Source: Amnibacterium kyonggiense (GTDB lineage: Bacteria > Actinomycetota > Actinomycetes > Actinomycetales > Microbacteriaceae). From it: a stretch of DNA of 62,645 bases. This document shows positions 1-62,645 of the stretch, one piece after another; within the stretch, counting starts at the first letter, position 1; each line of letters begins with the position of its first letter. Location: the NCBI RefSeq assembly GCF_004364555.1, contig NZ_SOAM01000005.1:1-62645 (forward strand), given 5' to 3'. A program made the position numbers and the translations under genes. Under the pieces are notes generated by a model. That model was not told the origin of the DNA. It searched no databases and saw only the letters and a program-made list of their open reading frames with translations.

Positions 1-1866
1 GAGGTCGACTCCGCGCTGCAGCGGTACCGCACCGAGCACGGCATCGACACCGCCTGGGAGGCCCGCGAACGCGTCGTCGTCGCCCTCACCGGCGGCCCCG
101 AGGGCGAGACCCTCCTCCGCCGCGGCGCCCGCATCGCCGCCCGCTCCGGCGGCGGGGAGCTGCTCGCAGTGCACGTGGCGAGCGACGACGGCCTCGCGGC
201 CGCGGACCCGGCGGCGCTCGCGGCGCAACGCGTGCTCGTCGAGCAGCTCGGCGGCACCTTCCATCAGATCGTCGGCGACCGGATCGCCACCGCCCTCATC
301 GGCTTCGCCCGTGCGGTGCACGCGACCCAGCTCGTCATCGGCGTCTCGCGGCGCTCGCGGGTCGTCGCGCTCCTGACCGGCCCCGGCACCTCGTCCCGCG
401 TGATCCGCGCGGCCGGCGACATCGACGTGCACATGGTCACCCACGGCGCGGTCGGGCGTCGGTCGCGCCTCCTCCCCGCGGGCCGGGGGAACCTCTCCCG
501 CCGACGCCGGATCGCCGGCTTCGCGCTCGCGCTGATCGGCGGCCCGCTGCTCACCCTCCTGCTGAGCGCGACGCGCACGGCGGACGGGCTGACCGCCGAG
601 GCGCTCGCCTACCAGCTGCTCGTGATCCTCGTCGCCCTCGTCGGCGGCGCCTGGCCCGCCGCGTTCGCGGCGGTGCTCTCGGGGCTCACCCTCGACTTCC
701 TCTTCGCCGAGCCCTTCTACACGTTCACGATCGACCGCCCGGAGCACTGGATCGCGGTGCTCCTCTACCTCGCGAGCGCGCTCCTCGTCAGCGTCGTCGT
801 GGACCGGGCCGCGCGCCTCACGCGCGTCGCCCGGCGGTCGGCCAGCGAGTCGGAGGTTCTCACGACGATCGCCGGCGGGGTCCTCCGCGGCGCGGACGCG
901 GTCGACGCGCTGCTCGAGCGGACGCGGGAGACGTTCGGCATGGCCGCCGTCCGGCTCTTCGTCGACGGGGAGGCCGTCGAGGTCCACGGCGAGCCCGGCC
1001 CCGAGGCGGCGATCACGCGGGTCGACGTCGACGACCGCACCGTGCTCGAGCTGCTCGGCCGGCCGCTCGACGCCTCGGACCGGAGCATCCTCGACGTCGT
1101 GGCGACGCAGCTCGGCGTCGCGCTCGAGCAGCGCGCGCTCACCGCGACGGCCCGCCGCCTGCAGCCGCTCGCGGAGGTCGACCGGGTGCGGTCCGCGCTG
1201 CTCGCCGCGGTCGGGCACGACCTCCGGCGTCCGCTCGCGGTCGCGACGGCGGCGGTGACGAGCCTCCGCTCGTCCGGCACCCGGCTCTCCCCCGCCGACC
1301 GCGAGCAGCTGCTCGAGGGCGCCGAGCGCAGCCTCGAAAACCTGGCCGCGATCGTCACGGACCTGCTCGACGTCAGCCGGGTGCAGGCGGGCGCGCTCGC
1401 GGTCGCGCTCGAGTCGATCGACGTCGCGGACGTGCTGCCGGCCGTGCTCGACGACCTCGCCGCCGATCCGGACGCGGTGGAACTGCACCTGCCGGAGTCG
1501 CTGCCGCCGGTGCGGGCGGACCCGGTGCTGCTGCAGCGCGTCCTCGTCAACCTGCTGTCGAACGCGGTGCGGCACTCGCCTGCGGGTGTCCCCGCCGAGC
1601 TCGCCGTGTCCGCGTTCGGCGACGCGGTGCAGGTGCGGGTCGTCGACCACGGCCCGGGCCTGGACCCCGCGCGACGGGCGAGGATGTTCGAGCCGTTTCA
1701 GCACGACTCCGACACCTCGGACTCGGGCGGGATCGGGCTCGGCCTCGCGCTCTCGCGGGGCTTCGCGGAAGGGATGGGAGCGACGTTGGAGGCGGAGGAC
1801 ACCCCGGGCGGCGGGCTGACCATGGTCGTGGGCCTGCCGGCCGACACGACGGTGCGCGAGCCGTGA
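1..1866 (+). CDS. kdpD: Sensor histidine kinase KdpD, N-terminus cut by window edge
   Basis: The frame is open from base 1, so the gene starts upstream of the window; the first ATG in frame (169) is internal. What remains begins in the universal-stress-protein-like domain (WEARERVVVAL near the edge). A four-helix membrane block follows (roughly codons 170-270), then a GAF-like segment and a histidine kinase core with the phospho-acceptor in VGHDLRRPLA (His codon at 1216-1218). N-box LSNAVRH and G-boxes DHGPGL and GIGLGLALS are present. The missing part is the N-terminal KdpD sensor domain. KdpD responds to potassium limitation and turgor and phosphorylates KdpE to induce kdpFABC. The stop overlaps the kdpE start by four bases (GTGA), so the two are translationally coupled. 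Identification is firm from domain order and the kdpE partner. Confidence 0.95.
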   Translation, partial: EVDSALQRYRTEHGIDTAWEARERVVVALTGGPEGETLLRRGARIAARSGGGELLAVHVASDDGLAAADPAALAAQRVLVEQLGGTFHQIVGDRIATALIGFARAVHATQLVIGVSRRSRVVALLTGPGTSSRVIRAAGDIDVHMVTHGAVGRRSRLLPAGRGNLSRRRRIAGFALALIGGPLLTLLLSATRTADGLTAEALAYQLLVILVALVGGAWPAAFAAVLSGLTLDFLFAEPFYTFTIDRPEHWIAVLLYLASALLVSVVVDRAARLTRVARRSASESEVLTTIAGGVLRGADAVDALLERTRETFGMAAVRLFVDGEAVEVHGEPGPEAAITRVDVDDRTVLELLGRPLDASDRSILDVVATQLGVALEQRALTATARRLQPLAEVDRVRSALLAAVGHDLRRPLAVATAAVTSLRSSGTRLSPADREQLLEGAERSLENLAAIVTDLLDVSRVQAGALAVALESIDVADVLPAVLDDLAADPDAVELHLPESLPPVRADPVLLQRVLVNLLSNAVRHSPAGVPAELAVSAFGDAVQVRVVDHGPGLDPARRARMFEPFQHDSDTSDSGGIGLGLALSRGFAEGMGATLEAEDTPGGGLTMVVGLPADTTVREP

Positions 1867-2540
1867 AGGTCCTCGTCGCGGACGACGACCCGCAGATCCT
1901 CAAGGCGCTCCGGATCATCCTGACGGCGCACGGCTACGACGTCGTGCTCGCGAAGGACGGTCGGGAGGCGATCGACCTCGCCGCGCACGACCGGCCCGAC
2001 GTGATCGTGCTCGACCTCGGCATGCCGGGCGTCGGCGGCGTCGCGGTCATCGAGGCCGTGCGGGGCTGGTCGACCACGCCGATCCTCGTCGTCTCCGGCC
2101 GCTCCGACACCTCCGGCAAGGTCGACGCGCTCGACGCGGGCGCCGACGACTACGTGACGAAGCCGTTCGCGACGGAGGAGCTGCTCGCCCGAATCCGCGC
2201 GCTGTCCCGCCGCTCCGCGGAGGTCGCGGAGGCGCCGACGGTGGCGTTCGGCGACGTCGTCGTCGACCTGGCGGCGCGACGGGTCACCCGGGCCGGCGCC
2301 GACGTGCGGCTGACGCCGACGGAGTGGGCCGTGCTCGAGCAGCTCGTCCGCAACCCGCGCCGGCTCGTGACCCAGCAGACGCTGCTGACGAGCGTGTGGG
2401 GGCCGAACCACACGCGCGACTCCGGGTACCTCCGGATCTACCTCGGCACGCTGCGGAAGAAGCTGGAACCGGAGCCCTCCCGCCCCCGCCACCTGCTCAC
2501 GGAGCCGGGCATCGGGTACCGCTTCACCCCTGAGGGCTGA
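1863..2540 (+). CDS. kdpE: Response regulator KdpE (OmpR/PhoB family)
   Basis: A 225-residue response regulator: receiver domain with acidic pocket ADDDPQ (residues 6-11), phospho-acceptor Asp51 in VLDLGMPG and conserved Lys in VTKPFA. A winged-helix trans_reg_C DNA-binding domain follows, ending in GIGYRF. The GTG start overlaps the kdpD stop, the usual kdpDE arrangement. KdpE activates the KdpFABC high-affinity potassium ATPase; those genes are not in the window and probably lie upstream. A hairpin follows the stop. Confidence 0.95.
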   Translation: MKVLVADDDPQILKALRIILTAHGYDVVLAKDGREAIDLAAHDRPDVIVLDLGMPGVGGVAVIEAVRGWSTTPILVVSGRSDTSGKVDALDAGADDYVTKPFATEELLARIRALSRRSAEVAEAPTVAFGDVVVDLAARRVTRAGADVRLTPTEWAVLEQLVRNPRRLVTQQTLLTSVWGPNHTRDSGYLRIYLGTLRKKLEPEPSRPRHLLTEPGIGYRFTPEG

Positions 2541-2556
2541 GCTCCGCGATCACCGT

Positions 2557-2595
2557 TCTGCGTTCTGTAGGAGACGGCGTCCTCCGAAACGGAGA
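2557..2595. terminator. Hairpin after kdpE, member of a dispersed repeat
   Basis: An imperfect 16-bp stem (12 of 16 paired, loop GACGGCG) lies 17 bases after the kdpE stop, without a clear T-tract. Its core CTGTAGGA..CGGC..CCT and the trailing CGGAG..TGCGGGT recur in the hairpin at 51287-51340, so this is a repeated intergenic element that probably acts as a terminator. Confidence 0.5.
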
Positions 2596-2668
2596 GTGCG
2601 GGTGGGCGGGGAGTCCGGGCGCGGCGCTCGACGCGGGTCGCCGGGCGGCCGGATGTTACGGTCGCGGC

Positions 2669-3427
2669 GTGGCAGGGACGGACGCGCCGGCGGACGCCGA
2701 CCGGACCGTCTTCGGCCGGGTGCTCGACGTCATCGGCGCCTTCGCGGACAGCCCGGAGGGCGGCCTCACCGCCTCGGCCGTCGCCGCGGCGACCGGCCTG
2801 CCGATGTCGACCGCGCACCGGCTCTGCCGGACGCTCGCGGAGGAGCGCGTGCTCGAGCGCGCTCCCGACGGCCGCTACCGCGTGGGCATCCGCCTGTGGG
2901 AGCTCGGGCTGCTCGCCCCGCGCTCGCAGGGCCTGCGTCAGCGCGCCCTGCCGTTCCTCGAGGACCTCCACGAGGTCACGCGGCAGCACGTGCAGCTGCT
3001 CGTGCTCGACGGACCGGAGGTCGTCGTCGTCGAACGGCTGAGCACTCGCGATGCGGTCGTGCTCGCCGGCCGGCCGGGCGGACGCCTGCCCGTGCACGCG
3101 ACGAGCGGCGGCGTCGTGCTGCTCGCGCTCGCCGACGAGGCGACGGTCGCCGCAGTCCTCGCGCGGCCCATGGAGCGGTTCACTCCGGCGACGATCACGT
3201 CGGAGCCGATGCTCCGGGCGACGCTCTCCCTCGCGCGGCGGCAGGGCTGGATCGTGCTGCAGGACCACCTGACGCCCGGATCCGTGTCCGTCGCCGCGCC
3301 GATCCTCGGACCGCGGCGGCAGGCGGTCGCGGCCGTCTCCGTGATCGTCGACGGGGGCGACGGCGACCGGCTCGTGCCCGCCGTCCTCACGACGGCGAAG
3401 GCGATCGGCCGGGCGCTCGCCACCTGA
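2669..3427 (+). CDS. IclR-family transcriptional regulator (PcaR/PobR-like by context)
   Basis: A 252-residue IclR-type protein: N-terminal winged helix-turn-helix (about residues 15-75, ATGLPMSTAHRLCRTL) and C-terminal effector domain (LPVHATSGGVVLLA, SVSVAAPIL). GTG start. It converges on the pca operon, with 14 bases between its stop and the pcaF stop. IclR proteins are the usual regulators of pca and pob genes in proteobacteria and actinobacteria, with protocatechuate or 3-oxoadipate as effectors. By context it is the pca regulator; the effector cannot be read from sequence. Upstream of it is only the kdpE hairpin and about 70 bases of promoter space. Confidence 0.8.
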   Translation: MAGTDAPADADRTVFGRVLDVIGAFADSPEGGLTASAVAAATGLPMSTAHRLCRTLAEERVLERAPDGRYRVGIRLWELGLLAPRSQGLRQRALPFLEDLHEVTRQHVQLLVLDGPEVVVVERLSTRDAVVLAGRPGGRLPVHATSGGVVLLALADEATVAAVLARPMERFTPATITSEPMLRATLSLARRQGWIVLQDHLTPGSVSVAAPILGPRRQAVAAVSVIVDGGDGDRLVPAVLTTAKAIGRALAT

Positions 3428-3441
3428 TCGACCGCCGGGCG

Positions 3442-4656
3442 TCAGGCGCGCTCGAAGACCGCCGCGAGGCCCTGGCCGCCGCCGATGCACATCGTCTCGA
3501 GCGCGTAGCGGCCGCCGAGGTCGGCGAGCTCGTGGCTCAGCGTGGCGAGCATGCGGACGCCGGTCGCCGCGAGCGGGTGGCCGATGGAGATGCCGCTCCC
3601 GCGCGGGTTGAGCCGCGGGTCGTCGTCGTCGACGCCCCACTCGGCGAGGCACGCGAGCACCTGCACGGCGAAGGCCTCGTTCAGCTCGATCACGTCGAGG
3701 TCGTCGAACGTCAGCCCGGCGCGGGCGAGCGCGCGGTTCGACGCCGGGACCGGTCCGATCCCGAAGCGTTCCGGCTCCACGCCCGCGACCGCCCAGGACA
3801 CGAGGCGGAGGACGGGCGTGAGCCCCAGCTCCGCCGCGCGCTCCGGCGTCGTCACGACGCACGCCGCAGCCGCGTCGTTCTGCCCGCTCGCGTTGCCGGC
3901 GGTCACGGTGGCGTCCGGGTCGCTGCGGCCGAGCGCGGGGCGCAGCTTCGCGAGCACCTCGAGGGAGGTGTCCGCCCTCGGGTGCTCGTCGGCCGCGACC
4001 GTGACGGCGCCCTTCCTGCCGGGCACCTCGACGGGCACGATCTCGCGGTCGAACGCGCCGCTCGTCTGCGCCGCGACCGCCCGCTGGTGCGACTGCAGGG
4101 CGTAGCGGTCCTGCCGCTCGCGGTCGATCCCGTACTCGCGGCGGAGGGTCTCCGCGGTGCCGATGTTGCCGTCGGGCGTCGGGTGGAACCGGCCGCCCGC
4201 GCGCTCGCGGCCGCGGCTCAGCGCGTCGTGGAGCACGAGCGCGCCCGGCGGCAGGCCGCGGCGCCCCTCCTCCGTGTAGTACGGCGCGTTGCTCATCGAC
4301 TCGACGCCGAACGCGACGACGACGTCGGAGACGCCGGTCTGCACCTGCATCGCGCCGTTCAGCACGGCCTGCAGGCCGGAGCCGCAGCGGCGGTCGAGCT
4401 GGTACCCGGTCGCCGTCACGGGGAAGCCCGCGTCGAGCGCGGCGACCCGGCCGATCGGGGCGGCCTCCATCGTCGGATAGCACTGCGCGCCGATCACGTC
4501 GTCGACGGCGTCGACCGGCAGCCCGGACCGCTCGACGAGCGCGGTGAGCACCCGGGTCGCGAGGTCGAGCGCGGTGAGCGGCGCGAGCGCGCCGCCGAAC
4601 CGCCCGACCGGGGTCCGCACCGGGGCGCAGACGACCGCCTCCCGCAGCTCGGTCAT
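3442..4656 (-). CDS. pcaF: 3-oxoadipyl-CoA thiolase
   Basis: A 404-residue thiolase that cleaves 3-oxoadipyl-CoA with CoA to succinyl-CoA and acetyl-CoA, the last step of the beta-ketoadipate pathway. Nucleophile Cys91 sits in [10 protein letters not shown], and the C-terminal catalytic pair is in [10 protein letters not shown] and CIGGGQG. ATG start; its first four bases overlap the pcaJ stop. It is last in the operon and serves the protocatechuate and hydroxyquinol routes in this window alike. Sequence alone cannot exclude a general acetyl-CoA acyltransferase, but the neighbours make PcaF very likely. Confidence 0.92.
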
Positions 4657-5306
4657 GCGGACGCCTCCACCCCGTCCGCGACGGCGAAGGCGGCACCGGT
4701 CAGGCCACGGATCGACTCCACGGTCTCGCCCGGCGCCAGCTCGATGAGCAGGAGCCCGTCGTCGGTGACGTCGAACACCGCTCGATCGGTGATGATGCGG
4801 TCGACGCACGCGCGGCCGGTGAGCGGCAGCACGCACTCGGGCAGGATCTTGTGCTCGCCCGTCTTCGTCACGTGCTCCATGACGACGATGACGCGCCGGG
4901 CGCCCGCGACGAGGTCCATCGCCCCGCCCATGCCCTTGATCAGCTTGCCGGGCACCGCCCAGTTCGCGATGTCGCCGTGCTCGGAGACCTGCATCGCGCC
5001 GAGCACCGCGTCCTGGATGCGGCCGCCCCGGACCATCCCGAAGCTCGCGGCGGAGTCGAAGAACGCGGCGCCCGGGAGCACGGTGACCGTCTCCTTGCCC
5101 GCGTTGATGAGCTTCGGGTCCTCCTCGCCCGCCCACGGATACGGGCCGACGCCGAGGATGCCGTTCTCGGAGTGCAGCACGATCGTGCGGTCCTCGGGCA
5201 CGAAGTTCGGGATGAGCGTCGGCAGGCCGATCCCGAGGTTCACGTAGGAGCCGTCCTCGAGCTCCTCCGCCGCCCGCGCGGCCATCTGGTCCCTGGTCAG
5301 CGGCAC
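4653..5306 (-). CDS. pcaJ: 3-oxoadipate CoA-transferase, beta subunit
   Basis: A 217-residue B-subunit of a class I CoA-transferase. The catalytic glutamate lies in the SENG motif (residues 46-49, [12 protein letters not shown]), and glycine-rich GLPTLIPNF precedes it. With PcaI it moves CoA from succinyl-CoA to 3-oxoadipate. GTG start, three bases after the pcaI stop; the stop overlaps the pcaF start. Confidence 0.93.
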
Positions 5307-5309
5307 GGC

Positions 5310-6089
5310 TCAGGCCTCCTTGCGCTCGCGCACGGTGCGCTTCTCGATGGGCAGGTCGCTCGCGTCCTCGCGGCTCAGCTGCACGACGCGGTCGACGTGG
5401 ATGCCGGGCAGGTGCACGGCGTCGGGGTCGATCTCGCCGGCGGGCACGAGCTCGTCGACCTCCGCGATCGTGATCCGCCCAGCCATCGCGGCGAGCGGGT
5501 TGAAGTTCCGGGCCGACTTCTCGAACACGAGGTTGCCGTGGGTGTCGCCCTTCGCCGCCCGGACGAGCGCGAAGTCCGTGCGGATCGCGGTCTCGAGGAC
5601 GTAGGCGGTCTCCGTGCCGAAGACGTCGAACACGGCGGTGGGCTTCGGCGGGCTCGAGACGGCGACGGACCCGTCGGCGGCGTACCGCCACGGCATGCCG
5701 CCCTCGGAGACCATCGTGCCGACGCCGGTGGGCGTGTAGAACGCGGGGATCCCGACGCCGCCGGCGCGGAGCCGCTCGGCGAGGGTGCCCTGCGGGGTCA
5801 GCTCCACCTCGACGTCGCCGCCGAGGTACTGCCGCGCGAACTCCTTGTTCTCGCCGATGTAGGAGCCGACGACCCGGCGGATGCGCCCGGCGGCGAGAAG
5901 GAGGCCGAGGCCCCAGCCGTCGACGCCGCAGTTGTTCGACACCACCTCGAGCTCGGTCGCCGTCGCCTCGAGCAGGGCGCGGATCAGGACGATCGGCACC
6001 CCGTTCAGCCCGAACCCGCCGACGGCGATGGAGGCGCCGTCGGGGATGTCGGCGACCGCTTCCGCCGCGGATGCGACGCGCTTGTCCAT
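5310..6089 (-). CDS. pcaI: 3-oxoadipate CoA-transferase, alpha subunit
   Basis: A 259-residue A-subunit with the CoA-binding glycine-rich motif GGFGLNGVP (residues 24-32) and the conserved SNNCGVDGWGLG and GTLAERLRAGG blocks. It forms the heteromeric PcaIJ transferase. ATG start, with a purine-rich AGGAGGAG leader upstream. Fifteen bases separate it from the pcaL stop, so it belongs to the same transcript. Confidence 0.93.
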   Translation of the reverse strand: MDKRVASAAEAVADIPDGASIAVGGFGLNGVPIVLIRALLEATATELEVVSNNCGVDGWGLGLLLAAGRIRRVVGSYIGENKEFARQYLGGDVEVELTPQGTLAERLRAGGVGIPAFYTPTGVGTMVSEGGMPWRYAADGSVAVSSPPKPTAVFDVFGTETAYVLETAIRTDFALVRAAKGDTHGNLVFEKSARNFNPLAAMAGRITIAEVDELVPAGEIDPDAVHLPGIHVDRVVQLSREDASDLPIEKRTVRERKEA

Positions 6090-6104
6090 GTCCTGCTCCT
6101 CCTC

Positions 6105-7286
6105 CTACTCGCCCGCGGACTGCTCGTCCGCGGACCGCTCGTCCGCCTCGGCGAACACCTGCTTCGCGACCCGGAACGCGCTGTTCGCGGCGGGTACGCC
6201 CGCGTAGACGGCCATCTGCAGCAGGATCTCGACGAGCTCCTCCCGCGTCACGCCGTCGGCCAGTGCGGCCCGGAGGTGCATCACGAGCTCCTCCCAGTGG
6301 TGCGCCGTGACCATGCTCGCGATCGTGATCGCGCGCCGCGTGCGGCGGTCGAGCCCCGGGCGCGACCAGATCGAGCCCCACGCGGTCTCGGTGATGAAGC
6401 GCTGGAAGTCCGCGGTCTCGGGCGTGATGCCGGCGGTCGCGCGGTCGACCCACTCGGCGCCGAGCACCGCTCGGCGCACCGTCATGCCGGTCGCGTACCG
6501 GTCGCGGGGCGCGAACCGCTCGATCAGCAGCGCCGCGACCTCCGCCGGCCGCTCGAGGTGCGCCTGGTGCCCGGTGTCCGTCAGGACGACCGGCTCCTGG
6601 CCGCCCGGCAGGGCGGCCGCGGTCGCGGTCGCGTCCTCGACGGTCACGACGGGATCGCGGTCCCCGACGACGACGAGCGTCGGCACGGCGATCGTGCCGA
6701 GGTCCGAACGGCGGTCGAAGGCGCCGAGCGCCTCCGCGAGCAGGGCGTAGGACTCGTCGTCCGCGTCCATCAGCTCGGAGAGGGTGCGGCCGACCAGGTC
6801 CGGCTCCCGGGACGGGAAGGAGGGCGCGAACCACCGCTCGCTCGAGGCGGCGACCTGCGCGGGGGTGCCCTGCGCGCGGACCTGGGCCGCGCGTGCGGTC
6901 CAGCCCTCCGGGCTCCCGATGCGCGCGCCGGAGCAGATCACGGCGAGGCCCGCGAGGCGGTCGCGGTGCCTCCCGGTGGCCAGCTCGACGCCGATCGCGC
7001 CGCCGATGGAGACGCCCGCGTAGACGAAGCGACCGCCGCCGAGCCCGTCGACCACGGCGACCACCGCGTCGGCGAGGTCCGCGAAGGTGAACGGCTCGCG
7101 GGCGGCCGGCGACAGGCCGTGGCCGGGGAGGTCGACCCGCACGACGCGGAACGTGCCGGTGAGGCGCGCCGCCGCCTCGCCCCAGGCGGCGACGCCGGTG
7201 CCGAGCGACGGCCCGAGCACGAGCAGCGGCGCGCCGGGGTCGGCGGAGGAGGTCGGGTCGACGACTCCGCGCAGCACGACGCTCAC
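6105..7286 (-). CDS. pcaL: Fused 3-oxoadipate enol-lactonase / 4-carboxymuconolactone decarboxylase
   Basis: A 393-residue fusion. Residues 1-265 are an alpha/beta hydrolase (PcaD) with nucleophile Ser93 in GVSIGG, acid in VGDRDP and His in DTGHQAH. Residues 270-393 are the carboxymuconolactone decarboxylase (PcaC: VTAHHWEELVMHLRAAL). It converts 4-carboxymuconolactone to the enol-lactone and then to 3-oxoadipate. The PcaL fusion is typical of Rhodococcus, Streptomyces and related actinobacteria. GTG start chosen because it overlaps the pcaB stop (GTGA); longer readings upstream run through pcaB. Confidence 0.94.
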   Translation of the reverse strand: MSVVLRGVVDPTSSADPGAPLLVLGPSLGTGVAAWGEAAARLTGTFRVVRVDLPGHGLSPAAREPFTFADLADAVVAVVDGLGGGRFVYAGVSIGGAIGVELATGRHRDRLAGLAVICSGARIGSPEGWTARAAQVRAQGTPAQVAASSERWFAPSFPSREPDLVGRTLSELMDADDESYALLAEALGAFDRRSDLGTIAVPTLVVVGDRDPVVTVEDATATAAALPGGQEPVVLTDTGHQAHLERPAEVAALLIERFAPRDRYATGMTVRRAVLGAEWVDRATAGITPETADFQRFITETAWGSIWSRPGLDRRTRRAITIASMVTAHHWEELVMHLRAALADGVTREELVEILLQMAVYAGVPAANSAFRVAKQVFAEADERSADEQSAGE

Positions 7287-8608
7287 CGGTCGACCCCGCG
7301 GGCCGCGGCGACGCTCGCGTCGATGAGCCGGTCGGAGAGACCGACGGTCCCGCCGGTGGTCGTGGCGGCCGCCAGCCGGTCGCGGGTCGCCTCGTCGACG
7401 TCCGGGTCGTCGACCGCGGCGCGCCGGATCGCTGCCACGAAGTCGCCCTCGGCCAGCGCCGTCCGGGTCAGCTCGGCGGCGCGCGAGCGCCCGACGCGCT
7501 GCGCGAGCACCTGCTGCGCGCGCTCCGCGTGGATCGACCCGTCGCCCGCCTCGAGGTTCGCGCGGCTGCGCGGCGCATCGACGTCGAGCGCGGCGACGAG
7601 GCGCTCGGCGAGCACCGCGGACTCGAGCAGCAGGCGGAGGAGCTCCCGGAGGGGCTGCCACTCCGCGTGCCAGTCGCCCGCGGGGCGCTCGTCGAGTGCG
7701 AGCTGCGAGCCGAGGAGCGTCGCCGCGAGGCCGGGCGCCCGGCGCGCGTTCGCGACGAGGAGCACCGCGGCGACCGGGTTCTGCTTCTGCGGCATGGCGG
7801 ACGAGCCGCCCTCGCCCGCGCCGACCGCGAGCTCGAGCTCGCCGAGCTCGGGCCGGCTGCCCTGCACGGCCTCGAGGCCGAGGCGCCCGAGCGCGCCGAG
7901 GTGCGCGGCGACCGCCGCGCCGAGCAGCGAGACCGCCGAGCGCTCGACGTGCCAGACGCCGGGTCGCGCGGCGAGACCGAGCGCGGCCGCCACTCGCGTG
8001 CGGAGGGCCTCCGCGCCGTCCGCGCCGAGGCGGTCCGTCAGCACCGCGAGCGTGCCGACGGAGCCGCCGAGCTGCAGCGGGGTCTCAGCCGCCCCGAGCG
8101 CGCGCCGGGTGCGGGCGACGCCGTCGAGCAGCACGGCGAGGCGGAGCCCGGCGGTGGTCGGCGCGGCCTGCCGGCCGAGCGTGCGGCCGGCGACCGGCGT
8201 CGTCCGGTGTGCCTCCGCGAGCCCGGCGAGGCCCTCGAGCACGCGACCGACCGGGGCGGCGGCGCGGCGGATCGACCGGGCCGCGACGAGCATGAGCGCG
8301 GAGTCGAGCACGTCCTGGCTCGTGAGCCCGAGGTGCACGGCGTCCGCGAGCGGCGCAGGGGTGCGGCGGCGGAGCTCCGCGACGAGCGGGATCACCGGGT
8401 TGCCGCCGGACGCGGATGCCGCGGCGAGCGCGGGCAGGTCGATCTCGTCGGCCGCCCAGCGGACGCTCCCCGACGCGACGCCCGCGGCGACGAGCGCCTC
8501 GAGATGGGCGGCCTCCACGTCGACCAAGGCCCGGAGGACGGCGCGGTCGTCCGCCTCCGCCGCCGCGCCGGTCGTCGGGTCGAGCAGCCCGCTGTCGAAC
8601 CCCGTCAC
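7283..8608 (-). CDS. pcaB: 3-carboxy-cis,cis-muconate cycloisomerase
   Basis: A 441-residue member of the fumarase/aspartase superfamily with the signature loop GEGGSSAMPQKQNP carrying the catalytic serine, and the LGLTSQDVLDSA block. It lactonises 3-carboxy-cis,cis-muconate to 4-carboxymuconolactone. GTG start overlapping the pcaG stop by four bases. Length and motifs fit bacterial PcaB rather than adenylosuccinate lyase. Confidence 0.94.
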   Translation of the reverse strand: MTGFDSGLLDPTTGAAAEADDRAVLRALVDVEAAHLEALVAAGVASGSVRWAADEIDLPALAAASASGGNPVIPLVAELRRRTPAPLADAVHLGLTSQDVLDSALMLVAARSIRRAAAPVGRVLEGLAGLAEAHRTTPVAGRTLGRQAAPTTAGLRLAVLLDGVARTRRALGAAETPLQLGGSVGTLAVLTDRLGADGAEALRTRVAAALGLAARPGVWHVERSAVSLLGAAVAAHLGALGRLGLEAVQGSRPELGELELAVGAGEGGSSAMPQKQNPVAAVLLVANARRAPGLAATLLGSQLALDERPAGDWHAEWQPLRELLRLLLESAVLAERLVAALDVDAPRSRANLEAGDGSIHAERAQQVLAQRVGRSRAAELTRTALAEGDFVAAIRRAAVDDPDVDEATRDRLAAATTTGGTVGLSDRLIDASVAAARGVDR

Positions 8609-9171
8609 GCGCGGTCCGCGTACTCGAGGAACACGGTCTCGCCCTCGCCCTGCAGCCGGATGTCGAAGCGGTAGCTGCCCGGACCGTCGGCGCGGGCGAT
8701 CAGGGTCTCGCGCCGCGCGGGGTCGACGCGGTCGAGCAGCGGGTCGGCCGGCAGCGCCGCGTCCGCATCGAGGAAGTAGGCCCTCGTGAAGAGGTGGTGG
8801 AGGAGGCCGCGCGCGAAGACCGTGATCAGCGCCCAGCCCGTCGTCGACGGCGCGACGGCACCCGGGAGGACGGTCGCGAACTCGTAGTGCCCGTCGACGT
8901 CCACCGCGGAGCGGCCGAAGCCGGTGAACCGGCCGAGCTCCCGCGCGCGGCTGCCCGCCCGCTGCACGAGCGCGCCGTCCGCGTCCGCCTGCCACAGCTC
9001 GAGGAGCGCGTCCGGCACCGGCAGCCCGTCGCCGTCGAGCACCACACCGTGGAGGACGACCGCATCGGCGCGCGATGGGGCGACGAGCTGTGGGCCGCCC
9101 GCGAACGGCAGCGCGTAGCCGAAGAAGGGGCCGACCGTCTGCGAGGGCGTCTGCCCGAGGTCACTCGTCAT
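8605..9171 (-). CDS. pcaG: Protocatechuate 3,4-dioxygenase, alpha subunit
   Basis: A 188-residue alpha subunit beginning TPSQTVGPFFGYALPF, with LLELWQADADG and the C-terminal GSYRFDIRLQGEGETVFLEY block. It lacks the four metal ligands, as PcaG normally does, and shapes the active site with PcaH. The ATG at 9169-9171 was chosen because the family's N-terminus begins here; it lies inside the pcaH 3' end (11-base overlap). Confidence 0.94.
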   Translation of the reverse strand: MTSDLGQTPSQTVGPFFGYALPFAGGPQLVAPSRADAVVLHGVVLDGDGLPVPDALLELWQADADGALVQRAGSRARELGRFTGFGRSAVDVDGHYEFATVLPGAVAPSTTGWALITVFARGLLHHLFTRAYFLDADAALPADPLLDRVDPARRETLIARADGPGSYRFDIRLQGEGETVFLEYADRA

Positions 9172-9958
9172 CGTGCTCGTCCTCCATCCAGGTCGCCGTC
9201 GACCCGGTGAGCACGATGTCCCACCGGTAGCCCATCGAGAACTCCGGGACGGTCTCATCGTGGTCGTAGGCGGCGACCAGCCGCTCGCGGGCGCGCGGGT
9301 CGGTGATCGACTGGTAGATCGGGTCGAGGGCGAACAGCGGGTCGCCGGGGAAGTACATCTGCGTCACGAGCCGCTGCGTGAACGCCTGCCCGAACAGCGA
9401 GAAGTGGATGTGCGCGGGGCGCCAGGCGTTCCGGTGGTTCTTCCACGGGTACGGCCCCGGCTTGACCGTCGTGAACCGGTACGAGCCGTCGTCGCCCGTC
9501 AGCGCCCGGCCGACGCCCGTGAAGTTCGGATCGAGCGGCGCGGGGTGCTGGTCGCGCTTGTGGATGTAGCGGCCGCCCGCGTTCGCCTGCCATATCTCGA
9601 TGAGCTGGTTCCGGACCGGCCGACCGTCGCCGTCGAGGACGCGGCCGGTCACCGTCATCCGCTCGCCGAGCGGCTCGCCGGTGTGCTGGATGGTGAGGTC
9701 GCTCTCGTACGGGTCGACGTCGACGTGGCCGAAGGCGGGCGAGGTGCGCTCGATCTCCTCCGGGAACAGCGTCACCAGCTCGTGCGTCGGGTGCCGCAGC
9801 GCGCTCGAGCGGTACGGCGCGAAGTCACGCGGCGGATGGTTCGCGCGGCGCCCCGCGTACCGCTCGTGGATGCTCGCGACCTCGGCGTCGATCGTCGCCT
9901 GCGACTCGAGCGCCGGGCCGGCGACGGCCCCGTGGTCCTGACCGGTGGATGTGCTCAT
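9161..9958 (-). CDS. pcaH: Protocatechuate 3,4-dioxygenase, beta subunit
   Basis: A 265-residue iron-carrying subunit. The ferric ligands are visible: Tyr131 (GGRYIHKRDQH), Tyr170 (KPGPYPW), His183 and His185 (RPAHIHFSLFG). It cleaves protocatechuate between the hydroxyls to 3-carboxy-cis,cis-muconate. The ATG start overlaps the pobA stop by four bases. Confidence 0.96.
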   Translation of the reverse strand: MSTSTGQDHGAVAGPALESQATIDAEVASIHERYAGRRANHPPRDFAPYRSSALRHPTHELVTLFPEEIERTSPAFGHVDVDPYESDLTIQHTGEPLGERMTVTGRVLDGDGRPVRNQLIEIWQANAGGRYIHKRDQHPAPLDPNFTGVGRALTGDDGSYRFTTVKPGPYPWKNHRNAWRPAHIHFSLFGQAFTQRLVTQMYFPGDPLFALDPIYQSITDPRARERLVAAYDHDETVPEFSMGYRWDIVLTGSTATWMEDEHDDE

Positions 9959-11133
9959 CGGATCGCCAATCCCGTGTACTGCTCGGCGATGGACTGCTGC
10001 GCGGGCCGCGACCCGCTGACGTACCGCAGCCTGCCGAGCCGGCTGCGGTAGCGGAACTCGCGCTCGTCCGCCGGGACGGCGGGGCCGGGCACGTGGAGGA
10101 GGTCGGTCATGTACTCCGAGAACTGCTGCACCTTCCACTGCCGGTCGAGCGCGCGGTCGCTGTAGGAGCGGAGCGGCGCCTCGTCGCCCGCGGCCTGCGC
10201 GGCGAGCGCGTCGCCGAGCAGCGTCACGTCGGCGATCGCCGAGTTGAGCCCCTTCGCTCCGGTCGGCGGCACGATGTGGCCGGCGTCGCCCGCGAGGAAC
10301 GCGCGGCCGCGGCCGAGCGAGGACACGACGGAGGACCGCATCTGCGTGATCGACTTCTCGGTGATCGCGCCGTGCTCGAGCGTCCAGCCGGGCGCGCCGA
10401 GGCGGGTGTCGAGCGCGTCCCAGATGCGGTCGTCGCTCCACTCCTCGATCCGCTCGTCCGGCGCGACCTGGACGTACAGGCGCGACACGGAGGGGCTGCG
10501 CATCGAGTGCATCGCGAAGCCGTCCGGGTGGAGGGCGTAGATGAGCTCGTCCGTGCTCGGGGCGACGTCGGCGAGGATGCCGAGCCACGCGGCGTCGTAC
10601 CCGCGCTCGGCGACCGTCGGCGCGAGGAGGCTCCGCGTGACGCCGTGGAAGCCGTCCGCGCCGACGACGAAGTCGGCGTGCAGCTCCTGGGGCTCGCCGC
10701 CGAGGCCGAAGCGGACGACGGCCTCGCCGCCCTCGTCCGCCGGGGCGACGTCGGCCGCGTCGTAGAACACGGTGCTGCCGAGCGCGTCGTGCGCGGCCAT
10801 CAGGTCCGCCTGGACGCGCTGCTGGCCGTAGACGGTCACGGTGCGACCGACGAGCTCCTCGAAGTCGATGTGGAACCGCTCGCCCTCGTGCTGCAGGTGC
10901 ACGCCGCCGTGGACGAGGCCGTTCGCGTGGACCCCGTCCGCGAGGCCGAGCCGCTCGAGCACCTCCACGCTCGACTGCTCGAGCACGCCTGCGCGCACCC
11001 GGCCGAGCACGTGCTCGCGCGAGCGGTGCTCGACGACGGCGAACGGGACGCCGCGGTCGGCGAGCAGGGCCCCGAGGAGCAGGCCGGCCGGTCCGGCGCC
11101 GATGATCGCCACCCGTGTGCGGTGCTGCTGCAT
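9955..11133 (-). CDS. pobA: 4-hydroxybenzoate 3-monooxygenase
   Basis: A 392-residue group A flavoprotein monooxygenase: FAD fingerprint AIIGAGPAG (residues 9-17), RAGVLEQ, the DG motif VVGADGFHG and the second FAD motif FLAGDAGHIVPPTGAKG. It hydroxylates 4-hydroxybenzoate to protocatechuate with NAD(P)H and O2. The start is MQQHRTRVAII at 11133, since the family begins just before the first beta strand; the frame stays open further upstream but that part is promoter. It is first in the pob-pca operon and is preceded by a perfect palindrome (11193-11215). Confidence 0.95.
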   Translation of the reverse strand: MQQHRTRVAIIGAGPAGLLLGALLADRGVPFAVVEHRSREHVLGRVRAGVLEQSSVEVLERLGLADGVHANGLVHGGVHLQHEGERFHIDFEELVGRTVTVYGQQRVQADLMAAHDALGSTVFYDAADVAPADEGGEAVVRFGLGGEPQELHADFVVGADGFHGVTRSLLAPTVAERGYDAAWLGILADVAPSTDELIYALHPDGFAMHSMRSPSVSRLYVQVAPDERIEEWSDDRIWDALDTRLGAPGWTLEHGAITEKSITQMRSSVVSSLGRGRAFLAGDAGHIVPPTGAKGLNSAIADVTLLGDALAAQAAGDEAPLRSYSDRALDRQWKVQQFSEYMTDLLHVPGPAVPADEREFRYRSRLGRLRYVSGSRPAQQSIAEQYTGLAIR

Positions 11134-11192
11134 GGAGTCGTCCCCTTCGTCGACCTGCACACCCTCCCGGACGCGTGGGTCGATCCGCGCGC

Positions 11193-11215
11193 CTCTTCCC
11201 ACCCAGTGGGAAGAG
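11193..11215. promoter_or_regulatory. Perfect palindrome in the pobA promoter, candidate operator
   Basis: Arms CTCTTCCCAC and GTGGGAAGAG pair perfectly around a three-base centre (CCA), 60 bases upstream of the pobA start. The size and position suit an operator for the IclR regulator at 2669 or the MarR regulator at 11340. It is not followed by a T-tract, so a terminator is less likely. Confidence 0.55.
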
Positions 11216-11231
11216 ACCTCCCTCTCCTTCT

Positions 11232-11311
11232 CGCTGGCGGAGGTGCGAGCGCGGTGCGCCCGGCTCGACCACCGTGTTCACGGATACGGAGATCCGATCC
11301 GCATCCGTGAA
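11232..11311. repeat. Intergenic repeat plus stem-loop between marR and pobA
   Basis: The first part (11232-11274) has imperfect inverted ends CGCTGGCGGAG and CTCGACCACCG and matches a longer copy at 28246-28338. It is joined to a 14-bp stem with one mismatch at 11277-11311 (arms starting TTCACGGAT, seven-base loop). The same TTCACGGAT arm forms the terminator at 28189-28231. On the minus strand it follows the marR stop and probably ends that transcript. Confidence 0.6.
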
Positions 11312-11339
11312 CCCTCACGATCACCGCACCCTGAGCAGG

Positions 11340-11816
11340 TCAGTGCGGGAGGCCTCCGCCGAGGGCGGAGCGGCAGGCCTGCAGCGCCTCGCGCAGCCCG
11401 ACGACCTGGGCGCCGCTCATCCCGGACACCATCTGCTCCTCGATGCGCCGCACGTCAGGCAGAACGCGCTCGAGCGCGGCGAGGCCCTCCGGCGTCACGG
11501 AGAGCAGCTGGCGGCGCTGGTGCGTCGGGTCCTGCTCGCGGAAGACGAGCCCGCGCTCCTCGAGCTCCGCGGTCACGGCCGACATGGTCTGGGCGCGGAC
11601 GAAGGAGTTCTTCGCGAGCTGCGCGGAGGTGAGGCGCGGCCGCCGCTCGAGCACGGTGAGCGCGGTGTACTGCGCGACCGTGAGCCCGTCCTCCCGCAGC
11701 ACCGCGTCGAGGCGCACGCGGACCGCGAGCTCCACCTGCTTGATCAGGTAGAGCAGGGTGGCGCCGTCGCCGCGCGCCGAGCGCGGCGGGACGGCGTCCT
11801 CGAGCGACGTGGACAT
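11340..11816 (-). CDS. MarR-family transcriptional regulator
   Basis: A 158-residue MarR protein with winged helix-turn-helix (LTSAQLAKNSFVRAQTMSAV, VFREQDPTHQRRQLLSVT) between dimerisation helices. ATG start; two bases separate it from the stop of the dehydratase-like gene upstream, so it is the last gene of the 22.7-11.3 kb minus-strand run. It probably regulates that run, possibly also pobA downstream. Its ligand is unknown; MarR proteins in such settings usually sense an aromatic acid or acyl-CoA. Confidence 0.85.
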   Translation of the reverse strand: MSTSLEDAVPPRSARGDGATLLYLIKQVELAVRVRLDAVLREDGLTVAQYTALTVLERRPRLTSAQLAKNSFVRAQTMSAVTAELEERGLVFREQDPTHQRRQLLSVTPEGLAALERVLPDVRRIEEQMVSGMSGAQVVGLREALQACRSALGGGLPH

Positions 11817-11818
11817 GG

Positions 11819-13081
11819 TCACCTCCGGCCCCCATCCTCCCCCCGCCCGTCGCCGAGCGTCGCGACGAACCGGGCGATCGAGCCGCCGACGTCCGCCCGC
11901 TCGAGCGCGCGCGGGTCGGCGTTGCTCGCGCGGATCTCGAGCACCGGCACCCCGGCCTCCTCGAGCGCGAGGGTGATGAACCGGGCGCCGGCGACGTCGT
12001 CCGCGACGAGGTGGACGACGCCGTCGACCCCGTGCGTCGCCGCCTCCTTGACGTACCACTGCGGCGCGAGGGGCGGCGCGTAGAGGAGGTCGGTGACGCC
12101 GACGAAGCGGGCCGCGAGGGTCTCGATGGGGTCGTCGCCGTAGCGGATGTAGCCGTCGGCGGCGATCGCCAGGTACATCGACCACACGAAGACCGCGCCG
12201 AGCTCCTCCTCGAACCGACGGTAGAGCGCGGTGTCGCCCCAGAGTCCGCGGCCGACCCACATCAGGCGCACCCGCTCCTCCGGCACGACCGCCGCGCCGG
12301 CGTCGACGAGGGCGGCCACCTCATCGTGCAGCGCCTGCGCGGCCGCCCTCCCCCACTCGCTGCCGCGGTGCCACTGCGGGATCATCACGGCCGGGATCGT
12401 GTCGGTGACGCGCACGGGCGTCGGTCGTGCGGCGGCGACGAGATCGCGGGTGCGGCGGTTCAGCTCCTCCTGCTCGTTGATGAGGTCCATGACCGTCCGG
12501 AGGCGCTCGAGCTCGAACGTCCGTCCGGTGCGCTCCTCGAGGAACGCGATGAGCTCGCGGTTCTCCTCGGCCATCAGCGCGATCCGATCGGCCCCGAAGA
12601 TGCTCGACCAGTCGTGCGCGACCTCATCCCACCACCGCTCCGGCGCCGGGAGAGCGGCGGTCCGCTCATAGGGGAAGAACGCGACGTCGGGGTCGTCGGT
12701 CCAGGCCTCGAAGACCTTGCCGGTGGCATCCCCGCTCAGCTCGGCGATGACGATGCCGGGCTTCGGCAGGCCGCCCCAGAGCGCCTCCTGATCGGCGACG
12801 CCGCGCGAGCCGAGGGCGAGCACGTCGTACTGCCGGCTGTCGTCGGGGTGGCCGAGCCCCGCGACCACGGCGAGGCTCTCCCCCGCGAGCTGCTTCGCCG
12901 TGACGACCGACGCCCACCACTGGTTCACGACGTACGGGACGTCCATCGCGCGGAGGATCTCCTGCGGCGCGTCCGCGTTGACGAGCGCGATCACCTCGCC
13001 CGCGGCGGCGCGTGCCCGGAGCGTCCCGAACCACTCCCGCTGGTGCGCCAGCGCCGCGGTCGTCGCGGCGAGCCGGCTCAC
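11819..13081 (-). CDS. 2-hydroxyacyl-CoA dehydratase / benzoyl-CoA reductase-family subunit without cysteines (subunit I)
   Basis: A 420-residue protein with the fold pattern of the HgdA/HgdB/BcrB/BcrC family. Seen are the N-terminal 'P-E-ilrA' block (DAPQEILRAMDVPY), a middle helix with LRTVMDLINEQEELNRR, the RVRLMWVGRGLW turn, DPIETLAARF and the C-terminal GVDGVVHLVADD..EEAGVPVLEI block. Family members bind a 4Fe-4S cluster through cysteines, one of them in a [D/L]CSY-type motif. Here that place reads DDSRQY (residues 80-85), and the whole protein has no cysteine. Canonical radical dehydration is therefore not possible. GTG start overlaps the stop of subunit II. Function unknown; no HgdC/BadG-type activator is encoded in the window. 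Confidence 0.75.
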   Translation of the reverse strand: MSRLAATTAALAHQREWFGTLRARAAAGEVIALVNADAPQEILRAMDVPYVVNQWWASVVTAKQLAGESLAVVAGLGHPDDSRQYDVLALGSRGVADQEALWGGLPKPGIVIAELSGDATGKVFEAWTDDPDVAFFPYERTAALPAPERWWDEVAHDWSSIFGADRIALMAEENRELIAFLEERTGRTFELERLRTVMDLINEQEELNRRTRDLVAAARPTPVRVTDTIPAVMIPQWHRGSEWGRAAAQALHDEVAALVDAGAAVVPEERVRLMWVGRGLWGDTALYRRFEEELGAVFVWSMYLAIAADGYIRYGDDPIETLAARFVGVTDLLYAPPLAPQWYVKEAATHGVDGVVHLVADDVAGARFITLALEEAGVPVLEIRASNADPRALERADVGGSIARFVATLGDGRGEDGGRR

Positions 13082-14157
13082 GCGGACCGCCGGAGGGTCT
13101 CGAGGCCGTCGAGCACCGCGGCCGGGTCGTCGCCGCGGACGAGCACCGCGGGCACCCCGGCGGCGGCGCGCTGCCGCGACCAGTCCCAGAGCGGACCGTC
13201 GTCGTGGTCGCGGACGACGGCGAGCAGCGCCCGCGCGCCTGTGCGGCCCACTCCCGCTGCGGTCGCGGCGGCGCGGGCGGCCATCGACGAGGTCGCGGAG
13301 GCGGGGTCGCCGTGCAGCCGGGCGCTCGCCGCGGCGAGCGCCGCCTCCTCCCGGGTGCGTGGCACCACGTCGCCCGGGTCGTCGCTCGCCACCGGGTCGC
13401 CCCAGTCGTGGTCCTCGCCGACGATCACGGCACCGGCGGACTCGACCAGCCGGTACAGCCGGTCGCTGATCGGTGCGCTGCCGGTGAGCCACACGGGCAG
13501 CGCCGCGGCCTCCCGGGCGTCGAGCGCCCCGTCGGCGTCGACGCCGGCGTCCTCCCCCGCTGCGGTGACGCCGTAGGCGTGCAGCGCGGCGGTGCCGGTC
13601 GGGCCGTCCGGCGCGGACCGCGCGTCGCGGATGCGGCGCAGCGCTGCGACGGTCGCCGACCGGCCGTCCCACGCCGCGGCGAGCGAGGCGGCGGTGATGG
13701 AGGACCCGGTCCAGCCCTCGACCGTCTCGACCATCCCGAGCAGCCGGCCCGTGTTGAAGCGGAGGGTGCTCTCCCGCGGCAGGTGCACCTGGTCGACCAG
13801 CAGCACCGGCACCCGGATGCGGCCGCGGCGGTGCAGTTCGTGGAGGGCGGCGGCGAGCCGCACCGACGCCTCCGAGTCGTGCGCGACGAGTACGCCGCGG
13901 AGCGCGTCGTACCGTCCCGCGAGCATCGCTGCGGCGACGAGGAGCGCCGCCCGGTCGACCGCGCCGCCCAGGTACTCGGCCGCCTCCGCCGTGTCCGCCT
14001 CCTCGGCGGGGATGCGGAACGGGACGCCGCCGGCAGCGGCGACGAGCACCGCCGGCACGTCACGGCCGACGATCCCGACGACCGCGTCGCCGGCCTCCGC
14101 CCGCCGGAGCGCCGCCGGGACGCGAGCCGCGTATCGCTCGGCCAGGACGGCGCTCAC
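13078..14157 (-). CDS. 2-hydroxyacyl-CoA dehydratase-family subunit without cysteines (subunit II)
   Basis: A 359-residue paralogous partner. The N-terminal half is clearest: VGRDVPAVLVAAAGGVPFRIP matches the family's 'P.EL..AaG..PvR' block. AGRYDALRGVLVAHDSEASVRLAAAL matches the region that normally ends in CDS, here HDS (His93-Asp94-Ser95). The C-terminal family block is more diverged. No cysteine occurs anywhere, so the usual cluster ligands are gone in this subunit too. GTG start overlaps the CoA-transferase stop (GTGA) and its stop overlaps subunit I, implying equimolar co-translation. It may be a CoA-ester-binding or non-redox lyase descendant of the family. Confidence 0.7.
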   Translation of the reverse strand: MSAVLAERYAARVPAALRRAEAGDAVVGIVGRDVPAVLVAAAGGVPFRIPAEEADTAEAAEYLGGAVDRAALLVAAAMLAGRYDALRGVLVAHDSEASVRLAAALHELHRRGRIRVPVLLVDQVHLPRESTLRFNTGRLLGMVETVEGWTGSSITAASLAAAWDGRSATVAALRRIRDARSAPDGPTGTAALHAYGVTAAGEDAGVDADGALDAREAAALPVWLTGSAPISDRLYRLVESAGAVIVGEDHDWGDPVASDDPGDVVPRTREEAALAAASARLHGDPASATSSMAARAAATAAGVGRTGARALLAVVRDHDDGPLWDWSRQRAAAGVPAVLVRGDDPAAVLDGLETLRRSA

Positions 14158-15401
14158 AGGGCGCCGGCCGCGCGCAGCGTCTCGATGCGCGCCTCGTCGT
14201 ACCCGAGCAGCTCGCCGAGCACCGCCTCCGTGTGCTCGCCGAGCCACGGCGCGGGTCGGTCGAGCGACGTGCTGCTGCCGGACAGGACGATCGGGACGCC
14301 TGAGCCGTACAGCTCCTCCGCGACGCCGAACACGGGGTGCTGCAACGGCTCGACCTCACCGCGCCGCAGGACGAGCGGGTCGCGCACGGCTTCGCCGGTG
14401 TCGCGGACGGGCGCCGCGGGCACGCCCTCCGCTTCGAGTCGTCCGACGGCCTCCGCGATCGGCAGGTCGCTCGCCCAGTCACGGATCATCGCGTGCAGCT
14501 CGTCCGCGTGCCGGACGCGCGCGTCGCGCTTCGCGAACCGCGGGTCGGTCGCGAGGTCGGGCCGGCCGATCGCGGCGAGGAGGTGCGACGCGAACACGTC
14601 CGTCGGCCCGCACAGCGCGAACCAGCCGTCGCTGCCCTCGAAGACGCCGAACGGGGCGAGGCGCGGAACGTAGGACCCCGTCCGCAGCGGCATCCCGATC
14701 TTCTCGAACGCGTCGAACGGCTCGCAGGCGACGAGGGACGTGAGCGCGCCGAGCATCGAGACGTCGACGTGCTGCCCCTCCCCGGTCCGGTCCACCTCGA
14801 GCAGCGCCGACAGCACCCCGATGACGCTGTAGAGCGGCGCGACCAGATCGGCGATCGGCAGCCCGAAGCGGATCGGGGGCTGGCCGGGCTCGCCGGCGGT
14901 GAGCATGGTGCCGCTGAGCGCCTGGATGATCGTGTCCATCGCCTTGCCGCTGCCCGAGGCGCCCTGCGCGCCGAAGCCGCTGATGGAGGCGTAGACGAGC
15001 CTCGGATTCAGCTCGTGCACCGCAGCGAAGTCGATGCCGAGGCGGCGGGTGACGCCGGCGCTGAAGTTCTCGACGAGCACGTCGGCCTCGGCGACGAGCT
15101 CGCGGAAGACCGCGGCGCCCGCCGGGGCCTTCAGGTTGAGCGTGATGCTCTCCTTGTTCCGCCCGCGCAGCATCATCGAGACCGACATGTCCTCATCGCT
15201 CGTGCGGTGCGGCTGCAGCCCGGTCGCCGAGTAGTAGGGCGCGTTGTTGCGGGAGGTGTCACCGCCGAGTGCGGGGTTCTCCACCTTGATGACGCGCGCG
15301 CCGAGGCCGGCGAGGAGCAGCGTCGCGTACGGCCCGGACAGCGCGGTGGTGAGGTCGAGGACGGTCCGTCCGGCGAGCGGGTGGTCGAGACGATCGGTCA
15401 T
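14154..15401 (-). CDS. CaiB/BaiF class III (family III) CoA-transferase
   Basis: A 415-residue formyl-CoA transferase-type enzyme: GPYATLLLAGLGARVIKVENP near the N-terminus, catalytic Asp in GSGKAMDTIIQALSG, and PLYSVIGVLSALLEVDRTGEGQHVDVSML. It exchanges CoA between carboxylic acids. Position directly before the two dehydratase-like genes, with four-base overlaps on both sides, parallels the HadA/FldA-type transferase next to 2-hydroxyacyl-CoA dehydratases. It probably supplies their acyl-CoA substrate. Confidence 0.88.
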   Translation of the reverse strand: MTDRLDHPLAGRTVLDLTTALSGPYATLLLAGLGARVIKVENPALGGDTSRNNAPYYSATGLQPHRTSDEDMSVSMMLRGRNKESITLNLKAPAGAAVFRELVAEADVLVENFSAGVTRRLGIDFAAVHELNPRLVYASISGFGAQGASGSGKAMDTIIQALSGTMLTAGEPGQPPIRFGLPIADLVAPLYSVIGVLSALLEVDRTGEGQHVDVSMLGALTSLVACEPFDAFEKIGMPLRTGSYVPRLAPFGVFEGSDGWFALCGPTDVFASHLLAAIGRPDLATDPRFAKRDARVRHADELHAMIRDWASDLPIAEAVGRLEAEGVPAAPVRDTGEAVRDPLVLRRGEVEPLQHPVFGVAEELYGSGVPIVLSGSSTSLDRPAPWLGEHTEAVLGELLGYDEARIETLRAAGAL

Positions 15402-16552
15402 GCGCTGACTCCTTGCTGCTGCTGCGGTTCGACCCGGACGACGTCGCCGTCCTGGACGAACCCGGTCGCGAACCCCTCGGCCCGCGTGATCCGCCGGATG
15501 TACTCGACGACGGCGTTCCCGCCGTCGTCCCCGCCCCACGGGACCGGCCGTGCTCCCTCGTCGAGGAAGCACGGCACGAGACCGACGAGGGCGTCCCCGT
15601 CCGGCTCGACGTCGAGGACAGCGACCATCGTGTTCCGGCTCTCCGGGTGGAACGGGTACCAGGAAGGCAGCGCGGGGTCCGGTTCGAACCCGAACAGGCG
15701 CCGCCGCCGCTCCGCCCACCGCCGCTGCTCGGCCACGTCCGCGGTCGTCGGCGTCAGCGCGTCGGTCACCGTGACGAGGTTCCCGAGCCCGTGGAAGATC
15801 GGCTGCCCGCGGTACATCTCGACGCCGCGGAGGATGTGAGCGTGATGGCCGACGACGATCGCGGCGCCGGCGTCGATCGCGGCATGGGCGACCTCGGTCT
15901 CGTAGGCGGCGAGCTCGGCGGGGGCGTGCACGAGGCCCTTGTGCAGGGCGACGACCAGCAGGTCGACCCGGTCGGCGGCGCGCGCGACCACCGCGCGCAT
16001 CCGCTCGAGGCTCGCCGGATCCGCCCAGGTGTGGACGCTGGGCGGCCCGCCCGGGTTCGCACCGATCGGCTCGTAGTGGGAGAGGACCTTCACGTAGGCG
16101 GCGCCGGGCCTGCGGCTCGTGGCCCAGCTGTCGGTCGGCCCGACGCAGTTGAAGGAGAGCACGCCGACGGTCCGCTCGCCGACGCGGACGACGACGGGGG
16201 CCTCCGCCGCGGTCAGGTCCTCCCCGGCGCCCGCGGTGCGGAGGCCGAACCGGGTCGCCGCGGCGATCGTCTCCTGGATCCCCTCGGCGCCCGCGTCCGC
16301 GATGTGGTTGCCCGCGAGCGTCAGCACGTCGAACCCGGCACGGCGGACGGCGCCGAGGTGCTCGGGATCGGCCGGCGGGGCGGGCACGTCGACGGTCGCG
16401 ACGGTGGTCGTCCTCGCGTGCGGCACCTCCAGCTGCCCGATCGTCAGCGCCGCGGACGTCAGCAGGTCCCGCACCGGATCGAAGAAGCCGTCGGGGTCCG
16501 GGCGGTCGACGATCAGGTCGCCGGTGAGGGCGATGCGGAAGCCGGCCGTCAT
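15398..16552 (-). CDS. CapA-fold metallophosphatase-like protein
   Basis: A 384-residue CapA/PGA_cap-type protein with the calcineurin-like fold signatures: ALTGDLIVDRPD at the start, TLAGNHIADAG in the middle and VGHHAHILRGVEMYRG near the C-terminus. Unlike capsule PgsA proteins it has no signal peptide or membrane anchor and sits in a catabolic operon between a CoA-transferase and a hydrolase, overlapping both by four bases. A cytoplasmic hydrolytic role (phosphoester or amide) is an inference; the substrate is unknown. Confidence 0.75.
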   Translation of the reverse strand: MTAGFRIALTGDLIVDRPDPDGFFDPVRDLLTSAALTIGQLEVPHARTTTVATVDVPAPPADPEHLGAVRRAGFDVLTLAGNHIADAGAEGIQETIAAATRFGLRTAGAGEDLTAAEAPVVVRVGERTVGVLSFNCVGPTDSWATSRRPGAAYVKVLSHYEPIGANPGGPPSVHTWADPASLERMRAVVARAADRVDLLVVALHKGLVHAPAELAAYETEVAHAAIDAGAAIVVGHHAHILRGVEMYRGQPIFHGLGNLVTVTDALTPTTADVAEQRRWAERRRRLFGFEPDPALPSWYPFHPESRNTMVAVLDVEPDGDALVGLVPCFLDEGARPVPWGGDDGGNAVVEYIRRITRAEGFATGFVQDGDVVRVEPQQQQGVSA

Positions 16553-17400
16553 GCGCGCATCGGCGGCTCGGCGACGCCGTTCAGCTCGTCGACGAACACG
16601 CGCACCTCGCGCACGAGGCGCTCCGCGGACTCCTCGCCCACCATGTGGCCCTCGTCCTCGAAGAGCACCGCCTTCGCGCCGCGGACGTTGACGGCCGCAC
16701 GGAGGGCGGACTGCGGCGAGATCACGCCGTCCCGCATCCCGGCGAGGATCAGCACCGGCAGGCGGATGCCGCGATAGACCTCCGCGAGCTCCTCGTCCGT
16801 CGTCGCCTCCGGGAACGGCTTGCCCTGATTGAGCTCCGCCTCGTCGTCGGGGCGGAGGCCCGCCTCCTCGGCCTGCTTCGCGAATCGCACGCGTCGGGAC
16901 TCGATCCGGGCCGGGTCGTCGGTCCAGCCGGCCATGTGCTCGAGGTTGGCGACGACCGCCGCGGGGTCCTTGCGCTGCGCGATGAAGCGCCGGCGGCCCT
17001 CCGACGACCCGGTGCCGCCCGCGCGGTCGTGCGGGGTGCCGACCACCGAGATCAGGGCCTTCAGCCGCGCCGGGTTCCGCCGCGCGATGTGCCACCCGAT
17101 GCCGCCGCCGTGGGAGATGCCCGTGTAGAGGAAGCGGTCGACGCCGATGCGGTCCGCGAACGCGCAGACGTCGTCCGCCCACTGGTCGAGCCACCCGATC
17201 TCGGGCGGCGCCGCCGGGTGGGTCGAGCGCCCGAAGCCGCGGGCCTGGATCGTGAAGACGCGGTACCCGGTCGGCGGGTCGCCGAGGACCTCAGGGTAGC
17301 CGCCTCGGGCGAACCCCATCGCGGAGGAGAGCACCACCTCGTCGCCGGAGCCGAACTCCTCGTACCAGAGCGTTCCGGTGCCGATGTCCATCGTGGGCAT
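16549..17400 (-). CDS. Alpha/beta hydrolase
   Basis: A 283-residue alpha/beta hydrolase. Nucleophile Ser in TGISHGGGIGW (about residue 95), acid in GMRDGVISP, His in EDEGHMVGEE. The DEELAEVYRGIRLPV cap-to-core transition is typical of esterase/lactonase-type members. It lies between the CapA-like gene (overlap) and dppF (three bases apart), so it is expressed with the importer. Possibly it opens an ester, lactone or CoA ester of the imported substrate. Confidence 0.85.
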   Translation of the reverse strand: MPTMDIGTGTLWYEEFGSGDEVVLSSAMGFARGGYPEVLGDPPTGYRVFTIQARGFGRSTHPAAPPEIGWLDQWADDVCAFADRIGVDRFLYTGISHGGGIGWHIARRNPARLKALISVVGTPHDRAGGTGSSEGRRRFIAQRKDPAAVVANLEHMAGWTDDPARIESRRVRFAKQAEEAGLRPDDEAELNQGKPFPEATTDEELAEVYRGIRLPVLILAGMRDGVISPQSALRAAVNVRGAKAVLFEDEGHMVGEESAERLVREVRVFVDELNGVAEPPMRA

Positions 17401-17403
17401 GCG

Positions 17404-18252
17404 TCATCCCTCCTGTTCGGCGAGCGCCCTGCGGGCGTCGCGACGCAGCTGCTGCTCGTCCGGATCGGGGACGGGCGCGGACGCGAGCAGCGACTGCGTG
17501 TACGGGTCCTCGGGGTACTCGTAGACCCGTTCCGCCGGTCCGCGCTCGACGACCCGGCCGCCCCGGAGCACGACGATCTCGTGCGAGATGTGCCGCACGA
17601 CGGTGAGGTCGTGCGAGATGAAGAGCAGGCTGAGCCCGAGGTCGCGCTGGACCTCGGCGAGGAGGTTCAGCACCTCCGCCTGCACCGAGAGGTCGAGCGC
17701 GCTCACCGGCTCGTCGCAGACCACGAGCCGCGGCGAGAGCATCAGCGACCGCGCGATGGCGATGCGCTGCCGCTGGCCGCCGGAGAACTGCGCCGGATAG
17801 CGGTGCGCGGCGTCCGGACCGAGGCCGACGCGGCCGAGCAGCGAGCCCATCCGGTCCGCGATCTGCTGCCGCGTCATCCGCTCGCCCGCCGGGCGGTTCA
17901 CGCACGGCTCGGCGAGCGTGTACCCGATCGTCTTCGTGGGGTCGAGCGAGCTGTACGGGTCCTGGAACACGACCTGCCGCCGGGCGCCGAGCGCCCGCCG
18001 CTCGCGGCCGGAGAGCCGCGCGACGTCCCGCCCCTCGAACACGACCGAGCCCGCCGCGATCGGCACGAGGCCGAGGACGGCCTTCCCGATCGTCGACTTG
18101 CCGGAGCCGGACTCGCCGACGAGCCCGAGCGTGCGGCCCGGCGGGATCGCGAGGTCGACGCCCTCCACCACGCGGGCGCGCCTTCGGCCCGTGCCGTAGT
18201 CGACGGCGAGGCCGGTCACCGAGAGCAGCGGCTCCTGCGGCTGCTCGGTCAT
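17404..18252 (-). CDS. Oligopeptide-type ABC transporter ATPase (DppF/OppF-like)
   Basis: A 282-residue ABC ATPase: Walker A VGESGSGKSTIGK, Q-loop VFQDPYSSLDP, signature FSGGQRQRIAIARSL, Walker B LVVCDEPVSALD, H-loop ISHDLTV. The C-terminal YTQSLLASAP extension is typical of the Opp/Dpp family. ATG start overlaps the stop of the permease-ATPase fusion. Works at the inner face of the membrane with the products of the next three genes. Confidence 0.92.
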   Translation of the reverse strand: MTEQPQEPLLSVTGLAVDYGTGRRRARVVEGVDLAIPPGRTLGLVGESGSGKSTIGKAVLGLVPIAAGSVVFEGRDVARLSGRERRALGARRQVVFQDPYSSLDPTKTIGYTLAEPCVNRPAGERMTRQQIADRMGSLLGRVGLGPDAAHRYPAQFSGGQRQRIAIARSLMLSPRLVVCDEPVSALDLSVQAEVLNLLAEVQRDLGLSLLFISHDLTVVRHISHEIVVLRGGRVVERGPAERVYEYPEDPYTQSLLASAPVPDPDEQQLRRDARRALAEQEG

Positions 18253-20168
18253 GCGACCGCCTCCCGCAGAGCGTCGACGCGGATGCAGCGGCTCATGCGG
18301 CCGTCGCCGACGTCGACCATCGGGATCGGCGCCTGGCGGCACGCGTCGGTCGCGAAGGCGCAGCGCGCGGCGAAGCGGCAGCCGACCGGCCACTGCGCGG
18401 GCGACGGCACGACCCCGCCGATGGTCGGCAGCGGCTCCCCCGGCACGGCGTCGTGCGGGTTGGAGCGCAGCAGCGCGAGCGTGTACGGGTGGCGCGGCTC
18501 GGCGAACGTCGCCCGGACCGGCGCCGACTCGACGACCTGCCCGGCGTACATCACGACGGCGCGGCTGCAGAGGTCGGCGATGACGCCCCAGTCGTGGCTG
18601 ACGAGCACGATCGCCATCCCCGTCCGCTGCTGGATGCCGCGCAGGAGGTCGAGGATCTCGGCCTGCACCGTGACGTCGAGCGCGGTCGTCGGCTCGTCCG
18701 CGATGAGCAGCCGCGGCTCCCCCGCGAGCGCGATCGCGATCGCGACGCGCTGCGCCATGCCGCCGGAGATCTCGTGCGGGTACTTCCGCGCGACGGACGG
18801 GTCGAGCCGGACGGCGCGCAGCAGCTCGTCGACGCGCTCCCGGGCGCTGCGCCGCCCGAGCCGGCGGTGCGCGCTCGCGGCCTCGGCGATCTGCGAGCCC
18901 ACGCGGAAGGACGGGTCGAGCGACACCATCGGCTCCTGCGAGATCATCGCGATGCCGGCACCGCGGACCTCGCGCAGCTTCGCGTTCGAGAGTCCGACCA
19001 GCTCCTGCCCGTCGAAGCGGATCGAGCCGTCGACGATCCGGCCGTTCGCGCCGAGCAGGCCGAGCAGCGAGAGCGCGGTCACCGTCTTGCCGCTGCCGGA
19101 CTCGCCGACGAGGCCGACGACCTCGCCCGGCTCGACCTCGAGGTCGACGCCGTCCACCACGACCGTCTCGGCGCCGCGCTCGCCGAACCCGACCCGCAGC
19201 CCGCGCACGGCGAGCAGCGCGCCCGCGGCGGAGCGGCCGGACGGCTCGGGGGCGGCGGGCCGCTCGACGGCACGCGCCGCGGCGGGCGAGCGGCGGGCCG
19301 CGGAGCCGGCGAACGTGAAGCGCTCCTGGTTCGCGTCGCGGACCGCGTCCCCGAGGAGGCAGAGCGCGAGCGTGGTGACGGCGATGATCCCGCCGGTCGG
19401 CACGAGCAGCCAGGGGTCGATCTGGATGAGCGACGCGGCCTCCGCCACCATCCCGCCCCAGGTCGGTGCGGGCGGCGGCGGGCCGAAGGCGAGGAACGCG
19501 AGGCCGGTCTGGATGCCGAGCGTCGCCGCGGCGAAGAGCGTGATCTGCACGAGCAGCACGCCGCGCAGCTGCGGGAGCACGTGCCGGAGGACGATGCGCG
19601 GCTCGTCCACGCCGGACACCCGCGCGGCGCCGATGTAGAGCTCCTGCCGGACGCCGAGCACGACGCTCCGGAAGACGCGGATGAAGGCGCCGCTGGCGAG
19701 GACGCCGACGCTGATCATCGCGACGAGCATGCTGTTGTTGAAGATCGCGAGGACGGCGAGCGTGATGATCGTGCCCGGGATCGACAGCAGCACGTCCACG
19801 ACGCGGAGCACGATCCGGTCGACGATCCCGCCGAGGTAGCCGGCGACGACGCCGAGCGGCACGGCGATGACGAGCATCGCCAGGACCGCCTCCACGACGC
19901 CGGCGAGGGACTCCTGGCCCCCGTACAGCAAGCGGCTCAGCACGTCACGCCCGAGGCTGTCCGTGCCGAGCAGGTGCGCGGCGCTCGGCCCCTGCCGCAC
20001 GTCGCGGAGGCTCTGCGCGAGCGGATCGGCGGGCGCGATGAGCGGCGCCGCGATCACCGCGAGCACGATGACCAGCAGGACGACCCCGGACACGACGCCG
20101 AGCGGCTTGCGCAGCACGCGCGGCAGGATCCCCGTCGAGAGCGCGCGGGAGCGGCCGATCGCGGTCAT
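18249..20168 (-). CDS. ABC transporter permease-ATPase fusion (DppC-DppD)
   Basis: A 639-residue fusion. Residues 1-290 are a DppC-type permease with several membrane helices and the EAA-like loop GAARVSGVDEPRIVLRHVLP. A proline/alanine linker follows, then a DppD-type ATPase: Walker A VGESGSGKTVTA, signature ISGGMAQRVAIAIAL, Walker B LLIADEPTTALD and the Opp-type C-terminal cysteine motif (CRFAARCAFATDAC). Such fusions occur in several actinobacterial Dpp operons. ATG start overlaps the dppB stop region by four bases. Confidence 0.92.
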   Translation of the reverse strand: MTAIGRSRALSTGILPRVLRKPLGVVSGVVLLVIVLAVIAAPLIAPADPLAQSLRDVRQGPSAAHLLGTDSLGRDVLSRLLYGGQESLAGVVEAVLAMLVIAVPLGVVAGYLGGIVDRIVLRVVDVLLSIPGTIITLAVLAIFNNSMLVAMISVGVLASGAFIRVFRSVVLGVRQELYIGAARVSGVDEPRIVLRHVLPQLRGVLLVQITLFAAATLGIQTGLAFLAFGPPPPAPTWGGMVAEAASLIQIDPWLLVPTGGIIAVTTLALCLLGDAVRDANQERFTFAGSAARRSPAAARAVERPAAPEPSGRSAAGALLAVRGLRVGFGERGAETVVVDGVDLEVEPGEVVGLVGESGSGKTVTALSLLGLLGANGRIVDGSIRFDGQELVGLSNAKLREVRGAGIAMISQEPMVSLDPSFRVGSQIAEAASAHRRLGRRSARERVDELLRAVRLDPSVARKYPHEISGGMAQRVAIAIALAGEPRLLIADEPTTALDVTVQAEILDLLRGIQQRTGMAIVLVSHDWGVIADLCSRAVVMYAGQVVESAPVRATFAEPRHPYTLALLRSNPHDAVPGEPLPTIGGVVPSPAQWPVGCRFAARCAFATDACRQAPIPMVDVGDGRMSRCIRVDALREAVA

Positions 20169-21106
20169 CGGACGCGCACCTTCGGGTTGAGCACGCCGTA
20201 GAGCACGTCGACGACGAGGTTCACGACGATCACGACGAGCGTGAAGACGACGCCGACGCCGAGCACGACGGGCAGGTCGTGGGAGGTCGTCGCCTGCGTC
20301 ACGAGCGACCCCAGCCCGGGCAGGACGAACACGTTCTCGACGAACACGGCGCCGGTGAGCGCCCCGACGACGGTGATGCCGAGCACCGTCAACGAGGGCA
20401 GGGCAGCGTTCCGGAGCACGTGCTTGAACACGATCGATCGCTCGCGGATCCCGGAGGCCCGGAGCACGCGGATGTAGTCGCGGCCGAGCACGTCGAGCGC
20501 GGAGTCGCGCATCTGCTTCGCCACGATCGTGATGCCGCCGAGGCTCAGCGCCGCGACCGGGAGGACGAGCGACAGGAACCACGGGACGGGGCCGTCGACG
20601 AACGGCTGGTAGCCCGTGGCCGGGAAGACCCGGATCGCCACCGCGAACAGGGCGACGAGCACGATCGCCACCCAGTAGCTCGGCAGCGCGAGGCCGACGA
20701 GCGAGACGGTGTCGAGGAGCCGGCCCAGCGGGCCGCCCCGGACCGCGCTGCCGAGGCCGACGACGGTGCCGATCACGCTGATGGCGAGCGTCGAGAGCAG
20801 CAGCAGGGACAGGGTGACGGGGAGCCGCACGGCGATGAGCTGGGCGACCGGGTCGCCCGAGAGGACGGACTGGCCGAGGTCGCCGTGCAGGACCCCGGCG
20901 AGCCACTCGCCGTACTGGACGGGCAGCGGCTGGTCGAGGCCGAGCTGCTCCCGGAGGCGGGCGACGAGGTCCGGCGTCGCGTTGGCGCCGAGGATCGTGC
21001 GCGCCGGATCGCCGGGGACGAACGACATGAGGACGAAGATCGCGAGCGAGGCGATCACGACGAGGACGGCGGACAGCACGAGCCTGGTGACGATGAGGCG
21101 GATCAC
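20165..21106 (-). CDS. ABC transporter permease (DppB-like)
   Basis: A 313-residue DppB/OppB permease with an N-terminal helix (IVTRLVLSAVLVVIASLAIF), FVPGDPARTILG and REQLGLDQPLPVQY family blocks and the EAA loop LGRDYIRVLRASGIRERSIVFKHVLRN (only its ends are diagnostic). GTG start chosen at the family N-terminus. It is followed by the permease-ATPase fusion and preceded by a strong intra-operon hairpin. Confidence 0.92.
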   Translation of the reverse strand: MIRLIVTRLVLSAVLVVIASLAIFVLMSFVPGDPARTILGANATPDLVARLREQLGLDQPLPVQYGEWLAGVLHGDLGQSVLSGDPVAQLIAVRLPVTLSLLLLSTLAISVIGTVVGLGSAVRGGPLGRLLDTVSLVGLALPSYWVAIVLVALFAVAIRVFPATGYQPFVDGPVPWFLSLVLPVAALSLGGITIVAKQMRDSALDVLGRDYIRVLRASGIRERSIVFKHVLRNAALPSLTVLGITVVGALTGAVFVENVFVLPGLGSLVTQATTSHDLPVVLGVGVVFTLVVIVVNLVVDVLYGVLNPKVRVR

Positions 21107-21120
21107 GCCTGGACTCCCTT

Positions 21121-21152
21121 CGGAGCGCCCGGGCCGCGGCCCGGGCACTCCG
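21121..21152. promoter_or_regulatory. Strong stem-loop between dppA and dppB
   Basis: A 15-bp GC-rich stem with one mismatch (arms CGGAG..GCCCGGGCC and GGCCCGGGC..CTCCG, two-base centre) lies between the binding-protein gene and the permease gene. Such hairpins commonly stabilise the abundant binding-protein mRNA or attenuate read-through, keeping the lipoprotein in excess over the membrane complex. Confidence 0.6.
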
Positions 21153-21167
21153 ATCGACGGACGACGA

Positions 21168-22748
21168 CTACTTGGCGGCCTTCCACGCGTATGCGGGGTC
21201 GGGCGCGATCGGCAGCGGGTTCGGGTTCAGCGCCGACGCGGTGACGCCGGTCAGGTCCTTGCCCACGGCGAAAATGTTGTCCGTGGAGACGACGGGCACG
21301 AACCACGCCGCGTCGTTCGACGCCTTCGTGATCTGCTCGAAGACCGCGGTCCGGGCCGAGGCGTCAGCCGCCGACTGCGCGTCGGCGTAGAGCTTCGTCA
21401 ACGTCGGGTCGGCGTTGCCGAACGGGTTCGTGACGCCCGGCTGGATGAAGTTCGCGAGGACCTGCGCGCTCGTCGCCCCGATCACCGGCCAGATCACCGC
21501 GGCGTACTTCTTGGAGAGCGACGCCTGGATGAAGTCCGGGACCGTGTTCTTGACGTCGAGCTTGACCGTGATGCCGACCTTGCCGAGGTCGCTCGCGATC
21601 GCCTGCGAGATCGTCGTCTGGTTGTCGAGCACGTTCTCGGTCAGCACCGTGAGGGTGAACCCGTTCGGGTACCCGGCACCGGCGAGGAGCGACTTCGCCT
21701 TCTGGACGTCCTGCTCGTAGCCGTAGCCGTCGACGTAGCCGTCGGTGCCCTTCGCGCCGAGCTGGCCGTTGCCCTGGTTGTAGTCGGCGCCGAGGGCGGA
21801 CGCGAGCGCACCGCGGTCGATCGCGAGCGCCATCGCCTGGCGCACGTCCTTGTTCTTCAGCGCCGGCGCGATGGTGCCCTGGTAGTCGACGTTCGTGAGG
21901 CCCCACGTGAAGAACGGCGCCGTGACGAGCTTCAGCCCGCTCGACTTCGCGTTCGCCGCGGTCGTCGGGTTCAGCCCGGCGAAGGAGGCCTGCCCGGTCG
22001 TGACGGCGGAGAGCGTCGCGCTCGGGTCGCCGATGACCTTCACGACGACCTTGTCGTACTGCTGCGCGTCCGGGTTGAAGTACTTCTCGTTCTTCACGTA
22101 GGTGTACGAGGAGTTCGTCACGGACTGGGACGCGGCGTAGGCGTACTGGCCCGTCCCGTCGCTCTTCGTGAGCAGGCTCTTCGGGTCGGCGATCCCCTTC
22201 GGGCCGATGATCTGCCCGACGCCCCAGTACTGCGTGAGGAAGAACGGGCCGTCCGGGTACGGCGACTTGTACGTGATCGTCACCGTATCGGCGGACGGTG
22301 CGGTGACCGAGTCGACCGGCCCGGCGTAGCGCACGTCGCCGCCGCCGGCCTTGAGGAAGTACTCGATCGACGCCTTCACGGCGGCCGCGTCGAGCTTCTC
22401 CCCGTCGGTGAAGGTGACGCCGTCGCGGATCGTCAGGGTCAGCTCGGTGTTCGTGCTGTTGAACGACCACTTCGTGGCGAGGTCCGGGATCAGCTTCCCG
22501 TCGCCCGTCTGGTACACGAGCGAGTCGTAGGGCAGGGCGGTGAAGATCGCGCTCCCGCCGGAGCCGCCGAGCGCGGGGTTCAGGCTGATCGGGATTCCGG
22601 CGAACTGCGTGGTGAGGGTGCCGCCCTTCGTGGAGCCGGACGCGCCCCCCTTCGAGGCGGCGTCGCTGCACGCGCTCGCCGTGAGCGCGATCGCGACGGC
22701 GGTGACGCCGGCGAGCAGGGCTCGCACGGGCAGACGGGATGCAGGCAT
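21168..22748 (-). CDS. ABC transporter substrate-binding lipoprotein (family 5, DppA-like)
   Basis: A 526-residue SBP_bac_5 protein. The N-terminus has a lipoprotein signal with lipobox LTASAC (Cys27) and a Ser/Gly-rich linker. Family blocks follow: PDLATKWSFNSTNTELTLTI near residue 90, RQAMALAIDRGAL, and the C-terminal ASNDAAWFVPVV region. It is anchored outside the membrane and delivers a peptide-like or other bulky solute to DppBCDF. First gene of the minus-strand arm, facing the divergent arm at 22859 across a 110-base promoter region. The substrate need not be a peptide, given the catabolic neighbours. Confidence 0.92.
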   Translation of the reverse strand: MPASRLPVRALLAGVTAVAIALTASACSDAASKGGASGSTKGGTLTTQFAGIPISLNPALGGSGGSAIFTALPYDSLVYQTGDGKLIPDLATKWSFNSTNTELTLTIRDGVTFTDGEKLDAAAVKASIEYFLKAGGGDVRYAGPVDSVTAPSADTVTITYKSPYPDGPFFLTQYWGVGQIIGPKGIADPKSLLTKSDGTGQYAYAASQSVTNSSYTYVKNEKYFNPDAQQYDKVVVKVIGDPSATLSAVTTGQASFAGLNPTTAANAKSSGLKLVTAPFFTWGLTNVDYQGTIAPALKNKDVRQAMALAIDRGALASALGADYNQGNGQLGAKGTDGYVDGYGYEQDVQKAKSLLAGAGYPNGFTLTVLTENVLDNQTTISQAIASDLGKVGITVKLDVKNTVPDFIQASLSKKYAAVIWPVIGATSAQVLANFIQPGVTNPFGNADPTLTKLYADAQSAADASARTAVFEQITKASNDAAWFVPVVSTDNIFAVGKDLTGVTASALNPNPLPIAPDPAYAWKAAK

Positions 22749-22807
22749 CGGTGCTCCTTTGCATGGGGGTGCTGCATGGCGCGAACGGATTCGCTGCGAG
22801 GGAAAGT

Positions 22808-22822
22808 ATCAGTCAGCCTGAT
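22808..22822. promoter_or_regulatory. Candidate operator in the divergent promoter region
   Basis: ATCAG and CTGAT arms around a five-base centre, followed by a TATTCT that could be a -10 box for the plus-strand arm. A related element (ATCA..CCTGATA) lies at 24272-24288 before the SDR gene. The shared right half CCTGATA suggests one regulator for both arms, for example the MarR at 11340. Confidence 0.4.
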
Positions 22823-22858
22823 ATTCTGCCAGCACCCCCGACGAGGAGTTTGATCACG

Positions 22859-24259
22859 ATGTCGTACCGCTCCGTCGCCCGCGTCGACGACGCGCGCTCC
22901 GCCCCGTTCGGCACGGCGTCCCTTCCGGATCTCGCGATGGGCATCGACCTCACCGCCCACGGCTGGATCGAGGAGGAGCTGCTCCTCGACGGCGCCGCGA
23001 CGGTGTGGCACCGGCCCGAGCCGGGCGGCGACGCAGTCCCCCTGCGCGACCACGTGCCGTTCCTGACGCGCGTGCTCGTGCGCCGCCCGATCGACCCGGC
23101 GCACGCCTCCGGCGTCGTCCAGGTGGAGCCGCTGCACCCCGACCTCGACTCCGGGCTCGTCTGGAACACGGCGCACCCGTGGCTGCTCCGCGGCGGTCAC
23201 GCCTGGGTCGGCGTCACCGCCTTCCCGGTGTCGGCGACCCTGCTCGCGGAGACGATCGACGCCGACCGGTACGGCCGACTGTCGATCCCCGAGGAGGGGC
23301 AGCAGTACGAGATCGTCGCCGCCGCGGTCCGCGCGCTCGTCGACGGCCGGCTCGGGCCCGTCCGGGCGGAACGGATCCTGCTCGGCGGCATGTCGGCCAC
23401 GGGCAGCTTCTGCCGCGTGTTCCTCCAGGACGGCTTCCACGAGCGCTGCGCCGCGGACGACGGCCGGCCGCTCGTGGACGGCTACCTGATCGGGATCTCC
23501 TCCGGGGGCGCCGGCGCGGCCGGGTACCCGCCGCTGTCCGACGGCGACGCGGTGCTCGACGCCGCCGACCCGCGGCGGACCGTGTCCGGGCACGGCGCCG
23601 TCGTCGTCGAGCTGCTCAGCGAGACGGAGTCGGAGACGCACGGCCCGGTCCTCCGCGACGACTCGGACGAGGACGACGACCGGTACCGCCTGCTCCAGGT
23701 CGCAGGCACGGCGCACATCGAGGCGCACCCGAGCGTGCTCACGAACCTGCAGCAGTTCGAGGACGCGGGCGGGCGCCGCCCGGCGTTCGGGGTGCGCGAG
23801 CCGCGCAGCTCCGCCCGGTGGGACCTCTACGCGTCCGCCGCCCTCGAGGCGATGCGGCACTGGATCGTCGACGGCGCGCCCGCACCGCACGGCGATCGGC
23901 TCCGGCTGGTCGAAGGCGCGGAGGAGCTCGAGCGCGACGCCGACGGCATCGCGCTCGGCGGCGTCCGACCGCCGTGGGTGCAGGTCCCCGTGGCCGCCCA
24001 CCTGCCGCACGGCACGGTGTCCGACGAGGCCGAGCCGCCGCCCGAGTGGATGCCCTTCAGTCGGCCGGACCTGCTCGCGCGGCTCGTGGGCACGATGCGG
24101 CCGTTCGGGCTGACGGAGGTGCACCGGCGCTACGGGACCCGGGCCGCGTGGCTGCGCCGGTTCGCCGCGGCGACCCGCGAGCACGTCGCCGCGGGCCTCC
24201 TGCTCGAGGAGGACGCGGCCGAGCTACTGCGCGGCGCGCCCGAGCGCTGGCCGGGCTGA
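22859..24259 (+). CDS. Alpha/beta hydrolase domain-containing protein
   Basis: A 466-residue protein resembling the 'alpha/beta hydrolase domain' family of large secondary-metabolism esterases: LGGMSATGSFCRVF near residue 180 carries the putative nucleophile Ser in G-x-S. The C-terminal PFSRPDLLARLVGTM block is also family-like. The ATG at 22859 is preceded by GACGAGGAG at proper spacing; upstream codons in the same frame lie in the promoter. No signal peptide. Starts the plus-strand arm. Probably hydrolyses an ester of the imported compound; substrate unknown. Confidence 0.75.
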   Translation: MSYRSVARVDDARSAPFGTASLPDLAMGIDLTAHGWIEEELLLDGAATVWHRPEPGGDAVPLRDHVPFLTRVLVRRPIDPAHASGVVQVEPLHPDLDSGLVWNTAHPWLLRGGHAWVGVTAFPVSATLLAETIDADRYGRLSIPEEGQQYEIVAAAVRALVDGRLGPVRAERILLGGMSATGSFCRVFLQDGFHERCAADDGRPLVDGYLIGISSGGAGAAGYPPLSDGDAVLDAADPRRTVSGHGAVVVELLSETESETHGPVLRDDSDEDDDRYRLLQVAGTAHIEAHPSVLTNLQQFEDAGGRRPAFGVREPRSSARWDLYASAALEAMRHWIVDGAPAPHGDRLRLVEGAEELERDADGIALGGVRPPWVQVPVAAHLPHGTVSDEAEPPPEWMPFSRPDLLARLVGTMRPFGLTEVHRRYGTRAAWLRRFAAATREHVAAGLLLEEDAAELLRGAPERWPG

Positions 24260-24271
24260 CCACCTGCCCGA

Positions 24272-24288
24272 ATCACAGGAAACCTGAT
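24272..24288. promoter_or_regulatory. Second candidate operator, before the SDR gene
   Basis: ATCACAGG and CCTGAT form an imperfect inverted repeat 13 bases after the hydrolase stop. Its right half CCTGATA repeats that of the site at 22808-22822. It may mark an internal promoter for the SDR-to-ligase genes. Confidence 0.35.
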
Positions 24289-24334
24289 ACCGTCCACACC
24301 GCCCGGCCGCCGGGCAGGGAGCAAGGGAGCCACC

Positions 24335-25267
24335 ATGAGCGTTCGCCTCGACGGCCGGACCGTCGTCGTCACCGGCAGCGGGAGCGGCCTCGGCGCCGCC
24401 TACGCGAAGGCGCTCGCCGCCGCGGGGGCCGCGGTCGTCGTGAACGACGTGTCGGCCGACGCCGCGGCCGCGACGGCGGAGGCGATCACGGCCGCCGGCG
24501 GCCGCGCCGCGACGGTCGTCGCACCGGTCGGGTCGGCGGAGACCGCCGACCGCCTCGTCGCCACGGCGCTCGACGAGCTCGGCGGCTTCGACGCGATCGT
24601 GACGAACGCGGGCATCCTCCGCGACCGCTCGATCCTCAAGATGACCGACGAGGACTTCGACCAGGTGATCCAGGTGCACCTCCGCGGCACCTTCACCTGC
24701 GCCCGCGCCGCGTACGCGTCGTTCAAGGAGCGGGGCGTCCCGGGCCGCATCATCGCGATCGGCTCGCCGACCGGGCAGCGCGGCAACTTCGGGCAGACGA
24801 ACTACGCGGCGGCGAAGGCCGGCATCGTCGGGATGGTCCGCACCTGGGCGCTCGAGATGCGCCGGGCCGGCGTGACCGTGAACGCGGTCGTCCCGGTCGC
24901 GGCCACGGCGATGACGCGCACCGTGCCGTACTTCGCGGCTGCGATCGAGGCGGAGGACGCGGGCCGGCCGATGCCGGACTTCTTCCGCAAGGACCTCGGC
25001 TTCGGCACCGCCGACGACGTCGCCGGCCTCATCGTCTACCTCGCGTCGGCCGAGTCCGAGGGCATCACCGGCCAGGCGATCGGGGTCGGGGGCGACCGCC
25101 TCCAGCTCTGGTCCCACCCGGAGCCGGTGCTCACCGAGCTCCACGACGGCGGCTGGTCCGCGGACGACGTCGCGGAGGACCTCGGCGCCGTGCTGCGGGA
25201 GCGGCTGCGGTCGGTCGGCGAGGAGTTCCCGCCGCTGCCGGCCGACCTCGAGCGCTCGGCGGGCTGA
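24335..25267 (+). CDS. Short-chain dehydrogenase/reductase
   Basis: A 310-residue classical SDR: cofactor motif TGSGSGLG (residues 13-20), NAG, catalytic Ser in IAIGSPTGQRG and YAAAK. It resembles the hydroxyacyl-CoA dehydrogenase domain of MFE-2-type beta-oxidation proteins (LDGRTVVVTGSGSGLGAAYA, KMTDEDFDQV), with a C-terminal extension of about 50 residues. With the MaoC hydratase and acyl-CoA ligase of the same run it could carry out a beta-oxidation-like sequence. Confidence 0.85.
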   Translation: MSVRLDGRTVVVTGSGSGLGAAYAKALAAAGAAVVVNDVSADAAAATAEAITAAGGRAATVVAPVGSAETADRLVATALDELGGFDAIVTNAGILRDRSILKMTDEDFDQVIQVHLRGTFTCARAAYASFKERGVPGRIIAIGSPTGQRGNFGQTNYAAAKAGIVGMVRTWALEMRRAGVTVNAVVPVAATAMTRTVPYFAAAIEAEDAGRPMPDFFRKDLGFGTADDVAGLIVYLASAESEGITGQAIGVGGDRLQLWSHPEPVLTELHDGGWSADDVAEDLGAVLRERLRSVGEEFPPLPADLERSAG

Positions 25268-25272
25268 CGGCC

Positions 25273-26166
25273 GTGTACGTCCCGGCCGTCGACGTCGACG
25301 CCCTCGAGGCGCTCGACACCCACGTGCACGTCGAGGCCGACGCGCACGGGCACGCCTCCCTGCCGCAGCAGCTCGCGGAGGCGGCGCAGCGCTACTTCCG
25401 TGCGGACGGCGTCACGCCGGACGTCGAGGGCATCGCCGCCTACTACCGCGAGCGCCGGATGGCGGCGGTCGTGTTCACGGTCGACGCCCGCACCCAGCTC
25501 GGCCACGACCCGATCCCGAGCGAGGACGTGATCGACCGCGCGGCCGACCAGGCCGACGTCCTGATCCCCTTCGCCTCGGTCGACCCGCGGCGCGGCGAAG
25601 CCGCCGTGGAGGACCTGCACCGGCTCGTCGCCGACCACGGCGCGCAGGGCGTGAAGCTGCACCCGACCGTGCAGGGCTTCGACCCGAGCGCCGACGAGTT
25701 CCGGCCGCTCTGGGAGGCGATCGCCGCGCTCGGCCTCCCGGCCGTGGTCCACACGGGGCAGACCGGCATCGGTGCCGGGATGCCGGGCGGCGGCGGGCTG
25801 CGCCTCCGCTACTCGAACCCGATGCTGCTCGACGACGTGGCCGCGGACCTGCCCGACCTCCGGCTGATCCTCGCCCACCCCTCCGTCCCGTGGCAGGACG
25901 AGGCGATCTCGATCGCCACTCACAAGGCGAACGTCGCGATCGACCTGTCGGGCTGGAGCCCGAAGTACTTCCCGCCGCAGCTCGTCCGCGCCGCGGGCGG
26001 CCTGCTGCAGGACAGGGTGCTGTTCGGCTCCGACTTCCCGCTCATCACCCCGGACCGCTGGCTGCGCGACTTCGCCGCGCTCGACCTGCCGGACGCCGTC
26101 CGCCCCAAGATCCTCGTCCGCAACGCCGCCCGTGTGCTCGGGCTCTCGTCGAAGGAGACCGCATGA
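25273..26166 (+). CDS. Amidohydrolase_2 family hydrolase/decarboxylase
   Basis: A 297-residue TIM-barrel metal enzyme: metal site DTHVHVE (residues about 14-20), GVKLHP, VVHTGQTG, LAHPS and FGSDFPL. The family includes non-oxidative decarboxylases of hydroxybenzoates (gamma-resorcylate type) and hydrolases such as 4-oxalomesaconate hydratase-like proteins; sequence reading alone does not separate them. GTG start five bases after the SDR stop; its stop overlaps the MaoC start. Confidence 0.8.
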   Translation: MYVPAVDVDALEALDTHVHVEADAHGHASLPQQLAEAAQRYFRADGVTPDVEGIAAYYRERRMAAVVFTVDARTQLGHDPIPSEDVIDRAADQADVLIPFASVDPRRGEAAVEDLHRLVADHGAQGVKLHPTVQGFDPSADEFRPLWEAIAALGLPAVVHTGQTGIGAGMPGGGGLRLRYSNPMLLDDVAADLPDLRLILAHPSVPWQDEAISIATHKANVAIDLSGWSPKYFPPQLVRAAGGLLQDRVLFGSDFPLITPDRWLRDFAALDLPDAVRPKILVRNAARVLGLSSKETA

Positions 26167-26618
26167 CCGTCCGCACCACCACCCTCGCCGAGCTGCCCGG
26201 CCTCGCCGGCACGGAGATCGGCACCTCCGACTGGCTCGAGATCGACCAGGCGCGGATCGACCGGTTCGCCGACGCGACCGACGACCACCAGTGGATCCAC
26301 GTCGACCCCGCCCGCGCCGCGGACGGGCCCTTCGGCGGCACGATCGCGCACGGCTTCCTCACGCTGTCCCTCTTCATCCCGCTGTGGTCCGGGCTGCTCG
26401 AGGTGACCGACGCGACGACGCTCGTGAACTACGGGCTCGACCGCGTGCGGTTCACCTCCCCCGTCCCCGCCGGGTCGCGCGTGCGGCTCACCGCCGCGCT
26501 CGACACGGTCGAGCCCGTCGCCCGCGGCGGGTACCAGCTCGGCGTCTCCGGCGTCATCTCGATCGAGGGCCAGGAGCGCCCCGCGGTCGTGCTCGCGTTC
26601 CTCTCGCGCGTCTCCTGA
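26163..26618 (+). CDS. MaoC-like (R)-specific enoyl-CoA hydratase
   Basis: A 151-residue hot-dog protein with the hydratase motif: catalytic Asp in FADATDDHQWIHVDPARA and His in GGTIAHGFLTLSL. It hydrates 2-enoyl-CoA or runs in reverse. ATG start overlaps the amidohydrolase stop (ATGA). Fits a CoA-thioester pathway with the neighbouring SDR and ligase. Confidence 0.88.
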   Translation: MTVRTTTLAELPGLAGTEIGTSDWLEIDQARIDRFADATDDHQWIHVDPARAADGPFGGTIAHGFLTLSLFIPLWSGLLEVTDATTLVNYGLDRVRFTSPVPAGSRVRLTAALDTVEPVARGGYQLGVSGVISIEGQERPAVVLAFLSRVS

Positions 26619-26645
26619 CGCGCGGGCCCACGAGGAGGATCGACG

Positions 26646-28184
26646 ATGATCCCTGAGGGCATCGGCGGCTGGCTGCGACGCCGGGCCGCGACCTCGCCCG
26701 ACCATCCCGCGATCGTGTTCCAGCGCGAGGCGATCCCCTACCGGGCGCTAGCCGACCGGGTCGACCGGCTGGCCGCAGCGCTGCAGGGGCTCGGCGTCGG
26801 GCCCGGCGACCGCGTCGCGTACCTCGGGGCGAACCACCCGTCGTTCGTCGAGACACTGTTCGCCGCGGCCCGGCTCGGCGCCGTCCTCGTGCCGCTGAAC
26901 ACGCGCCTCGCGCCCGCGGAGCTCGCCTACATGCTCGACGACGCCGACCCCGTCGTCCTCGTGAACGGAGCGGGGCTCGAGAGCACCGCGGTCGCGGCCG
27001 TCGCCGGGCGGGAGCTCGTCCGCGTCGTCGTCGGGACGCCGGAGTCCGCGGCCGACCCGGCGGCGCTCGACTGGGACCGCGTGCTGGCCGGCGGCGACCC
27101 CGCCGCGCTCGTGCCCGCGACGACGACGCTCGACGACCCGGCGCTGATCATCTACACCTCCGGCACGACCGGACGCCCGAAGGGCGCGGTCCTGACGCAC
27201 GGCGCGATCACCTGGAACGCGATCAACGTCCTCGCCGATTACGACCTCACGTCGACCGACCGCGCGCTGATGATCTCGCCGCTCTTCCACGTCGCCTCGC
27301 TCGGCATGGGCTGCCTCCCCGTCCTCCTGAAGGGCGCGACGGTGCTGCTCGAGGAGCGGTTCGTCCCGGGCGACGCCCTCCGGAGCATCGAGGCGCTGCG
27401 GGCGACGGCGATCAGCGGGGTGCCGACGACGTACCAGCTGATGACCGAGGATCCCGCCTGGCCGACGACCGACATCTCGTCACTCCGCCTGCTGACCTGC
27501 GGCGGATCCGCGGTGCCGGACCGGGTGCGGGAGGCGTACGAGGCGCGGGGTCTCGCCTTCTCCGGCGGCTACGGCATGACGGAGACGAGCCCCGGCGTGA
27601 CCATGCTGCCCGCGCCGCAGTCGCTGGCGCACGGCGGCTCCGCGGGGCTCGCGCACTTCTTCACGCGGTACCGGATCCGAGCGGTGGACGGCGCGCTCGC
27701 TCCGGCCGGGGTGCCGGGCGAGATCGAGGCGGCCGGACCGAACGTGTTCGCCGGCTACTGGCGGAACCCCGCGGCGACCGCGGCCGCCTTCACCGACGAC
27801 GGCTGGCTGCGGACCGGCGACGTCGGCGTCGCCGACCAGGACGGCTTCCTGACCATCGCCGACCGGGTGAAGGACATGATCATCTCCGGCGGGGAGAACG
27901 TCTACTCGGCCGAGGTCGAGCAGGCGATCATGACCATCGAGGGCGTGACCGGCGTCGCCGTGCTCGGGATGCCCCACGAGCGCTGGGGCGAGGTGCCGCA
28001 CGCGGTCGTCACGCTGGCACCCGGCAGGACGCTCGACCCGGAGGAGCTGGTCGCCCGCCTCTCGGTGCTGCTCGCCCGGTACAAGGTGCCGCGGACGCTC
28101 GAGGTGGTCGACGACCTCCCCCGCACCGCGAGCGGCAAGGTCCGCAAGGAGGAGCTCCGCCGGAGGGCCGCCGCCCGCGCCTGA
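26646..28184 (+). CDS. Acyl-CoA / aryl-CoA synthetase (ANL superfamily)
   Basis: A 512-residue AMP-forming ligase: P-loop IIYTSGTTGRPKG, YGMTETSPG, GDVGVADQDGFL hinge region and catalytic lysine in RTASGKVRKEEL. Size fits a medium-chain or aromatic acid CoA ligase. Last gene of the plus-strand arm, preceded by an AGGAGG-type ribosome site and followed by a perfect bidirectional terminator. It presumably activates the acid produced by the hydrolases of the same run. Confidence 0.9.
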   Translation: MIPEGIGGWLRRRAATSPDHPAIVFQREAIPYRALADRVDRLAAALQGLGVGPGDRVAYLGANHPSFVETLFAAARLGAVLVPLNTRLAPAELAYMLDDADPVVLVNGAGLESTAVAAVAGRELVRVVVGTPESAADPAALDWDRVLAGGDPAALVPATTTLDDPALIIYTSGTTGRPKGAVLTHGAITWNAINVLADYDLTSTDRALMISPLFHVASLGMGCLPVLLKGATVLLEERFVPGDALRSIEALRATAISGVPTTYQLMTEDPAWPTTDISSLRLLTCGGSAVPDRVREAYEARGLAFSGGYGMTETSPGVTMLPAPQSLAHGGSAGLAHFFTRYRIRAVDGALAPAGVPGEIEAAGPNVFAGYWRNPAATAAAFTDDGWLRTGDVGVADQDGFLTIADRVKDMIISGGENVYSAEVEQAIMTIEGVTGVAVLGMPHERWGEVPHAVVTLAPGRTLDPEELVARLSVLLARYKVPRTLEVVDDLPRTASGKVRKEELRRRAAARA

Positions 28185-28188
28185 CCAT

Positions 28189-28231
28189 GTTCACGGATAA
28201 GGGCGCCGGCGCAGGGCCCTTATCCGTGAAC
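28189..28231. terminator. Perfect 16-bp stem-loop between convergent genes
   Basis: Arms GTTCACGGATAAGGGC and its exact complement with an 11-base loop lie five bases after the ligase stop, between convergent genes. A further copy of the arm lies at 28348-28362 and a related stem at 11277-11311. Acts most likely as a bidirectional terminator built from a repeated sequence. Confidence 0.8.
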
Positions 28232-28245
28232 GCCCCGTCCCGCCT

Positions 28246-28338
28246 CGCTGGTCGAGGTGCGAGCGCCAGCGAGCCTCGAGACCACTCCGCATCCGCAGTG
28301 GTTTCGACACGGGCGCGGAGCGCCCGGCTCGACCAGCG
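28246..28338. repeat. 93-bp intergenic repeat with 11-bp inverted ends
   Basis: The unit is bounded by CGCTGGTCGAG and CTCGACCAGCG and has internal GC-rich dyads. A shortened copy is at 11232-11274. Similar 'tggtcgag..ctcgacca' intergenic palindromes are common in Microbacteriaceae genomes (recalled, not checked). The third TTCACGGATAAGGGC arm follows at 28348-28362. Confidence 0.65.
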
Positions 28339-28385
28339 TGGGGTCGGTTCACGGATAAGGGCGGGTCGGGGCGGGCCCGTGCGGC

Positions 28386-28967
28386 TCAGCGCTCGAGGCG
28401 GTCGACCAGGGCGAGGCCGCGCTGCGCCCAGGCGATCTCCGTGCGGGCGCGCTCCACGAGGCCCTCGTAGGTGAACCGCTTGTACGCGGTCGTCGCGGCG
28501 CGTTCCTCGTCGGCGGTGACGGCGAGGCGGCGCTGCAGCATGGGGCTCTCCCCCGCGTCGATGCGGCGGATCTCCGACTCCCACTGCGCGAGCTCGGCCC
28601 GCCACTGCTCCTCGTGCGCTCGCAGGAACGCGCGCGCCTCCGCCGGCTCGACCGATTCGAGGTACGCCGCACGGAGGTGCGCCGGGTCGCGCACCCGCAG
28701 GTAGCCGAGGGGGCTGCGCATCCAGTCGAGGAACGCCGCGTCGCCCGCGGGCGTCACGTGGTACAGCCGCCGGGCGCCGCGCTCACCGCGGGTCTGGTCC
28801 TCGCCGACGACGAGGCCCTCCTCCTCCATGCGCCGCAGCTCGGGGTAGATCTGCGACCCGGGCGCGTGCCAGACGTGCCCGACCGACACCGAGAACTGCT
28901 TCTGCAGCTCGTAGCCGGACATCGGGCCGACGCGCAGCAGGGCGAGGAGGGCGGATCGAAGGCTCAT
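28386..28967 (-). CDS. PadR-family transcriptional regulator, VanR-like by context
   Basis: A 193-residue PadR protein: winged helix (LLALLRVGPMSGYELQKQF, GSQIYPELRRMEEEGLV, RLYHVTPAG) and a C-terminal helical dimerisation domain of the subfamily 2 size. ATG start. PadR-type VanR proteins repress vanillate demethylation in Corynebacterium, Rhodococcus and Streptomyces. Its position directly after the O-demethylase gene suggests the same task here; the effector would be vanillate or a related methoxy-aromatic acid. Confidence 0.85.
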   Translation of the reverse strand: MSLRSALLALLRVGPMSGYELQKQFSVSVGHVWHAPGSQIYPELRRMEEEGLVVGEDQTRGERGARRLYHVTPAGDAAFLDWMRSPLGYLRVRDPAHLRAAYLESVEPAEARAFLRAHEEQWRAELAQWESEIRRIDAGESPMLQRRLAVTADEERAATTAYKRFTYEGLVERARTEIAWAQRGLALVDRLER

Positions 28968-28983
28968 CGGTCATCCCGGAGGT

Positions 28984-29017
28984 GTGGCGGGGACCACACG
29001 CTAGTGGACCCCGCCAC
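28984..29017. terminator. Stem-loop between the O-demethylase and padR genes
   Basis: A 14-bp stem with one mismatch (arms GTGGCGGGG.CCAC and GTGG.CCCCGCCAC, loop ACGCTA) lies 11 bases after the ligM-like stop and 16 bases before padR starts. It could end the metF-purU-ligM transcript or, being palindromic, act as the PadR operator. Confidence 0.55.
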
Positions 29018-29028
29018 GCCGCCCGAGG

Positions 29029-31326
<2,298 letters not shown>

Positions 31327-31330
<4 letters not shown>

Positions 31331-32208
31331 CGGGCGTCGCCGCCCGTCGCGCCGCGGCGCTCCGCCACCCAGCGCGCGGAGGTCGCGACCCCGCCGAACG
31401 TGTAGAGGTGCAGCCCGACCTCGCCGAGGCCCGGCTCGGCCTCCAGCCGCGCGGCCAGGTCGTCGACGAACGCGTCCGGTCCAGCGGAGCCCATGAGGTT
31501 GGTGAGGGAGAAGCCGTACTTGCGGACGATCGTCGCGTTCGACCGCACGCCGAAGCGGCGCGCGAAGCCGAGCAGCCGCTTCACGCCCGCGGGACCCGGC
31601 ACGCCGACGCGCACGGGAGCGTTGACGCCCTCGGTCCGCGCCCGGCGGATCCACGAGACGACCGCGTCCGCGTCGAAGGCGAACTGGGTGATGACGGAGG
31701 CCTGCAGGCCCTGCGCGCCGATCTCCGACACCTTGTCGCGGAGCGCCGCCCACAGCACGTCCTCCGCGATGTCGGGGTGGCCCTCGGGGTAGCCGGTGAC
31801 GCCCACCTCGCGGACGCCGTGCGCCCCGAGCGCACCGCTGCGGACGACGTCGAGCGCGCTGTCGAAGGGGCCCTCGGCCGCCGCGGGGTCGCCGCCGACG
31901 ACGAAGACGCGCTCGGCACCGCCGACCTCCGCCAGCCGGCCGAGGTACTCGTCGAGCTCCGCGGCGGAGCGCAGCCGTCGCGCGGAGAGGTGCGGAACGG
32001 GGAGCAGCGAGCGCTCGAGCACAGCCCGCACCGCGGCGACGCGCGTCTCGAGGTCCTCGTTGCCGAGGAACGTGACGTTCACGCGCGTCCCGGCGGGGAT
32101 CAGCCCCTCCGCCTCGACGAGCGCGGGCACGTCCTTGCCCGTCATCTCCAGGGAGCAGCCGGCCAGCAGTCGCGCGGCTGACTCGTTCGTCGTCCCGATC
32201 GTGGCCAC
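31327..32208 (-). CDS. metF: Methylenetetrahydrofolate reductase
   Basis: A 293-residue MTHFR-fold protein (LSARRLRSAAELDEYLGRL, VFVVGGDPAAAEGPF, EVGVTGYPEGHP, VITQFAFDADAVVSWIRR). In this setting it oxidises the 5-methyl-THF released by O-demethylation to 5,10-methylene-THF. The GTG at 32206-32208 is preferred over an upstream GTG because GGGAGGAGC lies directly before it; the longer reading would add nine residues. Confidence 0.9.
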
Positions 32209-32250
32209 GGCCGCTCCTCCCGTGCTGCACTGCACGTCCCGGGAGGAATT

Positions 32251-32271
32251 TACCTATCTCGATACCTATCT
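32251..32271. promoter_or_regulatory. Direct-repeat operator candidate between metF and marR
   Basis: TACCTATCT occurs twice, 12 bases start to start, in the promoter region between divergent metF and the MarR gene, overlapping a CTCGA..TCGAG dyad. A spacing near one helical turn suggests a protein-binding site, probably for the adjacent MarR. Confidence 0.45.
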
Positions 32272-32328
32272 GTCGAGAGGTGAATGAGCGCTCGTGCCCG
32301 TCCCGGCGCGCGGCTCTAGGTTGGAGCC

Positions 32329-32910
32329 GTGAACGCGGAAGCGGAGGACGCGGCGACGCCGACGCGGCCGGCGACGACCCGCCACCGCGCCGTGGCGCCG
32401 GACGACGCCCTCGCTCGCCTCGAATGGGTCACGCAGCGCGTCTCGCGCGCGCTGCAGCGCGCGGTCGACCTCGTCGCCGCGGACCACGGGATCACCGCGG
32501 CGGAGTACCACCTGCTGCTCGCGATCAGCGACGACGTCGGCCGGTCGAACGCGGAGATCGCGCGCCTCACCTTCGTGACGCCGCAGTCCGCGAACCACGT
32601 GCTGGCCGAGCTCGAGCGCCAGGGCTACCTCGAGCGCACGAACGACCCCAATCACGGCCGCATCCGGCAGACCACCCTCACCGCGGCCGGTCGGCAGGTG
32701 CTCGACGGGTGCGTCGAGCGGATCGCCGCGATCGAGGCGCGGGCGGTGGCGGGGCTGAGCCCCGAGGAGACGCGCACGCTGCTGCCCGCGCTGCGACAGG
32801 TCGCGGAGACGCTGGCCGGCGGCTACTTCGGGGACGACGAGGAGGAGGCGCGCGCGGAGGCCCTCCGCCGCGACCGGCACGCGGCGAACCGGCAGGACCG
32901 CTCGGCGTAG
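32329..32910 (+). CDS. MarR-family transcriptional regulator
   Basis: A 193-residue MarR protein with winged helix (SNAEIARLTFVTPQSANHVL, LERTNDPNHGRIRQTTLT) and an acidic/basic C-terminal tail. GTG start. Divergent from the metF-purU-ligM operon and likely its regulator or autoregulated from the shared region; ligand unknown. Confidence 0.85.
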   Translation: MNAEAEDAATPTRPATTRHRAVAPDDALARLEWVTQRVSRALQRAVDLVAADHGITAAEYHLLLAISDDVGRSNAEIARLTFVTPQSANHVLAELERQGYLERTNDPNHGRIRQTTLTAAGRQVLDGCVERIAAIEARAVAGLSPEETRTLLPALRQVAETLAGGYFGDDEEEARAEALRRDRHAANRQDRSA

Positions 32911-33027
32911 CGGTCGCAGGCCGCCGGAACGGCGTGCGGGACGGCGTCGGACGCCGATCCGGCAGGGCGACGGCGGGGCCCGCCCGGCCTATCCTCCGAG
33001 ACGTCCGTCTGCTGTGAGGAGTCCCCC

Positions 33028-34557
33028 GTGACCACGACCGCCACCGCTCCGCGTCCCGCCGAGTCCGAGGGGGTCGCGCTGATCCCGCACTGGATCGGCG
33101 GCGCGGCCGTCCCCGGCTCGGGACGGACGGGCGACGTGTACGACCCGGCGCTCGGCGTCGTGACGAAGCGCGTCGGCTTCGCGGACCGTGCGGACGTCGA
33201 CACCGCGGTCGCGGCGGCGAAGGCGGCGTACCCGGCCTGGCGCGACCTGTCGCTCACCCGGCGGCAGCAGGTGATGTTCAAGTTCCGCGAGCTGCTCGAC
33301 GCGCGCAAGGGCGAGCTGGCCGAGATCATCACGGCCGAGCACGGCAAGGTGCTCTCCGACGCGCTCGGCGAGATCAGCCGGGGCCAGGAGGTCGTCGAGT
33401 TCGCCACGGGCCTCGCGCACCACCTGAAGGGCGAGTTCTCCGAGCAGGTCTCCTCCGGCGTCGACGTCTACTCGATCCGCCAGCCGCTCGGCGTGGTCGG
33501 GATCATCAGCCCCTTCAACTTCCCCGCGATGGTGCCGATGTGGTTCTTCCCGATCGCGATCGCGGCCGGGAACACCGTCGTGGTGAAGCCGAGCGAGAAG
33601 GACCCGTCCGCGGCGGTCTGGATCGGACGGCTGTTCCAGGAGGCCGGCCTCCCCGACGGCGTCTTCAACGTCCTCCACGGCGACAAGGTCGCGGTCGACG
33701 GCCTGCTCGAGCATCCGGACGTGCGCTCGATCTCCTTCGTCGGGTCCACCCCGATCGCGCAGTACATCTACGAGACCGGCGCCCGCCACGGCAAGCGGGT
33801 GCAGGCGCTCGGCGGCGCGAAGAACCACATGCTCGTGCTGCCGGACGCCGACCTCGACCTCGTCGCCGACTCCGCCGTCAACGCGGGCTTCGGCTCCGCC
33901 GGCGAGCGCTGCATGGCGATCTCGGTCGTCGTCGCGGTGGAACCCGTCGCGGACGCCCTGATCGCGAAGGTGAAGGAGCGGATGGCGGGCCTGCGGGTCG
34001 GCGACGGCCGCCGCTCGTGCGACATGGGCCCGCTCGTGACGCAGCAGCACCGCGACAAGGTCGCCTCCTACATCGCGGTCGCGGAGGAGGACGGCGCGGA
34101 CGTCGTCGTCGACGGCCGCGGGATCGACGTCGACGGCGACCCGAACGGCTTCTGGCTCGGCCCGACCTTGATCGACCGCGTCCCGACCACCTCCCGCGTC
34201 TACACCGAGGAGATCTTCGGCCCGGTGCTGTCGGTCGTCCGGGTCGCCTCATACGAGGACGGCGTCGCGCTGATCAACTCGGGCGCGTTCGGGAACGGCA
34301 CCGCGATCTTCACGAACGACGGCGGGGCGGCCCGCCGCTTCCAGCACGAGGTCGAGGTCGGGATGATCGGTATCAACGTGCCGATCCCGGTGCCCGTCGC
34401 GACGTTCTCCTTCGGCGGCTGGCGGCAGTCGCTGTTCGGCGACACGAAGGCGCACGGCGCCGAGGGCGTGAAGTTCTTCACACAGCTGAAGGCCGTGACG
34501 GCACGCTGGCTCGACCCGAGCCACGGCGGCGTCGACCTCGGCTTCCCCCGCACCTGA
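33028..34557 (+). CDS. mmsA: CoA-acylating methylmalonate/malonate-semialdehyde dehydrogenase
   Basis: A 509-residue aldehyde dehydrogenase of the MmsA class: GVVGIISPFNFPAMVPMWFF, KPSEKDP, catalytic Cys295 in GSAGERCMA, and the C-terminal GVKFFTQLKAVTARW typical of MmsA. It converts malonate semialdehyde to acetyl-CoA or methylmalonate semialdehyde to propionyl-CoA. GTG start with GAGGAG ahead. The aminotransferase at 36156 could supply malonate semialdehyde from beta-alanine. Confidence 0.92.
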   Translation: MTTTATAPRPAESEGVALIPHWIGGAAVPGSGRTGDVYDPALGVVTKRVGFADRADVDTAVAAAKAAYPAWRDLSLTRRQQVMFKFRELLDARKGELAEIITAEHGKVLSDALGEISRGQEVVEFATGLAHHLKGEFSEQVSSGVDVYSIRQPLGVVGIISPFNFPAMVPMWFFPIAIAAGNTVVVKPSEKDPSAAVWIGRLFQEAGLPDGVFNVLHGDKVAVDGLLEHPDVRSISFVGSTPIAQYIYETGARHGKRVQALGGAKNHMLVLPDADLDLVADSAVNAGFGSAGERCMAISVVVAVEPVADALIAKVKERMAGLRVGDGRRSCDMGPLVTQQHRDKVASYIAVAEEDGADVVVDGRGIDVDGDPNGFWLGPTLIDRVPTTSRVYTEEIFGPVLSVVRVASYEDGVALINSGAFGNGTAIFTNDGGAARRFQHEVEVGMIGINVPIPVPVATFSFGGWRQSLFGDTKAHGAEGVKFFTQLKAVTARWLDPSHGGVDLGFPRT

Positions 34558-34566
34558 TCGGCCGGG

Positions 34567-36084
34567 TCAGACGGGCGGCAGCAGCCGCATCGCGCTGAAC
34601 AGCTCGGCCCGGTCCGCGAAGCGGTCGAGGTCCAGGCCGAGCAGGCGGCCGAGCTGCGCCATCCGGGCGCGGAGGGTGTGCCGGTGCACGCCGAGCTCGC
34701 GGGCGGCCGGCTCGAACGCACCGTTGTGCTGCAGCCAGACCCGCGCGCTCTCGAGGAGCTGCCGGCCCTCCTCGTCCCGGGTCGCCGGGGCGAGGAGCGC
34801 GGCGGCGACGAGGGCGCCGTCGCCGCGGACGAGGAGGCCGTGCAGGCCGCGGTCCGCTTCGTCGCCGAACGAGCGCGCCGTGCCCGCCGGGACGCCCTGC
34901 CGCAGCAGCCACTCGGCCTGACGGAGGGCCTCGGCGAGCGCCGACCACGGCACCGCCTCGGAGACCGCCGCGCTGAGTCCGGCGTCGGTCAGCACGCGCA
35001 CCGCCGCGTCCGACCGGCGTTCCTCGACGAGGAGCACGACGCGGTCGTCGCGGCGGACCGCGAGCCCGCCCGCCCGAGCGATCACCGCGCCACCCCCGGG
35101 CTCCGCCGGCACCGCGAGCACCCGGACGGCGCTCCCCCGCGGCACCGGGATGGCGAGCTGGGCCGCCGTCCGCCGCGCGACCTCCACCTCGCCGGAGAGC
35201 AGCAGCTCGAGGAGCGCCCGCCGCAGCGCCTCCCGCGCGCCGTCGAGCTCCGAGGTCTGCTCGAGCGCGATCGACGCGAGGGCGATCACACTCGTGATCA
35301 GGTCCGTCTCCGCCCGGTCGAGCGGGGCGTCGCCACCGACGGCGAGCGCGGCCCGGAGCGCGCCGCGTCGGCCGATCGTCTGCACGGTGAAGGCACCCGC
35401 CGGGGAGTCGACCCGGATCGCCGCCCGGAGCCCGCGCCCCATCGCCTGCCGCACCGCGGCGACGACGTCGTCGCGCACCGCGTCCGGCATCGCCGTCCGC
35501 GGGGCGTCGAGCGGGAGGCCTGCGGGGTCGAGCAGCACGACCCAGGCGTCGAGCCGGCGCTCGAGCTCGTCGAGGATCGCCCGGAGCCCGTCCGGCCGCA
35601 GCGCCGCCCGCGCGACGGCCCGATGCGCTTCGAGGGACCGCTCGAGGCGCTGCCGGCGCTCGAGCTCCCGGGCGTCGGCGATGTGCCGGATGATCGCCAT
35701 GAAGGGCGTGCGATCCGCCACCTCGAGCAGGGGCAGACCGGCCGCGCGGCATGCGGCGACGAGCTCGGCCGGGACGGCGGCGTGGAGGATCTCCGTCGCG
35801 AACCCGAGCGCGAGCACGTCCGCCTCGACGAGCCGCCGCACGTACTCGACCGCGAACGCGTCGTCGGTCCGGTCGGCGAAGTGCGCGCCGTCCGTGAGCA
35901 GCAGCTGTCCCGGCTCGAGCCACGGGGTCGGGTCGGGCAGGTCGGAGCTGTGCGCCCAGGCGATCGGCCGGGCGAGCGTCCGCCGGTCGGGCGGCTCGAC
36001 GAGCAGCCGGAGGTGGAAGGCGGGCTCGCGCAGCAGCTCCTCGAGCGCGACCGGCACCTCCGGACTGTAGCGCCACGGCGTCAC
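34567..36084 (-). CDS. PucR-family transcriptional regulator
   Basis: A 505-residue regulator: N-terminal PucR sensor domain (LARPIAWAHSSDLPDPTPWLEPGQLLLTDG, diagnostic), a middle GGDEF-like/variable region and a C-terminal PucR helix-turn-helix (WLQHNGAFEPAARELGVHRHTLRARM). ATG start. It faces away from the aminotransferase gene across 71 bases holding a perfect palindrome, so it probably controls the aminotransferase and mmsA in amine or pyrimidine-derived nitrogen use. Confidence 0.88.
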   Translation of the reverse strand: MTPWRYSPEVPVALEELLREPAFHLRLLVEPPDRRTLARPIAWAHSSDLPDPTPWLEPGQLLLTDGAHFADRTDDAFAVEYVRRLVEADVLALGFATEILHAAVPAELVAACRAAGLPLLEVADRTPFMAIIRHIADARELERRQRLERSLEAHRAVARAALRPDGLRAILDELERRLDAWVVLLDPAGLPLDAPRTAMPDAVRDDVVAAVRQAMGRGLRAAIRVDSPAGAFTVQTIGRRGALRAALAVGGDAPLDRAETDLITSVIALASIALEQTSELDGAREALRRALLELLLSGEVEVARRTAAQLAIPVPRGSAVRVLAVPAEPGGGAVIARAGGLAVRRDDRVVLLVEERRSDAAVRVLTDAGLSAAVSEAVPWSALAEALRQAEWLLRQGVPAGTARSFGDEADRGLHGLLVRGDGALVAAALLAPATRDEEGRQLLESARVWLQHNGAFEPAARELGVHRHTLRARMAQLGRLLGLDLDRFADRAELFSAMRLLPPV

Positions 36085-36093
36085 CGAGCGCCG

Positions 36094-36111
36094 GTCCGGC
36101 AGTTGCCGGAC
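36094..36111. promoter_or_regulatory. Perfect palindrome between pucR and the aminotransferase gene
   Basis: GTCCGGCA and TGCCGGAC flank a two-base centre, midway between the divergent starts. Its size and position suit the PucR operator. Confidence 0.55.
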
Positions 36112-36155
36112 ACCCTGCCCTCCGGCGACGATCGACCGGACCGGAAGGGGATCGA

Positions 36156-37484
36156 GTGTCGATCGACGTCGTCGGAGCAGCCCTGTCGAACGCCGCGGTG
36201 ATCGCCGCGGACCACGAGCACGTCTTCCACTCGTGGTCGGCGCAGGGCTCGCCCGTGCCCCTCGCCTTCGCGGGCGGCGAGGGCGTGGAGCTCTGGGACC
36301 ACGACGGGAAGCGCTACCTCGACTTCTCGAGCCAGCTCGTCAACGTGACGATCGGCTACCAGCACCCGAAGGTCGTCGAGGCGATCCAGCGGCAGGCCGC
36401 GACGCTGACCACGATCGCGCCGGCCCACGCGAACGCGACGCGGTCGCTCGCGGCGGAGCGGATCGCCGGCGTCGCCCCCGACGGCTTCGAGAAGGTGTTC
36501 TTCACGAACGGCGGCGCGGACGCCAACGAGAACGCGATGCGGATGGCTCGGCTCGTGACCGGCCGGGACAAGATCGTGTCGCACTACCGCTCGTACCACG
36601 GCAACACCGGCGCCGCCGTGGTCGCGACGGGCGACTGGCGGCGGGTGCCGAACGAGTTCGCCCGCGGCCACGTCCACGCGTTCGGGCCCTACCTCTACCG
36701 CTCCGAGTTCTGGGCGACGACGCCGGAGCAGGAGACGGAGCGCGCGCTGCACCACCTCGAGCGCGTGGTGCAGGCGGAGGGACCCGCGTCGATCGCGGCG
36801 ATCCTCCTCGAGAGCGTCCCCGGCACCGCGGGCGTGCTCGTGCCGCCGCCCGGCTACCTCGCGGGCGTCCGCGCCATCGCGGACCGCTACGGGCTACTGC
36901 TGATCCTCGACGAGGTGATGGCGGGCTTCGGTCGCACCGGCGCCTGGTTCGCGTTCGAGCACTTCGCCGTCCGCCCGGACCTCATCACCTTCGCGAAGGG
37001 CGTCAACTCCGGGTACGTCCCGGTCGGCGGCGTCATCATCTCCGATCCCGTCGCCGCGGCCTTCGACGACCGGATCTTCCCGGGCGGCCTCACCTACTCC
37101 GGGCATCCCCTCGCGGCGGCGAGCATCGTCGCGACGATCGACGCGATGCGCGACGAGGGGATCGTCGAGCACGCCGCCTCGATCGGCGAGGACCACCTCG
37201 GGCCGGCGCTGCGGGACCTCGCGGCGCGGCACGCCCTCGTCGGCGAGGTCCGCGGACTCGGCGTCTTCTGGGCGGTCGAGCTCGTCGAGGACCCGGCGAC
37301 CCGGTCGCCGCTGCCGCCAGCGGCCATGGTGCGCATCAAGGCCGGGCTGCTCGAGCGGGGCCTGCTGCCGTTCGTCCAGGACAACCGGATCCACGTCGTG
37401 CCGCCCGCGGTCATCGGCGCGGAGGACGTCGCCCGAGGCGTGGCGATCATCGACGAGGTGCTGACGGAGGCCGAGCGGAGCTGA
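36156..37484 (+). CDS. Class III PLP aminotransferase (beta-alanine/omega-amino acid type)
   Basis: A 442-residue class III aminotransferase: FTNGGADANENAMRMAR, LLILDEVMAGFGRTG and PLP-binding Lys281 in TFAKGVNSGYVP. GTG start. The neighbouring mmsA suggests beta-alanine:pyruvate or 3-aminoisobutyrate transamination; 4-aminobutyrate or taurine are alternatives that sequence does not exclude. Confidence 0.85.
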   Translation: MSIDVVGAALSNAAVIAADHEHVFHSWSAQGSPVPLAFAGGEGVELWDHDGKRYLDFSSQLVNVTIGYQHPKVVEAIQRQAATLTTIAPAHANATRSLAAERIAGVAPDGFEKVFFTNGGADANENAMRMARLVTGRDKIVSHYRSYHGNTGAAVVATGDWRRVPNEFARGHVHAFGPYLYRSEFWATTPEQETERALHHLERVVQAEGPASIAAILLESVPGTAGVLVPPPGYLAGVRAIADRYGLLLILDEVMAGFGRTGAWFAFEHFAVRPDLITFAKGVNSGYVPVGGVIISDPVAAAFDDRIFPGGLTYSGHPLAAASIVATIDAMRDEGIVEHAASIGEDHLGPALRDLAARHALVGEVRGLGVFWAVELVEDPATRSPLPPAAMVRIKAGLLERGLLPFVQDNRIHVVPPAVIGAEDVARGVAIIDEVLTEAERS

Positions 37485-37502
37485 GGTGCCGCCGACGGAC
37501 GG

Positions 37503-38579
37503 TCAGAGCCACCCGCGGCGGCGGAGGATCGTCCAGATCCCGCCGCCGAGGCCGACGATCACGGCGCAGCTGGTGACGAAGCCCCACTCCTTGGAGAACC
37601 CGGGGTACGGCACGTTCTGCCCGTAGAAGCCGGTGACGGCGGTGGGCACGGCGATGATCGCCGCCCAGGACGCGAGCTTCTTCGTGATCTCGTTGAGGTC
37701 GTTGCCCTGCTCGTTCTGGTTCGTATCGAGGATGCTCGAGACGAGCTCGTGCTGCGCCTCGATCGCGTCGGTGGTCTGCACCACGTGGTCCTGCACGTCC
37801 TGGAAGTACGGGCCGAGCCGGTCCCCCGCCACGTGGTGGTCCTCGTCGGTGCGGGCGAGCCGCGCGACGACCTCCCGCATCGGCGCGACGACGCGGCGCA
37901 GCTTGCCGAGGCTCTTGCGCAGCTCGAAGCCGCGCCGCCGGATCTCCTGGCGGCGACGCGCGTCGAACATGGCGTCCTCGAGCTCCTCGGACGCATCGCT
38001 GATCTGCTCGACGGCCTGGTACTGCCCGTCGACGACCGCGTCGATGAAGCCGTGCACGAGGAAGCCGACCCCGCTGCCGACGAGGTCCCGCTCCGCGTCC
38101 CAGCGCGCGACGAGCGCATCGACGTCCCACTCGGCCTTCCGCACCGTGATCAGCGCGCGATCGGTGATGAAGGCGCTCAGCTCGCTCGTGCGGAGCTCGT
38201 CGGACGCGGCGTCGAACCGCACCGCGTACACGTTCGCGAACAGGTGCGTCCGGTAGCGGTCGAGCTTGGACCGCTGGTGGTCCTGGACGGCGTCCTCCAC
38301 CGCGAGCGGATGGAGGCCGAACTCGTCCGTCACGATCTGCAGGTCCGCCGCGTCGGGGTCGAACAGGTCGAGCCAGACGAACGAGCCGTCGTCCGCGGCG
38401 AGATGGTCGCTGATCGCCTCGGCGGGGAAGCCCTCGGCAGCGAGCGCACCGCCGCGGTAGAGCCGGGTCCGCGTCGGGCACTTCGGCGGCACGGCCTCGG
38501 AGACGCTGGCGGCGGCCGGCCCCGGCTGCTGGGGATCGCCGGACGCGGGCCGGACAGCGGGCGGGGCGGGGTCGGACAT
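37503..38579 (-). CDS. CorA-family magnesium/cobalt transporter
   Basis: A 358-residue CorA: acidic cytoplasmic N-terminal domain, long helix rich in coiled coil (SEELEDAMFDARRRQEIRRRG region) and two C-terminal membrane helices. The selectivity motif reads YGQNVPYPGF (Gly320-Gln321-Asn322) instead of the canonical GMN. A GQN form is, as far as recalled, frequent in actinobacterial CorA proteins. Ends with a short basic tail RRRGWL. It converges with the aminotransferase gene, 18 bases between the stops. Confidence 0.88.
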   Translation of the reverse strand: MSDPAPPAVRPASGDPQQPGPAAASVSEAVPPKCPTRTRLYRGGALAAEGFPAEAISDHLAADDGSFVWLDLFDPDAADLQIVTDEFGLHPLAVEDAVQDHQRSKLDRYRTHLFANVYAVRFDAASDELRTSELSAFITDRALITVRKAEWDVDALVARWDAERDLVGSGVGFLVHGFIDAVVDGQYQAVEQISDASEELEDAMFDARRRQEIRRRGFELRKSLGKLRRVVAPMREVVARLARTDEDHHVAGDRLGPYFQDVQDHVVQTTDAIEAQHELVSSILDTNQNEQGNDLNEITKKLASWAAIIAVPTAVTGFYGQNVPYPGFSKEWGFVTSCAVIVGLGGGIWTILRRRGWL

Positions 38580-38733
38580 GCGGGCGCTCCATCCTGCCGA
38601 CGCGACCGCCGACGTCGAAGGATGCCAGCCGGACGCTGAAGCCGGGGTGGTCGCGGCCGGACCTCGGCGGCGCGCGCACCGGGTGCTGCTGCCCCGCCTC
38701 GCGGCGGACGACGGCGACCCGGTCTCCGGCCCC

Positions 38734-39735
38734 TCAGCCCGACGCGCTCGCGCGCACCTCGGCGGGCGTCCGATCGAACCGCTCGCGGAACACCCGGGCG
38801 AAGTGCGCCGCCGACGCGAATCCGCACCGCTCAGCGACCGCCGACACGGCGGGGCGCGACGACGAGCACAGGAGGCGGTGCGCGAGGTCGAGCCGCCGCT
38901 CGAGGATCGTGCGGGCGACGCCGGGTCCGTTCTCGGCGAACACCCGCGCGAGGTGACGCTCGCTCACTCCGACGGCCCGCGCCACCGTCCGGACCGAGAG
39001 CGAGCGATCGGCGAGATGACGGTCGATGTGATCGAGCGCGGCGCGGCGATGCGCCGTCGAGGGCGCCTCACCGGTCAGCATCGCCTCGACGAGACCGAGC
39101 GCACTCCGCTCGGCGACGGCCAGGGCGTCGGCGCTCGGTCGCTCGAGGGTGCCGCGCACCAGTCGGGCGAGGGCGCCGGCGTACTCGTTGCCGTCCGGCG
39201 CGTCGTCGAACCGCATGACGACAGGGGACCGAGGGAGCGCGCCGCCCGCGATGCGCTCGTAGACCTGCCGCGGGATGCGGACGACGAGCTCCTCGAGCCC
39301 GTTCGCGAAGCCCCGCATGAACGGCCGGCTCACGTCGCAGAGCAGCACCGTCCCCGGCCGCTGGGTGTGGACGCCGCCGTCGTGGTAGAAGAACGACTCC
39401 CCGAAGAGGGAGAAGTACAGCGCGACGCCGTCGACCCGGCTCCGCGCGATCTGGGCGGACGAGCGCTCGACGACGTGCGGGTTCGCGACGACGTCGGCGA
39501 GCTGCAGATCGCCGACGCGCAGGACCACCTCCCGCGCCTCGAGCACCGATTCGTCGATGGTGCGGGCGCGGAGGTCGATCAGCGCCGTCGCGTTGTGGCG
39601 CTCCCACAGGTCGACGCGCTCGTCGACGCCGAGGCCGCGCGTGGAGAAGGTGCGGTACCCCTCGACCGGCTCCCGGGCAGGTCGGACACGCGTGCCGAAG
39701 TCGGTCTGCTGCCACAGCCCGGTGCGCGTCCCCAT
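38734..39735 (-). CDS. AraC-family regulator with AraC_binding_2 domain
   Basis: A 333-residue regulator: N-terminal sensing domain (FSLFGESFFYHDGGVHTQRPGTVLL) and a C-terminal AraC double helix-turn-helix (RSLSVRTVARAVGVSERHLARVF, VSAVAERCGFASAAHFARVFRE). It lies directly downstream of the hydroxyquinol operon in the same direction, separated by a small terminator, and probably activates it, with resorcinol or a related phenol as effector. The 154 bases on its other side (38580-38733) show no gene or strong dyad. Confidence 0.85.
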   Translation of the reverse strand: MGTRTGLWQQTDFGTRVRPAREPVEGYRTFSTRGLGVDERVDLWERHNATALIDLRARTIDESVLEAREVVLRVGDLQLADVVANPHVVERSSAQIARSRVDGVALYFSLFGESFFYHDGGVHTQRPGTVLLCDVSRPFMRGFANGLEELVVRIPRQVYERIAGGALPRSPVVMRFDDAPDGNEYAGALARLVRGTLERPSADALAVAERSALGLVEAMLTGEAPSTAHRRAALDHIDRHLADRSLSVRTVARAVGVSERHLARVFAENGPGVARTILERRLDLAHRLLCSSSRPAVSAVAERCGFASAAHFARVFRERFDRTPAEVRASASG

Positions 39736-39797
39736 CGTGCCGCTCCATCGCGTCGAACCCGTCGACCCCGTCGCCGCGGTGGGACGAACGGTACACC

Positions 39798-39816
39798 GCA
39801 GGCGAAGGCCGCCTGC
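39798..39816. terminator. Small stem-loop after the dioxygenase gene
   Basis: Arms GCAGGCG and CGCCTGC with a five-base loop lie six bases after the dioxygenase stop (minus strand), before the AraC gene. No T-tract. Confidence 0.45.
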
Positions 39817-39822
39817 CAGCGG

Positions 39823-40746
39823 TCAGGCCACCGCGCCGCCGTCGCCGGCCACCCGGGCCGGCGCGAGCACGATGTCGAACCGGGTGCTCGCCCATCCCCC
39901 GTCCACCTCGCGCCCGTCGGGGGTCGGTGCGCCCGCCGGATGGTGCACCCAGTCGTGCACGAGCGACTCCTTGACGCCGAAGACGGAGTCGCGCTCGAGC
40001 AGCTCGTCGCCCCGCACGAAGATGTGCGTCACGAGGGTCCGGTACCCCTCGGCGGAGACCATGAAGTGGAGGTGCGACGCCCGCCACGGCGAGCGCCCCG
40101 CGGCCCGCAGCAGGTCGCCGACCGGTCCGTCGAAAGGGATCGGGTACGGCGTCGGGAAGAGCCCCCAGAAGCGGTAGCCGCCGTCCGCGTCCGAGGAGAG
40201 CTGCGCGCGGCCGTACACGCGGCCGTCGTCGTGCTGCACGTCGTACATGCCCTCCTCGTCCGCCTCCCACACCTCGATCCGCGCGTTCTGGACGGGCCGG
40301 CCGTCGACGTCGCGGACGGTCCCCTCGACCCAGGCGGGCTCCCCCGCCGCGCCGCCGCCGATGTCGCCGCCGTTCTCGATCCGCGGGGCGTCGCCGACGA
40401 AGAACGGCCCGAACACGGTCGCCTCGGTGGCGTCGCGGTAGGCCTCGTTGTTCACGGCGACGGTCTGCATCGAGATCCCCAGGACGTCGCTCAGCAGCAC
40501 GAACTCCTGCCGGACCGGCGTCGTGATGTCGCCGACGCGGGTGAGGAAGGCGATCGCGGCGTTCCACTCCGCCTCGGTCAGGCGGACGTCCCGCACGAAG
40601 CCGTGCAGGTGCTCGACGAGTCGCTCGAGGACGAACCGCAGCCGCGCGTCCTCCGTCCCCGAGAAGGAGGCGACCACCTGCGCCGTGAGCGCCTCCTCGC
40701 GGGCCGTCTGCTCCGAGGCGATGCCGTCTGCTGCCACCGTGCTCAC
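39823..40746 (-). CDS. Hydroxyquinol 1,2-dioxygenase
   Basis: A 307-residue intradiol dioxygenase with the N-terminal helical Dioxygenase_N domain ([19 protein letters not shown]). Ferric ligands are in EEGMYDVQ (Tyr), [10 protein letters not shown] (Tyr) and [10 protein letters not shown] (His, His). It cleaves 1,2,4-trihydroxybenzene to maleylacetate. The partner maleylacetate reductase decides between hydroxyquinol and catechol; a catechol enzyme is the alternative. GTG start overlaps the reductase stop. Confidence 0.9.
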
Positions 40747-41813
40747 TCCTCGTCGAGGTCGTCGCCGGCCCAGGCGGACCGGAGGATGGAGCCGAGCGAC
40801 GCGGCGTCGACCGGCCTGGGGTTGGTGGGGGGCACCGCGGGCAGGATGAGCGCGACGGCTCGGGAGAGGTCCTGCTCGCGGAGGCCGATGGCGGCGAGCG
40901 ACGGCGGGCCGCCGAGCTCCGCCTTCAGCCCGAGCAGCGCGGCCCCGGCGGGCCCGCCGCCGAGGACGTCGGTGATGCGTGCGACGGCGGCGGGCGCCGC
41001 CGGCGCGTTGAACGCGGCGACGTACGGCAGCACGACGGCGTGCAGCTCGGCGTGCGGCAGGTCGAAGGCCCCGCCGAGCACGTGGCAGATCTTGTGGTGC
41101 AGGCCGGAGCCCGCGGACGCGAACGCGACCGCGGCGAGGTAGGCGCCGTAGAGGGTCCGCTCCCGGCCCTCGATCCCGCCCGGGTCGGCGGCGAGCGCAC
41201 GGAGGCCGGGCACGAGGGCGCGGAGGCCCTCGGTGCCGAGGGCCCTGTTGATGGGGTCGGCGCGCGGCGCCCAGAACCCGTCGACGGCGTGCGCGACCGC
41301 GTTGAGCCCGGACGCCACGGCGAGCTGCACCGGCAGGCCGAGGGTGAGGGTCGCGTCGTAGACGACCGCCTTCGGCAGCACCCGCGAATCGCTACCGGTG
41401 GTCTTCACCCCGTCGGAAGTGGACCCCCACACGTCCGTCGCCTCGGATCCGGCGAACGTCGTCGGCACCGCCACGATCGGCAGGCCGGTCGCGAGCGCGA
41501 CCGCCTTGCCGAGGCCGGTCGCCGATCCTCCGCCGACGGTGAGCACGAGGTCGGCGCCCGTCGAACGAGCGTCCTCCACAGCCCGCGCAGCCCGCGCAGC
41601 GGGGACGTGCCGGACGACGTCCGTGATCCGATGCACCACGGGGACCGCCGCGGCGAGCTCGTCGGCGGTCGCCCGGGCGGACGCACCGGCGACGAGGAGC
41701 ACGCGGGCACCACCGAGCTCCTCGACCGCCGTGCGGACGTTCGCGGCGGCCGCGCCGGACCCGAAGAGGACGCGCTGGCCGAGCGTGACGTGGTCGAACG
41801 CGGTCGAGGGCAT
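40743..41813 (-). CDS. Maleylacetate reductase
   Basis: A 356-residue iron-alcohol-dehydrogenase-type protein with [27 protein letters not shown] and metal-site histidines in NAVAHAVD and [12 protein letters not shown]. It reduces maleylacetate to 3-oxoadipate with NAD(P)H. The start lies directly beside the monooxygenase stop, and its own stop overlaps the dioxygenase start: a tight three-gene operon. Confidence 0.92.
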
Positions 41814-43604
41814 TCAGCCGCGCCCGAGGATCCGCAGGAGGGCCCGCCGCAGTGCGACGGCCGGGTCGTCGACGGCGCGGAGGCTCCGCCACGCGACGAT
41901 CTTGTCCGGGCGGACGAGCAGCACCCCGTCCTCGTCGACCTCCCGCACCTTGGCCCAGTCGAAGTAGAGGTCCGTCGTCGCCCGACCCGGACCGATGACG
42001 ACCGCGCCGACGTCGACGCCGAGGTCCGCGGACACGGTGGCGGCCGCCCCCGCCCAGGCCTCGCCCCCGATCCCCGTGAAGACGGTGAATCGGGTGCTGG
42101 GCGCCAGGTCGAGCGTCGACCACTTCCGCGCCGCGTTCCCGACCCACGCGTGCGGCAGCGGCGAGCCCGGCACGGTGGACGGCGTGTAGTAGAGCTCCGG
42201 GTCCCGCGCCGGTTCCGGCCGCGTGGACCCGTCGGGCACGACGGCGGCGGACTCGTAGAACTGGCCGAGCTCCACGCCGTGCGCGTTGAACTCGTAGTGC
42301 TTCAGGTCCATCGCCCGCTGCAGCGCCTCCCGCTTCGCCCGGCCCGCGGCGGAGGCCGCCTTCCGCTCCTCGATCGCGGCGACCATCGCGGACTCGTCGG
42401 CCGCGGCCGTCACGCCGAGCGCGTCGAAGAACCCGCCGAACTCACGGCTGGACCGGTTCGCCCGCAGCACGATCTGCTTCGCGACGGGGGCGCGCTCCTC
42501 GCTGTACGTCTCGAGCAGCGACGGGCCGGCCTGCCCCCGCAGCACGGCGGCGAGCTTCCAGGCGAGGTTGTACGAGTCCTGGATCGACGTGTTCGAGCCG
42601 AGCCCGTTCGACGGCGGATGGCGGTGCACCGCGTCGCCGACGCAGAAGACCCTGCCGTGCTGGAGGTGCGTCGCGTAGGTCTCGTTGTTGCCCCACAGCG
42701 AGCGGCCCGTGATCTCGATGTCGATGTCGGACGTGCCGAGCAGCGACTGCACGATGTCGAGCGTCGCGGCGTCGTCGAGCTCCGGTGGCGGCTGCGCGAT
42801 GTCGTAGCCCCAGACGATCAGCCACTCGTTCCAGGGCCGCACCATCCGGACGAGGCCGGCCCCGATCCCCCCGACGTTCGCGCCCGGCTGCACGACCCAG
42901 TAGAGGACGGAGGGCCGGTGGCCCACGAGGCGGGTGAGATCGGCCTTGAACGTGATGTTCATCGAGCCCGCGATGTCCATCCGCCCCTCGAGGGGCAGCT
43001 CGATGTCCGCGGCGACCTTCGACCGCGCGCCGTCGGCACCGACGAGGTACTTCGAGCGGATCTCGTGCTCGACGCCGGTGAGCCGGTCGCGCACCGTCGT
43101 CACGACGCCGTCCGCGTCCTGTCGGTGGGAGACGTACTCCGTCGAGAAGCGGGTCTGCGTGCCGCGCTTCGTCGCGGCGCTGACGAGGATCGGTTCGAGG
43201 AAGTTCTGCGGCACGTCGCAGTTCAGCATCGGCGATGCCTTGACGTAGTCGCCCTCCCGCTCGGGGCTGGTCCCCCAGGCGAGGATGCGACCGAACTCCT
43301 CCCCGGCGATCGAGGAGCAGAACACGGTGTCGCCGATGAGGTGGTGCGGCGTCGACACGGCCTGAACCTCCGCCTCGATGCCCATGTCGCGGAAGAACTC
43401 CATCGCGCGCTGGTTCGTGATGTGCGCGCGGGGCGTATTCGCCGTCCAGCGGTACTTCGTGATCAGGATGGTCGGGACGCCGTACGTGGCGAGCGCCAGG
43501 GCGGCGGACGAACCGGCCGGCCCCGAGCCGATGACGAGCACGTCGGTCTCCACGACCCGCCCCTCGGGCGGTGCGGTCGTCGCGATGCCGTCGTCGAATC
43601 GCAT
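41814..43604 (-). CDS. FAD-dependent phenol monooxygenase (TfdB/resorcinol hydroxylase type)
   Basis: A 596-residue group A flavin monooxygenase of the PheA/TfdB class: VLVIGSGPAGSSAALAL, DG motif YLVGADGARSK, GD motif FCVGDAVHRHPP and a C-terminal thioredoxin-like domain (about residues 480-580). Next to hydroxyquinol dioxygenase and maleylacetate reductase it most likely hydroxylates resorcinol to hydroxyquinol, as GraA/TsdB do. A (halo)phenol hydroxylase is possible. ATG start; 138 bases upstream to the tRNA terminator serve as promoter. Confidence 0.85.
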   Translation of the reverse strand: MRFDDGIATTAPPEGRVVETDVLVIGSGPAGSSAALALATYGVPTILITKYRWTANTPRAHITNQRAMEFFRDMGIEAEVQAVSTPHHLIGDTVFCSSIAGEEFGRILAWGTSPEREGDYVKASPMLNCDVPQNFLEPILVSAATKRGTQTRFSTEYVSHRQDADGVVTTVRDRLTGVEHEIRSKYLVGADGARSKVAADIELPLEGRMDIAGSMNITFKADLTRLVGHRPSVLYWVVQPGANVGGIGAGLVRMVRPWNEWLIVWGYDIAQPPPELDDAATLDIVQSLLGTSDIDIEITGRSLWGNNETYATHLQHGRVFCVGDAVHRHPPSNGLGSNTSIQDSYNLAWKLAAVLRGQAGPSLLETYSEERAPVAKQIVLRANRSSREFGGFFDALGVTAAADESAMVAAIEERKAASAAGRAKREALQRAMDLKHYEFNAHGVELGQFYESAAVVPDGSTRPEPARDPELYYTPSTVPGSPLPHAWVGNAARKWSTLDLAPSTRFTVFTGIGGEAWAGAAATVSADLGVDVGAVVIGPGRATTDLYFDWAKVREVDEDGVLLVRPDKIVAWRSLRAVDDPAVALRRALLRILGRG

Positions 43605-43742
43605 CTCAGGTGCCCTCCGTCGCGCAGCCTCGGTCGCCCCAGTGTCGCGCGGCGGCGGCGCGGAACCGCGTCATGGCCGGAACGGGCAGGGCGATGGCGG
43701 ATCCAGGCAACACGTTCGACCAGGGCGGCGCGTCCGGAGACG

Positions 43743-43778
43743 CACGAAGGGCCGGTCCGTCCGGACCGGCCCTTCGTG
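43743..43778. terminator. 17-bp perfect hairpin after tRNA-Lys
   Basis: Arms CACGAAGGGCCGGTCCG and its exact complement, two-base centre. It lies eight bases beyond the tRNA 3' end on the minus strand and also separates it from the monooxygenase promoter region. Confidence 0.85.
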
Positions 43779-43786
43779 GAATGCCG

Positions 43787-43859
<73 letters not shown>

Positions 43860-43915
43860 TCGCGACCGCTCAGCAGCCGACAAGCAAGATTAGCAGACAC
43901 GAGAGGATTCACTTC

Positions 43916-44395
43916 ATGACGGACACGGCAACGCGCCTGCTCCCCGGTGACCGGGCACCCGAGTTCACCCTCCCCGACTCGACGGGCCACCCCACGTCGC
44001 TGCACGACTACCAGGGGAAGAAGGTCGTCCTGTACTTCTACCCGGCGGCCATGACGCCCGGCTGCACCACGGAGGCCTGCGACTTCCGGGACAGCCTGAA
44101 CTCCCTCGAGTCGGCGGGCTACCAGGTGATCGGGGTCTCGAAGGACAAGCCGGAGGACAACGCGAAGTTCGCGGAGCAGGAGTCGCTGAACTTCCCGCTG
44201 CTCTCCGACCCGACCCTCGAGGTGCACCGCGCGTACGGCGCGTTCGGGGAGAAGTCGCTCTACGGGAAGACCGTCGAGGGCACGATCCGCTCCACGTTCG
44301 TCGTCGACGAGCACGGTCGGGTCAGCCTGCCCCTCTACAACGTGAAGGCGAGCGGGCACGTCGCGAGCCTCCGGAAGAAGCTCGGCGTCGACTGA
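43916..44395 (+). CDS. bcp: Thioredoxin-dependent peroxiredoxin (BCP family)
   Basis: A 159-residue atypical 2-Cys peroxiredoxin: peroxidatic Cys50 and resolving Cys55 in TPGCTTEACDF, the BCP spacing. Reduces hydrogen peroxide and organic hydroperoxides. Start at ATG 43916 with GAGAGGA ahead; the 20 upstream codons in frame overlap the tRNA and are not part of the gene. Confidence 0.93.
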   Translation: MTDTATRLLPGDRAPEFTLPDSTGHPTSLHDYQGKKVVLYFYPAAMTPGCTTEACDFRDSLNSLESAGYQVIGVSKDKPEDNAKFAEQESLNFPLLSDPTLEVHRAYGAFGEKSLYGKTVEGTIRSTFVVDEHGRVSLPLYNVKASGHVASLRKKLGVD

Positions 44396-44398
44396 GCG

Positions 44399-44821
44399 CT
44401 ACGCCCGTCCGGTGCTGCGAGCCGTCGCCTCGCGCACCGGACGGGTGAACAGCAGCACGATCGCGACGATCGCGGGCAGGATCGCGGCGACGGCGAAGAG
44501 CTGCCCGCCCTGGCCCTGCAGGGCGTAGATCCCCACGAACGCCTGCACGACCTGCCAGACGATCCCGGGCGTGCGGGACCAGGAGCGCGCGCGGAGCGTG
44601 CCGACCGCGACGAGCGCGAGCAGCGCAGCAGCGACCACGAAGGTGCCGGCGACACCGACCGTCTGCAGCGGGTACCGCCCGGTCGCGCCGACGACCGTGC
44701 TGATGGCGAAGCCGAGGAGGCCGAGCGCCTCCAGCACCTCGATCACGCTCACGGCGACGAGGGCGACGGGACGGGCTGCACGGTTCGGCGGAGGGCTCAC
44801 AGGCACATCAGACCTTCGCAC
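44399..44821 (-). CDS. Small membrane protein, four helices
   Basis: Up to 140 residues with four hydrophobic segments (PVALVAVSVIEVLEALGLLG, AGTFVVAAALLALVAVG, IVWQVVQAFVGIYAL, ILPAIVAIVLLFT). Start uncertain: GTG at 44821, 44803 or 44797. Converges with bcp. No function recognised; common as a conserved hypothetical in related genomes. Confidence 0.7.
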   Translation of the reverse strand: MRRSDVPVSPPPNRAARPVALVAVSVIEVLEALGLLGFAISTVVGATGRYPLQTVGVAGTFVVAAALLALVAVGTLRARSWSRTPGIVWQVVQAFVGIYALQGQGGQLFAVAAILPAIVAIVLLFTRPVREATARSTGRA

Positions 44822-45054
44822 CCTTGATCGCGGTTCGGTGCTGTGTCACCATGTTTCCGGTTCGTTTCGATGCCCCCGAAGTCGTGGGCATACGGTGACG
44901 CGGACGAGAGGGACGGGTGACCGTTCCTCTTCGGCTGTCCGGGGCCCTTTCCACCCTAGGACCCGTCACCCGGAGAACATCGAGCGAACGCTGACCGCCC
45001 TGCGCCGCCTGCTGCCGTCGGGACGACTGTTGATAACTGAAGGAGCGCCCACGC

Positions 45055-45303
45055 ATGGACTGGCGTGACCGAGCTGCCTGCCTGACCGCCGACCCGGAGC
45101 TGTTCTTCCCCGTCGGCAACACCGGACCCGCCGTCGATCAGATCGAGCGGGCCAAGTCCGTCTGCGGCCGCTGCACCGTCACCGAGTCCTGCCTGCAGTA
45201 CGCCCTCGAGACGAGCCAGGACTCGGGCGTCTGGGGCGGCCTGTCCGAGGACGAGCGCCGCGCGCTCAAGCGCCGCGCCGCCCGCGCCCGCCGCTCCGCC
45301 TGA
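45055..45303 (+). CDS. WhiB-family iron-sulphur transcription factor (WhiB1-like)
   Basis: An 82-residue WhiB protein: cluster cysteines Cys9, Cys37, Cys40 and Cys46, the GVWGG turn and a basic C-terminus KRRAARARR. ATG with AAGGAGC seven bases ahead. The 233-base upstream region is its promoter. WhiB1-type proteins are nitric-oxide-sensitive regulators binding sigma factor region 4. Confidence 0.92.
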   Translation: MDWRDRAACLTADPELFFPVGNTGPAVDQIERAKSVCGRCTVTESCLQYALETSQDSGVWGGLSEDERRALKRRAARARRSA

Positions 45304-45318
45304 CCCGACACCTCCATC

Positions 45319-45358
45319 GATCCGGGGGACGTGGGCCGCTCGGCCCGTTCCCCGGATC
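45319..45358. terminator. Bidirectional terminator between whiB and pdtaS
   Basis: Outer stem GATCCGGGG/CCCCGGATC enclosing a further GGGCCG/CGGCCC dyad, between convergent stops. Confidence 0.75.
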
Positions 45359-45420
45359 CATGAGAGCCGAACCGTGTGCACGCCCAGGGTCGGCCGACTG
45401 AACGGCGTGCGACCGCCGGG

Positions 45421-46908
45421 TTACACCGCGTCCGTGAAGTTGAACGGCACCGCGATCGTGACCTCGGTCCCCCGGCCGGACATCGTGTGCCAGTCGATGA
45501 GCCCGCCCAGCTCGCCCTCGATGAGCGTCCGCACGATCTGCGTGCCGAGCCCCGTGCCGACCTTGCCCTCCGGCAGCCCGACACCGTTGTCGCGCACGGA
45601 GACGGTCAGCCCCTCGTCCGCCCGGTGCGCGGTGATGACGACGTTGCCCTCGCGGCCCGCGAGGCCGTGCTCCACGGCGTTCGTCACCAGCTCCGTGAGC
45701 GCCAGCGCGAGCGGGGTCGCGTAATCGCTCGGCAGCACCCCGAACGCGCCCCGCTTGATCGGGTGCACGCGGGTGTGGTGCGAGGAGGCGACCTCCGCGA
45801 TGAGCATCAGGACGCGGTCGAAGACCTCGTCGAAGTCGACGCTCTGCGCGAGCCCCTGCGCCAGGGTGTCGTGCACGACCGCGATCGCGGACACGCGCCG
45901 GGTCGCCTGCGCGAGCGACTCCCGCGCCTCCTCGGAGTTCGAGCGCCGTGCCTGGATGCGCAGCAGCGACGCCACGGTCTGCAGGTTGTTCTTCACCCGG
46001 TGGTGGATCTCGCGGATCGTCGCGTCCTTGGTGATGAGCTCCTGCTCCTGGTGCCGCAGCTCGGTCACCTCGCGGCAGAGCACGATCGCTCCGACGCGCT
46101 CCTCGTCGTGCCGGACCGGGATCGCGCGCAGCGACAGCGTCGACCCGCGGGCCTCCACCTCCGTGCGCCACGGCGCCTTGCCCGTCACGACGACGGGCAG
46201 CGTCTCGTCGACGAGGAAGCGCTGCGGCAGCAGCTCGGTGACGACCTGCGAGAGCGTCTGCCCCTCGAGCTCGCCGGAGAAGCCGATGCGGTTGAACGCC
46301 GAGAGCGCGTTCGGGCTGGCGAAGAGCACGGTGCCGTCGACGTCGAGCCGGATCAGGCCGTCGGAGGCGCGCGGCGCGCCCCGTCGCGGCGCGGTCGGTG
46401 CCGCGAGGGTCGGGAAGTCGCCGCTCGCGATCATGCGGAACAGGTCGTTCGCGCAGTCGTTGAACGTGAGCTCCTGCCGGCTCGGCATCCGGGCCTCGGA
46501 GAGGTTCGTGTGCCGTGTGAGCACGGCGATCGGGCCGATCGTCTGCTGCGGGCCCGCCGACGGGGACGTCCTGCGCAGCACCGGGACCGCGCGGACGCGG
46601 GTCGGCGTCTCCTCGAACCAGTCCGGCGCCGAGGAGTCGAGGATCGCGCCGCGCTCGAAGGCGTCGGTGACGAGGCGCTTCCAGTCCGGCTTGATGACCT
46701 GCCCGACGAAGTCCCGGTAGAACAGCGTCGCCGCGGAGGACGGGCGGGCGTGCGCGACGGCCACGAACTCCCCCTCCGACGACGGAGTCCAGAGCACGAT
46801 GTCCGCGAAGGCGAGGTCGGCGAGCAGCTGCAGGTCCCCGAGCAGCGCGTGGAGCCAGTTGAGGTCGTCCTCGCTGGACCTGCCGTGCGCGCTGACGAGC
46901 TCGCTCAT
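45421..46908 (-). CDS. pdtaS: Sensor histidine kinase of the PdtaS type
   Basis: A 495-residue cytosolic kinase: GAF-like N-terminal domain (about 10-160), PAS domain (about 180-280) and a HisKA_2/HWE-type core with IREIHHRVKNNLQTVASLL (His302/His303) and the ATPase motifs ELVTNAVEHG, DNGVGLP and GTGLGTQIV. PdtaS works with the antiterminator regulator PdtaR in mycobacteria, controlling genes for nutrient and nitric-oxide/copper responses. ATG at 46908 preferred over the next ATG three codons upstream. No pdtaR beside it. Confidence 0.88.
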   Translation of the reverse strand: MSELVSAHGRSSEDDLNWLHALLGDLQLLADLAFADIVLWTPSSEGEFVAVAHARPSSAATLFYRDFVGQVIKPDWKRLVTDAFERGAILDSSAPDWFEETPTRVRAVPVLRRTSPSAGPQQTIGPIAVLTRHTNLSEARMPSRQELTFNDCANDLFRMIASGDFPTLAAPTAPRRGAPRASDGLIRLDVDGTVLFASPNALSAFNRIGFSGELEGQTLSQVVTELLPQRFLVDETLPVVVTGKAPWRTEVEARGSTLSLRAIPVRHDEERVGAIVLCREVTELRHQEQELITKDATIREIHHRVKNNLQTVASLLRIQARRSNSEEARESLAQATRRVSAIAVVHDTLAQGLAQSVDFDEVFDRVLMLIAEVASSHHTRVHPIKRGAFGVLPSDYATPLALALTELVTNAVEHGLAGREGNVVITAHRADEGLTVSVRDNGVGLPEGKVGTGLGTQIVRTLIEGELGGLIDWHTMSGRGTEVTIAVPFNFTDAV

Positions 46909-46955
46909 GGTCGGCATCCGGCGAGTCTAGAGAGCCGCCGGACCGCGCCCGTCCC

Positions 46956-47165
46956 TCACTTCGTCGCCGACCGGTACACGCCGTCGTCGTCCACGACGCG
47001 GCCGGAGTTCACGAGGCCGGCGAGGACGAGGCCGAAGGGGTCCTCCTCCCCCATCGACGGCAGCGCCTTCCGGTCGAGGTCGCCGTCCGGCAGCGCGGCG
47101 CGGAGCTGCGCGAGCGTCGCCGGGCCGCTCGCCAGCCGCGCCAGGATGCGGTCCTCGGTGGACAC
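46956..47165 (-). CDS. Small winged-helix-like hypothetical protein
   Basis: 69 residues, GTG start, two bases after the pabC stop. The order ILARLASGPATLAQLRAALP then LVLAGLVNSGRVVDDDGVYRS resembles a winged helix. Function unknown; co-transcribed with pabC. Confidence 0.6.
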   Translation of the reverse strand: MSTEDRILARLASGPATLAQLRAALPDGDLDRKALPSMGEEDPFGLVLAGLVNSGRVVDDDGVYRSATK

Positions 47166-47167
47166 GG

Positions 47168-48046
47168 TCAGTCCCGGCGGGCGAGCAGGTGCGCGTTCAG
47201 CCGCGACGTGAACTCGGCGTCGATCGAGCGCGCGACCCCGTCGATCGCCTTGATCGGCGCCGCGTTCCGCACGCTCGACAGCAGCCAGAGCGCGTCCGCG
47301 TCGGCGAGCGCATCGGGCGTCAGCACCTCGTAGGAGGTCGTGAGCCCCTGCGCCCGCCCGAACCGGAACGCCTCCGCTTGCGTCGTGCCCGCGAGGATGC
47401 CGAGGCTGGTCGACGGGGTGAGGAGGCGGTCGCCGCGCTGCAGCAGCAGGCTCGACGTCGGCCCCTCGAGCAGGAACCCGTCCGAGCTGACGAAGAGGGC
47501 GTCGTCGGCGCCGCGGCGCTTCGCCTCACGGATCGCCGCCATGTTGACCGCGTAGGAGAGCGTCTTGGCGCCCTGCAGCAGCCACGGCAGCTCCCCCGCG
47601 CTGTCGTGCGGGAGCCCGCGGTCGAGCACGACCACGTCGATGCCGGCGGTGCGGGCCGCCGTGTGGTCCGGCGACGGGCTGCCGAGCACCCAGCCGGTCG
47701 GCCGCCCGGTGCCCTCCACGCCGCGCGTGTAGACGAGCTTCACGAAGCCCTCCGCGTGGTGCGCGAGCCGCTCGGCGACCGCGATGGTCGCGGCGCGCCA
47801 GGCGGCCTCGTCGGGCTCGGGCAGCTCGAGCATCGCGGCGGAGCGGGCGAGCCGGGCGAGGTGCGCATCGACCGCCTGCGCGCGCCCCGAGCCCACGCCC
47901 ATCGTCTCGAACACGCCGTCGCCGCGGGTCGCCCCGAGGTCGCGCACCTGCAGCACCGCGGTGTCCGGGTCGACGAACCGGAAGGGCTCGGGCGCCTCCC
48001 GTCCGGCGTCGGGGGCGGTCAGGACGGCGAGGACGGTCTCGGGCAC
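47168..48046 (-). CDS. pabC: Class IV aminotransferase / aminodeoxychorismate lyase
   Basis: A 292-residue fold-type IV PLP enzyme: LGATRGDGVFETMGV, PLP Lys161 in LLQGAKTLSYAVN, and SSDGFLLEGPTSSLLL. PabC releases 4-aminobenzoate for folate. Branched-chain or D-amino acid transaminase is the alternative in this family. ATG start nine bases before an 85-bp direct repeat. Confidence 0.82.
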   Translation of the reverse strand: MPETVLAVLTAPDAGREAPEPFRFVDPDTAVLQVRDLGATRGDGVFETMGVGSGRAQAVDAHLARLARSAAMLELPEPDEAAWRAATIAVAERLAHHAEGFVKLVYTRGVEGTGRPTGWVLGSPSPDHTAARTAGIDVVVLDRGLPHDSAGELPWLLQGAKTLSYAVNMAAIREAKRRGADDALFVSSDGFLLEGPTSSLLLQRGDRLLTPSTSLGILAGTTQAEAFRFGRAQGLTTSYEVLTPDALADADALWLLSSVRNAAPIKAIDGVARSIDAEFTSRLNAHLLARRD

Positions 48047-48055
48047 GGACCCATT

Positions 48056-48140
48056 CTGCTCACGACGCGGCGGGACGGAGCCCGCGCAGCCTCGGCACGC
48101 GCCGTCGCTGCGCGCGGACGGGCCGATCGATCAGCCGGTC
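48056..48140. repeat. 85-bp direct repeat, copy 1 (fragment of ATPase gene tail)
   Basis: Identical over 85 bases to 48995-49079. On the minus strand it encodes the last 26 codons and stop of the CpaE-like ATPase (ending LRGLRPAAS) but is cut off from the gene. Together with copy 2 it brackets a segment unlike the surroundings. Confidence 0.95.
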
Positions 48141-48428
48141 ATCTGTCGATGGGCTGCGCACGATACTTGGCCGGGCATGTGCGGTGAGAACCCGCATCGG
48201 TCACGATGCCGCCGCCGCAACTCGCACGAACGAGATAGTCAACATCGAGTACCCGGAACGCGGCTAGACGACATCAAGCGCTGCGCATGCATGCAACCCG
48301 TCACGCGAATCACTCGAGCCCACTTCCGCAGGCGCATCGGTCCCTCTACTCTCATCGCCGATCTTGGAATACGGCGACACCCGTAGGCGGGCTGGCCGCG
48401 GATCACGGAATCTCGAAACACTCATGAC
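48141..48428. other. Non-coding stretch inside the repeat-flanked insert
   Basis: 288 bases with no convincing gene on either strand; base composition is lower in GC than on either side. Nothing regulatory recognised apart from short ATG-rich palindromes. Confidence 0.6.
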
Positions 48429-48986
48429 ATGACCACGGTGGCCAATAGCGCAACGCATTCGGCCGCAGGTGCGACCAAAGGTCCGCCGATGCCGGACCCG
48501 AATGCGCTTTCCCTTGGCCTGCGCGCGCACCGGTTCTTGTTCCTCGGCTTCACTGCGCTCTCGGCTCTCGGGATGACCAGCACCAGCTTGTGGCCGGGCT
48601 TCCATTGGCAGCCAGTGGGGGTGGACGCCACCACGACCGCCGCTCTCGTCACGGCGTCGACCTTCACCACGGTCCGCAAGATCCCGGCCGCTGACGAGCG
48701 AAAAGTGGCGATGATCAATTTCGCTCCCGTCGCGGCGCTGATCGTCGTCGGATTGTGGGCGCAGGAAGCGACGTTCGCGTTTCATCTCATCGCCACATTG
48801 GCCGCGGCGGTCATCTTCACGATTGGAGCGACGCGGAGCATATGGCGGAGCGCCCTCTTCATGAGTCTGGCGTCAGCCGCGGTTCTGGCGATCGCCCTCA
48901 TGAGTCTGATCGCCGTCTACCGGCCGCATGTGCACATACCGCTGATTCTGATCAATCCGATCTTCATGATCCGAACCCTCTTCTGA
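48429..48986 (+). CDS. Hypothetical membrane protein in repeat-flanked insert
   Basis: 185 residues with four to five hydrophobic segments (FLFLGFTALSALGMTST, MINFAPVAALIVVGLW, FHLIATLAAAVIFTIGA, LFMSLASAAVLAIALMSL, IPLILINPIFMI). No ribosome site of quality precedes the ATG. Codon use is less GC3-rich than its neighbours. It fills most of the 939-bp unit delimited by the 85-bp repeats, so it was probably acquired with it. Function unknown. Confidence 0.65.
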   Translation: MTTVANSATHSAAGATKGPPMPDPNALSLGLRAHRFLFLGFTALSALGMTSTSLWPGFHWQPVGVDATTTAALVTASTFTTVRKIPAADERKVAMINFAPVAALIVVGLWAQEATFAFHLIATLAAAVIFTIGATRSIWRSALFMSLASAAVLAIALMSLIAVYRPHVHIPLILINPIFMIRTLF

Positions 48987-48994
48987 AACGAGCC

Positions 48995-49079
48995 CTGCTC
49001 ACGACGCGGCGGGACGGAGCCCGCGCAGCCTCGGCACGCGCCGTCGCTGCGCGCGGACGGGCCGATCGATCAGCCGGTC
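48995..49079. repeat. 85-bp direct repeat, copy 2 (in-gene copy)
   Basis: Identical to 48056-48140; here it is the true 3' end of the ATPase gene with stop codon and four following bases. Confidence 0.95.
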
Positions 49080-50252
49080 CGCGGCGAAGCGGCGGAGCGC
49101 GGCCGTCGCCGCCGACCGGGGCGCCGCGTCCGGCAGCGGACGCGCCGTGAGCAGCGCCGCGTCGTACGCCGCCGGGTCCGAGGGCACGAGCGTCACCTCG
49201 TCGATGCCGCCGAAACGCTGCAGACTCGCGCGGATCTGTCCGCCCGCGCCGAGCCCCACCGCGCTCTGCCGCACCTTGCCGATCACGGAGTGGACGCGGT
49301 GCGGGTCGACCAGCTCGACGAGGTCGCCGAAGGCGCGGACGTACCGCGCGAGCCCGATCGGGTCGCCGGCGCCGACCGCGACCACCGTGTCGGCCGCCTG
49401 CACCGCCGCGAGGGTCGCCGCGTTGCGCCGCGGGGCGAAGAGGTCCGACACGATCTCCTCGTCGGCCTCCAGGTTGAAGCCGGTGTCGACGACCGTGTGG
49501 TCCGCCCACGATCGGCACTGCTCGAGCACCGCCGTCACGCGGTCGGCCGAGAGCTCCGGCCAACGCGCGGGCCTGCCGATCCCGGTGAGCACGTGCAGCT
49601 CGCCCCGGACGCCGGCGTACCGCTGCGCGACGCGGTCCAGCTCGGCGGCGGTGAGCGCACCGGCAGCCGCGAGCCGGCAGGCGGCGGCGAGGCCCGGCGC
49701 CTCGTCGAGCAGGCCGAGCGACGGCGCGATCGCGGCGCCGATCGTGTCGGCGTCGACGAGCGCGACGCGGAGGCCCGCGGCCGCCAGCTCGGCGGCGAGC
49801 GCGATCGCGGTGGTCGTGCGGCCGGGCGAGCCCGCCGGTCCCCACACCGCGGTCACGCGACCGGGCGGCGCGGCAGCCGGGACGTCCTCCGCCGGCACCG
49901 GTACCGGCACGCCCTGCTCGATGCGCGCCGCGACGTCGGCGGCGGTCGCCGCGGCGTCCAGGACCTCCCCGACGCCGAGGGCGGCGGCGTGCGCGCGCCC
50001 CCGGTCGCCCTCCGCGAGGACGACGAGGGCGGTCCCCGTCGAGGCGGCGGCCCGGACCAGCGCCGCGTCGAGGTGCCGCGGCTCCGCGCTCGTGACGAGG
50101 ACGCCGGGACGGAGGCGGACGAGGGCCTCCGCCGCCTCGTCGGCCCCGGCCGGCCGGGCGACGACGAGCAGGCCGGCGGTGGGCAGCTGCGGCAGCAGCC
50201 GGTCCTCGAGGTGCGGTGCGAGGCAGAGGACCGCGGGCGTCCCGGTCGTCAC
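48999..50252 (-). CDS. CpaE-like MinD/ParA-family ATPase
   Basis: A 417-residue protein: N-terminal receiver-like domain without an obvious phosphorylation site, then a MinD-type domain. The P-loop reads WGPAGSPGRTTTA with Arg145 where the Lys of GKT stands, and the switch I region reads LVDADTIG. This arginine form is, as recalled, widespread in actinobacterial CpaE-like proteins. GTG start overlaps the SAF-protein stop. CpaE proteins position tad/Flp pili; no other tad gene is in the window, so the role stays open. Confidence 0.78.
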   Translation of the reverse strand: MTTGTPAVLCLAPHLEDRLLPQLPTAGLLVVARPAGADEAAEALVRLRPGVLVTSAEPRHLDAALVRAAASTGTALVVLAEGDRGRAHAAALGVGEVLDAAATAADVAARIEQGVPVPVPAEDVPAAAPPGRVTAVWGPAGSPGRTTTAIALAAELAAAGLRVALVDADTIGAAIAPSLGLLDEAPGLAAACRLAAAGALTAAELDRVAQRYAGVRGELHVLTGIGRPARWPELSADRVTAVLEQCRSWADHTVVDTGFNLEADEEIVSDLFAPRRNAATLAAVQAADTVVAVGAGDPIGLARYVRAFGDLVELVDPHRVHSVIGKVRQSAVGLGAGGQIRASLQRFGGIDEVTLVPSDPAAYDAALLTARPLPDAAPRSAATAALRRFAADRLIDRPVRAQRRRVPRLRGLRPAAS

Positions 50253-50881
50253 GGCGCCCCGCCTCCGACCTCGACCGCGGCGAGGCGGGCGCCGCCGGCC
50301 TGCGCCGCGAGCACCGCGGCGACCTCGTCGCGCGGCACCTGCAGCTCGACGGCGTCCTCCGTCGAACCCGAGATGAGGCCGCTCGGCGTCACGACCCGGG
50401 ACACCACCGCGTCGCCGACGAGCACGACCGGCGCCTCGTACCGGTTCTCGGTGGGGCTCGTCCTCGCCGCCGACCAGAGGTCGACCGTCGAGCCGACGGC
50501 GACGCCCGCGGCGAGCGGCGAGGCGAGGTCCACGACCACGGTCGCCGACCGCACCGCGACGTCCGTGCCGACCGCGGATCGGGGCACCATCTCCCCCGCG
50601 GCGATCGTGCGGGTGGCGACGAGGCCCTCGGCGGGCAACGGCCCGGACAGGTACAGCGCGGTCGCGTCGCCGAGCCGGACCGTCGCCGATGCGAGCTGCG
50701 CCGTGGTCACGCGCTCGCCCGCCACGATCGCGCGATCCGCGCGGTAGACGACCGCGGTGCGCGTGAGCGCGGCGACGAGCGTCGTCGTGCCGACCGCGGA
50801 GGCGACGATGAGCGCGACGCCGATGAGGATGCGGGGGTCGAGCAGCCTGCGGCGCCGGACGGCGAGCGGAAGGGCGACCAT
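50249..50881 (-). CDS. SAF-domain protein (CpaB/RcpC-like)
   Basis: A 210-residue protein with one N-terminal membrane helix (ILIGVALIVASAVGTTTLVA) and an extracytoplasmic SAF domain (VVYRADRAIVAGERVTTAQLA, GEMVPRSAVG). ATG at 50881 chosen over the longer frame that runs into the promoter. Couples to the ATPase gene by a four-base overlap. CpaB/RcpC proteins line the Flp pilus channel; here it may belong to a reduced surface system. Confidence 0.78.
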   Translation of the reverse strand: MVALPLAVRRRRLLDPRILIGVALIVASAVGTTTLVAALTRTAVVYRADRAIVAGERVTTAQLASATVRLGDATALYLSGPLPAEGLVATRTIAAGEMVPRSAVGTDVAVRSATVVVDLASPLAAGVAVGSTVDLWSAARTSPTENRYEAPVVLVGDAVVSRVVTPSGLISGSTEDAVELQVPRDEVAAVLAAQAGGARLAAVEVGGGAP

Positions 50882-51004
50882 GCGGGCTCCTCGTCGGGTG
50901 GCGGGATGAGCATCGTGCCGCGTTCCCACCGACGCTGCCGGGAGTTATCCACAGCCCGGAGCCGACCCCGCCGGACCGCCGGGCCCGGTGCCATGATTCC
51001 CGCC

Positions 51005-51277
51005 ATGACCGCAGCCGAGCCCGCCGACCTCGGGCGCTTCCTCACCGTCGCCGAGACGGCGGAGGTGCTGCGCGTGTCCGTGACCCAGGCGTACGCCCTC
51101 GTCCGCTCCGGCGAGCTGCCGGCCATCCGCGTCGGCGCCGCTCGCCATTGGCGGGTCGAGCGCAGCGAGCTGGAGGCCTACATCCAGGCCCGGTACGAGG
51201 AGGAGCGCCGCGTCGCCCACTGGCGGCAGAGCGAGTACGCGATCGTCCCGGAGCTCCGCACCGGCCCCCTCCTCTGA
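51005..51277 (+). CDS. Helix-turn-helix DNA-binding protein (excisionase/MerR-like HTH_17)
   Basis: 90 residues (94 if the in-frame ATG at 50993 is used). LTVAETAEVLRVSVTQAYALVRSGELPAIRV is an HTH_17 domain; the recognition part WRVERSELEAYI follows. Divergent from the SAF gene. Although annotated families call this 'excisionase', its place among core-type genes outside the element argues for a host regulator. Confidence 0.85.
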   Translation: MTAAEPADLGRFLTVAETAEVLRVSVTQAYALVRSGELPAIRVGAARHWRVERSELEAYIQARYEEERRVAHWRQSEYAIVPELRTGPLL

Positions 51278-51286
51278 CCGCGCGTT

Positions 51287-51323
51287 CTCCGTGCTGTAGG
51301 ACGCGGCAGCCTACAAGGCGGAG
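51287..51323. terminator. Stem-loop between convergent genes, repeat family member
   Basis: Outer CTCCG/CGGAG and inner TGTAGG/CCTACA stems around ACGCGGCAG. Related to the hairpin at 2557-2595, including the flanking TGCGGGT. Confidence 0.65.
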
Positions 51324-51331
51324 CATGCGGG

Positions 51332-51904
51332 TCAGTCGACGCGGACGAGCAGGATCTGCGCGAGCGCGAGCACCTCGACCCGGCTGACCGATCCCGCGCG
51401 CCGCCAGCCGTCGGCCGGGTGCACCGCGAGGTCGAGATGGTCCCTCCCGACGCGGTCGACCGTCCCGGCGAGCACCCCTTCCGGTGTCGTCAGCTGCACG
51501 GTCCGCCGCCGGCGGGCGAGGTCGCGGAGCACGAACGCGAGCCCGATGCGGTCGGTCACCGCGCCGAGCGCGATCGGTTCGAGGCTCCGCTGCAGCTGCG
51601 CCGCGGTCGGGAGGAGCGCGGCGACCGCGTGGAGCGGCAGCACCGCCTGCGCGGCCGTGCCGAGCAGGTCCCCGGAGACCCAGTCCCGGCCGACGGTGCG
51701 CGGCACGAGCTCTATCACGGAGCCGTCGACGAGGCGGATCCGGACGCCGTCCGGCGTGCGGGCGAGCGCGGCCACCCGATCGCGCAGCGAGGCCCGACCG
51801 ACGCGGAGGCGCTCCTCCTCGAGCTCCGCCTCGCGCTCCTCCGCGCCGAGCCCGTGCTCGAGCTGGCCCTCGAGGTCGGCGAAGAGCTCGTCCCAGCGCG
51901 CTGT
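51332..51904 (-). pseudogene. Host gene decapitated by the integrative element
   Basis: The minus-strand frame encodes a protein whose recognisable start region is RWDELFADLEGQLE, a heptad-like helix EEREAELEEERLRV, then RVAALARTPDGVRIRLVDG and an SH3-like C-terminal part. In this frame no ATG, GTG or TTG occurs between RWDELF and the TAG stop at 51938-51940. Those upstream codons (LPTVV..) are element DNA. The native start codon must have lain where the element now begins. A shortened 147-residue product could start at GTG 51775, but would lack the first helices. Conserved hypothetical of unknown function. Confidence 0.75.
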
Positions 51905-51951
51905 ACCAAGAGGTGTAACAACCGCTCCGCCGCGTACCTAGGGTGCCTCAC
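51893..51951. other. Left attachment junction (attL region)
   Basis: Host coding sequence stops being recognisable between 51896 and 51908; the integrase start follows at 51952. Serine integrase att sites normally lie next to the int gene. The exact core cannot be set without the right end or an empty site. Confidence 0.6.
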
Positions 51952-53496
51952 ATGTCCGCTCCGCTCCGTGCCGCGATCTACGCGCGCATCTCCAAAGAGG
52001 CTGTGGACGTGCCCAAGATCGAGAACCAGGAAGCCCTCTGCGCGGCAATGGCGGAGGACTTCAACTACACGGTGATCGGCAACTATGCGGACGACGCGAT
52101 CAGCGGGTACAAGCCGGTCAAGAACCGGCCCGGCATGGATGCGCTGATCGCGGACGTGCTCGACGGCAAGATCGACGTGATCCTCGCTCGCGAGCAGACA
52201 CGGTTCGCGCGTAGCGATGAGTACCGGGCCCGGCTCGTCCGCGCCTCGCGGGGCGCGGGTGCCGTGTGGCACACAAAGTTCGAGGGGCTGACCGACCCCG
52301 GCACCGCCGACGGCAAGTTGCAGATCGGCATCCGGGGCGAGTTCGCGGAGTTCGAGTCCGCCCGCCTGAGCGAACGAGTGCGGGCTGCGAACGACGCGCG
52401 CATCAAGCACGGCAAGCCCATCGTCACCCGCCGTCCATTCGGCTACGAGGCCGACGGCGTGACGCAGAACGAGAAGGAGGCGCGGGCCCTTCGATGGGCT
52501 ATCGACCACCTGCTCGCGGGAGGCAAGACCTATCGGGTGCTGAAGCAGTTCGAGGCCGACAACATCACGCCTGTGATCAGTCGCCGGGAGTTGACAGCAG
52601 CCGCGGAGGAGAACCGTGAGCCGGTAGCCCCCCGGTGGTCCTACGGCACCATCGACGGCATCCTGCTCCGTCCGGGCAACTATGGACTGTTGGTGCATCG
52701 GGGCAAGGTCGTCGGGCCTGGCTCCTGGGAGGGCATCGGTACCGCGGACGAGTACAAGCGCATGCTGACGCTCATGCGAGACCCGACGCGGTCGGTCGCA
52801 CCGAGCCGGGAGCCGAAGCACTTGATGTCGGGGGTTCTGGTCTGCGGCACCTGCGGTGGCCCCATGTTCCGCACCACGCAGGCGAACCGGCACGACAAGA
52901 CCAAGCGACTGGCGGTCTACCGGTGCATCGCACCGAAGAAGAAGGCCAGCCCGATGACGCACGCCTGCATCATGCAGGCCACCGTAGACACGGCGGTCGT
53001 CAACGCGGTCGCGGCGCGGTTCCTGATGGTGCGCGACCGAGAGGAGTTGACCGCCTCCGACACCTCCGAGGTCGGGGTTGTGCAGCAGATGCTGTCCGAG
53101 GTCCGCGCCGCCAAGGAGGAGTTGGTCTCGCTGCTCGGCACGCCAGGGTTCAAGGCGCAGTTCGCGAAGAAGTCGAACGAGTTGAACGCGGAGGAGGAAC
53201 GCCTTCAGGCGCGGCTCGACCAGATCGCGGGCGACGCCGCAAAGCAGGGGTTGGCGGGCGCGTTGAAGGCCGAGTTCTGGGCACGAATGACGGAGCACCG
53301 CCCGAAGAACGGCGACGGCTTCGCGGACATGACGAACACGTTCGAGGAGGTCGTGGCGGCGTTCGGCGCCCTGCCTCTCGATCAGCAGAAGGCCATCGTC
53401 AAGTCGATGATGACGGTGACAGTCGGACGCGGCCAGGGCATGGGCCGGATCAAGATCGTTGTGCACGCCGAGCAGGGAGTTGTACTCGCAGCGTGA
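51952..53496 (+). CDS. Large serine recombinase (site-specific integrase)
   Basis: A 514-residue serine integrase: resolvase domain with nucleophile Ser14 (AIYARISK) and ILAREQTRFARS, recombinase domain (about 160-280), zinc ribbon with CGTCG and CIAPKKKAS..C, coiled coil (about 340-400) and C-terminal tail. ATG 51952 preferred; a GTG at 51943 would add three residues. Mediates attP x attB recombination. It is the first gene inside the element beside the attachment junction. Confidence 0.93.
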   Translation: MSAPLRAAIYARISKEAVDVPKIENQEALCAAMAEDFNYTVIGNYADDAISGYKPVKNRPGMDALIADVLDGKIDVILAREQTRFARSDEYRARLVRASRGAGAVWHTKFEGLTDPGTADGKLQIGIRGEFAEFESARLSERVRAANDARIKHGKPIVTRRPFGYEADGVTQNEKEARALRWAIDHLLAGGKTYRVLKQFEADNITPVISRRELTAAAEENREPVAPRWSYGTIDGILLRPGNYGLLVHRGKVVGPGSWEGIGTADEYKRMLTLMRDPTRSVAPSREPKHLMSGVLVCGTCGGPMFRTTQANRHDKTKRLAVYRCIAPKKKASPMTHACIMQATVDTAVVNAVAARFLMVRDREELTASDTSEVGVVQQMLSEVRAAKEELVSLLGTPGFKAQFAKKSNELNAEEERLQARLDQIAGDAAKQGLAGALKAEFWARMTEHRPKNGDGFADMTNTFEEVVAAFGALPLDQQKAIVKSMMTVTVGRGQGMGRIKIVVHAEQGVVLAA

Positions 53497-53698
53497 GGAC
53501 TGGCGGTCGAGGGCGGTCTACTTCCTGAACCTTCTTGAACCCCTTGCGAGGACAACGCCCACCAACGCTTACCGCTCAGGTCGGCCAGCCGTCTGCGACG
53601 GTACCGGCTGCGGGCGACCGCACGACAGACAGATCGTCGCGACGACCGCAGGACTGCCCGACAGGTGCACCTCCGCCAGCGCGGTACCAGTGCAGTAG

Positions 53699-54727
53699 GT
53701 GCAGACCATGGCCGTAGGTGTACGTCACGCCTCGGACACCATCGACCGCATGATCATCGGCGTTCCGATGGTAGCCAGCATGACCACATGGCAGTCCGTC
53801 CGCGATGGACACCCCGGCGTCGGGCATCGGTGCTTTGGCTGGAAGCGCGACAACACGACGTTGGAGCCGACCGAGGCATCAGCGGTCCGGGAACTATTCG
53901 ACCTGGTGCTCGACCGCGGCGCCCGACCTCGTGACCTCGCGGAGTACCTGAACGAACTGGGGCTCCTGACGCCGTTCGGCAACGCTTGGCGCCCGGAGAC
54001 CGCAACTCGCATGTTGCTGCGACCGAGGAACGCGGGCGTGGTGACCGTGCACGGCGTCGAACTCCCCGATGCCGTCGCGTTTTGGGCGCCCATCGTCACC
54101 CGCGATGTGCTCGACGCAGCGTCCGACCGGCTGCGTCCTCGCGACGCGTTGACCCACACGTTCGCGAGATGGTTGGGAACGAACATCGCCCGCTGTGCGA
54201 CCTGCGGTGCCGTGGTGAAGGCGTCGAGCACCGACGAGGCACCCGTGTACCTCTGCGGGCTGCCGGTGCGGGAGCGAGTACCTGTGCTTCGGCACGCTCG
54301 GGCAGACGCCGCGACGGTCGACGCGGCGATCCGGACCGAGGTCGTGAACATCATCGGCGCCGAGTCCGCAGAGATTGCGAACAACGAGATTCGGCGGATC
54401 GACCTTGACGTGGCGGACCTCATGGAGCAGCGCCGCGAACTCCTTCAGGTGCCCGAGGACGACGCGCTCGGCGTCACCTTCATGGACCTGAAGCCCCGGC
54501 TCGCCGCGGTCCAACGCCGCCTGACCGCGCTCCACCGCGAGCGGGCTGACGTGCAGCGTCGAGCGGCGATGCTCGCCGTCCGGACCGGCGACGCGACAAC
54601 GACCGCGGAGCGGTTCGACGCGCTGTCCATCGACTCGCGTCGAAACCTTGTTGCCGAACTCCTCGACATCCGGGTGTATCCCCGCGGCTCGACCCCGGCG
54701 TTCACCATCGAGCGGCGAGTGTCGTGA
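53699..54727 (+). CDS. Serine-recombinase-like protein lacking the catalytic domain
   Basis: Up to 342 residues. The frame starts directly in a recombinase (PF07508-type) domain: GHRCFGWKRDN, LFDLVLDRGARPRDLAEYLNELGL, MLLRPRNAGVV. A reduced zinc ribbon (CATCG, YLC; the fourth Cys is missing) and a coiled coil (EIANNEIRRIDLDVADLMEQ) follow. No resolvase domain precedes it; the 200 bases upstream hold none in any frame. It is a truncated integrase or a DNA-binding regulator derived from one, perhaps a partner or antagonist of the intact integrase. GTG start at 53699; internal ATGs at 53708, 53750, 53768 and 53780 are alternatives. Confidence 0.75.
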   Translation: MQTMAVGVRHASDTIDRMIIGVPMVASMTTWQSVRDGHPGVGHRCFGWKRDNTTLEPTEASAVRELFDLVLDRGARPRDLAEYLNELGLLTPFGNAWRPETATRMLLRPRNAGVVTVHGVELPDAVAFWAPIVTRDVLDAASDRLRPRDALTHTFARWLGTNIARCATCGAVVKASSTDEAPVYLCGLPVRERVPVLRHARADAATVDAAIRTEVVNIIGAESAEIANNEIRRIDLDVADLMEQRRELLQVPEDDALGVTFMDLKPRLAAVQRRLTALHRERADVQRRAAMLAVRTGDATTTAERFDALSIDSRRNLVAELLDIRVYPRGSTPAFTIERRVS

Positions 54728-55245
54728 GCGACGAGTACTTCGTGCTGGAGCCGGACGAGGCGGAGCGGGTGCACCTCGGACGTACGAAGTGGTTCGGTCA
54801 GTTCGTCCCCGAGAGCGAAGCGGAGCAGGCACGGTACCTCCTCACGACCGACGAGTCGTTGTGGCAGGAGTTCCGCTCGGTGAGCCTGCTCGCGATCACG
54901 CTGATCGAAGCGGGCATCGATCCGGACCCCCGCATCAAGGCGGGGTCGGGCGCCATCGATGACACCCGGCTGACGAGGTGCTCATTCGATGGGGAGCGCC
55001 GGAGGACCGGGGCTGAGCAGGGCGCTGTCCATTTCTCCACAGGCCCCGGTGAAAAGCAATTTCTTGTTCTGAGAATTAGCGCCAAAGGAACTTATTGCGA
55101 CGGGAGTCTCGATGTCCTACCGTGCCTTCATGACCACTACCTCAGGAGAACTACCCGAGCGGCACTAGGCCGCTTGGGGTTCACCCATGAGGAGGGTCGC
55201 CATGAGCGACATCAAGTCCACCCCCACCGCCCCGAGCACCTTTGA
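54724..55245 (+). CDS. Hypothetical protein coupled to the recombinase-like gene
   Basis: 173 residues, GTG start overlapping the preceding stop. The first 80 residues look like a real acidic protein (YFVLEPDEAERVHLGRTKW); the remainder runs through an AT-richer patch and may be a frame run-on past a damaged end. No family recognised. Confidence 0.5.
   Translation: MSDEYFVLEPDEAERVHLGRTKWFGQFVPESEAEQARYLLTTDESLWQEFRSVSLLAITLIEAGIDPDPRIKAGSGAIDDTRLTRCSFDGERRRTGAEQGAVHFSTGPGEKQFLVLRISAKGTYCDGSLDVLPCLHDHYLRRTTRAALGRLGFTHEEGRHERHQVHPHRPEHL
55154..55178. promoter_or_regulatory. Stem-loop before the HTH gene
   Basis: Ten pairs (CCCGAGCGGC with GCCGCTTGGG, one G-U) around ACTAG, ending 23 bases before the ATG at 55202. 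Could be an attenuator or terminator; there is no T-run. Confidence 0.35.
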
Positions 55246-55846
55246 GGACTGGCGCGCTGACGCCAGGTACTTCCGCGAGATGACCGAGGGATGGGCATTC
55301 GCCGCAGCCGTCGCATGCTCGGAGGCGCCCGGCAATGGCAACGGCAACCGTCGCGAACGCGACACTTCCGGGAAAGTCAGCGCACGAGCCTTTGCCCGAG
55401 AAGCGGGCACCACTGCTGACCGTGTGATGCGCTACCTGCGCGTATGGGCCAAAGCAGCGGAGATGGGGTTCGTGGAGCCCGCGGACACGCTCACGCCTGG
55501 TAGTGCGGAGACAGTTGAGTTACCGCCCGAGGAGGTCGAGTGGCGCGGGATGGTCATTGTCGCGAACGCGGACGCGGCAGCCGATGTCAAGCCCATTCCG
55601 GCCAAGCCGAAGCAGTCGCAGATGTCGGCGCCCATCAGCATCATTGAAGAGCGCGGCCACAGGATGGACGAAGCGAAGAAGGACGTGCAGCACATCGCGG
55701 ATGCCGCACTGAACCTTCCTGAGTTCTCCGACGAAGATCGCGCGCAGGTGCTGAAGTTTGTGAACGAGATGGCAGCACTGCTGTTGAAGATCAAGAAGTC
55801 GGTTCTCGATGCGAAGACCTCAGGCCCGAAGAAGACCGCGGCATGA
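55202..55846 (+). CDS. Predicted DNA-binding protein with HTH (KorB/ParB-like)
   Basis: 214 residues. ARAFAREAGTTADRVMRYLRV resembles a helix-turn-helix, with a linker KPIPAKPKQ and a C-terminal helical part ending KKSVLDAKTSGPKKTAA. ATG 55202 chosen because GAGGAGG stands seven bases ahead. Probably a regulator or partition-type protein of the element. Confidence 0.6.
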   Translation: MSDIKSTPTAPSTFEDWRADARYFREMTEGWAFAAAVACSEAPGNGNGNRRERDTSGKVSARAFAREAGTTADRVMRYLRVWAKAAEMGFVEPADTLTPGSAETVELPPEEVEWRGMVIVANADAAADVKPIPAKPKQSQMSAPISIIEERGHRMDEAKKDVQHIADAALNLPEFSDEDRAQVLKFVNEMAALLLKIKKSVLDAKTSGPKKTAA

Positions 55847-56016
55847 GTCCTCTGACTGCGGAGCAGGCCATCGCAAGGGCACGGATGCAGCAGCCCGGCC
55901 TGTTCATCCCGTTGGATGCAGACCTGTCGCTCACGCAACAGGAGCACCGGGCTCAGGAGGCCGCGCTGTCGTTCGCGGTGGTCTACGGTCACATCGCACC
56001 GCAGGCACGCAGATGA
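55843..56016 (+). CDS. Small coupled hypothetical protein, 57 residues
   Basis: ATG overlaps the stop of the HTH gene (ATGA). Encodes MSPLTAEQAIARARMQQPGL followed by LFIPLDADLSLTQQEHRAQE-type helices. Coding is supported by the overlap, GC3-rich codons and lack of a competing frame. Unknown function. Confidence 0.5.
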   Translation: MSPLTAEQAIARARMQQPGLFIPLDADLSLTQQEHRAQEAALSFAVVYGHIAPQARR

Positions 56017-56064
56017 GCCCAGGGCCTGATCGCGTTGTCCGCCCTCTTCACTACGGTTTGACAA

Positions 56065-57000
56065 GTGTCCGACGAACGCGCGCGGAGATGGCCTGAGCCC
56101 TCCCCCGAAGAACTCCTCAAGGCGCTCCGCCGAGCCGGATGGCTGCTGGAGCAGGAGACCGCCACTGCACTTGACGCAGCGGGATTTCAGGTCACGCAGA
56201 GTTGGGCGTATCAAGACCCCGACGAAGGCAAGTCGAGGGAACTCGATGTGGTCGGCTACAAGGAGTTGTTTCGCGACGCAGACGCCAACCTCCGCGTCAG
56301 TGCGCAAGTGATCATCGAGTGCAAGGAGAGCGACATGCCATACGCGCTCATTGGGCGAACGACTGCTCCCTCTGCCGTTCCCGCCGAGCGCAACGACATC
56401 CTTGCTCCCGCTGAGCGAGTCACGTACTCCAATGAAGTCACTCCGGAAGGTCGGCGCATCCTGTACGTCAGCGCGGCGGAGTATCTCCGCCTCCACACCC
56501 TGACCGCGAATCCGTGGGCGAGAGACTTTGAGGCGACGCAACTCGTTCGACTGAACAAGTCCAAAGAAAACTGGTCCGCGTCGAACGACGGCATCATGCA
56601 GGACGTGATGGCGCCCCTTTCGAAGGTGCTCTCGATTCTTCGGGGCGAACAGGAAGCCGCGAACGGGCAGTGGTTTATGAACAAGAGTGCCCGGTACAGC
56701 GAGCGGTACCCGGCGCACCTGATCCTGTACTTCCCGCTGGTCGTCACGTCCGCACCGCTGTTCAAGGTCGATGCAACCAACGCTCCGGCGCAGGTGACGA
56801 CCGCGCCGTGGGTGACGCTTCGTCGGCGCTTCAACTCGGCGTCTCTGAAGGGCACGTACCGCGCCACGGTCGTGAACGCCGACGGGCTGGAGGACTACCT
56901 TGAGTCCCAGGTCCTTGGCTTCGCGAACGCGGTTGCCGAAGAGGTAGCGGCCAAGCCTGCACGATTCGTCACCGACAGGGACCTTTCGTGGTCACGATGA
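56065..57000 (+). CDS. PD-(D/E)XK-like nuclease-fold protein
   Basis: A 311-residue protein. Near the N-terminus: helix GWLLEQETATALDAAGF, then SRELDVVGYKE (Glu59, Asp61) and VIIECKES (Glu85-Cys86-Lys87). Spacing and strand order fit the PD-(D/E)XK core of restriction-endonuclease-like proteins acting on DNA. The C-terminal 200 residues are of unknown fold and may hold a target-recognition or regulatory part. GTG start. Within the same run as the HTH protein and two membrane proteins; a defence role is likely but unproven. Confidence 0.6.
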   Translation: MSDERARRWPEPSPEELLKALRRAGWLLEQETATALDAAGFQVTQSWAYQDPDEGKSRELDVVGYKELFRDADANLRVSAQVIIECKESDMPYALIGRTTAPSAVPAERNDILAPAERVTYSNEVTPEGRRILYVSAAEYLRLHTLTANPWARDFEATQLVRLNKSKENWSASNDGIMQDVMAPLSKVLSILRGEQEAANGQWFMNKSARYSERYPAHLILYFPLVVTSAPLFKVDATNAPAQVTTAPWVTLRRRFNSASLKGTYRATVVNADGLEDYLESQVLGFANAVAEEVAAKPARFVTDRDLSWSR

Positions 57001-57010
57001 AGCGCAAACG

Positions 57011-57367
57011 ATGACCGACGACGAGCCGAAGCCCTTCTTCGACCGCTCGTGGTGGCAGCAGTGCACCTCGAACGCCCTCGGCTCCGCCGTCGGCACCGGC
57101 ATCGTCGCGCTGGTCGGCCTGTTCGCTGCCATCACCTCCGGCATCGTTCAGTTGCCGCAGGGGCCGAGCCCCCTCTTCGGCATCGTGTTCACCGTTGTCG
57201 TGGCCGGGATGTTCGCCTTCGTCGCGTTCGCGTCGTTCTACTCGGCCCGCGTCCGGCCCGAACGGAAGCGATACCACGTGCTCATGGGCACCGCGTTCGT
57301 CGTGCTGGGCACGATCATCACCGTCACGCAGATCGCGCAGGCCTTGACGCAGCATCCGTACCGCTGA
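57011..57367 (+). CDS. Small membrane protein, three helices
   Basis: 118 residues: GTGIVALVGLFAAITSGIV, LFGIVFTVVVAGMFAFVAFA and AFVVLGTIITVTQIA as membrane segments. Ten bases after the nuclease-like gene. A pairing of nuclease and membrane proteins recalls defence modules in which a membrane effector is co-encoded; no specific family recognised. Confidence 0.6.
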   Translation: MTDDEPKPFFDRSWWQQCTSNALGSAVGTGIVALVGLFAAITSGIVQLPQGPSPLFGIVFTVVVAGMFAFVAFASFYSARVRPERKRYHVLMGTAFVVLGTIITVTQIAQALTQHPYR

Positions 57368-57394
57368 CCATCAAAGTCGCCCTACAGTGCGCAC

Positions 57395-57649
57395 GTGTCC
57401 TGGTACCACGCCATCTTCGCTGGCGTGCTCGTGTTGATCGGCGCGGTCATCATCATCAACGCTGGCTGGCTGAGCGAGAACATCCACAGCGCACAGCAGC
57501 GGCTCCTCCCGTTCGCCCGCCCGGACGATGCGGTGGACCGGCCCGGACCGACCCCGAATCAACGTAGGTGGGCGATGCGCGGCGTCGGTGTGGTCGCGCT
57601 GGCGATGGCGGCGATGATCATCGTGGCCAGCCTGCTCGGGCTCTTCTAA
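57395..57649 (+). CDS. Small membrane protein, two helices
   Basis: 84 residues, GTG start 27 bases after the previous stop. Segments AIFAGVLVLIGAVIIINAGW and GVGVVALAMAAMIIVASLLG with a basic, proline-rich loop between. Unknown function. Confidence 0.6.
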   Translation: MSWYHAIFAGVLVLIGAVIIINAGWLSENIHSAQQRLLPFARPDDAVDRPGPTPNQRRWAMRGVGVVALAMAAMIIVASLLGLF

Positions 57650-57729
57650 CCGTCAGATTTACATCCCGGCGGCGACTCAGCCCCCACGGCACCTCCATCC
57701 ACGCCGTGTCCGAGCAAGGCACTCGGGCC

Positions 57730-58026
57730 CTACGACTTCTCGCAGGCGATCCCGTCGTGGTCTGCATCGGACTTCTTGTTCGCGTTGTACAGCGCCGACG
57801 AGAACTTCACGTTCCCCTTCAAGGCGCGGTGGTACGTGTGCCCCCGCCAATGGGTCGTGTTGTACTTCACGCCCTTCTTGGCGATGCCGCCCGAGTAGAC
57901 GTGCCGGATGGCGGTGCAGTTCTTATAGGTCTTCACGGCAGTCGCCGCGTCGGCAGGGACGGCGACGCAGGTGACGGCAGCGAGTGCGACAGCGGCTGCC
58001 GCAAGAAAACGCGTGGGTGCGCGCAT
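57730..58026 (-). CDS. Secreted excalibur calcium-binding domain protein
   Basis: 98 residues: signal peptide (RFLAAAAVALAAVTCVAVPADA) and an excalibur domain with YKNCTAIRHVY and DADHDGIACE, which carries the EF-hand-like acidic loop and the paired cysteines. ATG at 58026 chosen to start at the signal peptide. Excalibur domains occur on exported nucleases and cell-wall proteins; here the domain stands alone. Confidence 0.85.
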   Translation of the reverse strand: MRAPTRFLAAAAVALAAVTCVAVPADAATAVKTYKNCTAIRHVYSGGIAKKGVKYNTTHWRGHTYHRALKGNVKFSSALYNANKKSDADHDGIACEKS

Positions 58027-58106
58027 GATGACTCCAATGGTTCGGGCGCGGGCATCTAAGCGCACCTTCGCGCTGGCCGTCTAGCCCCTCCGCGCCGCAA
58101 CGTCGG

Positions 58107-58226
58107 TCAAATCGAGATGAGACCGCACACGCGGCACTCGTCCACGACCTCGCCGGACGACAGGTCCCTCGGCAGCAGGCCGGGCAAGTTGCAAGACGGG
58201 CACCAGCGCGACTCGTCGTCGTCCAT
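58107..58226 (-). CDS. Tiny zinc-ribbon protein
   Basis: 39 residues from the ATG at 58226: WCPSCNLPGL and ECRVCGLISI give two CxxC knuckles. A longer form from the ATG at 58310 would overlap the divergent gene start and is less likely. Confidence 0.5.
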   Translation of the reverse strand: MDDDESRWCPSCNLPGLLPRDLSSGEVVDECRVCGLISI

Positions 58227-58308
58227 GCGCGTTACCGTAGGCCGACCGGGACCGTGAGGTGTCCGTTTCTCCACAGGCTCCGTCGGGTCTCCTTCGTAGA
58301 TTCGTGCC

Positions 58309-59130
58309 ATGAGCCAGTCGGGCGAGAGGAAGCGGCGCCGTCAAGTGCGCGAGACGACGCCGCAAGACGCGCCGACAGCGGACGCTTCGAGAGCAGCCAT
58401 CGAGGACCTGATGAGCATTTGGCCGGACAGGCCGCTCGTCACGGTCACGGCGAAGGAGGACGCCTACCTCCGCAGCACCGCGATCTGGGTCTTCGCGGAG
58501 CACGCCGTCCGCACCGCGAAGGCCGTCCTCGTGCTGGACGAGCAGAAGATGTACATGCAGTGCGCTCCGCTCGCTCGACTCGTGTACGAGTGCGGCATGA
58601 CCGCGGCCTGGATGGGGCAGACGCCATACTCCGGTCACTCGCTCTTCAAGGCCGCGAAGAAGCAGCACGACCTGCTGATCGGAGACCTGGCCCGCATGGC
58701 GAACGTGCCGGTACCGAAGGACGACGAGGACGCCATGACGGGTCTGGGGGACGCCGAGCAGTTGCCAAAGTTCTGGGCTCGAGCGAAGGTGCTCGACGGC
58801 GGCAAGTGGATTCACCCGTACTACCGATTGCTCTCCGCGGCATCGCATGGGGACGGGTCGTTGGTCGAGGAGTACCTGGAAGAAGTTGACGAGGAGCACG
58901 CGTGGGGTCACCGGCACCAGTTCCGTGACCCCGAGCAGTTCCGCTGGCGGCACGTCGTGCTGGCGCTCACCGTCGTCGCACTCAACTTCGCGCTGTGGAC
59001 GTGGGACGAGGTGTCGGTGGATCACGAACTGCGAGACGACCTCGAACGCGTCGGGAAGAAGCATCACCTGGGTTCGCGTCCGGTGTTCGACCACGACGAT
59101 CCGGCGAAGACCGCGGAGCCCGGCGCCTAG
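58309..59130 (+). CDS. Hypothetical protein (DUF5677-like helical protein)
   Basis: 273 residues, largely alpha-helical: CAPLARLVYECGMTAAWMG, LFKAAKKQHDLLIGDLARM, HPYYRLLSAASHGDGSL. The 'R-l-vyE' helix and late 'AasHGd' motif resemble DUF5677/HEPN-related proteins of unknown role, often found in mobile elements. Assignment tentative. Confidence 0.6.
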   Translation: MSQSGERKRRRQVRETTPQDAPTADASRAAIEDLMSIWPDRPLVTVTAKEDAYLRSTAIWVFAEHAVRTAKAVLVLDEQKMYMQCAPLARLVYECGMTAAWMGQTPYSGHSLFKAAKKQHDLLIGDLARMANVPVPKDDEDAMTGLGDAEQLPKFWARAKVLDGGKWIHPYYRLLSAASHGDGSLVEEYLEEVDEEHAWGHRHQFRDPEQFRWRHVVLALTVVALNFALWTWDEVSVDHELRDDLERVGKKHHLGSRPVFDHDDPAKTAEPGA

Positions 59131-59163
59131 GTCGAGCAGTCCCGTTCCGCGCAGCACCACCGA

Positions 59164-59352
59164 TCACGGAGTGGCGGACGTGGACGACTGAGGCGATAGA
59201 TTGCCGGTACCGAGCAGGTACGCCATCCCGGCGACGGTGAAGGCGAAGCACACGATCAGCCCCACCGTGATGAGCCCCACCTTCCAGGGATGCCGTTCGA
59301 TCCACAGGTAGACCGGGTTCGACTCCGGCTTCGAGAGTCGGGGTTCGGGCAC
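59164..59352 (-). CDS. Small single-helix membrane protein
   Basis: 62 residues from the GTG at 59352: ESNPVYLWIERHPWKVGLI leads into VGLIVCFAFTVAGMAYLLG and a Ser/Thr tail. The frame continues open upstream into the divergent gene, where it is a shadow. Unknown function. Confidence 0.45.
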   Translation of the reverse strand: MPEPRLSKPESNPVYLWIERHPWKVGLITVGLIVCFAFTVAGMAYLLGTGNLSPQSSTSATP

Positions 59353-59442
59353 GGCGGCACCGTACGCCCGTTGATGCTCGCGACGGCGAACACGGTTTGA
59401 CACCTGTCGCTCGGCACTGCGCCCTGGTTCTAGATTCCGAGA

Positions 59443-60246
59443 GTGACTGACCCGGCGCTCTCCGCGCAGACGGCTGAAAGCGACCTCCGCGAACTTGCCC
59501 GGCTTGTGCTCGAACCCATGTTCGGTCCGGACTGGTTCGAGAAGTGTGGTCTGAATACCAAAGTCATCGAGGCCGCAAAGGCAAGCCGTGAACGCCAGGA
59601 GCGTGACCGTCCAGGCGTCTCTGTCGAGCAAGGCCTAATTTTCTACATTGACCTGAGCGACCTCGTTGGCTTGATCAACCACAACTGGACTCGGTTCGAA
59701 GCAGTGCTGGGGCCGAACAAGCGGTACTGGAACCACGACGCGGATCGGCTCCGCATTCTTCGTAACGTTGGCGCGCACGGTCGCACTGCGCTCCCATTCG
59801 AGCGCGATCTACTCAGCGGTATCGCCGGAGACATCCGCAATCGGGTGACGAAGTACAGGAGCACCATGAACGACCAAAATGAATGGTGGCCCCGCATCGA
59901 GAGGTTGTCTGATTCATTCGGCACCGTGATGCCCGAACGCACCGGTCCCATCTCTCCGACCAAGCGCTCCGGTGTCGTTCTAGCGGTTGGCGATGTAGTC
60001 ACCTTCGACTGCGCAGGGTGGGACCCGCAAGGCCGCGCGCTGCGGTGGGAAGCGCGGCGGGGCGTGGAAGTCCTCGCGAGCGCCGAAGGCAGCAACACCC
60101 AGTTATCCATCACCGTCACTCCGGCATTGATTGGATCGTCAGTGTGGATCGAGGTCGCGCTCATCAACGATGCCCCGTATCACCGAGATGTGACGAGCGA
60201 TGACGCAGGGGCGTTCAACTACACGGTCCGGCCACCTGGAGTCTGA
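59443..60246 (+). CDS. HEPN-domain protein (Swt1-like HEPN RNase candidate)
   Basis: 267 residues, GTG start. FYIDLSDLVGLINHNW..F and LRILRNVGAHGRTALP match the Swt1-type HEPN pattern; Arg107 and His112 form the Rx4H RNase motif (R-N-V-G-A-H). The C-terminal 80 residues form a beta-sandwich-like domain (VVLAVGDVVTFDCAGWDPQG, LRWEARRG) resembling Ig/PKD-type modules. HEPN proteins of this kind act in RNA cleavage by toxin or anti-phage systems. No obvious antitoxin nucleotidyltransferase lies beside it. Confidence 0.65.
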   Translation: MTDPALSAQTAESDLRELARLVLEPMFGPDWFEKCGLNTKVIEAAKASRERQERDRPGVSVEQGLIFYIDLSDLVGLINHNWTRFEAVLGPNKRYWNHDADRLRILRNVGAHGRTALPFERDLLSGIAGDIRNRVTKYRSTMNDQNEWWPRIERLSDSFGTVMPERTGPISPTKRSGVVLAVGDVVTFDCAGWDPQGRALRWEARRGVEVLASAEGSNTQLSITVTPALIGSSVWIEVALINDAPYHRDVTSDDAGAFNYTVRPPGV

Positions 60247-60379
60247 CTATCGACTCGCGCCGCGATCATCGCACCACGCCCGCAAGAATGCCATCCGCAG
60301 CGACGTGGAACAAGAACTCGACCGCATACGCAAAGAGGCGCTGCGGCGGTCGAAGGACAAGCGGAGCCCGCTGCTCTGA
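60200..60379 (+). CDS. Possible small basic protein overlapping the HEPN gene end
   Basis: 59 residues from the ATG at 60200, overlapping the HEPN gene by 47 bases in another frame. The second half (IRSDVEQELDRIRKEALRRS) is a plausible amphipathic helix. Could be a small antitoxin-like partner; the evidence is only frame and composition. Confidence 0.3.
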   Translation: MTQGRSTTRSGHLESDYRLAPRSSHHARKNAIRSDVEQELDRIRKEALRRSKDKRSPLL

Positions 60380-60380
60380 C

Positions 60381-60584
60381 TCAGCGGTCGAAGGTGAAAA
60401 CCAGCACCGCGCCGACTGCGGCGCCGAGTAGGTAGCCCGGCAGCAGCGAGAGAATTCGCTGGTATCGCTCAGAGCGTTCGTGCCACTCCGGCGACCGCGC
60501 GTTCCACCGCAAGATCAACGGTCGCAGCCCGTACCCGAAGCCGTACCCCAACGCGATGATGACGAGGTACCACGGGAAGTGCAC
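60381..60584 (-). CDS. Small two-helix membrane protein
   Basis: 67 residues from the GTG at 60584: WYLVIIALGYGFGYGLRPLI and LPGYLLGAAVGAVLVFTF with a charged loop between. Converges with the preceding gene. Unknown function. Confidence 0.45.
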   Translation of the reverse strand: MHFPWYLVIIALGYGFGYGLRPLILRWNARSPEWHERSERYQRILSLLPGYLLGAAVGAVLVFTFDR

Positions 60585-60668
60585 CCTCGCACCGTGGCGG
60601 TACGGGTGCCGTAGAGCACGAATGCCCCATGTAAGGGGAATTCCGAACCACGAACCATTTCGATCACC

Positions 60669-61151
60669 ATGCTGAACATGACGATTCGTGCTCACGCACT
60701 GAAGATCGGAGCCGCAGTGCTCCTGACCGGCACCCTCGCGACATCCGGCGCGCTGACTGCCTCCGCGGCAACCCACTGGGTCGGCGCCAAGGATGTGTGG
60801 CGGATGACCTCGCAAGCAAACGGGCGGAAGTTCGACATACAGTTCGGGTATATCGGCAAGAAGCAGGCGCCTGCGGTCTACGGGTGCCATAGCGGCACCG
60901 GTGGTTGCTACCCGGTGTTCGCGAAGTGGGAGATCCGATTCACGCGCGTCAGCGACGGCAAGGTGCTGTTCGACCGCACGACGTCGAACTACAAGGACGA
61001 AGCCATTGAGGCCCTAGTCAATTACCAGTTGAAACTGCACCACTACGCGAACCGCGTTCCGTCATCGTCGTGGCTCACGTCCAAGATGACGGCAGTCATG
61101 AAGATGACGGACGAGCAGGCGTACAAGTACTCGACCACATTCCCGTACTGA
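60669..61151 (+). CDS. Secreted hypothetical protein
   Basis: 160 residues with a signal peptide (IGAAVLLTGTLATSGALTASA, cleavage near Ala-Thr-His) and a mature domain holding two cysteines in YGCHSGTGGCYPVF. No family recognised. An ATG nine bases downstream is an alternative start. Confidence 0.65.
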   Translation: MLNMTIRAHALKIGAAVLLTGTLATSGALTASAATHWVGAKDVWRMTSQANGRKFDIQFGYIGKKQAPAVYGCHSGTGGCYPVFAKWEIRFTRVSDGKVLFDRTTSNYKDEAIEALVNYQLKLHHYANRVPSSSWLTSKMTAVMKMTDEQAYKYSTTFPY

Positions 61152-61316
61152 AGCCGCGCGCTGTTCTGATAGAACCCTGGGTTGACTAGCGGATGATCTG
61201 AGCGAATTTTCGACGCACCGCGACCGGCGATGTCGGCCTTTCGATTCAAGAATTGACTACTTTAGAGGCCCCGGTCATTGCAATGCGCCCGGCGCCGCCT
61301 CAGCGCATGAGAACGA

Positions 61317-61353
61317 CCCTCCGGCCATCATGTCGAGCAGATGGCGCGGAGGG
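61317..61353. terminator. Stem-loop after the resolvase gene
   Basis: CCCTCCG/CGGAGGG with an inner CCATC/GATGG pair, 16 bases beyond the resolvase stop on the minus strand. Confidence 0.55.
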
Positions 61354-61368
61354 CCGCAGGACGGCGTA

Positions 61369-61953
61369 TTAGGCGCCCTGAGCAGCCAGGTGCCGGTACA
61401 CCGTGGGCACGGAGCACTTCAGCGTCGCGGCGATGACGGCCACCGACTTGCCCTGCTCCTTCATGTGTCGAGCCAACTGCGCCTGCTCCGAGTTCAGGGC
61501 ACGAGGACGGCCACCGACGCGCCCCTCAGCACGGGCTACGGCAAGCCCGGCACGGGTGCGGCGGATCGTGAACTTGCGCTCCATGGCGGCGAAGATCGCG
61601 AGCACGCCCATCATTGCTTCGCCCATGTCCGTGGTGCTGTCGAGCCCGTCCTGTAGGGATTGCACGTAGATGCCGCGCTCCTTCAGGTCGGCCAGCAGGG
61701 TGATCACGTGGCCGGAGTTCCTACCGAGGCGAGTCAGGTCCCAGACAAGAATCTTGTCGCCGGGTTCGAGGTCATCGAGCATCTTGTCGAGCATCGGACG
61801 CGAGGTCTGCTTGCCGCTGACGCCGTGGTCGATGTAGATGGCGGACTTGTGGACGCCTGCTGCCTTGAAGGCGTCGATCTGGAGTTGCTCGTCCTGGTCC
61901 TGGGTGGACACACGGGCGTAGGCCACGACGTGGCCGGTGGTGGGTACTGACAT
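61369..61953 (-). CDS. Serine resolvase/invertase (Tn3/Hin type)
   Basis: A 194-residue small serine recombinase: nucleophile Ser16 in AYARVST, ILVWDLTRLGRN, YVQSLQDGLDSTTDMG, ERKFTIRRTRAGLAVARAEG, and a C-terminal helix-turn-helix (SVAVIAATLKCSVPTVYRHL). Complete in length. Works on a res or inversion site, for which the inverted repeat immediately upstream is the candidate. No transposase accompanies it in the window. Confidence 0.92.
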   Translation of the reverse strand: MSVPTTGHVVAYARVSTQDQDEQLQIDAFKAAGVHKSAIYIDHGVSGKQTSRPMLDKMLDDLEPGDKILVWDLTRLGRNSGHVITLLADLKERGIYVQSLQDGLDSTTDMGEAMMGVLAIFAAMERKFTIRRTRAGLAVARAEGRVGGRPRALNSEQAQLARHMKEQGKSVAVIAATLKCSVPTVYRHLAAQGA

Positions 61954-61966
61954 GCGGACAAATTAT

Positions 61967-62011
61967 CAGTACTCGTTCTCGGAAGTACAGAGGTTCCGAG
62001 AACGAGTTCTG
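61967..62011. promoter_or_regulatory. Long inverted repeat before the resolvase gene, res-site candidate
   Basis: Arms of 18 bases (17 paired; outer end CAG, inner ACTCGTTCTCGGAA and its complement) around nine bases GTACAGAGG, ending 14 bases from the resolvase start. Placement fits a crossover/autoregulatory site bound by the resolvase. Confidence 0.6.
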
Positions 62012-62092
62012 TGCCCTCCAGAGGGGCGTATGGGCTCAGATCAGCAATCGACCCTTTCTGAGACAGCCGTCAAGCCGTGTTGGTCGGCGCGG

Positions 62093-62290
62093 TCAGGGCC
62101 GGTTCCGGTTCGGCGCCGTCGTGCCCGCGTGGTGTTCGAGCAGCCGCTGCAACGTGTTGCGCTCTGCTGTGGCCTCCGCCTGCGAGAGACCGAGCACCCG
62201 CTGCCGCATCCGGTCGAGCCCTACGTCATCGAACGGGCGACCGGAGAGGTCGCGAACTCTCACTACGAGGTCGAGCAACGACTGGGTCAT
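62093..62290 (-). CDS. Small hypothetical protein, 65 residues
   Basis: From the ATG at 62290: MTQSLLDLVVRVRDLSGRPF then DRMRQRVLGLSQAEATAERN, a helical protein. The ATG overlaps the stop of the next upstream small gene. Unknown. Confidence 0.55.
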   Translation of the reverse strand: MTQSLLDLVVRVRDLSGRPFDDVGLDRMRQRVLGLSQAEATAERNTLQRLLEHHAGTTAPNRNRP

Positions 62291-62457
62291 CCGAGACCCA
62301 GCCGATTGAAGTCGGCTACCTCCGTCGCTGTCAGGTGAGACCACGCGAACCGACCAACCTCGCGGTAGCGAACGAGCGTGGGCGAGTCGCGCACCCACTC
62401 CCGTGCGCCGCCACCGGAACGCGGAATCGTGTTGAGGACCGTCACCTTCCTCACCAT
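62287..62457 (-). CDS. Small hypothetical protein, 56 residues, coupled
   Basis: From the ATG at 62457 to a TGA sharing ATGA with the following gene: MVRKVTVLNTIPRSGGGARE then WVRDSPTLVRYREVGRF and a C-terminal SHLTATEVADFNRL. Coupling and length suggest a real two-gene pair, perhaps a toxin-antitoxin-like unit; this is inference. Confidence 0.5.
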   Translation of the reverse strand: MVRKVTVLNTIPRSGGGAREWVRDSPTLVRYREVGRFAWSHLTATEVADFNRLGLG

Positions 62458-62575
62458 CGTCACGAGCGCAGCCGCGCCCGGTCGGGGAAGTTGTTCTTCG
62501 ACAACGTCGGCGCGGCACCGCGAGCGGCGAACCTGAATTTTTTATGGTTTGGTCTCCACGACCTCGGAGGTCTCC

Positions 62576-62645
62576 ATGAGACGCCTTCTGGCCATCACCA
62601 CCGCCACCACGACCATCGCGCTCGGCGCCCTGGTCCCAATCACCA
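62576..62645 (+). CDS. Start of a secreted protein, cut by window edge
   Basis: ATG at 62576 with CGGAGG five bases ahead; MRRLLAITTATTTIALGALV is a signal-peptide start. The gene continues beyond the window. Confidence 0.6.
   Translation, partial: MRRLLAITTATTTIALGALVPIT

Follow-up and report, generated by a model that had tools for sequence, protein, structure and literature searches.

What can a two-subunit protein of the BCR-I/2-hydroxyacyl-CoA dehydratase (HGD) family do once the cysteines that hold its iron-sulfur clusters are gone? The question is raised by two adjoining genes in the window (the whole stretch of Amnibacterium kyonggiense DNA analysed, 62,645 nucleotides), whose products, subunits I and II, lie in a compact operon (Table 1). 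The two genes overlap by 4 bp, and the neighbouring CoA-transferase gene has a 4-bp overlap on each side, with subunit II and with the CapA-type gene, supporting the co-translation with a class III CoA-transferase proposed by the first-pass annotation.

Table 1 Features of the locus and residues discussed in the text.
Feature	Position	Strand	Details
MarR-type regulator, downstream of subunit I	11340..11816	minus	start and name by reading
Subunit I (HGD-I; alpha/BzdO/HadB-like)	11819..13081	minus	420 aa, no Cys, GTG start; marked residues Q54, R83, Y85, G117-D118, R278, Y303, D361-D362
Subunit II (HGD-II; beta/BzdN/HadC-like)	13078..14157	minus	359 aa, no Cys, GTG start; marked residues D68, D94-S95, D251, D319
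Class III (CaiB/BaiF) CoA-transferase	14154..15401	minus	415 aa; Pfam CoA_transf_3, 354.8 bits
CapA-type protein (PGA_cap)	15398..16552	minus	384 aa; Pfam (scanned as 15401-16564); no obvious signal peptide by eye
Alpha/beta hydrolase	16549..17400	minus	283 aa
ABC importer genes (ATPase, permeases, solute-binding protein)	17404..22748	minus	Opp-type by reading

By sequence, both proteins belong to the family. Subunit I scores 116.1 bits and subunit II 51.1 bits against Pfam HGD-D (PF06050), in both cases above the cut-off of 28.4 bits and in agreement with the family blocks recognised in the first-pass annotation; a search of the organism's own genome (3.71 Mb) found no HGD-D match besides these two. 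As in other HGD-D systems, the two homologous subunits are encoded together. Among solved structures, the best profile match was MbdO for subunit I (5.7e-21; BzdO and HadB were also matched) and BzdN for subunit II (7.5e-28; also HadC), while hhalign of the pair against Cys-intact actinobacterial pairs gave 98.6% and 99.5%. By contrast, subunit I fell far below the NCBIfam equivalog cut-offs of BzdO (34.7 vs 448.6), HadB (32.8 vs 750) and the double-cubane cluster protein, DCCP (32.4 bits vs 350). With the class I benzoyl-CoA reductases of the bzd/mbd type, BzdNO and MbdNO, the pair shares the two-subunit HGD-D architecture and the thioester-binding tyrosines, but its cluster Cys in both subunits and its catalytic Glu are replaced, and the family activator was not found. 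With the 2-hydroxyacyl-CoA dehydratases HadBC, FldBC and HgdAB it shares paired HGD subunits and an adjoining CaiB-type transferase, which lies beside HGD subunits in fldA operons, but it lacks their ligand Cys and activator. DCCPs, placed in the same family by PMC11971306, resemble the window protein through this membership and the weak NCBIfam match; they are homodimers with cluster Cys, whereas the window pair consists of two different subunits without any. The nearest cluster-bearing comparators found are Cys-intact actinobacterial HGD pairs (L117, L118, L119 and those of seven genomes), which, unlike the window pair, carry all three alpha-Cys motifs. A PaaX-like gene was read near L117 and L119.

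The first-pass annotation had stressed the absence of cysteine, and a recount indeed found none in either subunit. Zero Cys by itself was nevertheless rejected as evidence, being commonplace among window proteins: Cys makes up 0.28% of the residues encoded by 25 other window genes, a background that gives a chance of a Cys-free protein of ~0.30 and 0.36 for the two subunits, and of the 22 proteins in this set that reach 250 aa, 7 are Cys-free. What counts is the ligand columns, not total Cys.

These columns were read in 81 extracted loci, in two of which (L023 and L087) subunit II had no match. Subunit I lacks the three Cys that bind the catalytic [4Fe-4S] cluster in alpha subunits and has R83, G117/D118 and D362/V363 instead. 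The latter two sites can be mapped only to within one residue, the third ligand, counted from the DG motif, falling on V363 from the upstream anchor or on D362 from the downstream one. R83 thus occupies the first ligand position, within the DDSRQY stretch assigned to this site by the first-pass annotation. The beta-subunit Cys for the second cluster are likewise absent from subunit II in the window, where D68, S95 and D319 stand instead; in BzdN's own alignment, Cys73 falls one residue ahead of D68. In the HDS equated earlier with the CDS motif, the ligand column holds S95 and not the His, a register off by two residues. Compared with Cys-intact relatives, three of the six cluster-Cys positions are invariant Asp in the clade, namely D118 of subunit I (81/81 rows) and D68 and D319 of subunit II (76/76 rows). 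Column 83 of subunit I is variable across the clade. A clade of pairs without ligand Cys, for which the first-pass annotation had proposed to look, exists: 80 loci share the losses, except at column 95 of subunit II.

Loss of the canonical motifs could also mean that an ordinary dehydratase is decaying here. However, the same losses run throughout the 80-locus clade, including relatives at 52-87% identity, and subunit I is under purifying selection, with dN/dS of about 0.14-0.29 in three comparisons. Across 27 rows, 104 columns of subunit I are invariant, and many of these hold a polar residue or Trp. Evolution is faster in subunit II, at a dN/dS of about 0.40-0.57. In the tree, a branch with support of 100/99 separates the 29 Cys-less rows from all others, and a long branch supported at 100/100 lies between the Cys-less clade and the Cys-intact actinobacterial pairs. 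The clade-wide losses and the purifying selection led us to reject decay, whose likelihood we regard as negligible, and with it the scenario of intact close homologues beside a degenerate copy that the first-pass annotation had considered.

BzdO Glu65, the catalytic Glu next to the cluster, is not kept in subunit I, where Q54 is taken as its counterpart from the alignment: the Glu of MbdO and HadB aligns with Q54, and this column is Gln in 81/81 rows of the clade versus Glu in all three Cys-intact rows. In PMC11971306, Tyr97 and Tyr298 of BzdO are described as binders of the thioester oxygen. Counted by hand on the profile alignment, they align with Y85 and Y303 of subunit I, which are Tyr in 81/81 clade rows and in the three Cys-intact rows, so the tyrosines for the thioester oxygen are present; the position of BzdO Gln274 is R278.

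Family members rely on an ATP-dependent activator, defined here by the motifs GGQDxK and CxxGTGxF. The first-pass annotation had noted its absence from the window only, and the absence extends further. The organism's own genome contains four BcrAD-type matches, but no match to a true activator; this holds for the candidates L098-L100, and L098 and L100 have no Cys. More broadly, 70 of 78 named genomes gave no strong activator match. In the other eight, no strong match lies on the same contig as the Cys-less pair, and in seven of these eight every strong match abuts a separate Cys-intact HGD pair, with the full set of three Cys motifs in its alpha subunit. In a smaller set, an activator was found in 0/10 Cys-less genomes versus 2/2 Cys-intact genomes; a third Cys-intact genome (G571), whose pair is at a contig end, yielded no BcrAD-type match. 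Where found, the activator neighbouring Cys-intact pairs carries GGQDSK and MNDRCA[AS]GTG (read in two).

Some relatives depart from this pattern. In subunit I, Cys occurs at column 83 in 1 of 81 rows and at column 117 likewise in 1 of 81. In sphingomonads, subunit I has Cys at 83, 117 and 119 and Ala in place of R278 (3/3), and subunit II has Ala or Pro in place of D68 (3/3); a Rhizobium relative has Thr at 54, Gly at 362 and Glu at 68. The wider clade is thus not uniform, and judging from these residues the sphingomonad and Rhizobium relatives may hold a non-standard cluster. Should the whole clade then be regarded as unusual iron-sulfur or other iron enzymes, with carboxylates and whatever Cys or Ser remain as the cluster ligands? 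The sphingomonad cysteines would fit, as would column 95 of subunit II, which is Cys in 44/76 rows and Ser in 29/76. However, in the window and in L006, alone among the 81 loci, both subunits are wholly Cys-free, the most frequent Cys columns of subunit I (266, 221 and 115) are not ligand positions, and most of the genomes searched yielded no activator. We consider this reading very unlikely.

Pairs of this kind are carried by many soil bacteria, and the gene neighbourhood is conserved around its core. Subunit I relatives were found at 80 loci in named genomes, nearly all Actinobacteria, and CaiB, subunit II and subunit I are adjacent in 71 of them. The suggestion that the pair always travels with CaiB and CapA largely stands, the fetched flanks (either strand) containing CaiB in 79/80 and CapA in 71/80 loci, but "always" does not. 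An alpha/beta hydrolase homologue is present in 7/80 loci. The ABC importer clusters (ATPase/c28/c18/c29) are common to the window, L018 and L019, and partly to L029; the window MarR-type regulator resembles L018:11233-11709, itself a MarR protein in Pfam. We rejected the idea that the pair is generally tied to genes for protocatechuate, 4-hydroxybenzoate or hydroxyquinol, homologues (E <= 1e-30) being near 0-1 of 80 loci: the protocatechuate and 4-hydroxybenzoate neighbours are peculiar to this window. LigM homologues lie near 9/80 loci and MetF near 8/80, indicating that the vanillate-type neighbours are also local.

Taken together, these results lead us to favour, with somewhat better than even confidence, an HGD-family heterodimer working as a cluster- and activator-free, redox-neutral, oxygen-tolerant acyl-CoA enzyme. 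The cluster-free, oxygen-tolerant use of the fold advanced by the first-pass annotation is borne out in so far as the ligand Cys are gone clade-wide (bar column 95), no activator was found, the tyrosines are kept and a CoA-transferase is co-encoded; the chemistry, the class of substrate and the absence of any cluster are what we infer. An imported carboxylic acid would be converted to its CoA thioester by the co-translated CaiB-type transferase, and the thioester held in subunit I by the retained oxyanion-binding tyrosines Y85 and Y303, with R278 nearby. Acid-base chemistry, such as water elimination or a similar enolate reaction, could then be carried out by the polar replacements of the cluster and catalytic Glu, namely D118, the D361-D362 pair and Q54, and the aspartates may bind a hard divalent metal. 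The partner role would fall to subunit II, where D68, D94 and D319 occupy the former cluster site and perhaps form a second metal or structural site.

A metal-dependent version of this proposal, in which the new aspartates hold one or two hard metal ions (Mg, Mn, Zn or Fe2+) in a lyase or hydrolase, possibly a thioester hydrolase, is unlikely. It draws on the invariance of D118, D68 and D319 and on the conservation of D94 and H250 (75/76 rows each) and D251 (70/76) in subunit II, but the aspartates might just as well be engaged in salt bridges, as R48 and R316 of subunit II are likewise present in 76/76 rows, and D68 is not kept in sphingomonads. Alternatively, the pair might be non-catalytic: as a pseudoenzyme it would bind CaiB's acyl-CoA product and serve the transferase as carrier, stabiliser or regulatory partner. 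The joint loss of cluster Cys, catalytic Glu and activator, the tight coupling to CaiB and the faster evolution of subunit II agree with such a role, which we nonetheless judge unlikely: subunit I, with its many invariant columns, is the more conserved partner, and replacement of ligands by invariant Asp is not drift and suggests a function at that site.

Returning to the redox-neutral enzyme, a bolder formulation, which we put forward tentatively and would not yet bet on, is that an entire radical, ATP- and Fe-S-dependent pair became an oxygen-tolerant acyl-CoA lyase whose ionic chemistry is based on carboxylates or a metal. This lyase would sit at the centre of a so far undescribed module for aerobic catabolism, made up of esterases, an importer, CapA, a class III CoA-transferase and the Cys-less pair and spread across Actinobacteria, Chloroflexi and Alphaproteobacteria. 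Our literature search, covering titles and abstract openings and few subscription journals, returned no cysteine-less HGD pairs. PMC11971306 reads the evolution of the family as a stepwise loss of sub-clusters; a clade whose two subunits have both lost the ligands would mark where that path ends and would serve naturally for testing what the fold is capable of once redox chemistry is gone. Three annotated sphingomonad records call subunit I a "2-hydroxyacyl-CoA dehydratase family protein", a label that would wrongly imply radical, activator-dependent chemistry. The operon points to an uncharacterised catabolic route.

Both subunits matched the HGD-D family above its cut-off of 28.4 bits (subunit I, 116.1 bits; subunit II, 51.1 bits) and were the only two HGD-D places found in the 3.71-Mb genome, of whose 6 contigs the window is one in its entirety (C5, 62,645 bases). 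They are encoded by the last two genes of an operon with alpha/beta hydrolase and ABC importer genes on its upstream side and a MarR-type gene on its downstream side.

Operon of the cysteine-less pair (window positions)
Gene	Position	Strand	4-bp stop/start overlap with
CapA	16552-15398	minus	CaiB
CaiB	15401-14154	minus	CapA and subunit II
Subunit II	14157-13078	minus	CaiB and subunit I
Subunit I	13081-11819	minus	subunit II

The claim of the first-pass annotation that neither subunit has a single cysteine was borne out for both window proteins. This is no surprise alone, since cysteine is scarce across 25 further window genes that we examined: they have 27 among 9,554 residues, and 7 of the 22 proteins of at least 250 aa have none. 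The CapA protein had a single NCBIfam match, to the lasso-peptide epimerase MslH, at 101 bits where the cut-off is 700, so a role as epimerase or metallo-hydrolase in the pathway is possible for CapA. Aromatic catabolism genes flank the operon (4653-11202 and 28386-43604), among them a 4-hydroxybenzoate 3-monooxygenase-type protein recognized by profile match and, by reading, intradiol-dioxygenase-like, CoA-transferase-like, LigM-like, MetF-like and maleylacetate-reductase-like genes. The contig end (51900-62645) has a G+C of 0.64-0.66, against 0.72-0.76 elsewhere, and holds recombinase-like reading frames, by reading only, at 51943-53496 (plus) and 61369-61953 (minus), which might mean that this contig is a plasmid or has a mobile end.

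The cysteine-less pair is no isolated oddity but belongs to a clade. A single scan of GTDB species genomes returned 416 stretches with 123 confirmed relatives of subunit I, and the best 80 of the 123, which we kept, are actinobacterial by title except two (L087 and L097). In the fetched flanks of these 80 loci, searched on either strand with clade-built HMMs (family names from Pfam on representatives), we found CaiB at 79, HGD-II at 78, CapA at 71, a family-3 solute-binding protein at 63 and PaaX at 52. The first-pass annotation asked whether the pair always travels with CaiB and CapA; it usually does, but not always. CaiB, then HGD-II, stand directly upstream of subunit I on the same strand at 71/80 loci. 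The exceptions are a contig end (L023), split or short matches (L030, L060), an MFS-type gene separating CaiB from II (L050, L086, L091), no subunit II found (L087), a partial II with CaiB elsewhere (L096), and II and CaiB on the opposite strand (L097). Subunit II matches were split or partial at L030, L060, L088 and L096, perhaps through frameshifts or assembly errors.

In genome samples, the pair is rare and patchy; all counts include the own genome, and the order and class samples scored at most four candidates per genome. Among 60 relatives, three carried it (own, one at 75% and one Cys-intact at 27%), none of them among the six same-genus genomes in that sample. It occurred in 4/396 genomes of the order and in 10/394 of the class (the own genome, five relatives of full length, two Cys-intact and two short matches); by Pfam family, 9/296 class genomes had it (own, the same five, the same two Cys-intact and one partial match, G469). 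Because the closest relative, L006, sits in a different family of the order, the module would seem to be accessory and spread by horizontal transfer.

We then compared the positions of the cluster ligands, given in PMC11971306 as Cys95/128/380 in BzdO and Cys36/73/100/263/293/327 in BzdN. The subunit I alignment had 81 rows (window, L006 and 79 of the 80 loci, L029 being dropped) and that of subunit II 76 (window, L006 and 74 loci, leaving out L030, L060, L088 and L096, with split or short matches, and L023 and L087, with none). Cys-intact pairs of three actinobacterial genomes (L117, L118, L119) served as comparators; only two entered the subunit II column counts, where the G013 frame is untrimmed. 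In subunit I, Cys95 corresponds to R83, in a column of E (42), R (20), L (10), Q (4) and others, with C in 1/81. Cys128 falls on D118 (81/81) when aligned with the Cys-intact rows, a placement also reached from the spacing of the PxP motif and the next aromatic residue in HadB and Cys-intact rows; in the PDB profile alignment it is shifted back by one residue, to G117 (G 79/81, C 1). Cys380 falls on D362 (D 79/81) or V363 (A/T/V/P). In subunit II, the cysteine of HadC and the Cys-intact rows corresponds to D68 (76/76; BzdN's own alignment is off by one residue), Cys327 to D319 (76/76), and Cys100 to column 95 (C 44, S 29, T 2, G 1), where the window has S. The commonest cysteine columns of subunit I, 266 (56 rows), 221 (39) and 115 (5), are not ligand positions.

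The same paper names Glu65 and His131 as acid-base residues of BzdO, and Tyr97 and Tyr298 as thioester-oxygen binders. The corresponding Glu of MbdO and HadB aligns with Q54, from which we infer that Q54 is the counterpart of Glu65, the BzdO alignment itself beginning at residue 71. This column holds Q in all 81 clade rows and E in all three Cys-intact rows. By manual count on the profile alignment, Y85 and Y303 align with Tyr97 and Tyr298 and are invariant in both groups, while R278 (80/81 clade rows; Ile in Cys-intact rows) takes the place of Gln274. These alignments suggest that the redox centre was replaced and the CoA-thioester pocket kept.

In two Cys-intact genomes, G013 and G510, an activator with GGQDSK and MNDRCA[AS]GTG motifs adjoins the pair; the third, G571 (850 contigs), gave no BcrAD-type match at all, its contig stopping just after the pair. 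No activator was found in ten cysteine-less genomes (own and nine others). The own genome has four BcrAD-type matches: L098-L100 did not match the activator, L098 and L100 have no cysteine, and L101 is under the Pfam cut-off. The activator HMM matched nothing in the sequence flanking the 80 loci. Across 78 of the 80 loci's genomes (L040 and L045 left out; at least three apparently also among the ten), a strong match was absent from 70, three of which had only short weak matches (E 6e-4 to 5.6e-6). The eight with strong matches all have HGD places beyond the cysteine-less pair, and none of these matches lies on that pair's contig. In the seven actinobacterial ones, every strong match lies immediately beside another HGD pair, one with the three Cys motifs complete in its alpha subunit. 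The Chloroflexi genome G851 has six matches: three beside HGD pairs (C5 and C61), one on C2 at a distance of about 5 kb from a lone HGD place, and two on C100, which has no listed HGD place. Of all the evidence, this contrast within single genomes argues most strongly that the cysteine-less pair would work without an activator, although one is present in those eight cells. Cys-intact pairs occur in Actinobacteria (L117, L118, L119 and those of the seven actinobacterial genomes just named), including G013 of the window's own family; an activator adjoins most, with PaaX-like and CoA-ligase-like genes, by reading, beside some. Such pairs may be aryl-CoA reductase or dehydratase systems in organisms commonly regarded as aerobes.

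In a 48-row tree of subunit I, the 29 cysteine-less rows formed one side of a 100/99 branch and 15 Cys-intact rows one side of a 100/100 branch, with four alphaproteobacterial rows in between, on the cysteine-less side; three Cys-bearing Chloroflexi rows are on long branches, where placement is unsure and false joins are possible. Nei-Gojobori dN/dS between the window and L006, L018 and L019 was about 0.14-0.29 for subunit I and 0.40-0.57 for subunit II.

A plasmid search returned seven records at 35-42% identity (Novosphingobium 4, Croceicoccus 2, Rhizobium 1). The three with an annotated gene under the match name it a 2-hydroxyacyl-CoA dehydratase family protein, in a cluster of CapA, TRAP importer, HGD-II (annotated hypothetical; identified by clade HMM), double CaiB, HGD-I, and CocE/NonD and other hydrolases. 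On these sphingomonad plasmids, a CoA-transferase of two CaiB-like halves directly precedes HGD-I (L152:12866-14953, L153:12851-14953, L155:12884-14968). The L152 hydrolases match those near actinobacterial loci at 37% (CocE) and 31% (DUF6351-like), and the third plasmid hydrolase does so at 34-38% in three records, being PETase-like only below the Pfam cut-off. Therefore, a similar gene set recurs across phyla; the esterases are not at every locus, the actinobacterial CocE, DUF6351-like and PETase-like clusters occurring in 14, 26 and 9 of 81 sequences (80 loci and window) according to gene calling that was filtered and is incomplete. Alphaproteobacterial rows keep D118, Y85, Y303 and D319 (4/4) and Q54 (3/4). 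Ligand replacement is graded in sphingomonads, because in their subunit I position 83 still carries Cys, positions 117 and 119 carry it too, and other residues stand in place of D68 and R278. No activator was found in the four plasmid records searched, which cover plasmid sequence only.

We propose that the cysteine-less pair would act as a redox-neutral acyl-CoA enzyme supplied by CaiB. The importer, the esterases at some loci and the PaaX or MarR regulators suggest that the operon serves the catabolism of an imported acid.
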